A stretch of 41,501 bases of DNA from Acidimicrobiales bacterium (lineage in GTDB: Bacteria > Actinomycetota > Acidimicrobiia > Acidimicrobiales > SZUA-35): assembly GCA_024644005.1 (NCBI GenBank), contig JAHELU010000009.1:1-41501 (forward strand), in the 5' to 3' direction. Under the pieces are notes generated by a model. It searched no databases, was not told the origin of the DNA, and saw only the letters and a list, made by a program, of their open reading frames with translations. The first letter of the stretch is position 1. Each line of letters starts with the position of its first letter. This document shows, piece by piece, positions 1 to 41,501 of this stretch. The position numbers were made by a program, and so were the translations under genes.

Positions 1-109
1 TTCTCGGAGGCCATCCATCCGCCCACTCTGCGTCCTCGAATTCGCCATAGCGCTCACAAGCTGTGGCGAATCCTGCGTCCTTGACTGGGTGGTGTCTGGC
101 CTCCGAGAA
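1..109. repeat. Nested inverted repeat at the window edge
   Basis: The outer arms TTCTCGGAGGCCA (1-13) and TGGCCTCCGAGAA (97-109) are perfect 13-bp reverse complements. Inside them, attcgccatagc (40-51) and gctgtggcgaat (60-71) pair with one mismatch around an 8-nt loop. The octamer tgcgtcct also occurs twice in direct orientation (29-36 and 74-81). The outer arm begins at base 1, so the structure may continue to the left. It could be a terminator or attenuator of an upstream gene, or a small MITE-like element. No gene is supported in 1-276; 110-276 is the purU leader. Confidence 0.65.
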
Positions 110-276
110 CCTCAACGGCGATCTTCAGCACCCTGCTAGCCGCATCGGATGCCGGCTGTGCCGTGCCGATGGCACCAGGCGCACGGGGGGTCCGCTCCCG
201 GCATCGGCCCCTGCCATACTGGCCGCGTGCTTCAGCGACCTCCTACGACCGTCCGGGGCGCTCCGGTGACGCCGCC

Positions 277-1155
277 ATGACGAGTGACCACATCCTGACC
301 CTCACCTGCAACGACCGGCCCGGGATCGTGCATGCCGTCACCGGCGGGTTGCTCGACGTCGGCGGCAACATCGTCGAGAACGCCCAGTTCACGGACCCGG
401 GATCGAACACCTTCTGCATGCGCACCGTTGTCGAAACCGACCTCGAGGACTCCGGCGAGGTTGCCTCGGCGGTGGCTGCACGACTACGGGAAGCACCCCT
501 TCGAGACCTCGGCGCCTCGCTCCGGGTCCGGCCAGCATCGCACCGCCCACGACTGCTCATCATGGTGTCGAAGCACGATCACTGCCTGGCCGATCTCTTG
601 TACCGCTGGCGGAACGGGCTCCTCCCCGTCGAGATATCGGTCATCGTCTCGAACCACCCCGACTGCGCCGGTGTGGCCGAGCGCTACGACGTGCCGTACC
701 ACCACCTGCCGGTCGGCGAGGATCCGAGCGGTCCGGCGTCGAAGCCGACCCAGGAAGCCCGCCTCATGGAGCTGGCCGAGCAGCACGGCATCGAGCTGGT
801 GGTACTGGCCCGCTACATGCAGATCCTGTCCGACGATCTCTGTGCCGAGCTCGCCGGGCGTGCCATCAACATCCACCACTCCTTCCTCCCCGGGTTCAAG
901 GGTGCCAGGCCCTACCACCAGGCCCACGAGCGCGGCGTGAAGCTCGTCGGTGCGACCGCCCACTTCGTGACAGCCGACCTCGACGAGGGCCCGATCATCG
1001 AGCAGGACGTGGCCAGGGTCACCCACGCCCACACTGCATCCCAGCTCGTCGAGCTGGGACAGGACACCGAGCGCCTCGTCCTCTCACGAGCTGTCCGGGC
1101 GTGGGCCGAAGACCGTGTCCTCCTCGTCGGCGACCGCACCGTGGTCTTCCCTTGA
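277..1155 (+). CDS. purU: Formyltetrahydrofolate deformylase PurU
   Basis: PurU hydrolyses 10-formyltetrahydrofolate to formate and tetrahydrofolate, balancing one-carbon pools and feeding formate to purine synthesis. The 292-residue protein starts with an ACT domain (LTCNDRPGIVHAVTG, about residues 5-80). A formyltransferase fold follows, with the conserved NIHHSFLPGFKGARPY segment, then GATAHFV and ADLDEGPIIEQD; these contain the family's Asn, His and Asp catalytic residues. Length is typical. The ORF track opens at 163, but its first 38 residues resemble nothing in the family, and the ATG at 277 begins the ACT domain directly. The gene is alone on this strand, and its last 72 bp overlap the convergent methyltransferase gene. 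Confidence 0.95.
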   Translation: MTSDHILTLTCNDRPGIVHAVTGGLLDVGGNIVENAQFTDPGSNTFCMRTVVETDLEDSGEVASAVAARLREAPLRDLGASLRVRPASHRPRLLIMVSKHDHCLADLLYRWRNGLLPVEISVIVSNHPDCAGVAERYDVPYHHLPVGEDPSGPASKPTQEARLMELAEQHGIELVVLARYMQILSDDLCAELAGRAINIHHSFLPGFKGARPYHQAHERGVKLVGATAHFVTADLDEGPIIEQDVARVTHAHTASQLVELGQDTERLVLSRAVRAWAEDRVLLVGDRTVVFP

Positions 1156-1950
1156 ACGGCCGTCGGGCGCCGGCCGGCGGGCGCCGGCCACCCAGGTGGG
1201 GCTGCTCCCGTGGTCTCCGGTCCGCTCGACCAGGACATGGTGGTTGAGCCACCAGCGACCATACGGCGCGGTCGCAACGCCGATGACCCGCCCCCCGGCC
1301 GACGCCAGGATTCGTTCCGCTTCCTCGAGGTCCCGGCCGTACATCGAGAACGCGGCGCGCTCCCGGTGCTTGAGCAACGCATGGATCTGCTCCGTCGGCA
1401 GCACCCGGTGCAGCAGCCGGAGGACGGGGTTCCGGGTGACCTCGTTCATCTGGATGAAGGCCAGCCCGCCCGGCCGCAGGACCCGCATGAACTCGCGGAG
1501 GTAGCCAGCCGAGAGCGCGAGCGGCATGTGCTGTAGCACGATGTGGGTGCAGACGAACCCGAAGCTGGCATCGTCGAACGCACCGAGGTCGGAGCGCTCG
1601 TTGAGGAAGAACGTGCAACGATCCCCGTGACGGTTGGCCGCTTCCGCCCGGGCGATCATCGTGGCCGAGATGTCGACGCCGACCGCCGAGGAGAAGTGCT
1701 GCGACAACGGTTGGGTGAGCCGCCCGAGGCCGCAGCCGAAATCCAGCACCGGCCCGTTCGGGAGCTCACCGGCGATCGACCGTACCCAGGCGAGCTTCTC
1801 CTCCACGAACGACTCGCCGGTCTCGAAGAACTCGTCCTCGTCCCACTTTCCGTGCCGCTTCTCTGGGCGGCTCAAGACCGCCCACATGGGGTCTTCGCTG
1901 GCCAGGCGATCCCAGGTCTCACGAACGCCGGCCAGGTCCTTATCGACCAT
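1084..1950 (-). CDS. SAM-dependent class I methyltransferase
   Basis: About 288 residues with a methyltransferase fold. SAM-binding motif I is VLDFGCGLGRLTQPL (around residues 68-82), followed by an acidic GVDIS strand end and the late LRPGGLAFIQMNEV segment typical of methyltransferase type 11/25 domains. The substrate cannot be deduced; small-molecule or lipid methylation is possible. I prefer the ATG at 1950 (MVDKDLAGVRETW) over the ORF-track start at 2010, because the extra 20 residues look like leader sequence. The last ~24 residues (AVADEEDTVFGPRPDSS) are encoded antisense to the 3' end of purU and fall outside the recognisable fold. The 3' overlap is 72 bp. Confidence 0.85.
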   Translation of the reverse strand: MVDKDLAGVRETWDRLASEDPMWAVLSRPEKRHGKWDEDEFFETGESFVEEKLAWVRSIAGELPNGPVLDFGCGLGRLTQPLSQHFSSAVGVDISATMIARAEAANRHGDRCTFFLNERSDLGAFDDASFGFVCTHIVLQHMPLALSAGYLREFMRVLRPGGLAFIQMNEVTRNPVLRLLHRVLPTEQIHALLKHRERAAFSMYGRDLEEAERILASAGGRVIGVATAPYGRWWLNHHVLVERTGDHGSSPTWVAGARRPAPDGRSREDHGAVADEEDTVFGPRPDSS

Positions 1951-2117
1951 GGCGGGATGCGGCTCGCCCAACGGGCCCCTGTGCTCAGCTCGTGGCACTT
2001 CTTGACCCAATCGGCGGCGCCAGGCCCGCCGACGACACCACCGGAGGAATCGACCGGTCCGTGATTTCCATCTGAATGATCCTGGTTGACGCAGGTCTCA
2101 GAAGCAACTGCTGCGGC

Positions 2118-2167
2118 GCTCGACGGATGTCTCATGGCGACCGCTCGATGGATGTCTCATGGCGACC
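2118..2167. repeat. 25-bp tandem duplication across a stop codon
   Basis: The unit gctcgaYggatgtctcatggcgacc occurs twice head to tail (2118-2142 and 2143-2167), differing at one base, with the first 9 bases of a third copy following. On the minus strand the second copy carries the final codons and TGA of the rhodanese-like gene; the first copy lies just past the stop. This looks like a recent slippage duplication in the 3' untranslated part. Confidence 0.85.
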
Positions 2168-2483
2168 GCTCGACGGCCAGTCCGGCCTCGACCCAGTCTT
2201 CCTTCCCGGCTGCGTAGATCATCACGGGGCAGGCGGAGCCCTCCTCGATTCGCTGGGCGAGCTCCGTGGCTTCACCCCCGTGCCTGCTGCCGTAGACCAC
2301 GACCGGGATCCTCGGCGCTGCCGCACGGATCAGGTCGAGCGGATCGGGCGACGAGATCGGCACGTTGATGGCTCCGGGCAGGTGTCCATCGGCGTAGAAG
2401 TCGGCACTCAGCGCCTCGACGACCACCACCGAGCCACCTGCGATGAGCTCGGCCAGTGCCTGGCGGGTGATGGCGGTCGCCAT
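2157..2483 (-). CDS. Rhodanese-like domain protein lacking the active-site Cys
   Basis: A single 108-residue rhodanese domain. The N-terminal half has the family signature EALSADFYADGHLPGAINVP and the C-terminus ends with AAGKEDWVEAGLAVE, as in small single-domain rhodaneses. Active sulfurtransferases carry a catalytic cysteine in a VVYC-x4 loop. Here the corresponding segment reads VVVYGSRHGGEA, with Gly in that position, so thiosulfate sulfurtransferase chemistry is unlikely. The only cysteine seen is in ACPVMIY, outside the active loop. A binding or regulatory role is possible but not shown. The 3' end is overlapped by a 25-bp tandem duplication. Confidence 0.8.
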   Translation of the reverse strand: MATAITRQALAELIAGGSVVVVEALSADFYADGHLPGAINVPISSPDPLDLIRAAAPRIPVVVYGSRHGGEATELAQRIEEGSACPVMIYAAGKEDWVEAGLAVERSP

Positions 2484-2674
2484 GGTCGCTCAACCGCTTC
2501 CGGCTGCGGCCCCACCGGCCATCGAGCCATGGGAGGGGTGCGCAAGCACCAGGAGGAGTCCGATGGTCGCTCTCCGGGTGGTGTGGCTTCTCATGGTCTC
2601 CACGCTGACCCGCCACCCTGGCACCGGCCTTGCATGCAGCTGTCATCGTGGGCCCCTGCGCAGCTCGTCGCCGA

Positions 2675-3061
2675 TCAGGCGGTCCAACCGAACAGGGCTT
2701 CACCCACCGAGACGAAGGCGAACCAGAACACCAGTGCGAGCACCACGACGGCCGGAACCAGCAGTGGCCGGACCCTCGACAGCCAGACGGCGAGGCCGAG
2801 ACCGAGGAGCCAGGCCACCATGAGGACGACGACGGCTCCTGGTGGCACGACAAGACCCGATACGAGGTACGGGAAGAAGCCGACGGCGACATAGCCGCAC
2901 AGGGCCGCCCATGCGACCCATCGGCTGCGCCGGCGGTGGGGGGCCGGCTCCGTGGCGGCGGGCTCCGTCCTGCCGTGGCCCAGCTCCATCTCACCGACCG
3001 TACCCGACCCGATGGATCCGCCGCTGTCGCCCGGTCGGGCCGGCTGGCGTCGACCACTCAC
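2675..3061 (-). CDS. Small hypothetical membrane protein (three helices)
   Basis: 128 residues with no family I recognise. The first ~45 residues are polar and Gly/Arg-rich. Three hydrophobic segments follow: WAALCGYVAVGFFPYLVSGL, a VVPPGAVVVLMVAWLLGLGL stretch, and LLVPAVVVLALVFWFAFVSV. This suggests an integral membrane protein with a short cytoplasmic or periplasmic N-terminal part. It starts with GTG at 3061, overlapping the stop of the upstream membrane protein gene by 4 bp (GTGA), so the two are probably translationally coupled and may act together. No motif indicates function. The 191 bp between this gene's end and the rhodanese start hold nothing I can identify. Confidence 0.65.
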   Translation of the reverse strand: MSGRRQPARPGDSGGSIGSGTVGEMELGHGRTEPAATEPAPHRRRSRWVAWAALCGYVAVGFFPYLVSGLVVPPGAVVVLMVAWLLGLGLAVWLSRVRPLLVPAVVVLALVFWFAFVSVGEALFGWTA

Positions 3062-3366
3062 CGGGGCTCGGCCCGATGTCGCCCTGCGGTGGACGGGAAG
3101 CGCCCATGGATGCCGAGGCCGAGCCCGATGATCGCTCCGGCTACGGCGAGCAGGATGCCGGGCGCGCCGACCGTGAGCTGCATCTCGCCATCGACCAGGA
3201 GCTCGGCGATGAGGATCAGGACGATGCCGGGCATGGCTCCGACCAAGGCGCCGGCCAGCGCCCGGACCCCGGCCCGACCGGCGGTGCGGAGTCCGCGACG
3301 GATCGCGTCCTTGCTGACTCGGTGAGTGGATGTGGGGGTAGCTGTGTCGACGGCGTCAGAGCCCAT
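3058..3366 (-). CDS. Small hypothetical membrane protein (two helices)
   Basis: 102 residues. A basic N-terminal region (KDAIRRGLRTAGRAGVRALAG) precedes two hydrophobic segments, ALVGAMPGIVLILIAELLV and GAPGILLAVAGAIIGLGLGI, separated by a short polar turn. This is a two-helix hairpin with a positively charged, probably cytoplasmic, N-terminus. I do not recognise the family. Its stop overlaps the GTG start of the next membrane protein by 4 bp, so the pair forms a small operon. A weak GC-rich hairpin (ggcggc-gctc-gccgcc at 3394-3409) lies between it and the large regulator gene upstream. Confidence 0.65.
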   Translation of the reverse strand: MGSDAVDTATPTSTHRVSKDAIRRGLRTAGRAGVRALAGALVGAMPGIVLILIAELLVDGEMQLTVGAPGILLAVAGAIIGLGLGIHGRFPSTAGRHRAEPR

Positions 3367-3489
3367 CTGCCTTCTCCTGCGTGTGGTACCTGGGGCGGCG
3401 CTCGCCGCCGGGGCACGAGCGGGCTCCGGACATCGGAGCCACTCCTACACAGTGGCGGGACGTTCTGGCACGAGGCTGTCGCAGGCCTG

Positions 3490-6400
3490 TCACACCGCCG
3501 GCTGGGGGATGCCCCGAGCGCGATCGTCGGAGTCTCGCTCGACCAACCGATCGCCGGTGGAGCTCTCTTCCAGCATCGTGCGCACGAGCTCGGTCAGCGA
3601 CAGCAGCGGGAGGTCCTCGGCGACCTCGTCCCACTCGCTCCCGAGCTCGAGTCGGAGCTGCTCCATGAGCTCGCCCACCCTGTGCTGCTCCGGCGGCGGC
3701 AGGGGCAGGCCTCGCCGGGCCCGGGCCCGGGCTGCCACGAGGAGGAGCCGAGCGGCGCGTTCGCTCTCGCCGGTGCGGGCATCGACTTCGGCAATCGTCT
3801 CGATCGCAGCGCACATCCCTCCCAGGTGTCCGATGTCCGACGCCCGGGCGAGGGCCTGCATCACCGACTCCCGAGCGCAGGCGAACCGACCCTGGGCCAG
3901 CCGCACTCGGGCCAGGACGGTCAGCGCGGCGCAGATCCCCTCGGCGTACCCGAGTGCCTCGTTGCTGGCGAGGCTGGCCTCGGCGGTGAGCGCGGCCCGG
4001 TCCAGTCGGCCCCTGGACAGCGAGAGCCGGGTGTACTGCTCGTAGGCGAGGCCGATGACATGGGCGTCGCCGGTCTGCTTGGCGTCGTCGACCGCCACGT
4101 CGAGCAACCCCTCGGCGAGGTCGAGGTCACCGCTGTCCTGGGCCGTCCTGGCCCGCAACACCCGGCAGATCGTCGCTCCCCAGAGGTCGTGCAACCCGTC
4201 GAAGATGGCGATCGCCTCGTCGTGCGTGGCGGCAGCCCCATCCAGATCACCCGAGGCCCACTGGGCAACGCCGAGGGTGAGGTAGGCGGCGGCAACGGTG
4301 GCATCGTCGCCGATCGAGCGACCGAGCTCGGCGCTCTCGGTACAGGCCGTTCGGGTTCGCTCGTGATCGCCGAGCGGGGCCGCCAGCAGGCCCATCCCCA
4401 GGAGCACCCGAGCGCGGACGACGGGCTCGGCCCGAACCGAGCTCGCTCGCTCGAGAGCGGCCTGCGAGTCGACGAGGTTTCCCTGGAGCGTCCACACCCA
4501 GGCGATGTCCCCGGCCAGCCGAGCCCCGAGCTGCTCGTCACCGTCCGGGCCGAAGCACCAGTCCAGCGCCAGCCGCAGGTTCGCCCGATCGTGATCGAGC
4601 CGCCGCAACCAGGCCGCCTGGCGCGGTGTGCGGATCTCGTGGAACGCTCGAGCAGCCAGAGCCGCGTAGTGCTCCGCATGGCGGCACCGAGTCTCCGCCA
4701 GCTGCCGCACGGGATCGGCGGTGCGATCGGTGTCACCGGAGTCATCGGAGTCATCGGTGCCATGGGTCGAGAGCAGGTAGGCTCGCACCGTGTCGAGGAG
4801 TCTGAATCGATCGTCGCCAGCCCGGGCGACCAGCGAGCTGCGCAGGAGCGTCAGGAACCGATTGACCGCGTCCGGGGCGCCAGGGGCGGCAACCGTCGCG
4901 GCGGCGTCGAGGTCGAACGTCGGGGCGAACACGGCGAGTCGGTACAGCATGTCCCGCTCGTGCTCGTCGAGGAGCCCGACGCTCCAGTCCATCGCCGCGC
5001 TGAGCGTTCGGTGACGATCCGGGCCGCCGGCCCTGGCAACGAACGATCGACGTTCCGCCAACTGGGCCAGGATGGCGGCGGGTGAGAGCGCATCCATCTG
5101 CGCCGCAGCCAGCTCGATCGCCAGCGGCAGACCGTCGAGCGACCGGCACACCTCGGCGATCGCTGCAACGTCGGCGTCGCCGACAACGAAGTCGGGGGCG
5201 ACCCTGCGGGCCCGCTCGACGAAGAGCTCGAACGCCGCCGAGCACTGCGGGTCACGGCCGACGGTCGGGACCTCCAGCGGCGGGACCGGCCACGCCAACT
5301 CGCTACCGAGACCGAGCGGTCGCCGACTGGTGGCCAGCACCGTGATGCCCTGTCCGGCCCGCAGTACCTCCTCGACGATCGGTCCGACCCCGGCCAGGAC
5401 CCGCTCGCAGGTGTCGAGCACGAGTAGGCAGCCGTCGTCACCCAGCGCCGCCACGATCGCCGCCGGGGCGTCGGCCTCGGTGGCTACCTGAGCCCCGAGC
5501 GAGGCGGCGATCGCCACACCGACCGCTGCCTCGCTCTCGACGGGAGCGAGGTCGACGAAGTGGGTTCGCCGGGTGGTCCGGAAGGCGAGGACCGCCTGGG
5601 CCAATCTCGTCTTGCCGGCGCCACCCGGACCGGTGAGCGTGACCAGGCGGCGCTCGGACAGCAGATCGAGCACACGCCTGAGCTCCTGGTCTCGACCGAT
5701 CAGCTCGCAGCTCGACCATGGCTCGGCTCCTGGCTCCGCAGGTCCCGGAACAACGGGTGGCTCGGCCGGGGCGACCGGTTCGGCGACGTCGCTGTGCAGC
5801 GCGATCGCAGTCACTGGCGGCGGGCTCCAATCGAGTCGTGGATCATGGGCCAGGACCTGGCGCTCGAGGTCGCGCATCGTCGATCCGGGCGCGATACCCA
5901 GTTCCTCTGCCAACGTCAGACGGGCGCGCTCGTAGGCACGGAGCGCATCGGCTTGGCGGCCAGTGCGATAGAGGGCAGTGACCAGGAGCTCCTGTGATCG
6001 CTCCCGCAGCGGCTGCGCGGTCACCAGGGCACTCAGCTCTGCGACCGCCTCCGACGCCCGTCCGAGCGAGAGCAGCACCTCGCTCCGCTCCTCGAGCGCA
6101 GACAGCCTGAGCTCACGGAGCCGGACGATCTCGGCTTCGGCGAAGGGGGCACCGTCAGCGTCCGTGTACGGCTCGCCACGCCAGAGAGACAGCGCCCGGT
6201 CGAACGTGAGGTTCGCATCCGTCAGGGCGTTCAGGGTGCCGACGCCGACGAGCCGCCGGCTCTCGGCCAGGGCCGTCTCGAACCGGTCGACGTCGACATC
6301 GAGAGCCCCGAGCTCCAGCAGGTAGCCGCGAGGTGTCGTCACGATGGGGGCGATACCCGTCCCGCCGAGTGCTCGACGCAGGTACGCCATCTGGGTCTGC

Positions 6401-6693
6401 AGCGCATTTCGGGGATCGAGCGGGAGGCGCTCACCCCACAGATGATCGATGAGGGTCTCCGCCGGCACCGGCCGGCCGCGATGGAGGACGAGTGAGCACA
6501 GCAGGGTGCGTGGCAGACCTCGGCGGATCGGGACGGGACGATCCACGTGCCGCACCTCGAGCGCGCCGAGCACGCCGAGCTCGAGCTCGGGGTGCCGCTC
6601 CACGGTTCCGGCGCGACGTCGAGGTCCCCCGGCTGGTGCCGGGTCGACGCACGGCCCGAAGCGGTCGATGGCGACTTCGCTGACGTCGGTCAT
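3490..6693 (-). CDS. SARP/BTAD-type transcriptional regulator with ATPase and TPR domains
   Basis: About 1067 residues in the AfsR-like architecture. An OmpR-type winged helix starts at LELGVLGALEVR and runs through QTQMAYLRRALGG (about 37-130). A bacterial transcriptional activation domain follows to about 285. Next is a STAND-type NTPase with Walker A GPGGAGKTRLA (Lys ~361) and Walker B LLVLDTCERV (Asp ~427). The last ~400 residues are tetratricopeptide-like helices. Such proteins activate nearby promoters when an input signal reaches the ATPase/TPR part. The start is uncertain: 6744 is the longest ORF, but 6693 has a GAGAG stretch just upstream and wastes less unconserved sequence. It is divergent from the lipoprotein gene; no biosynthetic cluster adjoins it, so its target is unknown. 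Confidence 0.9.
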   Translation of the reverse strand: MTDVSEVAIDRFGPCVDPAPAGGPRRRAGTVERHPELELGVLGALEVRHVDRPVPIRRGLPRTLLCSLVLHRGRPVPAETLIDHLWGERLPLDPRNALQTQMAYLRRALGGTGIAPIVTTPRGYLLELGALDVDVDRFETALAESRRLVGVGTLNALTDANLTFDRALSLWRGEPYTDADGAPFAEAEIVRLRELRLSALEERSEVLLSLGRASEAVAELSALVTAQPLRERSQELLVTALYRTGRQADALRAYERARLTLAEELGIAPGSTMRDLERQVLAHDPRLDWSPPPVTAIALHSDVAEPVAPAEPPVVPGPAEPGAEPWSSCELIGRDQELRRVLDLLSERRLVTLTGPGGAGKTRLAQAVLAFRTTRRTHFVDLAPVESEAAVGVAIAASLGAQVATEADAPAAIVAALGDDGCLLVLDTCERVLAGVGPIVEEVLRAGQGITVLATSRRPLGLGSELAWPVPPLEVPTVGRDPQCSAAFELFVERARRVAPDFVVGDADVAAIAEVCRSLDGLPLAIELAAAQMDALSPAAILAQLAERRSFVARAGGPDRHRTLSAAMDWSVGLLDEHERDMLYRLAVFAPTFDLDAAATVAAPGAPDAVNRFLTLLRSSLVARAGDDRFRLLDTVRAYLLSTHGTDDSDDSGDTDRTADPVRQLAETRCRHAEHYAALAARAFHEIRTPRQAAWLRRLDHDRANLRLALDWCFGPDGDEQLGARLAGDIAWVWTLQGNLVDSQAALERASSVRAEPVVRARVLLGMGLLAAPLGDHERTRTACTESAELGRSIGDDATVAAAYLTLGVAQWASGDLDGAAATHDEAIAIFDGLHDLWGATICRVLRARTAQDSGDLDLAEGLLDVAVDDAKQTGDAHVIGLAYEQYTRLSLSRGRLDRAALTAEASLASNEALGYAEGICAALTVLARVRLAQGRFACARESVMQALARASDIGHLGGMCAAIETIAEVDARTGESERAARLLLVAARARARRGLPLPPPEQHRVGELMEQLRLELGSEWDEVAEDLPLLSLTELVRTMLEESSTGDRLVERDSDDRARGIPQPAV

Positions 6694-6959
6694 CCGACTC
6701 TCTCGACAGCTCTCGACAACGCAGACCTCGGCGTGAACCGGCATGCAACCGGCTCATCTCGGATCATGCGCCCGGCAGGCTCGGCTGTCAATCGTCAGCG
6801 GGGGAGTGGTGGCCAGGCGGCGGCAGCGCCGTGCAGTACGCCACTCCAAGCCGCCTCCAAGCTGGCCCCTAGGGCCATCGCCGACAGTGTCGATACCGAA
6901 CATCGGGCGGTACGGCGGGCCTCGGCACGCCACGTCGCCCTCAACTGAAAGACACTGAC

Positions 6960-7592
6960 ATGAAGAGAGCACACCTTTCGATCGGGATGCTGGCCGGCGC
7001 CGTCATGCTGGTCGGTCTCAGCGGATGTGGCCTGCGGGACTCGGGTGACGATACCGCCGACCCGACCCTGACGACGAAGCCGCCGGTGACCACCGACAGC
7101 CAGCAGTCGACGACGTCGACGACAACCAAATCGACGACCGAGAAGCCGACGCCATCGTCGAGCTCGACCACGGCCGTCGCTCCGACCAAAGCTGTCGCCG
7201 AGGGATCGGGTTGCAGCCCGGGCTCTGGCCAGCTCCCGGACGGGACGTGGTACGGCTACGTGGTCGACACCGAGACCGACGGCTTCGAGTTCGACCTCGC
7301 GTGCTTCTTCCAGGGCAAGGCCGCAGCCCTGGCTGCGACCGAGGACGGCGCCGAGTCGCCGCCGCCGAACGACTACTACATCCGCAACGCCAACAAGGAG
7401 ATCCGGACGGTCCGCGTCGGGTCGAACGGCCAGGTGACGTGGTATCCGGACTTCGGTGATCCAGCGTCCAAGGCCACGACCACCTACGACGACTGGGCCC
7501 GTGCGATCGCTGACCGCGGCTTCGTGACCGGTGTGTGGATCAAGGTCGGAAACGGGCAGGTCTCGACCATCGACGAGCAGTGGGTGCCGTGA
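6960..7592 (+). CDS. Secreted lipoprotein with Ser/Thr-rich linker
   Basis: 210 residues. The N-terminus is a lipoprotein signal peptide ending in the lipobox LSGC, with Cys23 as the lipidation site. Residues ~30-75 form a low-complexity Thr/Ser/Lys linker (TTKPPVTTDSQQSTTSTTTK), which usually spaces a folded domain from the membrane. The ~130-residue C-terminal domain contains two further cysteines (GCSPGSG and LACFFQG) that could form a disulfide. It is rich in aromatic residues (DGTWYGYVVD, NDYYIRNANKE, VTWYPDFGD). I do not recognise a named family; extracytoplasmic, surface-anchored protein is as far as the sequence goes. The 5' intergenic region (6745-6959) contains short palindromes cgaca-g-tgtcg and ggccc-cta-gggcc. 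Confidence 0.8.
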   Translation: MKRAHLSIGMLAGAVMLVGLSGCGLRDSGDDTADPTLTTKPPVTTDSQQSTTSTTTKSTTEKPTPSSSSTTAVAPTKAVAEGSGCSPGSGQLPDGTWYGYVVDTETDGFEFDLACFFQGKAAALAATEDGAESPPPNDYYIRNANKEIRTVRVGSNGQVTWYPDFGDPASKATTTYDDWARAIADRGFVTGVWIKVGNGQVSTIDEQWVP

Positions 7593-7734
7593 CGACCGCC
7601 CACGGGATCGCTCCATCGCAGCTCGGCCACGGGCAGTCCGTGGTGGCCGCTGGGGCGCACGCTCGGTTTCGGCGGCGCTGGTGGTTGCCGGCGTCGCCTC
7701 GCAGTGACACGACGAGTAGTCAAAGGAGAAGCAC

Positions 7735-8271
7735 ATGAAGAAAGTACTGATGGTCCTGGCCGCGATCGTGGCCATGGCGACGCTCGCGGTCCCGTCCGCC
7801 TCGGCGACCGGAACACGGTGTTCCGTGGTGTGGGGTTCCCTGGCCAAGTCGTCGTCTGCGACCGGAAGCGGCCAGCCGATAGCGGTCAGGGCAGGGCAGC
7901 ACCGTTGCTTCGACCGCTTCGTGGTCGACCTCGACGGCCCGGCTACCGGCTATCGCGTGGACTACGTGCCGCGGCTGACCCAGGAGGGCTCGGGTGACCA
8001 GGTGCCGGTGACCGGCGGGGCGATCCTCCGGGTCATCGTCAACGCTGCGGCCCATGACGACGCCGGCAGGCCGACGATCGACTTCAAGGCGGTCGACCGC
8101 ACGAGCGTCGCAGGTCATCGGACGTTTCGGGACGTCGCCTGGGCTGGCAGCTTCGAGGGTCAGACGACAATGGGACTCGGTGTGCGAGCCCGCCTCCCCT
8201 TCAGGGTCCTTGCGCTGAGCGGGCCCGGAGCGGGATCTCGGCTCGTGATCGACGTCGCCCACCGCTGGTGA
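7735..8271 (+). CDS. Secreted AMIN-like domain protein
   Basis: 178 residues with a classical signal peptide (KKVLMVLAAIVAMATLAV, predicted cleavage after ASA near residue 24). The mature part matches the actinobacterial AMIN-like pattern: a FDRFVVDLDGPATGYRVDYV block, then GSGDQVPVTGGAILRVIVNAAAHDDAGRPT, then a C-terminal FRVLALSGPGAGSRLVIDVAH strand. These domains are found in exported proteins and are presumed to bind cell-envelope material; no enzymatic role is known. The start is firm, with a strong ribosome site AAAGGAG 7-8 nt before the ATG. A perfect 13-bp stem hairpin follows the stop. Confidence 0.85.
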   Translation: MKKVLMVLAAIVAMATLAVPSASATGTRCSVVWGSLAKSSSATGSGQPIAVRAGQHRCFDRFVVDLDGPATGYRVDYVPRLTQEGSGDQVPVTGGAILRVIVNAAAHDDAGRPTIDFKAVDRTSVAGHRTFRDVAWAGSFEGQTTMGLGVRARLPFRVLALSGPGAGSRLVIDVAHRW

Positions 8272-8290
8272 GCCAGGGATCGGCCAGGCT

Positions 8291-8326
8291 GCCGCCGGAC
8301 CCCACGACGAACCGGGGTCCGGCGGC
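8291..8326 (+). terminator. Hairpin terminator after the AMIN-like gene
   Basis: gccgccggacccc (8291-8303) and ggggtccggcggc (8314-8326) are perfect 13-bp complements around a 10-nt loop, starting 20 nt after the stop codon. Only a short T-poor tail (ttcgtt) follows, as is common for high-GC actinobacterial terminators. Confidence 0.8.
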
Positions 8327-8504
8327 TTCGTTCCGGAGAGATCGGTCGGCGGCCGTGGACTTCAGAGCGTCCCACCGGGCGTTGAGGCGCACGGTGGGCG
8401 AAGCTCGCAACCACTCGCTCCGGCATGTTTCGACCGCTGCGCAATGGGAATGACGGCGTGACGGTGTCCACCCGGATACCCCAGACGAGACAAGGAGATC
8501 CGAC

Positions 8505-8699
8505 ATGAGCGATAGTTCGAAGCTGAAGTGGGAAGGTCGCTGGGATCAGCTGAAGGGCAAGGCGAAGCAGACCTGGGGCGATCTCACCGACGACGACGTC
8601 GATGTGGCCGAAGGCGAGTACGACGAGATGGTCGGTCGTATCAAGGAGCGAACCGGCGAATCGAGGGAAGAGATCGAGCGCCGGCTCGACGCCCAGTGA
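8505..8699 (+). CDS. CsbD family stress-response protein
   Basis: 64 residues, the usual length for CsbD/YjbJ proteins. The sequence follows the family pattern closely: KWEGRWDQLKGKAKQTWGDLTDDDVDVAEGEYDEMVGRIKERTG. CsbD is a small, abundant, highly charged four-helix protein induced by general stress in many bacteria; its biochemical role is unknown. A ribosome site (AAGGAG) precedes the ATG. The 233 bp upstream (8272-8504) hold the hairpin terminator at 8291-8326 and otherwise no gene. Two very stable hairpins lie downstream. Confidence 0.95.
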   Translation: MSDSSKLKWEGRWDQLKGKAKQTWGDLTDDDVDVAEGEYDEMVGRIKERTGESREEIERRLDAQ

Positions 8700-8758
8700 T
8701 CGGTCCTCGTCATGGCGCCTCGAGACTCCACTGCTGAGCACTCGACGGCGGAGCTCTC

Positions 8759-8791
8759 GGTCCCGGATCCGCTCGTGCCGGATCCGGGACC
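8759..8791. terminator. Strong hairpin downstream of csbD
   Basis: ggtcccggatccg (8759-8771) and cggatccgggacc (8779-8791) form a perfect 13-bp stem with a 7-nt loop. It is the first of two hairpins in the gap between the convergent csbD and DUF6328 genes. Confidence 0.65.
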
Positions 8792-8885
8792 CGAGCCGCC
8801 TCCCCGGCCGGAACCGATCGAGCCGGTCGAACCGCCCGACCGGCCCGGCCCACCTCTACCGGATCCGCCCGAACCGCTGCCCGAT

Positions 8886-8912
8886 CCCGAGCCCCGCATG
8901 GCGGGGCTCGGG
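8886..8912. terminator. Bidirectional hairpin terminator between convergent genes
   Basis: cccgagccccgc (8886-8897) and gcggggctcggg (8901-8912) form a perfect 12-bp stem with a 3-nt loop. It sits 20 bp past the stop of the minus-strand DUF6328 gene and can terminate transcription from either side. No T-tract is present. Confidence 0.75.
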
Positions 8913-8932
8913 CGGTAGACGGCCTCCGACGA

Positions 8933-9466
8933 TCAATCGGATCTCCTGAACGACACGAGCGGCTGGTACAGCCAGGTGTAGCCGGCGACGGCGAACAGCA
9001 TCGCAGCCGCCAGGACTGCGGCAGAGGTGGCGACGACCAGCGAGGTGACGAGGTAGCTGACCGCCACGAGGGCGACGAGCAAGGCGCAAGTGCCGATGAT
9101 GGCGGTGATGATCGCAACGTCCAGATGGTCTTTGGTCTTGCGGGTCACACCGGACTCCGGGGAGCGCATCCGCTGGTGGACGCTGGGTGCTATCAACAGC
9201 ACGGAGGCCAGCATCGATGCGGCGAATGCGACGTAGTAGGCGACCCGCTCGACGCCGGTCAACGTGGCGAACTCGGCCTGGACCGGGAGCACGAGCAGGA
9301 AGGCCACGAGCACCTGGGCTGCGGGCAGGGTGGTCCGGAGGCCCTCCATGAACGAGCGGAACTGTTGATCGATGCTCTCGTCGTGGTGGTCGTCGTTCTC
9401 GGCGGCTCGCGGGGTCGGCACGGGCTCGGTCGGCCCGACTGGGTCAGTGTCGGTTGCAGTCGACAT
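8933..9466 (-). CDS. DUF6328 family membrane protein
   Basis: 177 residues. A polar N-terminal ~35 residues leads into the DUF6328 pattern: FRSFMEGLRTTLPAAQVLVAFLLVLPVQAEF, LTGVERVAYYVAFAASMLASVLLIAPSVHQRM, and two closing hydrophobic segments after KTKDHLDVAII. Four transmembrane helices are apparent (TLPAAQVLVAFLLVL, AYYVAFAASMLASVLLIA, AIITAIIGTCALLVALVAVSYL, AAVLAAAMLFAVAGY). The family is common in actinobacteria and its function is unknown. The gene is monocistronic and converges on csbD across two hairpins. Confidence 0.85.
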   Translation of the reverse strand: MSTATDTDPVGPTEPVPTPRAAENDDHHDESIDQQFRSFMEGLRTTLPAAQVLVAFLLVLPVQAEFATLTGVERVAYYVAFAASMLASVLLIAPSVHQRMRSPESGVTRKTKDHLDVAIITAIIGTCALLVALVAVSYLVTSLVVATSAAVLAAAMLFAVAGYTWLYQPLVSFRRSD

Positions 9467-9821
9467 GGTCGTGGATCAGACCGCGCTGCGACCCGGCTGG
9501 GCGCAGGAGCGACCGGTCTCGGCTCGGCTCGAGCACTCCGAGGAAGAAGCGGTGGATGCTCATGTTCGTTCTGGTTCTCCTTGTCGTCGTCAGTCGCCGA
9601 GGAATCGGCGATCCGCTGATCCAGATCGAGCTCGACGTGGACGCAGCGGTGGGGTGGCAGTCGGACGCTTCGGCCCTCCGGGGTCGCCGGCTGATCGCTA
9701 CGTCCCGTCTCTGGTGGCCGTCCTACCCACCGCCGATGGCAGCAAACGTGGTGTGACCGTTCCGCCGGGGTCCGATCCTCGGTCCGGTGATCGTCACCGC
9801 ACGAGGCCGGGTGGGGGACCG
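9467..9821. other. Intergenic region, possible small hydrophobic ORF
   Basis: A 355-bp gap between two minus-strand genes. On the plus strand an ORF from the ATG at 9556 would encode MLMFVLVLLVVVSRRGIGDP and about 46 further residues to 9756. It has a hydrophobic start but no homology I recognise and only a distant purine-rich AGGAAGAAG upstream. I do not call it a gene. Nothing else is seen here. Confidence 0.3.
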
Positions 9822-11300
9822 TCAGCGCAGCTGGCTCCGAACCCGCTTGCCGGTGGCGGTCAGTGGCAACCGGTCGACGACGTGGATCGACGTGGGGATC
9901 TTGTATCTGGAGAGCCGCTGACGGCAGTGGTCGACGATCGACTGGCGGTCGACGTCGCCACCGCCCACCGTGGTCACATAGGCGACGACCCGCTCACCGG
10001 CCACCTCGTCCGGTTCGCCGATCACGACTGCGCTCTCGACATCGCCGTGGGTCTCGATCACCGCCTCCACCTCTGCGGGGAAGACGTTGAAACCCGAGAC
10101 GTTGATCAGGTCCTTGCTCCGGCCAACGAGGTACAGGGTGCCGTCGTCGTCCTGGATCGCCACGTCGCCGGTACGGCACCAGCCGTCGGAGATCAGTACC
10201 TCCGCCGTTGCCGCTGCGTCGTCGAGGTACCCGTGGAAGACCGAGCCGGTGCGGATCCAGACCTCTCCTCTGTCACCCTGTTCGACCTCCAGGCCGTCCT
10301 CGACCAGCCGCAGCTCGACGTCGTCGAGCGGCCGGCCGACCGATCCCGGGTGGCGACGAGCGGCCAGCTCCAAGGCGACCGTTCCCGCGGTCTCGGTGAG
10401 CCCGTAGCCCTGAGCCAGTTCGAGCCCGAAGCGCTCGTGCACCGCATCGGCGATCGCCGGATTGAGGGTGCTGGCCCCGGTGCGGGCGAAGGTGACCGAT
10501 CGCATGGCATCCTCGGCGCCATGACCGCCGGCACTGGCCAGCGCATCCCACATCGGCGGCACCCCGACGACGTGGGTGACCTGGTGACGGGCGATCAGCT
10601 CCAGCGCTGCTTCGGCCTCCCAGGGGGCCTGCAACACGACCGTTGCGCCGACCCGCAGGCTCGGCAGCAGACACATGTTGAGTCCGAGGACATGGGTCAG
10701 CGGCAGGGCGGCCAGTGTGACGTCGCCCGCGGCCAGACCGGGCCCGACCCGGATGATGCGCTGCTGGGCCAACACGAGGTTGTCGAGGGTCAGCACGGCG
10801 GCCCGAGGTGCGCCGACGATGCCGCTCGTGTGGAGGATCGCTCCGGCCTGCGACCCATCGATGTCCAGCGGCGGTGCCGGCTCGACGTCGGGGAGCGGGG
10901 GGAGCTCTGACGACGGGCTGCCGGCCGCAGTGCCGACGGCGGACCGATCGATCACGTCGGCAGCCACGGCCTCGGCGACTCGTTCCGCCGTGCTCGGGCC
11001 GGCGATCAGCGCCCTGGGGCTCAGCGCCTCGATGCGCTCGTTGATGACCGGCTGCGGATCTCGCGACGTGATCGGGCACGCCACGGCGCCGACGGCTTGG
11101 GCGGCCAGCAGCCCGGTGACGAACGCGGTGTCGTTCACGCCGAGGACGACCACCCGATCACCGACGGTGACCCCGGCGGCCAGGAGCCCGCCCGCAGTCC
11201 TGGCGACATGGTCGGCCAGCTCTCCGTAGGAGACCGCGCCCCCCGGTTCGATCAGGGCCGCCGCCGTCGGCGAGTGCGTTGCGATCAGTTCGTTACGCAT
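9822..11300 (-). CDS. Class I adenylate-forming enzyme (acyl-CoA ligase-like), degenerate P-loop
   Basis: 492 residues with the ANL superfamily layout. Visible motifs are A5 (AQGYGLTETAG), A7-A8 (WCRTGDVAI, then YLVGRSKDLINVSGFNVFPAEVE) and A10 (LPLTATGKRVR, Lys close to the C-terminus). These enzymes form an acyl-adenylate from a carboxylic acid and ATP and usually transfer it to CoA. The A3 phosphate-binding loop, normally TSGTTG-x-PKG, reads HTSGIVGAPRAAV here: the two Thr and the Lys are replaced, so activity may be low or altered. The late motifs are intact. It lies downstream of plsC and another ligase on the same strand, so a lipid-related substrate is likely but unproven. Confidence 0.85.
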   Translation of the reverse strand: MRNELIATHSPTAAALIEPGGAVSYGELADHVARTAGGLLAAGVTVGDRVVVLGVNDTAFVTGLLAAQAVGAVACPITSRDPQPVINERIEALSPRALIAGPSTAERVAEAVAADVIDRSAVGTAAGSPSSELPPLPDVEPAPPLDIDGSQAGAILHTSGIVGAPRAAVLTLDNLVLAQQRIIRVGPGLAAGDVTLAALPLTHVLGLNMCLLPSLRVGATVVLQAPWEAEAALELIARHQVTHVVGVPPMWDALASAGGHGAEDAMRSVTFARTGASTLNPAIADAVHERFGLELAQGYGLTETAGTVALELAARRHPGSVGRPLDDVELRLVEDGLEVEQGDRGEVWIRTGSVFHGYLDDAAATAEVLISDGWCRTGDVAIQDDDGTLYLVGRSKDLINVSGFNVFPAEVEAVIETHGDVESAVVIGEPDEVAGERVVAYVTTVGGGDVDRQSIVDHCRQRLSRYKIPTSIHVVDRLPLTATGKRVRSQLR

Positions 11301-11428
11301 GGGTCCCGTCTCCGTGTCGATTCGTCAGTCGATCGTACCGTGTGCCTCGCCACTCTCCCTTACAGCGTCAGTCAGGTATCGATTCGGGAGCTCGGGTCGA
11401 GCGGCTCGGGTCCTGTGGAGCATTGGTG

Positions 11429-12217
11429 TCAATCGGGGGGTCGAGGCGTCGGCACGATGCCGTTCGACGAGGTCGTCTCGGCGTACCGGTCGACGTAGCG
11501 CTGGCCGGACAGCTGGGCGATCTCGAACATCACGTCGTCGGTCAGGTTCCGGTAGGCCCGTCGGTCCTTGGGTCGGTAGCGATGGAACTCGAGCGGCTCA
11601 CCGATCTTGAGCCCGCAATCGCCCCGCAGCTTCGGGAGTCGGCTGCCCGGCGGCTGCACCTCGCCGGTGCCGGTGATGCCGACCGGAACGATCGGGGCCC
11701 CCGACTTGAACGCGAGCCACGCCAGGCCGGTGTGACCTCGATAGAGCATGCCGTCCCTGCTGCGGGTGCCCTCCGGGAAGATCCCGAGGCACTCGCCGGC
11801 CTCGAGCACACCGAGACCGCTCCGCATGGCCGCAAGCGCTGCCTTGCGGCCGCCTCGATCGACCGGGATCATGCCGAGCGCCGGGAAGAGCGCCTTGGTC
11901 AACCGGGTCTCGAGGTACTCCGCCTTTCCCATCAGCCAGACCCGACGGCGCAGCTCGAACATCAGCAGGGGCGAGTCGATGAACGACACGTGATTGGCGG
12001 CCAGGATGGCCGGACCGGTGGTCGGCAGGTTGTCCATCCCCTCGACGGTCAGCTGCCACCCCTTGGCGAGCGCCCCGGTCAGCAACCTGAGGCCGGCGTA
12101 CGTCACCCGATTGACCGGCCGCTCGGTCAAGGTGATCGCGGCGGGGACGCTCCGCGACGAGTTCGCCGTGTCGGACCCGACCGACTCGGCCGGACGAGCG
12201 GCGGCATCCTGGAGCAT
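11429..12217 (-). CDS. 1-acyl-sn-glycerol-3-phosphate acyltransferase (PlsC-like)
   Basis: 262 residues, typical for the family. The catalytic HX4D motif is present as NHVSFIDSP and the glycerol-phosphate binding motif as FPEGTRSRDG. IPVDRGGRKAA and PIVPVGITG blocks are also as expected. Enzymes of this family acylate lysophosphatidate to phosphatidate, at the membrane, or related lyso-lipids. It lies 72 bp downstream of the acyl-CoA synthetase gene on the same strand, suggesting activation and transfer of the same acyl chains. It is a separate, single-domain PlsC; the neutral-lipid operon carries a HAD-fused one. Upstream Met alternatives are not needed. Confidence 0.9.
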   Translation of the reverse strand: MLQDAAARPAESVGSDTANSSRSVPAAITLTERPVNRVTYAGLRLLTGALAKGWQLTVEGMDNLPTTGPAILAANHVSFIDSPLLMFELRRRVWLMGKAEYLETRLTKALFPALGMIPVDRGGRKAALAAMRSGLGVLEAGECLGIFPEGTRSRDGMLYRGHTGLAWLAFKSGAPIVPVGITGTGEVQPPGSRLPKLRGDCGLKIGEPLEFHRYRPKDRRAYRNLTDDVMFEIAQLSGQRYVDRYAETTSSNGIVPTPRPPD

Positions 12218-12289
12218 CCCCTCATCATCATCCAGTGGTCACACCGTCGCAAGGCGCCCAGCGTGCCGTTCGTCACGGCCGATCGACCG

Positions 12290-13867
12290 TCAGCCGGTGT
12301 CCTCTTCGGCGAGGCTGGTCCGCCGGATCTTGCCGGTCGGCGTGCGAGGCAGCTCGTCGACGAAGGTGATGTCGCGGGGAACCTTGTGCCTGGCCAGCTG
12401 GGCCGCAACCAGCTCCCGGATCTCGGTCGGTCCGAGCACGGCACCGGGAGCCGGGACGACGAACGCCGCGAGCCGTTGACCGAAGTCGGGATCGCTGACC
12501 CCGACCACCGCCGCATCGGCCACATCGGGATGGGCCAGCAGCACGTCCTCGACCTCTCCTGGGAACACGTTCTCCCCGCCGCTGATGATCATGTCGTCGG
12601 CCCGGCCGGTGACGAACAGCCTGCCCTCGCGGTCGAAGTACCCGACGTCGCCAGACGACATGCGACCGTCGATCACCTCCTTGGACCCACCGCCGGTGTA
12701 ACCGGAGAATTGAGCGGCGTTGCGAACGAATATCCGGCCCTCGATCCCCGGGGCGCACGCTCGTCCGTCGCGGTCGAGAATGACCACCTCCGATCCCGGC
12801 ACGACCCGACCGGCGGTACCGGGAGCAGCCAGGAGATCGGCGGGCGTGGCGATGGTGGCCTGCCCGACCTCGGTCGACCCGTACAGGTTGTAGAGGTGCT
12901 CGCCGACGCGATCCATCCATGCCGTGGCAACCGGAGCCGGCAGCGCCGAGCCGCTGGTGGCCACGATCCGCAACGTCGTCATCGCGCTCGGATCGATGTC
13001 CTCGTCAGCCAGTAGCCGCTGCAGCATGACCGGCACGACGGCGAGAACCGTGGCTCGATGCTCGATCACCGAGCGGACGGTCTGCTCGGTGGAGAACCGG
13101 GGCGAGACGATCACCGGTGAGCCGAGCGACGCGGCGATGATGAGCTGGCTGAGCCCCCAGGCGTGGAACAGGGGACAGGCGATGACGAAGATGTCGCCCT
13201 GTTGGTAGGGGATCAGGTTCATGATGCCGGACGCCGCTCGTGGGTCGGTCGCCGTGCCTCGCCTCGCCCCTTTCGGCACGCCGGTCGTTCCGGACGTGAG
13301 CAGCACCGGACTGCTGAGCCGGGGCAGCAGCAGGTTCGGGCGCCGGCGACCGATACGGCGGATCTCCCCGATCGAGTCCTGACCGTCGACCTGGCCGTCG
13401 GCGATGATGACGGGCCGGTCCCATCCGGCGGCCTCGGCGACGTGATGGAGGCTGGCATCACAGACCAGGCCGGCAACCTGCTCGCGCTCCAACACCTCGG
13501 CCAACTGGGGCCCGGCGAAGCCGGTGTTGAGGTAGACGGCGTTCAGGCCGGCCTTGGCCGCGGCGAGATTCGCCTCGACGAAGTCGCGATGGTTGTGGCA
13601 CAGGATCCCGATGTTGCGACCGGGTCGTAGCCCCTGAGCCGCCATGCCCTTGGCGAGCGAGCTCGAGCGGCGGTCGAGCTGGGCGAACCGCAGCGTTCCC
13701 CGGTGGTCGATGACGGCGGGTCGGTTCGGGTGGCGCAGCGCTGCGGCACCGTAGAAGGTCGCGATCGACGGGCCCCATCTGGTAGCGGCACCGGCCACCG
13801 AGGCCAGCCGGGCCGGGTCGAGGAGGCCCATTCTCCTCACCACGTCGAGCGATTCCCGTGCCCCCAT
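12290..13867 (-). CDS. Long-chain fatty-acid-CoA ligase-like AMP-binding protein
   Basis: 525 residues from the ATG at 13867 (MGARESLDVVRRMGLL). All core ANL motifs are intact: A3 LLTSGTTGVPKGARRG, A5 LYNLYGSTEVGQA, A7 MSSGDVGYFD, A8 VTGRADDMIISGGENVFPGEVE and A10 LPRTPTGKIRR. It should activate a fatty or other carboxylic acid to its CoA thioester. The ORF track extends to 14296, but that extension reads through the divergent promoter and antisense to the small Lys-rich protein gene, so it is rejected. A GGGAGG ribosome-site candidate lies about 10 nt before 13867. It heads a minus-strand group with plsC and a second ligase, and shares its 235-bp upstream region with the Lys-rich protein gene. 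Confidence 0.9.
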   Translation of the reverse strand: MGARESLDVVRRMGLLDPARLASVAGAATRWGPSIATFYGAAALRHPNRPAVIDHRGTLRFAQLDRRSSSLAKGMAAQGLRPGRNIGILCHNHRDFVEANLAAAKAGLNAVYLNTGFAGPQLAEVLEREQVAGLVCDASLHHVAEAAGWDRPVIIADGQVDGQDSIGEIRRIGRRRPNLLLPRLSSPVLLTSGTTGVPKGARRGTATDPRAASGIMNLIPYQQGDIFVIACPLFHAWGLSQLIIAASLGSPVIVSPRFSTEQTVRSVIEHRATVLAVVPVMLQRLLADEDIDPSAMTTLRIVATSGSALPAPVATAWMDRVGEHLYNLYGSTEVGQATIATPADLLAAPGTAGRVVPGSEVVILDRDGRACAPGIEGRIFVRNAAQFSGYTGGGSKEVIDGRMSSGDVGYFDREGRLFVTGRADDMIISGGENVFPGEVEDVLLAHPDVADAAVVGVSDPDFGQRLAAFVVPAPGAVLGPTEIRELVAAQLARHKVPRDITFVDELPRTPTGKIRRTSLAEEDTG

Positions 13868-13990
13868 GCGGTCCCGCCTCCCAACGGCTCTCACCCATCC
13901 TTGCAGACGGTCACCTGGATATGGAGATCTGCCGGCGGAGAATCCGCCGAGCAGCGATCCTGCGACCAGCGATCTCGCAGGCAAGATTTT

Positions 13991-14035
13991 GCGAACAATA
14001 CCACGCAAGGGCTTGGCATTGTTCGCTCTGCGAAC
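13991..14035. promoter_or_regulatory. Palindromic operator cluster (GCGAAC boxes)
   Basis: Three copies of the half-site GCGAAC occur. gcgaacaat (13991-13999) and attgttcgc (14018-14026) form a perfect 9-bp inverted repeat separated by 18 bp. GTTCGC-TCT-GCGAAC (14021-14035) is a perfect compact palindrome. The compact palindrome occupies the spacer of the promoter for the Lys-rich protein gene. The likely binder, by position, is the XRE regulator encoded one gene downstream. Confidence 0.7.
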
Positions 14036-14041
14036 TATAGT
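14013..14041 (+). promoter_or_regulatory. Sigma-70-type promoter of the Lys-rich protein gene
   Basis: TTGGCA (14013-14018), exactly 17 bp, then TATAGT (14036-14041): one of the best consensus matches in the window. Transcription would begin near 14048, leaving a ~55-nt leader with a good ribosome site. The GTTCGC-N3-GCGAAC palindrome fills the spacer, a position where a bound protein would block polymerase. Confidence 0.7.
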
Positions 14042-14102
14042 ACGTGCACGTAACCCACACCACATGCGCCACCCGCGGCGCTGCACAAGGAGAACCCCCA
14101 AC

Positions 14103-14474
14103 GTGAGTGTTGCCGAACAGATGACCGAGACCCAGGAACGAATCCTCTCCGAGGTCGAGAGCGCCCAGGACCGGATGATCGAGATGAACCAGCGCATCGC
14201 CGAGGCGATGACCAGGATGCTGCCGGGCGAGCGGTACCAGCTCCGGTCCCTTCCGGGGATGGGCGAGCTGCCGCACCCCAAGGAGCTCGTCGACACCTAC
14301 TTCGACTTCGCCGCCAAGATGACCGAGGCCAATCGCTCCTTCTACAAGGAGATGTTGGAGATCTGGGCGCCGGAGCAGCCGGCCGAGGACGTCGAGAAGA
14401 AGGCCACCAAGGCCACCAAGGCCACCAAGACCACCAAAGCCACCAAGAAGACCACCAAGGCCAAGAAGGCCTGA
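14103..14474 (+). CDS. HbhA/MLDS-like small protein with Lys-rich tail (putative lipid-granule protein)
   Basis: 123 residues from a GTG at 14103, preceded 9 nt upstream by AAGGAGA. Residues 1-90 are predicted helical and amphipathic (EQMTETQERILSEVESAQDR; VDTYFDFAAKMTEANRSFYK). The last 25 residues are a Lys/Ala/Thr repeat (KKATKATKATKTTKATKK) encoded by 9-bp DNA repeats. Small helical proteins with such tails in actinobacteria include HbhA and the lipid-droplet proteins MLDS and TadA of Rhodococcus, where the tail can bind DNA. An XRE regulator gene follows, as in the HbhA (Rv0474-Rv0475) and MLDS loci. Resemblance is by architecture and context, not clear sequence identity. A PHA phasin is an alternative. 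The ORF-track start at 13866 lies in the promoter. Confidence 0.75.
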   Translation: MSVAEQMTETQERILSEVESAQDRMIEMNQRIAEAMTRMLPGERYQLRSLPGMGELPHPKELVDTYFDFAAKMTEANRSFYKEMLEIWAPEQPAEDVEKKATKATKATKTTKATKKTTKAKKA

Positions 14475-14556
14475 CCGACCGAGGCCGTCGGCGGAGGGTG
14501 AGCGCCATGCTCTCCTCCGCCTTCGACCGCAGCTCGGCTCCCGAGACCCCGTTGAC

Positions 14557-14937
14557 ATGACAGAAGCGAAACGCGAGCACCTCGACGGCCTGGGTCAGTT
14601 CATCCGGGCCCAACGGCGCATGGCAGAGCTCTCCCAGCGCGAGCTGGCCAGGATCGCCCATGTCTCGGATGCGTACGTGAGCCAGCTCGAGCGCGGTATG
14701 CACGAGCCGACCGTGAAGGTCCTGCGCTCGATCGCCGCTGCCCTCGACATCCGGGCCAACACGATGCTTCGCTATGCCGGCTGGCTGGAGGACAGCGCCG
14801 GCGAGCAGGACGACGACGCCGACGAGCCCGACGTCGAGGCCGCCATCAGGGGCAGCCGTGAGCTGACGGAGCAACAGAAGCAGGCGCTGCTCTCCGTCTA
14901 CCGAGGCTTCGTCGAGTCGGGAGACGCGAGCGGGTGA
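14557..14937 (+). CDS. XRE-family transcriptional regulator (Rv0474/MLDSR-like)
   Basis: 126 residues. An HTH_3/XRE domain occupies residues ~10-70: LGQFIRAQRRMAELSQRELARIAHVSDAYVSQLERGMHEPTVKVLRSIAAALDI. The short acidic linker (EQDDDADEPDVEAA) and a C-terminal helix (LTEQQKQALLSVYRGFVES) probably mediate dimerisation. The DNA-binding part resembles the regulator beside HbhA in mycobacteria and MLDSR beside the droplet protein MLDS in Rhodococcus. It lies 82 bp downstream of the Lys-rich protein gene and is probably co-transcribed. The GTTCGC-N3-GCGAAC palindrome in that promoter is its most likely target, which would make this a self-regulating pair. No clear ribosome site is seen before the ATG. 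Confidence 0.88.
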   Translation: MTEAKREHLDGLGQFIRAQRRMAELSQRELARIAHVSDAYVSQLERGMHEPTVKVLRSIAAALDIRANTMLRYAGWLEDSAGEQDDDADEPDVEAAIRGSRELTEQQKQALLSVYRGFVESGDASG

Positions 14938-15027
14938 CCGCTCGTCGTTGCCCGGCCGCCCCGGTCGTGACGACCGGTACCCGCCGCTCGCGGGCCGAAT
15001 CGGAGAGCAACGGAACGGAGACTGAAC

Positions 15028-15906
15028 ATGCCAACCGCTGAGAACGACGGCGTCGTCATCGAATACGACACGATCGGCGATCCCGACGATCCGGCCGTGC
15101 TGCTCGTGATGGGCTTCACCATGCAGCTCACCGCCTGGGATCCTGCGTTCTGCCAGATGCTCGCCGACCACGGGCTGTTCGTCATACGATTCGACAACCG
15201 GGATGCCGGGCTGAGCACCAAGTCCGAAGGCCCGCCCCCGAACGTGCTGGCCCTGCTGGCCGCGGTCACGGCTGGTGGCACGGTGAGCGCCGAGGTCCCC
15301 TACACCCTGTCCCACATGGCCGCCGATGGCCTGGCCGTGCTCGACGCGCTCGCCATCGAGGCCGCTCACGCCGTCGGCGCGTCGATGGGGGGCATGATCG
15401 CTCAGCAGCTCGCGATCGAGCACCCCGGACGGACACTGTCGCTCACGTCGATCATGTCGACCACTGGGAACCCCCAGGTCGGCCAGGGTCGCCAGGAGGC
15501 GATTGCGGCGCTGTTCACCCCGCCGCCGACCGATCGTGAGGGGGCGATCGAGCGCGGGGTACGAGTGGGTGAGCTGGTCTCCGGCCCGCACTTCGACGAG
15601 GTCGAGGCCAGGATCCGGATCGCGCAGGCCTACGACCGCTCGTTCCACCCCCAGGGCGCACCCTTCCAGATGGCAGCCATAGCCAAGACCGGCGATCGGA
15701 CCGAGAGACTGAATCAGCTCGACGTACCGACCCTCGTCATACACGGCGAGCTCGATCCGCTCGTCGACGTCTCGGGGGGCGAGGCCACTGCCGCGGCCAT
15801 CCCCGGGGCCAAGCTCATGACCGTCGAGGACATGGGCCACGACCTGCCGAAGCCGCGCTGGGCGGAGATCACCGCCGCCATCGCCTCGATCGCAGGCAGG
15901 ATCTGA
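15028..15906 (+). CDS. Alpha/beta hydrolase
   Basis: 292 residues with a complete alpha/beta-hydrolase catalytic set: nucleophile elbow GASMGG, acid in HGELDPLVD and histidine in DMGHDLPKP. The fold opens with VLLVMGFTMQLTAWDPAF and FDNRDAGLSTK, typical of the family containing aclacinomycin methylesterase-like and other esterases. Substrate is unknown; an ester or lipid hydrolase is plausible in this neighbourhood. A GGAG ribosome site lies 8 nt before the ATG. A hairpin (15959-15984) follows the stop. No signal peptide, so cytoplasmic. Confidence 0.88.
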   Translation: MPTAENDGVVIEYDTIGDPDDPAVLLVMGFTMQLTAWDPAFCQMLADHGLFVIRFDNRDAGLSTKSEGPPPNVLALLAAVTAGGTVSAEVPYTLSHMAADGLAVLDALAIEAAHAVGASMGGMIAQQLAIEHPGRTLSLTSIMSTTGNPQVGQGRQEAIAALFTPPPTDREGAIERGVRVGELVSGPHFDEVEARIRIAQAYDRSFHPQGAPFQMAAIAKTGDRTERLNQLDVPTLVIHGELDPLVDVSGGEATAAAIPGAKLMTVEDMGHDLPKPRWAEITAAIASIAGRI

Positions 15907-15958
15907 ATCCCGGCGAGCCGACAGACTGGCCACAGGAAGCGCTCATCCGACGGTAATA

Positions 15959-15984
15959 GGCCGGTAACCGGGTCGCTACCGGCC
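15959..15984 (+). terminator. Hairpin after the alpha/beta hydrolase gene
   Basis: ggccggta (15959-15966) and taccggcc (15977-15984) are perfect 8-bp complements around a 10-nt loop, about 50 nt past the stop. A possible -10 element TAGTCT for the patatin gene follows at 15995-16000. Confidence 0.5.
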
Positions 15985-16032
15985 GCAGCGACACTAGTCT
16001 GGGTGAGCGCGGCAGGAGTAGGCGAGGAATCC

Positions 16033-17010
16033 ATGTTGTCTTCGAACGGTCGTGGCCAGCCGCGCGTCACGCTGGTTCTCGGCGGCGGCTGGATCTTGGG
16101 CGGCTCCTTCCACGCCGGCGTGATCCTGGCCCTGCGCGATGCGCTCGGCATCGACGCCCGCCACGCCGTCACCGTTGTCGGCACCTCGTCCGGCGCAGTG
16201 GCCACGGCACTGATCGGGGCGGGTGTCAGCCCCGAAGACCTCTATCGCCGCGAGCACGGCCTCGCACTGTCCGAGCAGGGGCAGGAGCTGCTCGGCCGGG
16301 TTCGCCGTCGCTCGTCGGGGAACGACCGCCGGTCGATGCCCAACCCGTTGCCCGCCGCGCCCGGCGTGCTGGCCAGAGCCGCCTCCCGCTCGGGCCGGCA
16401 GGCGCCTGCCGCAATCGCCGCCGGCCTGCTGCCTCGGGGGACGGTGCCCCACAACCGGCTCCGCCACTACGTCGACGATCTGACAAACGCCTCGTGGCCA
16501 GACGGCCCGAATCTCCGCTTCTGTGCGATCGACATGCGCCGGGCCAGCCGGGTCGTCATCGACCGCTCGTGGCCGACGACACCGGGACTGGCGGTTGCGG
16601 CCTCCTGTGCGATCCCCGGACTGCATGCGCCGGTCAGGATAGGGGAGCTGGAGCTGCTCGACGGGGCGCTGCACTCGGCGGACAATCTCGACTGCGTGGC
16701 CGAGGACGAGTCCGATCTCATCGTCGTCAGCTCACCGCTCGCTGCAGACTCACCGGTCGACTGGGTGAGGCCCTTGGCCCTGCTGCGCAACACGGTGCGG
16801 CAGCGGACCGAGCTCGACCGCCGCACCGTCGACGGCCGGCCCGTCGTGGTGGTCCAGCCGGGCCCGACCGACGTCCGTGTCATGGGAGCCGACCTCAACG
16901 ACCGGCGGCGGCGGGGCGATGTGGCCAGGCGGGCCTACCTGACCGCCTGCGCTGCGCTCGCCGATGGCGGGCCGGACCGGGGTGGGCACCGGGTGGCCGG
17001 GCAAACCTGA
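16033..17010 (+). CDS. Patatin-like phospholipase/acylglycerol lipase
   Basis: 325 residues from the ATG at 16033. The family motifs are all present: Gly-rich oxyanion loop (LVLGGGWILGGSFHAGV), Ser nucleophile in G-x-S-x-G (VVGTSSGAVA) and the catalytic Asp in DGALHS. Patatin-like proteins use a Ser-Asp dyad to hydrolyse phospholipids or acylglycerols. The longest ORF starts with GTG at 16003, but a possible -10 box (TAGTCT, 15995-16000) would place transcription start after it, and a GAGGAA ribosome site precedes 16033. It lies between a hydrolase and a FadD gene and could release fatty acids from membrane or storage lipid for reactivation. No signal peptide. Confidence 0.88.
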   Translation: MLSSNGRGQPRVTLVLGGGWILGGSFHAGVILALRDALGIDARHAVTVVGTSSGAVATALIGAGVSPEDLYRREHGLALSEQGQELLGRVRRRSSGNDRRSMPNPLPAAPGVLARAASRSGRQAPAAIAAGLLPRGTVPHNRLRHYVDDLTNASWPDGPNLRFCAIDMRRASRVVIDRSWPTTPGLAVAASCAIPGLHAPVRIGELELLDGALHSADNLDCVAEDESDLIVVSSPLAADSPVDWVRPLALLRNTVRQRTELDRRTVDGRPVVVVQPGPTDVRVMGADLNDRRRRGDVARRAYLTACAALADGGPDRGGHRVAGQT

Positions 17011-17089
17011 CCACACCGGCTCGTCTCCCGGCGATGGGACCGCCGCCGGCCACTGGTGCCGGTGACGCCCCGGCCGTACCATCTCAGCA

Positions 17090-18730
17090 ATGGCCGCTTG
17101 GAACTTCGCCACGATCTGGGAGATCGTCGCCGACAACGTGCCCGAAGCGCCGGCGATCCACCAGGGGGACCGCACGGTCCACTGGGCCGAGCTCGATCGG
17201 CGGGCCGACGGCGTGGGCGCCGCCCTGCTGGCCTCCGGGGCCACGGCCCAGGACAAGGTGGCGATGTATCTCTACAACTGCCCCGAGTACCTGGAGACCT
17301 GCTTCGCCTGCTTCAAGGCGGGGCTCGTCCCGGTCAACACCAACTACCGCTACGCCGACGACGAGCTGCTCTATCTCTGGGACAACGCCGATGCGGTGGC
17401 CGTGGTGTTCCATGCCAGCCTCGGCGACCATGTCGAGCGACTCCGGGCCAGGCTGCCGCTGGTCAGGAGGTGGTTGTGGGTCGACGACGACGGCAGCAGG
17501 TGTCCGGAGTGGGCCACGCCGTACGAGACGGCGGCCACCGCCGCGACGCCGCGGCTGATGCCCCCCTGGGGGCGGGGTGACGACGATCTGCTGATGATCT
17601 ACACCGGCGGCACGACCGGGATGCCGAAAGGCGTGATGTGGCGCCAGGACGACCTGGTCCGGGGCGTGATCGGCGCCACGTCGAAGCGGTACCGGGGCCC
17701 GGCAGACTACGACAGCGTCAGACAGACCTTCACCCGCCCCGGGCGAACCGGGCTCCCGGCGTGTCCGCTGATGCACGGAACCGGCTGGTTCTCGTCGCTG
17801 GCTTTGCTCTCGACGGCCGGCTCGGTCGTGCTGCTGGAGGGGCGCCGATTCGACGCCGAGGAGCTGCTGGACTGCTACGAGCGGCACCGCGTCCACGTCT
17901 CGGCCATCGTCGGCGATGCGCTGGCCAAGCCGATCCTGGCCGCACTCGACGCCCATCCCGGTCGCTGGGATCTGTCCCATCTCCGCGTCCTGAACTCGTC
18001 GGGGGTGATGTGGTCGTCCCAGGTGAAGCAACGCCTCCTCCACCACCTACCGCACGTGCAGCTGGTCGACAACTTCGGCTCGTCGGAGGCGATGGGCATG
18101 GCCCAATCGGTGACGACCTCGTCGGAGACGGCGCAGACAGCCACGTTCAAGGTGTCGGCCAACACTCGGGTCATCGACGACGACGGGACCGATGTCGTCC
18201 CCGGCAGTGGCCAGGTGGGCAGGGTGGCGGTTCGGGGTCATCAGCCGCTCGGCTACTACAAGGACCCCGAGAAGTCGTCGGACACGTTCGTGACGATCGA
18301 CGGCGATCGCTACTCGATCCCTGGCGACTACGCAGCGGTGGCAGCCGACGGCACGCTCGAGCTCCTCGGTCGCGGATCGGTCTGCGTGAACACCGGCGGG
18401 GAGAAGGTCTTCCCCGAGGAGGTCGAGGAGGTCCTCAAGCTCGACCCGGCCATCGGCGACGCGGTCGTCGTCGGCGTTCCCCACGAGCGCTTCGGTGAGT
18501 CGGTGACCGCGGTGGTCGAGCACGCCGGGCCGGACGCGTTCGACGAGGACGCCGTCATCGCGTCGGTGAAGGAGCGGCTGGCCTCCTACAAGGCTCCGAA
18601 GCACGTCGTCGTCATCGACTCCATCGGCCGCAGCGCCAGCGGCAAGGTCGACTACGGGGCGATGCGCCGCTTCGCGATCGAACAGATCGAGCAGCCGTCA
18701 GATCCGGCAGCGCCGGCCGCCGGCGGATGA
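17090..18730 (+). CDS. Acyl-CoA synthetase (FadD family, FadD19-like)
   Basis: 546 residues with a full ANL set: A3 YTGGTTGMPKGVMW (about residues 172-185), A5 DNFGSSEAMGM, A7 YSIPGDYA, A8 LLGRGSVCVNTGGEKVFPEEVEEV and A10 IGRSASGKVDYGAM. Length, the YTGGTTGMPKGVMW form and the INTNYRY-like segment VNTNYRYADDELLYLWDNAD resemble the mycobacterial FadD19/FadD17 group, which activates sterol side-chain or branched acids; the sub-assignment is tentative. An element TACCAT lies 7 nt before the ATG with no ribosome site, suggesting a leaderless transcript. It converges on the neutral-lipid operon with only 34 bp between the stops. Confidence 0.9.
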   Translation: MAAWNFATIWEIVADNVPEAPAIHQGDRTVHWAELDRRADGVGAALLASGATAQDKVAMYLYNCPEYLETCFACFKAGLVPVNTNYRYADDELLYLWDNADAVAVVFHASLGDHVERLRARLPLVRRWLWVDDDGSRCPEWATPYETAATAATPRLMPPWGRGDDDLLMIYTGGTTGMPKGVMWRQDDLVRGVIGATSKRYRGPADYDSVRQTFTRPGRTGLPACPLMHGTGWFSSLALLSTAGSVVLLEGRRFDAEELLDCYERHRVHVSAIVGDALAKPILAALDAHPGRWDLSHLRVLNSSGVMWSSQVKQRLLHHLPHVQLVDNFGSSEAMGMAQSVTTSSETAQTATFKVSANTRVIDDDGTDVVPGSGQVGRVAVRGHQPLGYYKDPEKSSDTFVTIDGDRYSIPGDYAAVAADGTLELLGRGSVCVNTGGEKVFPEEVEEVLKLDPAIGDAVVVGVPHERFGESVTAVVEHAGPDAFDEDAVIASVKERLASYKAPKHVVVIDSIGRSASGKVDYGAMRRFAIEQIEQPSDPAAPAAGG

Positions 18731-18764
18731 GCGCAGGCGCCGGGAGCCTCGGGCCGGATCCTGC

Positions 18765-20207
18765 TCAGGCCTCGGCGAGGAGCTCCTCGTAGGCCCGTTC
18801 CACGTCTTCGCGCAGCGCAGCGGGCTCTGTGATGGCCGCAGGATCGATGGTCATGGCCAGGTGCATCGTGTCGAGATAGGAGATGACGGCAACGATCATC
18901 GCGGACCCCGCGACAGGGCCCGGTGCGAAGATCCCGGTCATCTCGTGGCCACCGATGTAGAGCTGCTTGCTGGTCGACCGCACGTTGGTGGTCGCGAAAT
19001 CGATGCTGGCAGCCTGGGCCCTGGCCGTGCTCGTTGTCAACGAGGTCGGTAGCAGGTTCACCACCCCGGCCAGGCCCCCCATCATGCCACCTCCGTACAC
19101 CTTCGACCGCTGCTGCCCGACACGTTCCTGGACGGCCCGGACCCGGTCTTCGACGCTCATCGGGCCGGCCGGTACCTGCACACGGACCGGCGTGAAGGAG
19201 TTGCCCCCCTCGGCGCTGTCGGTTCTGGTCGAGACGACGAACGAGGTGTTGAACGCCTCGGCTGGGCGCCCCCGGGCCTCGTGATGGGCGACCGCTCCGT
19301 TGATCAGGCCGGTCATGAAGACATCGTTGACCGAGGCGTCGAGGGCCTTGGCCGCACGCTTGACGTCGCCGAGCGGGACCCGGAGGATCTCCAGGTGTCG
19401 GTGCCGGGAGCGTCCGGTCCACAGCGGCGAGCCGGCGTTGCCGGCGCCATCGTCCTGTCCCTGCTGGACTTGGGATGCCACCATGCGGCCGTACTTCTGC
19501 GCCGACTCCGCGGTGTCGAGCCAGATCCCGGGATCGGCTGCGGCGAGGGACGCTCTGGCCATGACGGCCCGGCCGATCTTCGGTGGCGTGGCCACGACGT
19601 CGACGGCCCGCTTCGACCAGCCGCTGCGGCCCCGCTCCCGTTCCTCGGCGGCGCACGTCTCGGCCACCAGCGCATCGAGATCGACCTCGTCCGGAACGGG
19701 CGTGTCCGGGTCACGGACCATGAACCGCTCCTGCATCCTGGCCATGCCGTAGCCGTCTGCGATGGAGTGGTGGAGCTTCATCAGCAGTGCCGAGCGGTCG
19801 CCGTCGAGCCCGCCGATCAGCGTCACCTGCCACAGTGGCCTGGTCCGGTCGTAGGGCTCCTGCATGGCCAGGGCGACGTAGTCCAGGAGCCCACGCTCGC
19901 TCCGATCGCCGGCGAGGACGACGTGGCGGTAGTGGTACCGGAAATCGAACTCGGGATCGGCGGCCCAGGTCGGCCGCTCGTATCGACCGATGCCCGGCAT
20001 CACTCGCTCCCGCAACCGGGGTAGGGCGGCAACCGCCGCACGGAGCCACCGCTCGAACACCTCGCCGTCGACGTCGCCGTCGATGATGCTGAGCGACCCG
20101 CCGCTCGGGTTCAGCCACGGGTCCTTCTCGATGTTCCACATCAGGGCTTCGGCCGGCGACATCTGGCGCTCGAAGCGCGATCCTCGTCCCTGCGATTCGG
20201 AGCTCAT
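18765..20207 (-). CDS. WS/DGAT acyltransferase, type B (distal gene)
   Basis: 480 residues, wax ester synthase/acyl-CoA:diacylglycerol acyltransferase family. The active-site motif HHxxxDG is present as KLHHSIADG (His146, His147, Asp151). The N-terminus carries MSPAEALMWNIEKDPWLNPS, which defines the type B pair here, and the C-terminal condensation-like half has ASVNDVFMTGLINGAV. These enzymes transfer an acyl group from acyl-CoA to diacylglycerol (TAG) or fatty alcohol (wax ester) at the membrane or droplet. The start is fixed by the ATGA overlap with the preceding type A gene. It is the last gene of the operon. The 801-residue ORF in the track is a false extension into that gene. Confidence 0.93.
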   Translation of the reverse strand: MSSESQGRGSRFERQMSPAEALMWNIEKDPWLNPSGGSLSIIDGDVDGEVFERWLRAAVAALPRLRERVMPGIGRYERPTWAADPEFDFRYHYRHVVLAGDRSERGLLDYVALAMQEPYDRTRPLWQVTLIGGLDGDRSALLMKLHHSIADGYGMARMQERFMVRDPDTPVPDEVDLDALVAETCAAEERERGRSGWSKRAVDVVATPPKIGRAVMARASLAAADPGIWLDTAESAQKYGRMVASQVQQGQDDGAGNAGSPLWTGRSRHRHLEILRVPLGDVKRAAKALDASVNDVFMTGLINGAVAHHEARGRPAEAFNTSFVVSTRTDSAEGGNSFTPVRVQVPAGPMSVEDRVRAVQERVGQQRSKVYGGGMMGGLAGVVNLLPTSLTTSTARAQAASIDFATTNVRSTSKQLYIGGHEMTGIFAPGPVAGSAMIVAVISYLDTMHLAMTIDPAAITEPAALREDVERAYEELLAEA

Positions 20208-21676
20208 GCCTTGCGCCTCTTCAGCTTCAAGGCCTTGAAGAGCGTGTCGATCTCCTCGAGGTGGAGATCGACCAGGAGCTCCAGATCGGGGACGAGCTCC
20301 CGGCACGAGACGAGTCCGATGTCGAGCGTGTCGAGGTAGCTGTGGACCGTGATGTTGAGCCCCATGCCCTCGGCGATGGTGGAGACCGGGTAGTAGTGCT
20401 GCATCTCGGCACCGGCGACGTACAGCGGTTGACGGGGACCCGGGACGTTGGAGATGACGACGTTCACCACCGGATTGGTCTGGTCGGCCAGTCTCATCGA
20501 GCTGGCGAGCCTCGCGGCCTGGACGGCCAGTGCCGGCGAGGAGAAGTTGGCCAGATCGACCAGGGCGTCGGCAGGCACCATCTCGAACTGGTCCTTCGCC
20601 GCCTCCATCGCCACCCGCGTGACCTCGATCCGCTCGAGCGGGTCGTCGACGTTGGTCGGCAGCGCGGCCACGAGTCCCGAGACGCGATTGGTCCATCGGT
20701 CCGCCTCGTCCCCGGTCCGGATCGAGACCGGGACCATGGCCTGGAGCGGTTCCTCCGGGAGGGCGTCGTGGTGGAGGAGGTACTGTCGCAGCGCGCCGGC
20801 ACAGATCGCCATGACCACGTCGTTGACGGTGGCACCGGCCTTGGTCTTGAGCTTCTTGATGTCGCTCAGTGGCACGGAGCGCATGGCCAAGCGACGGTGC
20901 GGGGTGATCGACCGGTTGAACGGCGTCCGCGGGGCCGTCATCGACGGGGTCCCGAGCTGATCGTCGCCGTTGGTCGATGATCTTCGGGACCTCGGCAGCT
21001 GCCGCCTGGCATTGGCCACCATGGTCTCCAGCCCCCGGTTGCGGGTGATCTCGGCCATCTGCTGCAAGGCATTGAGCTGGACTCTGGCCAGTCGAGCCGG
21101 CCGTCTCATGTAGGAGCTGACCGTGCGGCTCAACAGCTCGAGGTCGGTCGGGATCGAGTCGGGCTTCCACACGCCCTTGTCCGGCGCGATCTCGTCACCG
21201 GCCGGATCGGCGTCCAGCAGGATCGTCAGGAGCTCGACGCCGGAAGCACCGTCGACGGTGGCGTGATGGATCTTGGTCAGCACGGCGAAGTCGTCGTCCT
21301 CGAGGCCTTCCATGACGTAGGCCTCCCACAGCGGCTTGCTCCGGTCCATGGGCCGACCGATGATCCTCGCCACCTGGGCCGCCAGTTGCTCGAGGTCACC
21401 CGGTGGGGGAATGGCGATGTGGCGAACGTGGAAGTCGATGTCGAAGTCGGGATCGTTGATCCAGTAGGGGTGATCCAGTCCCATCGGGACCTCGACCAGC
21501 CGGCGGCGGAACGGATCCAGCAGGTGCAGCCGGCTCTCGACCTGGGCCTTGAAGGCCTCGTACGGCTGGTAGTCCGGGGTGGGGCGACGATAGATGCCGA
21601 GCCCGCTCACGTGCCCGAACGACCTCGGCGTCTCCATGTAGAGGAAGCTGGCGTCGAGTCCGGTCAGTTGTTTCAT
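20204..21676 (-). CDS. WS/DGAT acyltransferase, type A (distal gene)
   Basis: 490 residues. Active-site motif KIHHATVDG (His137, His138, Asp142) is intact. It starts MKQLTGLDASFLYMETP, the common N-terminus of actinobacterial WS/DGATs, and has the later conserved NVVISNVPGPRQPLYVAGA segment and KAGATVNDVVMAICAGAL. The expected reaction is TAG or wax ester formation from acyl-CoA. Both ends are translationally coupled: its start overlaps the gpsA stop by 4 bp (ATGA) and its stop overlaps the start of the type B gene by 4 bp. It is the paralogue of the type A gene at 26153-27658; the two A genes are each followed by a type B gene. Confidence 0.95.
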   Translation of the reverse strand: MKQLTGLDASFLYMETPRSFGHVSGLGIYRRPTPDYQPYEAFKAQVESRLHLLDPFRRRLVEVPMGLDHPYWINDPDFDIDFHVRHIAIPPPGDLEQLAAQVARIIGRPMDRSKPLWEAYVMEGLEDDDFAVLTKIHHATVDGASGVELLTILLDADPAGDEIAPDKGVWKPDSIPTDLELLSRTVSSYMRRPARLARVQLNALQQMAEITRNRGLETMVANARRQLPRSRRSSTNGDDQLGTPSMTAPRTPFNRSITPHRRLAMRSVPLSDIKKLKTKAGATVNDVVMAICAGALRQYLLHHDALPEEPLQAMVPVSIRTGDEADRWTNRVSGLVAALPTNVDDPLERIEVTRVAMEAAKDQFEMVPADALVDLANFSSPALAVQAARLASSMRLADQTNPVVNVVISNVPGPRQPLYVAGAEMQHYYPVSTIAEGMGLNITVHSYLDTLDIGLVSCRELVPDLELLVDLHLEEIDTLFKALKLKRRKA

Positions 21677-22737
21677 CGGTCTTCTCCGGGGGAGGTCGGT
21701 TGGCTGGCGAGCGCGGCCTCGATGAGGCCGTGGAGCTCGTGGATCGACTCGGTGGGACGACCGAGCTCGAACGCCTCGGCTGGGGTCGCAAGGCCGTTGA
21801 CGACGAGGTGGACCAGGTTGATGAGTGGGGTCTGAACACTTGTCCGTCGAGCCAGTTCCAGCATGTTGTCGACGCTCTTCACCCCTTCGGCCACCATGTT
21901 GGTGGTGGCGGAGATCTCCTCGACGGTCCGGCCCGCCGCCAGCTCCCGGCCGAAGTGATGGTTGCGGCTCTCAGAGCTGAGGCAGGTGGCCACGAGGTCG
22001 CCCTGGCCGGCCAGGCCGAGGAACGTCTCGGGTCGGGCGCCGAGGGCCGAGCCCAGGGACGCCATCTCGACCAGGCCCCGACAGATCAGCGCCGAGATCG
22101 AGTTGTGCCCGTGGTCGAGCCCAGCTGCGATACCGGCGGCGACGGCGATGACGTTCTTGATGGAGCCGCCGAGCTCGCAGCCGATGATGTCATCATTGGT
22201 GTACACATCGAATCGGGGACCGCTGAACACCGGCTGCAGCCCGTGGGCCAGGTCGAGGTCCCGGAAGGCCAGCACGGTCGCCGCCGGCTGGCCGCGCACG
22301 ATCTCACGGGCCAGGTTCGGTCCGCTGAGGACCCCGACGGTCTCGTGCCCGCCGAGTGCCTCGCCGATCACCTGTGTCGGTCGCAGCAGCGTCTCGTCCT
22401 CGATGCCCTTGGAGAGGCTGACGATCGGGACCGTCGGCGCCACCGAGCCACGAAGCCCGCCGACGACACGTCGGATGTACTGCGTCGGCACGGCGACGAC
22501 GATCAGCGAGATGTCCCGGGCGGCCTCGTGGATGTCGCCGGTGGCCCGCAGGGCAGGTGGCAGCTGAACCTCCGGGTGGAACAGCGGGTTCTCGTGCCGC
22601 TGGTTCACCGCCTCGACGATCTCGTCCTCGAGGGCCCAGAGGGTCACCGCATGACCGTGCTCGGCCAGGAGGGCCGCCATCGCCGTGCCCCACGAGCCGG
22701 CGCCGATCACCGCCACTCGTTTGTACTCGTCGCTCAT
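21673..22737 (-). CDS. gpsA: Glycerol-3-phosphate dehydrogenase [NAD(P)+] GpsA
   Basis: 354 residues. An N-terminal Rossmann fold starts with VAVIGAGSWGTAMA. Family signatures follow: SLSKGIEDETLL, VLSGPNLAREI, the catalytic-lysine segment CELGGSIKNVIAVAAGIA, and GLAGQGDLVATCLSSESRNH. GpsA reduces dihydroxyacetone phosphate to sn-glycerol-3-phosphate, the backbone of phospholipids and TAG. Placement inside a WS/DGAT operon is unusual and suggests a dedicated supply of backbone for storage lipid; whether another gpsA exists in the genome cannot be seen. Its ATG overlaps the stop of the Lys-rich protein gene, and its stop overlaps the next WS/DGAT start, each by 4 bp. Confidence 0.95.
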   Translation of the reverse strand: MSDEYKRVAVIGAGSWGTAMAALLAEHGHAVTLWALEDEIVEAVNQRHENPLFHPEVQLPPALRATGDIHEAARDISLIVVAVPTQYIRRVVGGLRGSVAPTVPIVSLSKGIEDETLLRPTQVIGEALGGHETVGVLSGPNLAREIVRGQPAATVLAFRDLDLAHGLQPVFSGPRFDVYTNDDIIGCELGGSIKNVIAVAAGIAAGLDHGHNSISALICRGLVEMASLGSALGARPETFLGLAGQGDLVATCLSSESRNHHFGRELAAGRTVEEISATTNMVAEGVKSVDNMLELARRTSVQTPLINLVHLVVNGLATPAEAFELGRPTESIHELHGLIEAALASQPTSPGEDR

Positions 22738-23264
22738 CCGGCCTTCTTCGAACCGGCCCGCTTGGCGCCGGCCTTCTTGGAACTGGTCTTCTTCGGGCCG
22801 GCCTTTTCCGGGCCGGCCTTCTGGCCGTCGTCGGTGTCGGCCGGGGTTTCGTCTGCCCGATCGGCAGAGGAGTCGGAACTGCCGCGGCGGAGACCCTGCC
22901 CCGTCATCAGGGCCATGATGTTGGCGAACGGCTCCTGGTAGGCGACGATCTGCTCGCCGGCCAGCGCCAGTCGCTCGGCCGTGATCTCGATGTGAGCCAG
23001 CCGATCGTCGAGCTCGCTGAGCTGTTGGCGCTGCTCCGCCAGCTCGGCTCGCAACGCCTCGATCTGGGCCAGGGGGGGACCGAACGCGTCCATCATGTCG
23101 CTCATGGCCTTGACGGCGTCCGTCGGGAACATCAGCTGGGAGATGCCGTCGAGCACGGCCTGGCGCTGTTCTGCCGACATCGTGTAGCGGGCGAACGACT
23201 CCTGCATCCGCCGGAGCGCGTCGCGTCCGGCCTGGATCGTGTCGAGGAAATCGGGCTCAGCCAT
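22734..23264 (-). CDS. Coiled-coil protein with Lys-rich tail (putative lipid-droplet/phasin-like protein)
   Basis: 176 residues from MAEPDFLDTIQAG; the ORF-track start at 23300 adds 12 residues inside the upstream gene. Residues ~1-110 are helical, with a heptad-rich stretch (IEALRAELAEQRQQLSELDDRLAHIEITAERLAL) predicted as coiled coil. An acidic Ser/Asp linker follows. The last ~35 residues are a Lys/Ala/Gly tail (KKTSSKKAGAKRAGSKKAG) like histone H1 or HbhA. This plan fits granule-associated proteins such as phasins, PhaF/PhaM-like or MLDS-like proteins, which combine a surface-binding helix with a DNA-binding tail. It overlaps the WS/DGAT stop by 8 bp and the gpsA start by 4 bp, so it belongs to the lipid operon. 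Function is inferred from architecture and context only. Confidence 0.75.
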   Translation of the reverse strand: MAEPDFLDTIQAGRDALRRMQESFARYTMSAEQRQAVLDGISQLMFPTDAVKAMSDMMDAFGPPLAQIEALRAELAEQRQQLSELDDRLAHIEITAERLALAGEQIVAYQEPFANIMALMTGQGLRRGSSDSSADRADETPADTDDGQKAGPEKAGPKKTSSKKAGAKRAGSKKAG

Positions 23265-24729
23265 CGAGCACCACACCTCCAGCGGCGAGGAGCTCGCCAT
23301 AGGCTTCGGTCATGCAGTCGGTCAGGTCGCCGGGGTCGTCGACTGCAGCAGGGTCGATGAACATCCCGATGTGCAGGTTCCCGTTGTAGGAGATGGTCGT
23401 CATGTTGAAGGCGGTACCGGCCACCGGACCCATGGTGACGGTCTCCAGGACCTCTGCGCCGGACATGAAGGTGGGGAACGGAGCGGCTCGCAGGTTGGAG
23501 GTGGCGAAATCCATCTTGGCCGCCTGCGACCTGGCGAGCTGGGTCACGACCGATGTCGGCATCAGGTTGGCCAGACCGGCGAGACCGCTGAGGGCCCCCT
23601 CGCCGCTGATCGCCTCCCGCTTGGCCGCCATGCGGTCCCGAACGTCGTGGAGGCGCTCCTCCGGTGACAGGTCGCCGCCCGGGATCTGAACCGGGGTCGG
23701 GGTGAAGGAGTTGCCGCCGATCGCCTTGTCGCTCCTGGTGCTGACCACGAAGCTGATGTTGAGTGCCTCGACCTCGGTTTCGCGGCGGGAGTGATAGGCC
23801 AGGGCGCCGTTGACGGCCCCGGCGACGAACATGTCGTTGACGCTGGCCCCCATGGCCTTGCCGGCGGCCTTGACCGCGTCGAGCGGGATGACCAGCGACT
23901 CGAGGTGTCGCCGGCGCGATCGGTTGGTCCACAGCGGTGAGCCGCCGGCGGTTCCGCCTTCTGCCGGGCTGAGTTGCCTGACCGCCTCGCCGACGTTTCC
24001 GACGAGGTCGCCGACCACGTCCTGGGCACGACTGGGATCGGCCGACCACAGCGCCGCCTCGCCCATCGCCCGCTTGGCGATCCCGGCCTGCCGCCGCCAG
24101 ACGTGGCCGAGCGACTGGGTGGCGGAGCCGAGGGTCGACGCCCGCTCGCCTCCCCGGTCCTCGTCCCCCTCTGCGGCGATCGCCTCCTCGATCACGCGAT
24201 CGAGGTCGACGGCGGGGGGCAGATCTGCTTCTCGCTCGGCCTCCATGTACAGCTCGGACAACCGGACGGCCCCGATGCCGTCGGTTATCGAGTGGTGCAT
24301 CTTGGTGAACAGAGCCCCTCGCCCGCCCTCGACGCCGTCGATGACCACGAAGAGCCACAGCGGGCGGGTCCGGTCGTAGGGGTCCTCATAGAGCTGGGTG
24401 GCGAGATCGTAGAGCTGGCGAATGGTGCCCGGGGCCGGTAGCCCGATGTGGCGGAGGTGGTAGCCGAGGTCGAACTCGGGGTCCGTCGACCACGTCGGGG
24501 GCGACAGCCGGCCGAAGCCGGACACCACTCGCTCCCGGAGCCGAGGGATCTTGGACACCGCATAGGCCATTCGATGGCGGAGCTGGTCGACGTCGATCGG
24601 TCGATCGAGCACCGAGACCATGGCGCCGCTCGGGTTGAGCCAGGGGTCCTTCTCGATGTTCCACATCAGGGCTTCGGCATCGGACATCTTGCGCTCGAAG
24701 CGCTGCTCTCGTTCTGGGCGTTCTGCCAT
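23257..24729 (-). CDS. WS/DGAT acyltransferase, type B (proximal gene)
   Basis: 490 residues. The motif KMHHSITDG (His145, His146, Asp150) is intact. The N-terminus RKMSDAEALMWNIEKDPWLNPSG is nearly identical to that of the distal type B enzyme, and the C-terminal half matches it closely (SFVVSTRSDKAIGGNSFTP; ATSNLRAAPFPTFMSGAE), marking a duplicated pair. It should acylate diacylglycerol or a fatty alcohol using acyl-CoA. The start lies 8 bp after the stop of the HAD-PlsC gene, and the stop overlaps the start of the coiled-coil protein gene by 8 bp, so expression is coupled. A Lys/Arg-rich N-terminus (AERPEREQRFERK) could help membrane association. Confidence 0.94.
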   Translation of the reverse strand: MAERPEREQRFERKMSDAEALMWNIEKDPWLNPSGAMVSVLDRPIDVDQLRHRMAYAVSKIPRLRERVVSGFGRLSPPTWSTDPEFDLGYHLRHIGLPAPGTIRQLYDLATQLYEDPYDRTRPLWLFVVIDGVEGGRGALFTKMHHSITDGIGAVRLSELYMEAEREADLPPAVDLDRVIEEAIAAEGDEDRGGERASTLGSATQSLGHVWRRQAGIAKRAMGEAALWSADPSRAQDVVGDLVGNVGEAVRQLSPAEGGTAGGSPLWTNRSRRRHLESLVIPLDAVKAAGKAMGASVNDMFVAGAVNGALAYHSRRETEVEALNISFVVSTRSDKAIGGNSFTPTPVQIPGGDLSPEERLHDVRDRMAAKREAISGEGALSGLAGLANLMPTSVVTQLARSQAAKMDFATSNLRAAPFPTFMSGAEVLETVTMGPVAGTAFNMTTISYNGNLHIGMFIDPAAVDDPGDLTDCMTEAYGELLAAGGVVLDG

Positions 24730-24737
24730 CTTCTTCC

Positions 24738-26156
24738 TCAGGTGTCGGTGCCGGGCCGACGATCGGCCTCTTCTTTCGGGTTACCGGCATAACCCGGCGG
24801 ATAGGTCAGCGCCAGCTCTTCCTCGGTCGGCGTGTGGGGGATCCTGGCCTCGGGGGGCAGCAGGTCCACGATGGCCGACATGATCCGCTTCGTGTCGGCA
24901 TCCACGCTGCGGTAGCGGAGCTCGACCGGTGGTCCGACCCTGACCGTGATCATCGGCGGATCGGTGGTGTCCATGTTCGGCAGACGCTGGCTGCGAGGCC
25001 ACACCTTCTCGGTGCCCCACAGCCCGACCGGGATGACCGGGGCCTTCGTCGCGTGGGCCAGTCGAGCAGCACCCCACCGGCCCTTGAGCTCGGTCTCGAA
25101 GAACGCCGGACCTCGAGGGATCGTGCCCTGGGGCGCCATCGAGATCAGCTGACCCGCCTGGAGTGCCTGGATGGCCGCCTCCAGTGGTTCGTCGGACCCG
25201 GTGCCTCGATCGACCCGGATGCCGCCCATCATCTTCGACAGCTGACCGATGATCGGCGCATCGAACACCTCCTTCTTGCCGAGGAACCGGGCCGGTCGGC
25301 CCGCCTTGGCCAGCGTGAAGTTGACGGCGCTCGAGTCGAAGTAGCTGCGATGGTTGAACACCACGATGGCCGCTCCCTCCTTGGGGATGTGCTCGGTGCC
25401 CTCGATGTCGAACCTCGCGTTGGCTGCCAGCTCGGGCCGGTTGAGCGGGCGCAGCCAGTCCTGGAGCTCCCGGCCGGCCACCTTGACCACGCCGGGGGGG
25501 ACGTCGAGGTGACGGATCGGCCAATCGTTGAGCCTGGCCACGATCGTCAGCTGGGCGTCGGGATTCACCGCCACCGGGTGGCCGACGGTCCGCAGCATCG
25601 GGACGTCGTACACGCTGTCGGAGTACGCATAGCTGGCGCCGAGGTCGATCTTGTGCTCCCTGGCCCAGTGCTTGATGGCGGTCATCTTGTTCCGGCCCCA
25701 CAGGAAGCGGCCCTCGAGATGACCGGAGTAGACGTCGCCGTCGGTGGCCCACTCGGTGGCGAAGACGTGCTCCATGCCCAACCGGTCGGCCAGCGGCTGG
25801 ACGAAGCAACGAGGGCTGGTGGTGGCCAGCACGGGGAGCCGGCCGGCTTCCCTGTGCTCCTCGATGAGGATGCGACCATAGGGCTGGACCCGCTCGATGA
25901 GCTCCTCGGCTGCCGCCTCCATGGCCTTGGCGACATCCACGATCGGCCACCCCTTGGCCCCCCGTACGGCGTAGCGGGCCGCCTGCATGGCGAACGGGTT
26001 CTCGCCGACGAGCTCGTACACCTTGTAGAGGGCGTCGACGGCGGGGATCTGGGGTGTGCTCGAGACACCGGCCTCGGCGAGATGGTGCTGGAACACCGGG
26101 GCGGTGGATCCGGCGATCAACGTCCGATCGAGGTCGAAGATGGCGAGTGCGGTCAT
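24738..26156 (-). CDS. HAD-IB phosphatase / PlsC acyltransferase fusion
   Basis: 472 residues from MTALAIFDLDRTLIAG. Residues 1-~230 are a HAD subfamily IB hydrolase: nucleophile Asp8 and acid Asp10 in DLDRT, TTSPRCF, and the acidic YSDSVYDVPML. Residues ~240-450 are a glycerolipid acyltransferase with NHRSYFD (His269, Asp274) and a family-specific APQGTIPRGPAFFETELKGRWG. Mycobacterial Rv2483c has the same fusion, annotated as phosphoserine phosphatase plus 1-acylglycerol-3-phosphate acyltransferase. In this operon a lipid phosphate is a more logical HAD substrate, since no phosphatidate phosphatase is otherwise seen; that is inference. The ATG overlaps the WS/DGAT stop by 4 bp. The ORF-track start at 26252 lies in that gene. 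Confidence 0.92.
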   Translation of the reverse strand: MTALAIFDLDRTLIAGSTAPVFQHHLAEAGVSSTPQIPAVDALYKVYELVGENPFAMQAARYAVRGAKGWPIVDVAKAMEAAAEELIERVQPYGRILIEEHREAGRLPVLATTSPRCFVQPLADRLGMEHVFATEWATDGDVYSGHLEGRFLWGRNKMTAIKHWAREHKIDLGASYAYSDSVYDVPMLRTVGHPVAVNPDAQLTIVARLNDWPIRHLDVPPGVVKVAGRELQDWLRPLNRPELAANARFDIEGTEHIPKEGAAIVVFNHRSYFDSSAVNFTLAKAGRPARFLGKKEVFDAPIIGQLSKMMGGIRVDRGTGSDEPLEAAIQALQAGQLISMAPQGTIPRGPAFFETELKGRWGAARLAHATKAPVIPVGLWGTEKVWPRSQRLPNMDTTDPPMITVRVGPPVELRYRSVDADTKRIMSAIVDLLPPEARIPHTPTEEELALTYPPGYAGNPKEEADRRPGTDT

Positions 26157-27658
26157 CTGGTCTCCTGGGTTCTCTTGGAGGATGTACGGGATCTGCGGGA
26201 GGTTCGGACGAGCTCGGCCGCCGCCTCCTCGATGCTGCCCATCAGCGGCCACAGGTCGTCGATCGCGTCCCGGCAGGCGAGGAGGCCGAAGTCGATCGAG
26301 CCGTTGTAGGACGACAGCGTGATGTTGAGCCCCGCCCCGTCGGTGATCACCGGCACGGGGAAGGAGGCGACGAGGGGGGCGCCGGAGCAGAACAGCCGGT
26401 ACTGGGGACCGGGGATGTTCGAGATCACGACGTTGAACGGCGGGTTCGTCATGTCGGCCAGCTTGGTCCTGGCCACCAGCCTGGCCACCCGGGCCGCAAC
26501 GGCCGGCGGTGCGAACTGGGCGAAGTCCTGCAGGGTGTCGGCCGGCAGGGCGGCGTGCTCGGTCTTGGCCAGCTCCATGGCCTCATGCGCCAGCCGAAGC
26601 CGTTCGAGGGGATCTGGTCGGTTCGTCGGCAGGGGAGCGATCATCGCAGAGATGCGATTGCCGGGCCGGCGGGAGTCGACGTCCGTTCTCACCGAGACGG
26701 GCACCATCGCCAGTACGGGATCGGTCGGGAGCTCGTGGCGGCTCTCCAGCCAGGTCTGGAGGGCGCCGGCGCAGATGGCCATGATGACGTCGTTGACCGT
26801 GACCCCGTGGCGGTCCTTGATCTCCTTCACCTCGTCGAGGGAGATGGAGCCGAAGGCATAGCGACGGTGGGCCGAGATGGACCGGTTGAACGACAAGCGA
26901 GGCGCAGCCAGGGCCGGTCGCGACAGGAAGTCGTCCGGCTGGTCGGGCTCCGGTACGAGATGGGCGAGACCGGGCGTCCGCTGCATTGCTTCCTGGATCG
27001 TGGCCACGGTTGGCGCCACCTGCCTGCGACCGGTCTGGAGCGCAGCCGCCAGGACTCGGCGCTGCAGCCTGACCTGGAGCCTCGGCTGGGTGGCCAGGGC
27101 GGCGAGGCCCCGGCCGAGCATCTCCATCGTGCTCGGGACGCGATCGGGACTCCAGGGCACGGCCTGGGCCGCCGCAGGCCGACTGTCGGCGCCGGTGTCG
27201 AGGAGCGTGGTCAGGACCTCCGTGCCGGTGATCCCGTCGACACAGGCGTGGTGGATCTTGGTGTACTGGGCAATCAGCCCGCCCTGGAGGCCCTCGATCA
27301 GGTACAGCTCCCACAGGGGTCGAGAGCGGTCGAGGGGACGACCGTGGAGCCGGCCGATCAGCTCGGCCAGCTTGGCGTCGTCTCCCGGTCGTGGTACGGC
27401 GATGTGACGGACATGGAAGTCGAGGTCGAACTCCTCGTCCTCGATCCAGTAGGGCCGATCGATCCCGAACGGGACCGTCATCAGCCGTCGACGGAACGGA
27501 ATCAGCTCGTGGAGCCGCTCCTCGACCAGCTGCTTCACCGAATCCAGGGTCATGGCGGCGTCGCCGGGGTCGAACAGGGCGAGGAACCCGACGTGGCCGT
27601 GGACCGTCGGCGTCTCGATGTTGAGGAAGTTGGCGTCGAGGCCACCGAGCTGCTCCAC
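26153..27658 (-). CDS. WS/DGAT acyltransferase, type A (proximal gene)
   Basis: 501 residues from a GTG at 27658 (VEQLGGLDANFLNIETP). The motif KIHHACVDG (His136, His137, Asp141) is intact. HGVTVNDVIMAICAGALQTW and FNVVISNIPGPQYRLFCSGA correspond to segments of the distal type A enzyme. The expected reaction is acyl transfer to diacylglycerol or fatty alcohol. The start codon shares one base with the TAG of the upstream hydrolase (TAGTG), and the stop overlaps the HAD-PlsC start by 4 bp. The C-terminus ends in a basic tail (RTSRRSRTSSKRTQETR) not seen in the other copies. The 623-residue ORF in the track is an extension through the hydrolase gene in another frame. Confidence 0.94.
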   Translation of the reverse strand: MEQLGGLDANFLNIETPTVHGHVGFLALFDPGDAAMTLDSVKQLVEERLHELIPFRRRLMTVPFGIDRPYWIEDEEFDLDFHVRHIAVPRPGDDAKLAELIGRLHGRPLDRSRPLWELYLIEGLQGGLIAQYTKIHHACVDGITGTEVLTTLLDTGADSRPAAAQAVPWSPDRVPSTMEMLGRGLAALATQPRLQVRLQRRVLAAALQTGRRQVAPTVATIQEAMQRTPGLAHLVPEPDQPDDFLSRPALAAPRLSFNRSISAHRRYAFGSISLDEVKEIKDRHGVTVNDVIMAICAGALQTWLESRHELPTDPVLAMVPVSVRTDVDSRRPGNRISAMIAPLPTNRPDPLERLRLAHEAMELAKTEHAALPADTLQDFAQFAPPAVAARVARLVARTKLADMTNPPFNVVISNIPGPQYRLFCSGAPLVASFPVPVITDGAGLNITLSSYNGSIDFGLLACRDAIDDLWPLMGSIEEAAAELVRTSRRSRTSSKRTQETR

Positions 27659-28614
27659 TAGCCCGCCCCGTTCTCTTCGCCGTCTGCGGCCCCGCCGGTG
27701 GCCTTGGGGTTGGGCCGAGGGAACCCCGGGCGTCGAGTGCCGGGGCGATGGAACGGCTGCCACTCGTGGATCGGCTGAGCGAGGCGGTCGGCGACGACGT
27801 AGATCGCCATCGGATTGCTGGGCAGACCGATGTGACTGCCGACCACCTCGACGTTCTCCACCGGGCCCGTGGAGCGATCGAGGCAGGACCGCCAGGCGAC
27901 GACACCGTCGCTCTTCGAGAAGATCGATGTGGTCGGAACCGGTGGGGCCTCGGCCATGCGCGCCGCGAAGTCGGCCGGGAGCGACGAGACCCGGGTCCCG
28001 CTGGCAGCCTCGAACATCGGCCACACGTGGTTGGCCTTGAGGTCGTTGATGGGAGATCCGAGCGTGACGACGAAGCGCACCCGCTCGGGGGTGAACCGCG
28101 CCACCTCTCTGGCGTAGACCCCGCCGAGGCTGTGGCCGATCAGCGTCACCGGTTGGCCCCGCTCGTCACTGACCTCGTGGACCCGGTCGGCCGCGACGTG
28201 CACGAGCCGATGGAGGCCGAGCACCTCGGGATGACCCCAGGGATGGACGTCGTAGCCACGGTTGCCGAGGAATCGTCGCAGCCCGACGGTGAACTGATCG
28301 GCGGCGCCGAACGGCGGCAGCACGATGATGGGGTGACCGTCGCCCTTCGGCAGCCGGGTCAGGAGCGGGCTCGACAGCAGCCCCAGCGCCCCCTCGAGCG
28401 CAGCGCGGCCCTCGAGCGCCATCAGTAGCGGGTTCGGTGCCTTCGTTGCGGGCTGTGCCCTCGACTGTGCCGTCGACTGTGCCGTCGACTGTGCGGTCGG
28501 CTGTGCCGTCGACTGTGCGGTCGAGTCCGCGGAGTCGGGAGTCGAGTGCGCCGTGGTGTGCGCAGGCGGATCGGCCGGCGGATCAGGGCTGGAAGCGGGA
28601 GTCGAGCGGACCAC
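27658..28614 (-). CDS. Alpha/beta hydrolase (lipase/esterase-like), first gene of the lipid operon
   Basis: 318 residues from a GTG at 28614. The first ~60 residues are low complexity, including six copies of TAQ(S/P) encoded by a 12-bp DNA repeat. The fold starts at HPIIVLPPFGAADQFTV; the nucleophile elbow is LIGHSLGGVYA, with SKSDGVV as a possible acid region and GSHIGLPSNP holding the likely histidine. A related gene lies at 36162-36788. In this context a storage-lipid hydrolase or an acyltransferase-like esterase is plausible. No signal peptide is evident. No ribosome site is visible; with a possible -10 element TAAGCT about 11 nt upstream the transcript may be nearly leaderless. A start at the Met of LLMALEGRAALEG (residue 65) would exclude the repeats. 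Confidence 0.82.
   Translation of the reverse strand: MVRSTPASSPDPPADPPAHTTAHSTPDSADSTAQSTAQPTAQSTAQSTAQSRAQPATKAPNPLLMALEGRAALEGALGLLSSPLLTRLPKGDGHPIIVLPPFGAADQFTVGLRRFLGNRGYDVHPWGHPEVLGLHRLVHVAADRVHEVSDERGQPVTLIGHSLGGVYAREVARFTPERVRFVVTLGSPINDLKANHVWPMFEAASGTRVSSLPADFAARMAEAPPVPTTSIFSKSDGVVAWRSCLDRSTGPVENVEVVGSHIGLPSNPMAIYVVADRLAQPIHEWQPFHRPGTRRPGFPRPNPKATGGAADGEENGAG
28451..28522. repeat. Six 12-bp tandem repeats inside the hydrolase gene
   Basis: The unit gactgtgccgtc is repeated six times without gaps, with one to a few base changes per copy. On the coding (minus) strand it encodes the TAQ(S/P) tetrapeptide. The period of 12 keeps the frame, so copy-number change would alter linker length without breaking the protein. 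Confidence 0.9.
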
Positions 28615-28625
28615 GATGAATCGAC

Positions 28626-28660
28626 AGCTTAGTGTCAGTCACTGACAAGATGCAAAGACA
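28626..28660 (-). promoter_or_regulatory. Promoter and perfect palindromic operator of the neutral-lipid operon
   Basis: TGTCAGT-C-ACTGACA (28633-28647) is a perfect 15-bp palindrome in the 116-bp gap between the operon and the divergent TetR gene. On the minus strand a weak promoter can be read around it: TTGCAT, 18 bp containing the palindrome, TAAGCT (28631-28626), then a GTG 11 nt further. A second imperfect symmetry, AGACA-N6-TGTCT, is centred near 28663. TetR repressors usually bind 15-20-bp palindromes between divergent promoters, so the neighbouring TetR protein is the likely ligand. Boxes are a visual match only. Confidence 0.65.
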
Positions 28661-28681
28661 TACTTGTGTCTTGCGGTGTTA

Positions 28682-28712
28682 TTTGTCGGTGGATGCCTTT
28701 TGTCGGCGGATG
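28682..28712. repeat. 14-bp direct repeat upstream of tetR
   Basis: TTTGTCGGTGGATG (28682-28695) and TTTGTCGGCGGATG (28699-28712) match in 13 of 14 positions with a 17-bp period, ending 18 bp before the tetR ATG. A second regulatory protein site or a local duplication are both possible. A -10-like TAGTGT (28716-28721) follows, 9 nt before the ATG, with no ribosome site. Confidence 0.6.
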
Positions 28713-28730
28713 GGCTAGTGTTTCCACTGC

Positions 28731-29369
28731 ATGGCCGACACCGTCACCGATTCTACGCCAGGGCGCCGGGAGCGGAAGAAGCGGCGGACCCGGGACGATC
28801 TCATCCAGCAAGCGGTTCGGCTGTTCGCCGCCAACGGCTTCGACGAGACCACCACCGAGGACATCGCCGAGGCCGCCGATCTGTCCCAGCGGACCTTCTT
28901 CCGCCACTTCTCCTCGAAGGAGGCGGTCCTCTACGGCGACATGGACGAGCTGCGGCTCAGGATGCGGGCTGCGCTCGCCGATCGCCCGGCCGACGAGCCA
29001 CCCATCGATGCCGTTCGCCAGGCCATCCTCACCTTGGCCGACAACTACGAGGCCGAGCGCGAGCACCGGCTCCTCCAGGCCAGGCTCGCCGCCGCCTATC
29101 CGGCCGTGTCGGCCTACAGTCGGGCCGTGGTGCAGGCCGAGTGGGAGCGGGAGCTGATCCGTGCCATCAGCGAACGGCTCGGGGTCGATCCCGTGATGGA
29201 CCCGAGGCCGGAGATCGTCGCCGGGGCCGCGATGTCGGCGCTGCGGGTCTCGATTCGGCGGTGGACGGCCTCGAGCGGCACCGATCACCTGCCGACGATC
29301 GTCGACGAGGCCTTCGACGCGTTGAGCGATCTGAGCCGCTTGGCCGCGGCCGGCCCCCCGGCCCAATGA
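28731..29369 (+). CDS. TetR family transcriptional regulator
   Basis: 212 residues. The N-terminal TetR helix-turn-helix is clear: RTRDDLIQQAVRLFAANGFDETTTEDIAEAADLSQRTFFRHFSSKEAVLYGD. The C-terminal ligand-binding half is helical and unassigned. Many actinobacterial TetR proteins of this type sense acyl-CoA or fatty acids, but the ligand cannot be read here. It is divergent from the eight-gene lipid operon across a gap with a perfect palindrome, and is followed with a 4-bp ATGA overlap by an alpha/beta hydrolase. Local control of both transcription units, with autoregulation, is the simplest model. Confidence 0.92.
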   Translation: MADTVTDSTPGRRERKKRRTRDDLIQQAVRLFAANGFDETTTEDIAEAADLSQRTFFRHFSSKEAVLYGDMDELRLRMRAALADRPADEPPIDAVRQAILTLADNYEAEREHRLLQARLAAAYPAVSAYSRAVVQAEWERELIRAISERLGVDPVMDPRPEIVAGAAMSALRVSIRRWTASSGTDHLPTIVDEAFDALSDLSRLAAAGPPAQ

Positions 29370-30415
29370 TGTCCAGCCGGTCGACAACTGCGGCGAGCGG
29401 GCGGCCGAGCGGTCCGGCGCTGGCCCTCGGCGCGCTGGCGGTGGGGGCCGCCGGCACCTATGCAGCCGAGCGACGGGCGATCGCCCGCTGGTCTGCCGAT
29501 GACCTCTATCGCAACGAGCCGCAGTCGGTGCTCGGTGACGAGCGCTGGGTGGAGAGCTCCGATGGAGCCCGGCTCCGGGTGATCGAGGCCGGAGACGGCC
29601 CGACCGTCGTCCTGGCCCACGGCTACACCGCAACCGCCCACCACTGGGCACCGGTGGCCTCCAGGCTGCTGGCCGGCGGCGTCCGGGTCGTCGTGTTCGA
29701 TCAACGAGGTCATGGTCGCTCCAGCAGCGGGAGCGGCCGGTTCGGAACGGCCCATCTGGCAGCCGACCTGGCCGCGGTACTGGCCGTCTCCGCTCCCGAT
29801 GGGGCCGTACTGGCCGGCCACTCGATGGGTGGCATCGGCATCCAGGCCCTGCTGGCAGAGCGGGAGCCGGTCATCGACCGGGTTCACGGGCTGGTGCTCG
29901 TGGCCACGCTCGCCAGGCCCGTCTCCGTGCCACTGGGGAGACTCATGAGACGGCTCGGCGGCACGACGCTGGCCCGGCTGGTCATGGCCCATGCCGTCCA
30001 CGGGCGGGTCCTGGCCAGGGGCGGCGTCGGGTCGGATCCGGCCCTGACGGTGCTCGACGTGGTCCGCCACGGCTGGGTCTCGTGTCCCGACTCGACCAGG
30101 GCGGGAGTCATGCGGGACCTGAGGGACTACGACTTCAGCGAGATGCTCGAAGCGTTGGCCACCCCGACCACCGTGATCTGTGGGGATCTCGACCAGGTGA
30201 CCCCGTTGGCCGAGAGCCGTCGCATCGCCGGGCTCGTGCCGAACGCCCGGCTCGAGATCGTTCGGGGGGGCGGTCACGCACTGCCGTGGGAGGCGGCCGA
30301 CCTCGTGGCCGACGTCATCGCCGCCCACGCCCACCACCGAGCCGGCACCGAGGCCGTTGCGGATCCCGTCGTGGCGGTCCCGGTAGCGTCGGATCGGACC
30401 GGAGACGACCGATGA
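29366..30415 (+). CDS. Alpha/beta hydrolase with N-terminal hydrophobic segment
   Basis: 349 residues; the start ATG overlaps the tetR stop (ATGA). Residues ~16-33 are hydrophobic (GPALALGALAVGAAGTYAA) and may anchor the protein in the membrane. The hydrolase fold has VVLAHGYTATAHHWAPV, FDQRGHGRSS, nucleophile AGHSMGGIG, acid GDLDQVTP and histidine GGGHALPWE: a complete triad. The family covers esterases, monoacylglycerol lipases and epoxide-hydrolase relatives. Co-transcription with the lipid-operon regulator suggests a role in lipid turnover. The 583-residue ORF starting at 28664 in the track runs through tetR in another frame and is rejected. Confidence 0.88.
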   Translation: MMSSRSTTAASGRPSGPALALGALAVGAAGTYAAERRAIARWSADDLYRNEPQSVLGDERWVESSDGARLRVIEAGDGPTVVLAHGYTATAHHWAPVASRLLAGGVRVVVFDQRGHGRSSSGSGRFGTAHLAADLAAVLAVSAPDGAVLAGHSMGGIGIQALLAEREPVIDRVHGLVLVATLARPVSVPLGRLMRRLGGTTLARLVMAHAVHGRVLARGGVGSDPALTVLDVVRHGWVSCPDSTRAGVMRDLRDYDFSEMLEALATPTTVICGDLDQVTPLAESRRIAGLVPNARLEIVRGGGHALPWEAADLVADVIAAHAHHRAGTEAVADPVVAVPVASDRTGDDR

Positions 30416-30507
30416 GCGAGACGACCTCGACCCTCGAGACCGACGACGGCCAGCGCCCGTTCGCCTACCGGTGGCTGCCCGAGGCGCGGCGGTTCGCCCG
30501 CTCGTAA
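30412..30507 (+). CDS. 31-residue ORF coupled to the hydrolase gene
   Basis: The ATG overlaps the hydrolase stop by 4 bp (ATGA), the coupling arrangement used throughout this window. It encodes MSETTSTLETDDGQRPFAYR plus WLPEARRFARS. The segment DGQRPFAYRWLPEA resembles the opening of a monoacylglycerol-lipase-type hydrolase that would continue beyond a stop codon. It could be a truncated remnant, a microprotein, or chance. No similar protein is known to me. Confidence 0.3.
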   Translation: MSETTSTLETDDGQRPFAYRWLPEARRFARS

Positions 30508-30598
30508 CGGCGCTCGGTCGCACCTCGGGGCCAAATCTGAAAAGCTGACGTCTGCGCAGCGGTCCAACGGAACCAGTCGAGCGTCGAGGAAGGCCGAG

Positions 30599-33500
30599 GT
30601 GTCGATCGAACGGATTGCGATCATCAACCGGGGGGAGGCCGCGATGCGGCTCATCCGGGCTGCTGCAGAGCTGAGGCTGAGCGGCGAATCCATCACGACG
30701 ATCGCCCTTTGCACCGAGGCCGAGCGGTCAGCGCTGTTCGTGCGGGAGGCGGACGACCACCAGGTCATCGCCAGCGACAACGGCATCGCCTACCTCGACT
30801 ACGCAGAGCTCGAGCGGGCGATGATCGCCTCCCGGGCCGACGCTGCCTGGGTCGGTTGGGGCTTCGTGGCCGAGCACGCACAATTCGCCGACCTGTGCGA
30901 CCGGCTCGGGATCACCTTCATCGGTCCGTCCGGCGACTCGATGCGGCTGCTCGGCGACAAGATAGGGGCCAAGCGCCTGGCCGAGTCCGTCGGCGCTCCC
31001 GTGGCCGCCTGGAGCGGCGGTCCGGTCCGTTCCGCCGAGGAGGCCGAGCGGCACGCCACCGAGATCGGCTTCCCGCTCCTGGTGAAGGCCGCCGCCGGCG
31101 GCGGGGGGCGGGGCATCCGTTTCGTCGACCGGCCGAGCGATGTGGCAGACGCCTACGAGCGGGCCAGCCTGGAAGCGGCCCGCTCCTTCGGTGACCCCAC
31201 CGTGTTCATGGAGCGAAGGCTGACCGGCGCCCACCACATCGAGGTCCAGATCGCGGCGGACCACCACGGTGGGCTGTGGGCGCTCGGCGTGCGGGACTGC
31301 TCGGTCCAGCGCCGGAACCAGAAGGTGATCGAGGAGTCGGCATCCCCGGTGCTCGATCCGGCCCAGGTGCAGGAGATCGCAGCGGCCGCCGTCGACCTGG
31401 CCCGAGCGGCCGACTACCGCAACCTCGGCACGGTCGAGTTCCTGTACCAGCCGGCCGAGCGCCAGTTCGCGTTCCTCGAGGTCAACACCCGGCTCCAGGT
31501 CGAGCACGGCGTGACCGAGGCGACGACCGGCGTCGACCTGGTCAAGCTGCAGCTCCGTCTCGCCGCCGGCGATCGGCTGATCGGCCTGCCCCCGGAACCG
31601 TACGGCCACGCCATCGAGGCCAGGCTGAACGCAGAGGATCCCCAGCAGGGCTTCAGCCCCGCGCCCGGCCTGATCGAGCACCTCGACTTCGCGCCAGGCC
31701 CCGGGATCCGTCTCGACACCGGCATGGCGGTCGGCGACGTGATTCCCCCCGACTACGACGCGATGGTGGCCAAGATCATCGCCTGGGGCCGGGACCGGGA
31801 CGAGGCCCGAGTCCGGCTGCTCCGATCGCTGCGTCAGACCTCGATCGTCGTCCGGGGCGGCACGACCAACAAGGCGTTCCTGACCGACATCCTCGGCAGG
31901 AGGGAGTTCGTCGACGGGTCGGTCGACACCGGCTGGCTCGATCGCCTCACCGAGTCGGGGGCGCATGTCGACCCCACCCATCTGGATCTGGCGCTGATCG
32001 TGGCCGCCATCGACGCATGGGAGCTCGAGCGGTCCCTGGAGCGAGCGAGCTTCTACCGCTGGGCCGCCAGGGGCCGACCGCAGTGCTCCGACGACGGCGA
32101 CCGGACGATCGACTTCCGGGTCCTGAGCCAGCGGTACCAGGTGTCGGTGGTCCAGGTCAGCCCGGACCACTACAGCATCGAGCTGGACGGCGACCGGGTC
32201 GATGTCGGGCACGAGCGGCTGCGAGCGCCGGCGTCCCGGTTGCGGGTGGGGGATCGCTCTCATCGGGTCACCTCCGTGATCGACGGGGCCGACCATCTCA
32301 TCGAGATCGACGGCCACGCTCACCGCGTCTCCCGGGATTCCGCCGGTCTGGTCCGGGCTCCGGCGCCGGCGTTCGTGGTATCGGTGGCTGTGCAGCCCGG
32401 CGACACGGTGGTGAAGGGCCAGCCGTTGGTCGTCCTCGAGTCGATGAAGATGGAGACCACGCTGGCCGCCCCGATCGGGGGCACCGTGCGCGACGTCCAC
32501 GCGGTGGCCAACACCCAGATCGATGCCGGGGCACCGCTGCTGCTGCTCGACCCGGACGACTCGGCACCCTCCCCCGAGTCGCTCGGCGCAGAGGACGGAC
32601 GGATCCGGTTCGCCCCCGCCGAGGCGACCGGGGCCGACCGGGCAACGCCACGATCGGATTGCGTCCGCATCGTGGCTGCGTTGCGGTGGTTGCTGCTCGG
32701 CTTCGATGCCGGGCACGAGTCGCAGCTCCTCGATCGATACGGCGAGCTGAGAGGTCAGCTCGGGTTCGACGAGGAGATCCTCCAAGCCGAGCTGGAGCTG
32801 CTGCAGGCGTTCGCCGACGTCTGCGCCCTGGCCAGGAACCGCCCGGACGACGGCTCGCCGGTCGACGAGCTGCGCTCCCCGGAGCTCTACTTCCATCGCT
32901 ACCTGCGGTCGTTGGACGCCGAGGCCGAGGGGCTGCCGGAGTCGTTCCGGGTGAAGCTACGGCGGGCGCTCGGTCACCTGGGCGTGTCGGACCTCGATCA
33001 GACCGCAGCGCTACAGGTGGCGGCCCACCAGCTGTTCCTGGCCCAGCGCCAGACCGGAGCCCGTCGCCCGGTGGTCATGGCGGTGCTGAGCCAGCTGCCG
33101 GCCCCGACCCGGTCGATGGGCTCGGAGCTCGTCGGCAGCGAGCTGGGCGACGCCGTGCGGTCCACCCTGGACAGACTGGTCGATGCGACCCAGGTCCGCC
33201 ATCCGTCGGTCGGCGACCTCGCCCGCAGCGTCCGGTTCCGGATCTTCGACGAGCCGAGCATCGAGCGATCCCGACAACGGGTGCTGGGCTCGATGCGAGA
33301 CCATCTTGCCGCCATCGATCGCGGTGACCGGCAGGGCCGGATCGAGGAACTGGCGCGCTGCCCCTATCCGCTGGTCGGCCTGCTGGCCGACCACGAGCCG
33401 TCGACGAGCTTCGACATGTACGCCCCGCTGCTCGAGGTGCTCACCACCCGGAACTATCAGATCCGCGACATCGAGGGCATCGAGCAGCGGGGCACCACGG

Positions 33501-36124
33501 CCGCACCGGTGCTCGTCACGAGGTATCGGCGGCCGGATGACGGCGAGCGCCTGCACTCGGTGGCCACGCTGGCCGACGTCTCGGCGCTGCCGGCCGCGCT
33601 CGGCACCGTCGGGGCCGTGGCAGCCGACGTCGAGACCGCCGGCCGGATCGTCATCGACGTCTACGTCTCGCTGGACGACACGACGGTGGATGCTGCCACC
33701 CTGGCCCCGAGGGCTGCCGAGGCCCTGGCAACGGTCGACCTCCCGGCTGCCGCCGATCGGGTGGCCTTCTCGGCGGCGGGCCCCGATGGCGTGCCGGCCG
33801 CGGTGACGTTCCGAAGGACCGACGGATCCAGGAGCAGCTGGTGGGAAGACGAGGCCATGCGGGGGATCCATCCCATGATCGCGGTGCGGCTCGGGTTGTG
33901 GCGCCTTCGCCCCAACTTCGAGCTGGAGCCGAAGACGGGTCTGTCGGAGACGCATCTGTTCCGAGCGGTTGCCAAGGACGACCCCGGTGACGAGCGGTTC
34001 TTCGCCGCTGCCGAGGTCCGGGATCTGGCCCCGGTTCGAAACGAGGACGGTCGCCTCACGGCCCTGCCCGGACTCGAGCAGGCCTACGCCGCCTGCATCG
34101 ACGGACTCCGGAGGGCCCAGATCGAACGGGACGGCGAGCGACGCCTGCTGTGGAATCGGATCTTCATCTACGTGTGGCAGCCGGTCGATTTCGACGTCGC
34201 AGAGGCCGCGTTCGTGGTGAACGAGCTGGAGCCGCTCGGCCAAGGGCTGGGGATCGAGGAGGTCGGCATCCAAGCGAAGCTGCGCCAGGCAGACGGCAGC
34301 TTCTCCGAGTCGCTCGTGCGGATCGAGGCCCAGGCGGCGAAGAAACCGGTGCTCGAGGTCGTCGACGTCCCAACCGTTCCGCTCCGAGCCGTCAACGACT
34401 ACGAGCGGAAGGTCGTCATCTGCCGCCAGCGGGGGACCGTCTACCCCTACGAGCTGACCTCGGCGATGGCAGGTCCAGGCGGGAGCTTCGTCGAGTACGA
34501 CATCGACCGAGACGGCGAGCTCGTGGCGGTCGATCGGGCGCCGGGCCTCAATTCGGCATCGGTGGTGGCCGGGATGGCCACCACGCCGTCGGTCCGCTAT
34601 CCGGAGGGGATGAAGCGGATGGTGCTGATGGGGGATCCGACGAAATCGCTCGGCTCCTTGACCGAGGCCGAGTGCCGCGTCGTCATCGGTGCACTCGACC
34701 GGGCCGAGCAGGAGGACATCCCCGTGGAGTGGATCTCCCTCTCCTCTGGCGCCAGGATCGCCATGGACAGCGGCACGGAGAACATGGACTGGATCGCCGC
34801 CACGCTCCGTCGGATCGTCGACTTCACCCAGGGGGGAGGGGAGATCAACATCATCGTCGCCGGTATCAACGTCGGCGCCCAGCCGTACTGGAATGCCGAG
34901 GCGACGATGCTGCAGCACACGACGGGGATCCTGGTCATGACACCGCAGAGCGCCATGGTGCTGACCGGCAAGCAGGCCCTCGACATCTCCGGTGGCGTGT
35001 CGGCCGAGGACAACTTCGGCATCGGCGGCTACGACCGGATCATGGGACCGAACGGGCAGGCCCAGTACTGGGCACCCGACCTGACCGGCGCCTGCGAGGT
35101 GCTGTTCAACCACTACGAGCACACCTACCGGGCTCCCGGTGAGACGTTCCCCCGGCGCCGGGACACCGAGGACCCCTACGATCGGGACGTCCGAGCATGC
35201 GCCCACCCCCCGAACGGCGGCGACTTCACCACGGTCGGCGACATCTTCTCCGATGTCACCAATCCGGGACGCAAGAAGCCGTTCGACATACGAACGTTGA
35301 TGCGAGCCGTGCTCGACCAGGACACCGAGCTCATGGAGCGATGGGCGGCGATGGAGGGTGCGGAGTCCGCCGTGGTGTACGACGCCACCCTCGGTGGCCT
35401 GGCGGTGACCATGATCGGGGTCGAATCACGGCCGCTACGCCGGTTCGGGACGTTGCCGGCCGACGGGCCCGACCAGTGGACAGCTGGAACCCTGTTCCCG
35501 AAGTCCTCCAAGAAGGTGGCTCGGGCCATCAATGCTGCGAGCGGCAATCGGCCGCTCGTGATCCTGGCCAACCTCAGCGGATTCGACGGGTCACCGGAAT
35601 CGCTGCGGGAGCTGCAGCTGGAGTACGGAGCCGAGATCGGTCGGGCCATCGTCAACTTCGACGGTCCGATCGTGTTCTGCGTGGTCTCCCGCTATCACGG
35701 CGGCGCCTTCGTCGTGTTCTCCGGCACGCTGCACGACAACATGACGGTCCTGGCCGTCGAGGGGACCTATGCCAGCGTGCTCGGCGGGGCGCCGGCCGCA
35801 GCCGTCGTCTTCTCCGCCGAGGTGGCCAAGCGGGTGGCCCGCGATCAGCGCATCCTGGCGCTGGAGGCGGCACTCGCCGATGCGTCCAGCGAGCAGCGCT
35901 CGGAGCTGGGTCGTGAATTGGCGGCGACCATGGAGGTCGTCCGGTCCGAGAAGCTCGGCGAGATCGCTGCGGAGTTCGACGCCGTCCACAGCATCGAGCG
36001 AGCACAGCAGGTCGGCTCCGTCGACCGGATCATCACGGCCAGCGCACTACGGCCGGAGCTGATAGCGGCCGTCGAGCGAGGCATGGATCGCCATGTCGAA
36101 ACGAGCTCGGCGACGACCGGCTGA
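30599..36124 (+). CDS. Single-chain multidomain acyl-CoA carboxylase (BC-BCCP-central-CT)
   Basis: 1841 residues, GTG start with GAGGAAGG just upstream. Biotin carboxylase (~1-450): ATP-grasp loop KAAAGGGGRGIRF, HIEVQIAADHHG, DCSVQRRNQKVIEESASP, EVNTRLQVEHGVTEATTG (Gly where Pro is usual in EHP). Biotin carrier: VLESMKMETTL, Lys617 biotinylated. Residues ~660-1280 resemble the central region of eukaryotic acetyl-CoA carboxylase (IHPMIAVRLGLWRLRPNFEL; RIFIYVWQPVDFD). Carboxyltransferase (~1290-1800): RQRGTVYPYEL, SSGARIAMDSG, GINVGAQPYWNAE, VILANLSGFDGSPESL, RYHGGAFVVF. It would carboxylate acetyl-CoA or a longer acyl-CoA, giving malonyl-type extender units for fatty acid synthesis. Substrate is undetermined. 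Fused carboxylases occur in some actinobacteria. Confidence 0.93.
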   Translation: MSIERIAIINRGEAAMRLIRAAAELRLSGESITTIALCTEAERSALFVREADDHQVIASDNGIAYLDYAELERAMIASRADAAWVGWGFVAEHAQFADLCDRLGITFIGPSGDSMRLLGDKIGAKRLAESVGAPVAAWSGGPVRSAEEAERHATEIGFPLLVKAAAGGGGRGIRFVDRPSDVADAYERASLEAARSFGDPTVFMERRLTGAHHIEVQIAADHHGGLWALGVRDCSVQRRNQKVIEESASPVLDPAQVQEIAAAAVDLARAADYRNLGTVEFLYQPAERQFAFLEVNTRLQVEHGVTEATTGVDLVKLQLRLAAGDRLIGLPPEPYGHAIEARLNAEDPQQGFSPAPGLIEHLDFAPGPGIRLDTGMAVGDVIPPDYDAMVAKIIAWGRDRDEARVRLLRSLRQTSIVVRGGTTNKAFLTDILGRREFVDGSVDTGWLDRLTESGAHVDPTHLDLALIVAAIDAWELERSLERASFYRWAARGRPQCSDDGDRTIDFRVLSQRYQVSVVQVSPDHYSIELDGDRVDVGHERLRAPASRLRVGDRSHRVTSVIDGADHLIEIDGHAHRVSRDSAGLVRAPAPAFVVSVAVQPGDTVVKGQPLVVLESMKMETTLAAPIGGTVRDVHAVANTQIDAGAPLLLLDPDDSAPSPESLGAEDGRIRFAPAEATGADRATPRSDCVRIVAALRWLLLGFDAGHESQLLDRYGELRGQLGFDEEILQAELELLQAFADVCALARNRPDDGSPVDELRSPELYFHRYLRSLDAEAEGLPESFRVKLRRALGHLGVSDLDQTAALQVAAHQLFLAQRQTGARRPVVMAVLSQLPAPTRSMGSELVGSELGDAVRSTLDRLVDATQVRHPSVGDLARSVRFRIFDEPSIERSRQRVLGSMRDHLAAIDRGDRQGRIEELARCPYPLVGLLADHEPSTSFDMYAPLLEVLTTRNYQIRDIEGIEQRGTTAAPVLVTRYRRPDDGERLHSVATLADVSALPAALGTVGAVAADVETAGRIVIDVYVSLDDTTVDAATLAPRAAEALATVDLPAAADRVAFSAAGPDGVPAAVTFRRTDGSRSSWWEDEAMRGIHPMIAVRLGLWRLRPNFELEPKTGLSETHLFRAVAKDDPGDERFFAAAEVRDLAPVRNEDGRLTALPGLEQAYAACIDGLRRAQIERDGERRLLWNRIFIYVWQPVDFDVAEAAFVVNELEPLGQGLGIEEVGIQAKLRQADGSFSESLVRIEAQAAKKPVLEVVDVPTVPLRAVNDYERKVVICRQRGTVYPYELTSAMAGPGGSFVEYDIDRDGELVAVDRAPGLNSASVVAGMATTPSVRYPEGMKRMVLMGDPTKSLGSLTEAECRVVIGALDRAEQEDIPVEWISLSSGARIAMDSGTENMDWIAATLRRIVDFTQGGGEINIIVAGINVGAQPYWNAEATMLQHTTGILVMTPQSAMVLTGKQALDISGGVSAEDNFGIGGYDRIMGPNGQAQYWAPDLTGACEVLFNHYEHTYRAPGETFPRRRDTEDPYDRDVRACAHPPNGGDFTTVGDIFSDVTNPGRKKPFDIRTLMRAVLDQDTELMERWAAMEGAESAVVYDATLGGLAVTMIGVESRPLRRFGTLPADGPDQWTAGTLFPKSSKKVARAINAASGNRPLVILANLSGFDGSPESLRELQLEYGAEIGRAIVNFDGPIVFCVVSRYHGGAFVVFSGTLHDNMTVLAVEGTYASVLGGAPAAAVVFSAEVAKRVARDQRILALEAALADASSEQRSELGRELAATMEVVRSEKLGEIAAEFDAVHSIERAQQVGSVDRIITASALRPELIAAVERGMDRHVETSSATTG

Positions 36125-36161
36125 TCTACTGCTTCGCCGCGACTTCTCCTATGTTGGAGGT

Positions 36162-36788
36162 GTGAGCAGTCCCCGCCAACCACGATCGACGCCGAGGTTC
36201 GGCGAGGTCGCCCGCGCACCGTGGAAGCGACGGGAGAAGCCGGTTCTGGTGCTGCCGGGCTTCGGGGCCAGCGACCTGTCGACGGTGCCGTTGCGGAGGC
36301 AGCTGCGGCTGCTCGGCCATCCCGTTCACGGTTGGCAGCTGGGTCGGAACGAGGGTCCGACGCCGGACACGATCGAGGGACTCGGGGCCCGGGTTCGCCA
36401 GCTGACCGACCGCTATGACAGACCGATCGCCCTGGTCGGCTGGAGCCTCGGTGGGGTCTACGCCTGGAACATCGCCAGACGGGATCCGGACCGTGTCCGC
36501 CTGGTGGTCACGCTCGGCAGTCCGCTCGGCTACACCGAGTCCGGGTCATCGCCGTTGCCGGTGCCACTGACCTCGATCTGGTCCCGGAACGACCGGATCG
36601 TGCGGTGGCCGTCGCCGGTGATCGAGGAGGGGCATCGGCGGGAGAACATCGAGGTCCGGGCCACCCACCTGACCCTCGGATTCGATCCGTTCGTCCTGGC
36701 CGCGATCGCCGATCGGCTGGTGCAGCGAGGCGACGACTGGAAGCCGTTCCGCCCGCCCCGCTGGCTCGACGCCGCCTACCCCCGGTAG
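36162..36788 (+). CDS. Alpha/beta hydrolase, relative of the lipid-operon hydrolase
   Basis: 208 residues from a GTG at 36162; the ORF-track ATG at 36093 would overlap the carboxylase 3' end by 32 bp and is the alternative. The fold starts KPVLVLPGFGASDLSTVPLRRQL, has nucleophile elbow LVGWSLGGVYAWN, a possible acid in WSRNDRIVRWPSP and histidine in RATHLTLGFDPF. It aligns by eye with the first gene of the neutral-lipid operon (IVLPPFGAADQFTVGLRRFL; LIGHSLGGVYA; GSHIGLPSNP). A TATGTT element 7 nt before the GTG would allow a leaderless start. Esterase or lipase; substrate unknown. It converges on the next gene with a 13-bp gap. Confidence 0.8.
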   Translation: MSSPRQPRSTPRFGEVARAPWKRREKPVLVLPGFGASDLSTVPLRRQLRLLGHPVHGWQLGRNEGPTPDTIEGLGARVRQLTDRYDRPIALVGWSLGGVYAWNIARRDPDRVRLVVTLGSPLGYTESGSSPLPVPLTSIWSRNDRIVRWPSPVIEEGHRRENIEVRATHLTLGFDPFVLAAIADRLVQRGDDWKPFRPPRWLDAAYPR

Positions 36789-36801
36789 GGACATCCCACG
36801 G

Positions 36802-37950
36802 TCACGACTGCGAGATGAGCCCGGACCGCTCGAGAGCTCTGGCCACGAACTTCCTGACCTCGGGCTCGATGGGGAACGACAGGTGGCCACCCTTGTACCA
36901 GCAGATCTCCGGACGCCCCCATCGCTCCCACAGCCCCTTGACGTTGCCCGGTCTGACCCACCGGTCGACCAGTCCGGCGAAGATGAAGAGCTTCTCCGGT
37001 GGCAGCAGCGGATCCATCGCCAGCGGTGAGACCGCCCGGTTGACCCGCTCCAGGGACCGCCAGCTCAGGCCCCACTGCTCGTAGAACGGTGGCAGCAGCG
37101 GCTCGACGTTGCGCCGCATCCCCCGAACCAGGTCGGACTCGGGGATCCCGGCGATCGCACAGGCCAGGTCGTCCTCGAAGCAGACCAGGAGCGCCGTGAG
37201 GAAGCCGCCGAGTGAGAGCCCGCTCACGCCGACCGCCGGAGCCTCCTCGACGTCGGTGACCCAGCTCTTGATGCGACGGATGTCCCACAGGGCCTGGGCG
37301 GCAGTGTGGACCGTGTTCATGGCACCGGCGAAGATCACCCGATCGCCCGAGGCTCCGGCCGCTCGAGGGCCGTGCAGCGGTGACACCGGGAACACGAGGT
37401 TGAGCCCGAACTCACGATGGAGGCGACGGGCGTTGAACGACACGAACTCGATGACGGCAGAACCGGTCCGATAGCCATTGATGCAGATCAGCCACGGTCG
37501 GGGCGGCCCGGGGTGCCGAAGCACCCAGGCATGGGCGGTCGCGTTGGCTTCGTATGCCAGCCAGCGCTCCCGTCCCGGCTCGCCGACGTGCGGCTCGTAG
37601 CCGCTGGTGAACATGAGGTGCTCGAACCGGGTCGGCCCGAGGTGCCTCGGCTCGATGATGGGATCGGTCAGCGGTGGTGGGTCTTCGTGGTAGGAGCGGG
37701 GATCGTCGACCCAGCCCCGCTCGTTGAACATCTCCACGCCGTCCCCGAGCTCCGATCGCAGGCGGCGACGGAAGTCGACGGTCGGCCAGCGCATCCGGTT
37801 GCTGCCCATCTCGAACTGGAGGGCCCACTCGTCGAGCAACCACTTGCCGACCAGGTCCGGGGTGCACCGGACCGACGGCAGGTCCTCCTCACGATGCCCG
37901 ACGAACCAGTCCCTGGTCTGCCCGAACATCTCCTCGGCAAATGTCAACAT
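36802..37950 (-). CDS. Alpha/beta hydrolase family protein
   Basis: 382 residues from the ATG at 37950, which has GAGGAG 5-6 nt upstream; the track's TTG at 37965 lacks one. The C-terminal half carries the hydrolase triad: VGVSGLSLGGFLTALL (Ser), AGLVDRWVRPG (Asp) and CWYKGGHLSFP (His). WLICINGYRTGSA forms the oxyanion region. The N-terminal ~130 residues (FGQTRDWFVGHREEDLPSVR, then HEDPPPLTDPIIEP) are unassigned. No signal peptide or membrane segment is seen. A large intracellular esterase is the best description. A TTAC-AGA-GTAA palindrome lies in its promoter region, close to the downstream end of marR. Confidence 0.8.
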   Translation of the reverse strand: MLTFAEEMFGQTRDWFVGHREEDLPSVRCTPDLVGKWLLDEWALQFEMGSNRMRWPTVDFRRRLRSELGDGVEMFNERGWVDDPRSYHEDPPPLTDPIIEPRHLGPTRFEHLMFTSGYEPHVGEPGRERWLAYEANATAHAWVLRHPGPPRPWLICINGYRTGSAVIEFVSFNARRLHREFGLNLVFPVSPLHGPRAAGASGDRVIFAGAMNTVHTAAQALWDIRRIKSWVTDVEEAPAVGVSGLSLGGFLTALLVCFEDDLACAIAGIPESDLVRGMRRNVEPLLPPFYEQWGLSWRSLERVNRAVSPLAMDPLLPPEKLFIFAGLVDRWVRPGNVKGLWERWGRPEICWYKGGHLSFPIEPEVRKFVARALERSGLISQS

Positions 37951-37991
37951 CACCGCTCCTCGCAACCGTTACAGCCACAGTAGCGGACGGA

Positions 37992-38002
37992 TTACAGAGT
38001 AA
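37992..38002. promoter_or_regulatory. Short palindrome in the hydrolase promoter region
   Basis: TTAC-AGA-GTAA is a perfect palindrome about 42 bp upstream of the hydrolase ATG. On the minus strand it overlaps the -35/spacer of a possible promoter (TTCTTA, 17 bp, TACTGT). The adjacent MarR protein is a candidate binder. The 127-bp gap holds nothing else. Confidence 0.35.
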
Positions 38003-38077
38003 GAATTTGAACAGGCAGGACCACGGCTGGAGCTGGGTGGCCACCGTGGTGTCGAGATGGGAGATCAGCGTCGGTGA

Positions 38078-38644
38078 TCAGGGCTCGACCCGGGCCAGTG
38101 CCACATCCGTGGCCTTCAGCATGCGCTCCAGGTAGTCGGCCAACAGCGCCCGCTCGTCGTCGGAGAACACGGCGAAGATCTCTTCGTAGATCTCGTAGGC
38201 CCGGTCGACGAAGTACCCGTGCAGTTCCGCCCCCTCGTCGGTCAGCTCGATCAGGACCTGGCGGTGGTCGTGGCTGGCCCGGCTCTTGCGGACCAGGTCG
38301 GCGGACTCCAGCTTGGTGGTGGCCCTGGTCACCGTCGATGGCTCCAGATCCATGATCACGGCCAGATCACGAACGGAGACAGGACCGTGGGCGGCCACGG
38401 CGTCGAGGGCCCGGAACTGGCCGGCCTCGATGGATCGGGAACCGTTGCGCAGGACATGTCGTCGCAACCGCTCGACCGTCGGACCGAGACGAGCCGACCG
38501 CCACAGTGCCGCAACCTTCTGATCGATGGCCAGGGACTCGTCGATGTCGTCGACGTCGATCGCCAGGGTGCGCTGCCGGGCATGGGGGCCACGTCGGTCG
38601 TACTGGCGGTCCGGCTGTTCCGTCATCTGCATAGTGTACGGCAT
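38078..38644 (-). CDS. MarR family transcriptional regulator
   Basis: 188 residues. The winged helix-turn-helix is clear: QFRALDAVAAHGPVSVRDLAVIMDLEPSTVTRATTKLESADLVRKSRASHDHRQVLIELTDEG. Flanking helices (IDQKVAALWRSARLGPTVERL and a long C-terminal LADYLERMLKATDVAL) form the dimer. It is divergent from the PhaE-like/phaC genes, with palindromes and a direct repeat between, so it probably controls PHA synthesis and itself. The N-terminal ~40 residues are charged and unconserved. The true start may be the Met at 38626, since a TACACT element just upstream would give a leaderless message; 38644 is the longest ATG start. Confidence 0.9.
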   Translation of the reverse strand: MPYTMQMTEQPDRQYDRRGPHARQRTLAIDVDDIDESLAIDQKVAALWRSARLGPTVERLRRHVLRNGSRSIEAGQFRALDAVAAHGPVSVRDLAVIMDLEPSTVTRATTKLESADLVRKSRASHDHRQVLIELTDEGAELHGYFVDRAYEIYEEIFAVFSDDERALLADYLERMLKATDVALARVEP

Positions 38645-38663
38645 CTATCGTTGAAAGAGAAGT

Positions 38664-38732
38664 CTCTTGACTGTTCGATCTGTCGAATGAAATACTTGCA
38701 CTACGTCAGACATCGTTTGTCAGACATCGTTT
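38664..38732. promoter_or_regulatory. Palindromes and 14-bp direct repeat between marR and the pha genes
   Basis: GTCAGACATCGTTT occurs twice head to tail (38705-38718 and 38719-38732). Upstream lie the symmetric elements ttcga-tctg-tcgaa and agaga-ag-tctct. A possible promoter for the PhaE-like gene, TTGTCA (38717-38722), 17 bp, TATCTC (38740-38745), overlaps the direct repeat. These are candidate operators for the divergent MarR protein. The half-site GTCAG also occurs in the TetR palindrome at 28633-28647. Confidence 0.5.
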
Positions 38733-38780
38733 GGCCGGGTATCTCTCGGCGACGTTGGTCTCGATCCTCGGAGGACCCCC

Positions 38781-39149
38781 ATGGCACGGACGGCACCAAC
38801 ATGGCGCAAGCTCTTCGATTCGTGGGAGAAGGCCGTTGCCCCTGGGCTCGAGGACCTGACGGCATCGTCGGAGTTCCGTGACGTGATGGCGCTGGTCACC
38901 AGGTGGAACGCGGCGATGGCCAAGCAGACCGAGCAGGCCTCCCGCCGATGGCTGCATCTCTGGAACCTCCCCGCTGCCAGCGACGTTCGCCGGTTGCGCC
39001 GCCAGATCTCCGAGCTCGACGACGAGGTGGCCGCCCTCCGGAAGGCTCTGCGGTCGGCGGTCGATGCCGACACGGCCGACCGGCTGCTGCGCCTCACCGC
39101 GCTCGACGTCGATTCCCCGTCGGACGGCTTCGTCCGATCGTCCAACTAG
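38781..39149 (+). CDS. PhaE-like / PHA synthase-associated small protein
   Basis: 122 residues with GGAGG about 7 nt before the ATG. The C-terminal half contains WLHLWNLPAASDVRRLRRQISELDDEVAALRKAL, reminiscent of the C-terminus of class III synthase subunit PhaE (an N-[LM]-P-[ST] turn followed by a basic heptad helix). The N-terminal half (WRKLFDSWEKAVAPGLEDL; WNAAMAKQTEQASRRW) is amphipathic. It lies 8 bp upstream of phaC. It may act as a short PhaE substitute needed for synthase activity, or as a phasin. It is much shorter than canonical PhaE (over 300 residues), so the assignment rests on context plus this segment. Confidence 0.65.
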   Translation: MARTAPTWRKLFDSWEKAVAPGLEDLTASSEFRDVMALVTRWNAAMAKQTEQASRRWLHLWNLPAASDVRRLRRQISELDDEVAALRKALRSAVDADTADRLLRLTALDVDSPSDGFVRSSN

Positions 39150-39157
39150 GAGCCGAC

Positions 39158-40276
39158 ATGGCCGCATCCTCCCCGAAACCGACCTCCTCCCGCTCCGCTC
39201 CCGATCCGCTGGGCGTGATCACCAAGGCGGTGACCAAGAACGTCAAGCGGAACTGGAACCTGACCCGTCACCTGTTGGGCATCGACCGCGCCGAGGTGGG
39301 CGCCACGCCCCGTGATGCGGTTTGGTCCCGGGGCAAGTCGGTGCTCTATCGCTACCGCAGCGACGACCGGACCGTCCGCCCGCCGGTGCTGCTCGTCATG
39401 AGCCTCGTCAGCCGGGCCTACATCTTGGACCTCCAGCCCGGCAACAGCTTCGTCGAGCACCTGCGCGACGAGGGCTTCGACGTGTTCCTGCTCGACTGGG
39501 GCATTCCCGACGAAGACGACGCCGACAACACGCTCGAGACCTACGTCGACAACCACCTGCCGGAGGCCGTCGCCGTCGTCGATCGGATGGGTGACGGGAG
39601 CGGGGTGACCGTCTTCGGCTACTGCTTCGGTGGCCTACTCGCCCTGCTCTATGCGGCGGGCCATCCCGCTGATCCGATCCGCAACCTGGTCGTCATGGCG
39701 ACCCCGGTCGACTTCCGCCACATGCCGCCGGCCATGAGCGGCGTCGGTACCGCGGGGATCCACCCCGAGGACGTGCTCGACGCGAACGGGAACGTACCGG
39801 CCGAGACGGTTCGGGCGGGGTTCTCGCTGCTGACCCCGACCGCCGACCTGGCCACCTACGCCGACTTCTGGGAACGACTGGACGACGAGAAGTTCCTCGA
39901 CACGTACCGGGCGATGACGGGCTGGTCCCGCAACCACATCCCGTTCCCCGGAGCTGCGTTCAAGCAGACCGTCGAGCTCTTCAACGATGGGAACGGGTTC
40001 GTGAACGACACGATCGTGCTCGGTGGTCGCAGGGTGCACCTGTCCGACATCGAGGTCCCGTTCCTCAACGTCCTGGCCGAACGCGATCACATCGTGCCGG
40101 CCCCGGCCACCCTGCCGTTGGCCGACCTCGTCGGATCGGAGGACGTCACCGAGCTGGCCCTGCCGGCCGGCCATGTCGGCCTCATCGTCGGCAACGGCGG
40201 ACGAACGAGGTGCATGCCGGCCATGTCGGGCTGGATGAAGGAACGAAGCGACGTCGTCGAACCGGCCGACGGCTGA
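39158..40276 (+). CDS. phaC: Class III poly(3-hydroxyalkanoate) synthase PhaC
   Basis: 372 residues, the class III size. The lipase-like box with catalytic cysteine is VFGYCFGGLLALL (Cys156). The acid lies in AERDHIVPAP (Asp310) and the histidine in PAGHVGLIVG (His339). Other family features are NSFVEHLRDEGFDVFLLDWGIP, MATPVDFRHMP and NDTIVLGGRRV. PhaC polymerises (R)-3-hydroxyacyl-CoA into polyester on granules. Class III enzymes need a PhaE partner; the short gene 8 bp upstream is the candidate. AGGAG overlaps that gene's stop and precedes the ATG. The ORF-track start at 38903 is in the upstream gene. No phaA, phaB or phaJ is present in the window. Confidence 0.95.
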   Translation: MAASSPKPTSSRSAPDPLGVITKAVTKNVKRNWNLTRHLLGIDRAEVGATPRDAVWSRGKSVLYRYRSDDRTVRPPVLLVMSLVSRAYILDLQPGNSFVEHLRDEGFDVFLLDWGIPDEDDADNTLETYVDNHLPEAVAVVDRMGDGSGVTVFGYCFGGLLALLYAAGHPADPIRNLVVMATPVDFRHMPPAMSGVGTAGIHPEDVLDANGNVPAETVRAGFSLLTPTADLATYADFWERLDDEKFLDTYRAMTGWSRNHIPFPGAAFKQTVELFNDGNGFVNDTIVLGGRRVHLSDIEVPFLNVLAERDHIVPAPATLPLADLVGSEDVTELALPAGHVGLIVGNGGRTRCMPAMSGWMKERSDVVEPADG

Positions 40277-40315
40277 TCGTCGTGCCGGGGGCGGTGGCGC
40301 TCCTACGATGACGGG

Positions 40316-40927
40316 ATGGATGCGCCAGAGGTCGGACGTCGGCTCGCCGAGCGGCACGTCACGGCGCCCGAGCCGGACACGACCCACTCGCTGCTGAACT
40401 ACGCGGAGGTCCCCTACGAAGGGGACTGGACCCTGCGCTCGGCGTTCGTGCGGCTCGCCCAGCCCGATCCGGTGCGGGTCGGGTCGGTGCTGGAGCTGAT
40501 GCGACGACTCGACGCACTGCTGCACCACGTCCGGAGGTGCCTGGAGCGCCATGCGGTCACCTGCGATCGGGCGGTGACGGCCGACGGTGTGGCCGGTCCG
40601 CCGGTGGCTCCCTATGCAGATGTCCGGACCGCAGACCTGGCCCGGCTGGTGGCGGGCGGCGTGGAGGAGCACGGTCTGCTGACCGGGTACGAGGAGCGAG
40701 TCACCCTCGAGCACGAGGAGCGGATGGCCGTCCCCCTCCTGGCCGTCGCCGTCGAGCTCGAGGAGCTGGCGGCCACCCTGGCGGCCTGGGCGCTGGTCGG
40801 ACCGGCCGACCCGCCGCTGGAGGCGGTCGACCGGATCCGGGCCCATGTGGCGTCGAGGCTCGACGAGCTCGGCGTCCCGGTCGAGACGGGTCCTCCTCCC
40901 GGCGTGGGGCGCTCGGGCCGACGGTGA
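40316..40927 (+). CDS. Hypothetical protein (helical, 203 residues)
   Basis: I do not recognise the family. The sequence is Leu/Arg/Glu-rich and mostly helical, with no signal peptide or membrane segment. Distinctive stretches are THSLLNYAEVPYEGDWTLRSAFVRLAQPDP, LELMRRLDALLHHVRRCLER, and an acidic-helix EERVTLEHEERMAVPLLAVA. The second half is antiparallel-helix-like. A TACGAT element lies 6 nt before the ATG and there is no ribosome site, suggesting leaderless translation. Its stop codon falls inside the first unit of a 29-bp tandem repeat, so the last residues (VGRSGRR) may have been reshaped by the repeat. Confidence 0.65.
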   Translation: MDAPEVGRRLAERHVTAPEPDTTHSLLNYAEVPYEGDWTLRSAFVRLAQPDPVRVGSVLELMRRLDALLHHVRRCLERHAVTCDRAVTADGVAGPPVAPYADVRTADLARLVAGGVEEHGLLTGYEERVTLEHEERMAVPLLAVAVELEELAATLAAWALVGPADPPLEAVDRIRAHVASRLDELGVPVETGPPPGVGRSGRR

Positions 40928-41007
40928 CCCGGGGTGGGCCGTTGGGCCCACGGTGACCCGGGGTGGGCCGTTGGGCCCACGGTGAGCCGGGGTGGGCCGT
41001 TGCACCG
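40921..41007. repeat. Three 29-bp tandem repeats, two with internal hairpins
   Basis: acggtgacccggggtgggcc plus gttgggccc occurs identically at 40921-40949 and 40950-40978, then a degenerate third copy at 40979-41007. The first two copies contain gtgggcc-gttg-ggcccac, a perfect 7-bp stem with a 4-nt loop running to the copy junction. The stop codon of the upstream gene lies in the first copy. The array may act as a multi-hairpin terminator. Confidence 0.88.
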
Positions 41008-41081
41008 CGACCACCGCAGGTCGTCGCTACCCTCGGTAGTCGTCCGTATTCGCGCCGCCGATCCCGTGAGGGGAGAGGGAG

Positions 41082-41501
41082 ATGCTGAGAACCCAGCTGC
41101 TGTCCACCGGGTTGATCGTCGTCGCCGTGATCTTCGTCCGGTTCGGGGTGTGGCGGCTCGTCCGCAAGCAGGACTGGGCCTCTGTCGAGGAAGGTCGCCG
41201 GTGGTTGGTGCTGGTCCGCAACGCCACCCTGGTGATCGGCGTCTTCGGCGTCGCCCTCGTCTGGGCCGAGGAGCTGCGGCCGATAGGGCTGTCGCTCGTG
41301 GCGGTTGCGGTGGCCGTGGCGATCTCGCTCCAGGAACCCATCAAGTCGGTGGTCGCGTCATTCGTGCGGGCCACGTCGGGGTCCTACTCGATCGGCGATC
41401 GGATCCAGGTCGGCGATCTGCGAGGCTACGTCATCGACCACTCCCTCCTGCAGACCAAGATGCTCGAGATCGGGCCGGGTCATGTCCGTACCGGTCGAAC
41501 C
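41082..41501 (+). CDS. Mechanosensitive ion channel, MscS family (5' part, runs off the window)
   Basis: Read directly from the sequence; it is absent from the ORF track because no stop occurs before the window end. 140 codons are visible from an ATG preceded by GGGGAGAGGGAG. Three hydrophobic helices are visible (LIVVAVIFVRFGVWRLV, LVRNATLVIGVFGVALVW, GLSLVAVAVAVAISLQEPIKSVV). The MscS beta-domain entry follows: SYSIGDRIQVGDLRGYVIDH and SLLQTKMLEIGPG. The helix leading into SLQEPIKSVVASF matches the pore helix and its exit. MscS channels release solutes when turgor rises. The remainder lies beyond 41501. Confidence 0.85.
   Translation, partial: MLRTQLLSTGLIVVAVIFVRFGVWRLVRKQDWASVEEGRRWLVLVRNATLVIGVFGVALVWAEELRPIGLSLVAVAVAVAISLQEPIKSVVASFVRATSGSYSIGDRIQVGDLRGYVIDHSLLQTKMLEIGPGHVRTGRT

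Follow-up and report, generated by a model that had tools for sequence, protein, structure and literature searches.

A small-protein/XRE gene pair of Actinomycetota as a probable granule-coat system under its own control, with a regulator akin to those of the HbhA and MLDS loci

Introduction

The closest described counterpart of the locus analyzed here is the MLDS-MLDSR pair of Rhodococcus jostii RHA1 (TadA of R. opacus). It consists of a small helical protein with a Lys tail and an adjacent XRE regulator, 18-bp TGC...GCA palindromes precede the operon, and the setting is one of storage lipids. Lipid droplets (LDs) sequester MLDSR, and its published box is GNT(T/A)GCTNNTGCTANC (PMC5504291). 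In mycobacteria, HbhA is partnered by Rv0474, an XRE protein of the same superfamily, and carries C-terminal Lys/Ala repeats. HBHA, a protein of about 200 aa that contains a long coiled coil, is exposed on the surface as well. It influences lipid inclusions (PMC6176652). In the PhaP-PhaR system of Proteobacteria, the granule titrates the repressor of the granule-coat gene (PMC3079617).

A two-gene locus was analyzed at positions 14103-14937 of the window, i.e., the whole studied stretch of 41,501 nucleotides from an Acidimicrobiales bacterium (contig JAHELU010000009.1). It resembles MLDS-MLDSR in its small helical protein with a Lys tail, adjacent XRE regulator of the same superfamily, 18-bp palindromes and storage-lipid setting, HbhA-Rv0474 in its XRE superfamily partner and Lys/Ala-rich C-terminus, and PhaP-PhaR in its proposed logic. 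In a literature search that had most subscription journals outside its reach, no description of this small gene/XRE pair was found. Here, it is argued that the conserved pair is probably a granule-coat system that regulates itself. Through the regulator, it shares kinship with the HbhA and MLDS loci, from which it is nevertheless separate.

Results

The first gene of the pair (14103..14474, + strand, 372 bp) encodes a small helical protein of 123 aa, the granule-coat candidate, which was characterized by its conserved relatives and an AF2 model. The choice of GTG as its start codon is backed by the Shine-Dalgarno site AAGGAG (14087..14092, +), read from the sequence, and by L096, the closest relative, whose gene also begins with GTG. 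The second gene (14557..14937, +) follows after a gap of 82 bp and encodes an XRE regulator of 126 aa (Pfam HTH_3 E 7.6e-13), the conserved partner and probable autorepressor. Each gene is present in one copy in the genome, of which the assembly is 83% complete.

Both products are conserved proteins and not chance open reading frames. Of 39 same-family genomes, 12 contain a relative of the tail-free core, and a profile search across the class found one in 33 of 296 genomes; an XRE gene adjoined the small-protein relative in all but one of the same-family loci. With the XRE alone as query, 80 named actinobacterial loci were retrieved from GTDB genomes, and a small-protein relative lay beside the XRE in 71 of them, although such counts are not independent because the loci are related by descent. 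The small gene was located directly upstream on the same strand in 63/68 loci with resolved coordinates, at distances of -2 to 210 nt, while in five Pseudonocardia loci it was located downstream of the XRE gene. Apparent exceptions were L121, L138 and L150, which hold divergent or damaged relatives of the small protein, and L104 and L108, which stop at a contig edge. Judged by record titles, the pair occurs in Acidimicrobiia, Nocardioidaceae, Mycobacterium, Skermania, Pseudonocardia, Streptosporangiaceae and Nitriliruptorales. In some genomes, a further XRE subfamily is encoded about 2.5-3 kb from the pair (L145, 11014-11557; L150, 6525-6963).

The region upstream of the pair contains the sole promoter-like site in 13850-15100, a sigma-70 promoter TTGGCA-N17-TATAGT (14013..14041, +), where 0 were expected. 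Two operators are predicted around it, neither with an assigned strand. The distal operator TGCGAACAATACCACGCA (13990..14007) lies just upstream of the -35 element and the proximal operator TGCGAACTATAGTACGTG (14029..14046) overlaps the -10 element. They are the best and second-best PWM matches in the window, with 24.6 and 17.0 bits, respectively, compared to at most 4.7 bits outside the locus; the PWM had been trained on other genomes, with the window sites left out. The distal site is also rare in the genome: the pattern TGCGWRN6YWCGCA, which covers it, has a single match in 4.46 Mb, at 13990. A perfect repeat, GTTCGCTCTGCGAAC (14021-14035), was first taken as the operator, but relatives conserve two TGC-N12-GCA elements instead.

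The two window sites are 39 bp apart, and no other spacing is as frequent in the family (15 site pairs at 39 bp and 9 at 40 bp). Many genomes have an 18-bp palindrome ahead of the small gene, typically TGCGTAGTAAAGTACGCA. Upstream of the small genes, 34 palindromic TGC-N12-GCA sites were observed, compared to 0.9 expected from the rest of the loci. A PWM site above the 95% shuffle level was present in 68/69 upstream regions of homologous genes, a figure that is partly circular because most of those regions supplied PWM training sites; the PWM test in the window and the count of 34 vs. 0.9 are free of that circularity. AT-rich forms of the operator were almost confined to the pair locus in the other genomes searched, and an operator overlapping the -10 element, with the same promoter element, was seen in homologous upstream regions from Acidimicrobiia to Mycobacterium. 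Read from its sequence, the control region has the hallmarks of an autoregulatory circuit that is dedicated and narrow, and autoregulation of the small gene/XRE unit is well supported. Position, co-conservation and the MLDSR precedent point to the XRE as the protein that would bind the operators and act as repressor.

HbhA/MLDS-type loci were recovered with an XRE profile and recognized by their own sequence and the adjoining XRE. The window regulator has the marks of the superfamily, an XRE HTH and a C-terminal LTxxQKxxLLxxYxSF extension, and a profile of window-type XREs matched the XREs beside HbhA/MLDS-type genes over nearly their full length (E about 1e-24 to 1e-33). Several HbhA/MLDS-type loci carry TGCTTGC-N4-GCTAGCA before the XRE gene (8 sites in 22 loci, 0.6 expected) and are assigned to the MLDSR type because this element fits the published MLDSR box. 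The MLDSR-type site likewise has 18 bp and TGC/GCA ends. Thus, the resemblance of the XRE to Rv0474 and MLDSR, which the earlier note had pointed out, reflects a true relationship that extends to operator geometry.

The same note had also taken the locus as the HbhA/MLDS gene pair with a much shorter protein, and here the data disagreed. In the XRE tree, the window regulator belonged to a clade of 104 rows without any HbhA/MLDS-associated XRE (98/95), and the HbhA/MLDS-associated XREs formed a separate clade without any small-gene regulator (96/80). Forcing the window XRE into the HbhA/MLDS group lowered lnL by 47 and was rejected (AU p 0.0077). Both kinds of XRE were found in three Mycobacterium genomes, Skermania, Antrihabitans, a Nocardioidaceae genome and Pseudonocardia dioxanivorans, and both partner genes were also found by profile in those Mycobacterium, Skermania and Nocardioidaceae genomes. 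Gene order is reversed, since the XRE precedes the HbhA/MLDS-type gene, whereas in the window the small gene comes first. The MLDSR sites are adjacent within 43 bp, compared to the 39 bp between the window sites. The MLDS core comprises about 220 aa, compared to about 95 in the window protein, and hhalign of the tail-free core against HbhA/MLDS gave probabilities of only 3% (55-sequence alignment) and 13% (close relatives), with 0.1% for a reversed control. As judged from sequence profiles, the effector cores are not detectably homologous. Separate clades, coexisting loci and the hhalign result indicate that the regulators are paralogous relatives and that the window pair does not count among the HbhA/MLDS loci.

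The small protein consists of a two-helix core (aa 1-98) and a Lys/Ala/Thr tail (aa 99-123, nt 14397-14471), KKATKATKATKTTKATKKTTKAKKA, which is encoded by a 9-bp tandem repeat. AF2 (55 sequences) predicted a helical hairpin, with helices at 3-39 and 59-88 (pLDDT about 80-90), and a disordered tail; for the model as a whole, mean pLDDT was 75 and pTM 0.41. Both helices are strongly amphipathic, with whole-helix moments of 0.50 and 0.44 compared to 0.17 and 0.16 after shuffling, and both have a negative net charge. As in phasins, the protein is small, amphipathic and helical, although amphipathic hairpins are common in many non-granule proteins.

No Pfam or NCBIfam model reached its threshold for the small protein or its family. 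Matches of the window protein to DASH_Dad4, XseA and Exonuc_VII_L were discarded as sub-threshold coiled-coil or Lys-tail noise. Phasin_2 was the Pfam family most often grazed (6/55 relatives, best E 0.01, below the cut-off). The window protein itself had no match to Phasin (PF09361 Phasin_2 / TIGR01841) above the curated cut-off, and no Phasin_2 protein exceeded the cut-off in 61 Actinomycetota genomes or in a Niveispirillum plasmid. The family thus differs from PhaP, as its Phasin_2 matches stay below threshold, and PhaR is not known to be an XRE protein. A Foldseek search against the PDB gave no match, and a PDB sequence search with the core returned weak matches only, designed helical bundles among them. 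Since no family model reached threshold and no PDB fold matched, a granule role would rest on context and helix character.

The tail is variable within the family. A C-terminal Lys/Ala-rich repeat, as in HbhA, MLDS and TadA, is present in the window protein and absent from the close relatives L096 and L098, and none of the PHA-context members has at least 8 Lys in the last 30 residues. Thus, the Lys tail cannot define the family. It coincided with WS/DGAT neighbors (11/18 compared to 0/13 in PHA context), a coincidence confounded by shared ancestry, with only 2 independent pairs.

A second Lys-tailed helical protein is encoded at 22734-23264 (- strand), between a glycerol-3-phosphate dehydrogenase gene and a WS/DGAT gene. 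That the two Lys-tailed proteins are different held, as their cores are unrelated (hhalign 0.2%); they are not of equal standing, because the second is much rarer, with relatives in only 4/39 family genomes. In its relative L207, the tail is preceded by a strongly acidic stretch, and tail composition varies. The product may be a clade-specific droplet protein. The suggestion that one of the two serves TAG droplets and the other PHA granules found no support, since the coincidence of tail and WS/DGAT is inseparable from shared ancestry; the window PHA synthase has a PhaE-like partner at 38781-39149 rather than a Lys-tailed one.

The proximity of the pair to storage-lipid genes, likewise noted before, was confirmed by its neighborhood. 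Downstream follow genes for an alpha/beta hydrolase (15028..15906, +), a 71-74% identical copy of which lies near the pair in L096/L097, and a patatin-like lipase (16003..17010, +), with patatin relatives in 17/80 pair loci. One of four WS/DGAT acyltransferases in the window is encoded at 20204..21676 (-; Pfam PF03007 E 4.5e-71). Within the fetched DNA, WS/DGAT was present in 19/80 loci, commonly with patatin, PlsC and glycerol-3-phosphate dehydrogenase. As the genomes checked contain only 1-10 WS/DGAT copies, a chance gene would have one nearby in roughly 1-2%, an estimate to be read with the loci not being independent. About half of the pair loci have neither WS/DGAT nor PhaC within the DNA fetched.

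WS/DGAT, patatin and PlsC neighbors are found in Acidimicrobiia, and PHA synthase neighbors in other lineages and Mycobacterium. Nine of ten sampled PHA synthase neighbors matched class I, II or III models best, while the tenth (L134) was PHA synthase/depolymerase-like. In L127, less than 14 kb of DNA accommodates the pair together with a WS/DGAT and a PhaC that shares 70% identity with the window PhaC. A multidomain acetyl-CoA carboxylase of the same kind as that at 30599-36124 of the window neighbors the pair in 7 loci.

Further features of the window concern storage metabolism. A dense neutral-lipid cluster at 18765-28024 contains the four WS/DGATs, i.e., half of the eight matches in the genome, together with a HAD-PlsC fusion and glycerol-3-phosphate dehydrogenase. 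The carboxylase at 30599-36124 (+) is a single chain of 1841 aa with biotin carboxylase, biotinyl, ACC_central and carboxyltransferase domains, and in Mycobacterium, Nocardioidaceae and others a copy with 51-70% identity is located right beside the small-gene/XRE pair. At 38781-40276, a PhaE-like protein of 122 aa followed by a class III-type PhaC forms a stripped-down PHA synthase pair; the former (38781-39149) matches only the C-terminal end of class III PhaE (TIGR01834 E 1.1e-10). In the Mycobacterium loci L153, L156 and L159, a tail-less family member and its XRE lie next to the multidomain acetyl-CoA carboxylase, in L153 and L156 also with a PHA synthase, and all three have a separate HbhA locus.

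Discussion

The reading preferred here, with a confidence somewhat above even, is that the two genes of 14103-14937 form an autoregulatory unit dedicated to a surface protein of storage granules, which would be repressed by the XRE and released when granules sequester this repressor. Context and modeled helix character suggest that the small protein would fold into an amphipathic helical hairpin and coat neutral-lipid droplets, which in the source genome would most likely consist of TAG/wax ester made by the adjacent WS/DGATs. The disordered Lys tail may add binding to anionic partners, e.g., DNA or phospholipid head groups. The XRE would bind the two 18-bp TGC-N12-GCA operators, of which one covers the -10 element and the other lies immediately 5' of the -35 element, and repress its own operon. 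By analogy with MLDSR and PhaR, accumulating granules may be the signal: they would sequester the XRE, which would free the promoter and allow more coat protein to be made. An unnamed coat family with a regulator of a sister XRE clade, employing a logic already known from MLDS-MLDSR and PhaP-PhaR, is the best reading of these comparisons.

The small protein could instead belong to the nucleoid or histone-like DNA-binding proteins and compact DNA with its Lys tail, the lipid genes being bystanders. HBHA itself is reported to be nucleoid-associated (PMC10665949), and the Histone H1-like HC2 and Rv3852-family models match a few long-tailed members via the tail. However, this reading is unlikely, because the tail is dispensable: L096, L098 and all PHA-context members lack a Lys-rich tail yet keep the core, the partner and the operators. 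The negative net charge of both helices also speaks against it. That the locus is a true HbhA/MLDS-type locus with a shortened protein would account for the related regulators, the similar operator ends, the Lys tail and the storage context, but it is very unlikely given the separate XRE clades (AU p 0.0077), the presence of both locus types in one genome, a core homology not above noise and the reversed gene order.

Equally improbable is that the small protein acts as a PHA-synthase subunit or activator of the PhaE/PhaR type and not as a coat protein. Although many Actinomycetes have PhaC beside the pair and another part of the window encodes a PhaE-like protein, many pair loci contain only TAG genes, and the small protein has no PhaE/PhaR match. 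Moreover, the PhaC neighbors are mostly of class I, and class I PhaC is not known to need a subunit. A toxin-antitoxin-like module, with the small protein next to an autoregulating XRE antitoxin, is the least probable of these alternatives. A small open reading frame, an XRE gene and palindromic operators over the promoter are the usual architecture of such modules, and NCBIfam antitoxin models match the HTH weakly; yet these matches are far below the cut-off and explained by the HTH alone. A single copy in the genome, a storage-gene association that is stable across the whole phylum, and an amphipathic hairpin without a match to a toxin family also contradict this explanation.

Extended beyond the window, the preferred granule-coat reading leads to a broader proposal, which is held tentatively and at somewhat less than even confidence. 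A single unnamed family of hairpin coat proteins, every member paired with a granule-sensing XRE repressor and a conserved operator, might serve storage granules of different chemistry across Actinomycetota. In Acidimicrobiia, where a Lys tail is frequent, these would be TAG/wax-ester droplets, whereas tail-less members would serve PHA granules in Mycobacterium, Pseudonocardia and others. This system would run parallel to the HbhA/MLDS system.

For annotation, caution is indicated: a Lys-tailed protein beside an XRE gene is not always HbhA or MLDS, and some mycobacteria have both kinds. If the proposed reading is right, a granule-coat family with a dedicated regulator is predicted for a phylum in which few such proteins are known (MLDS/TadA, HBHA). 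In that case, its exact operator would be defined, and TAG and PHA storage would be linked by one protein family.
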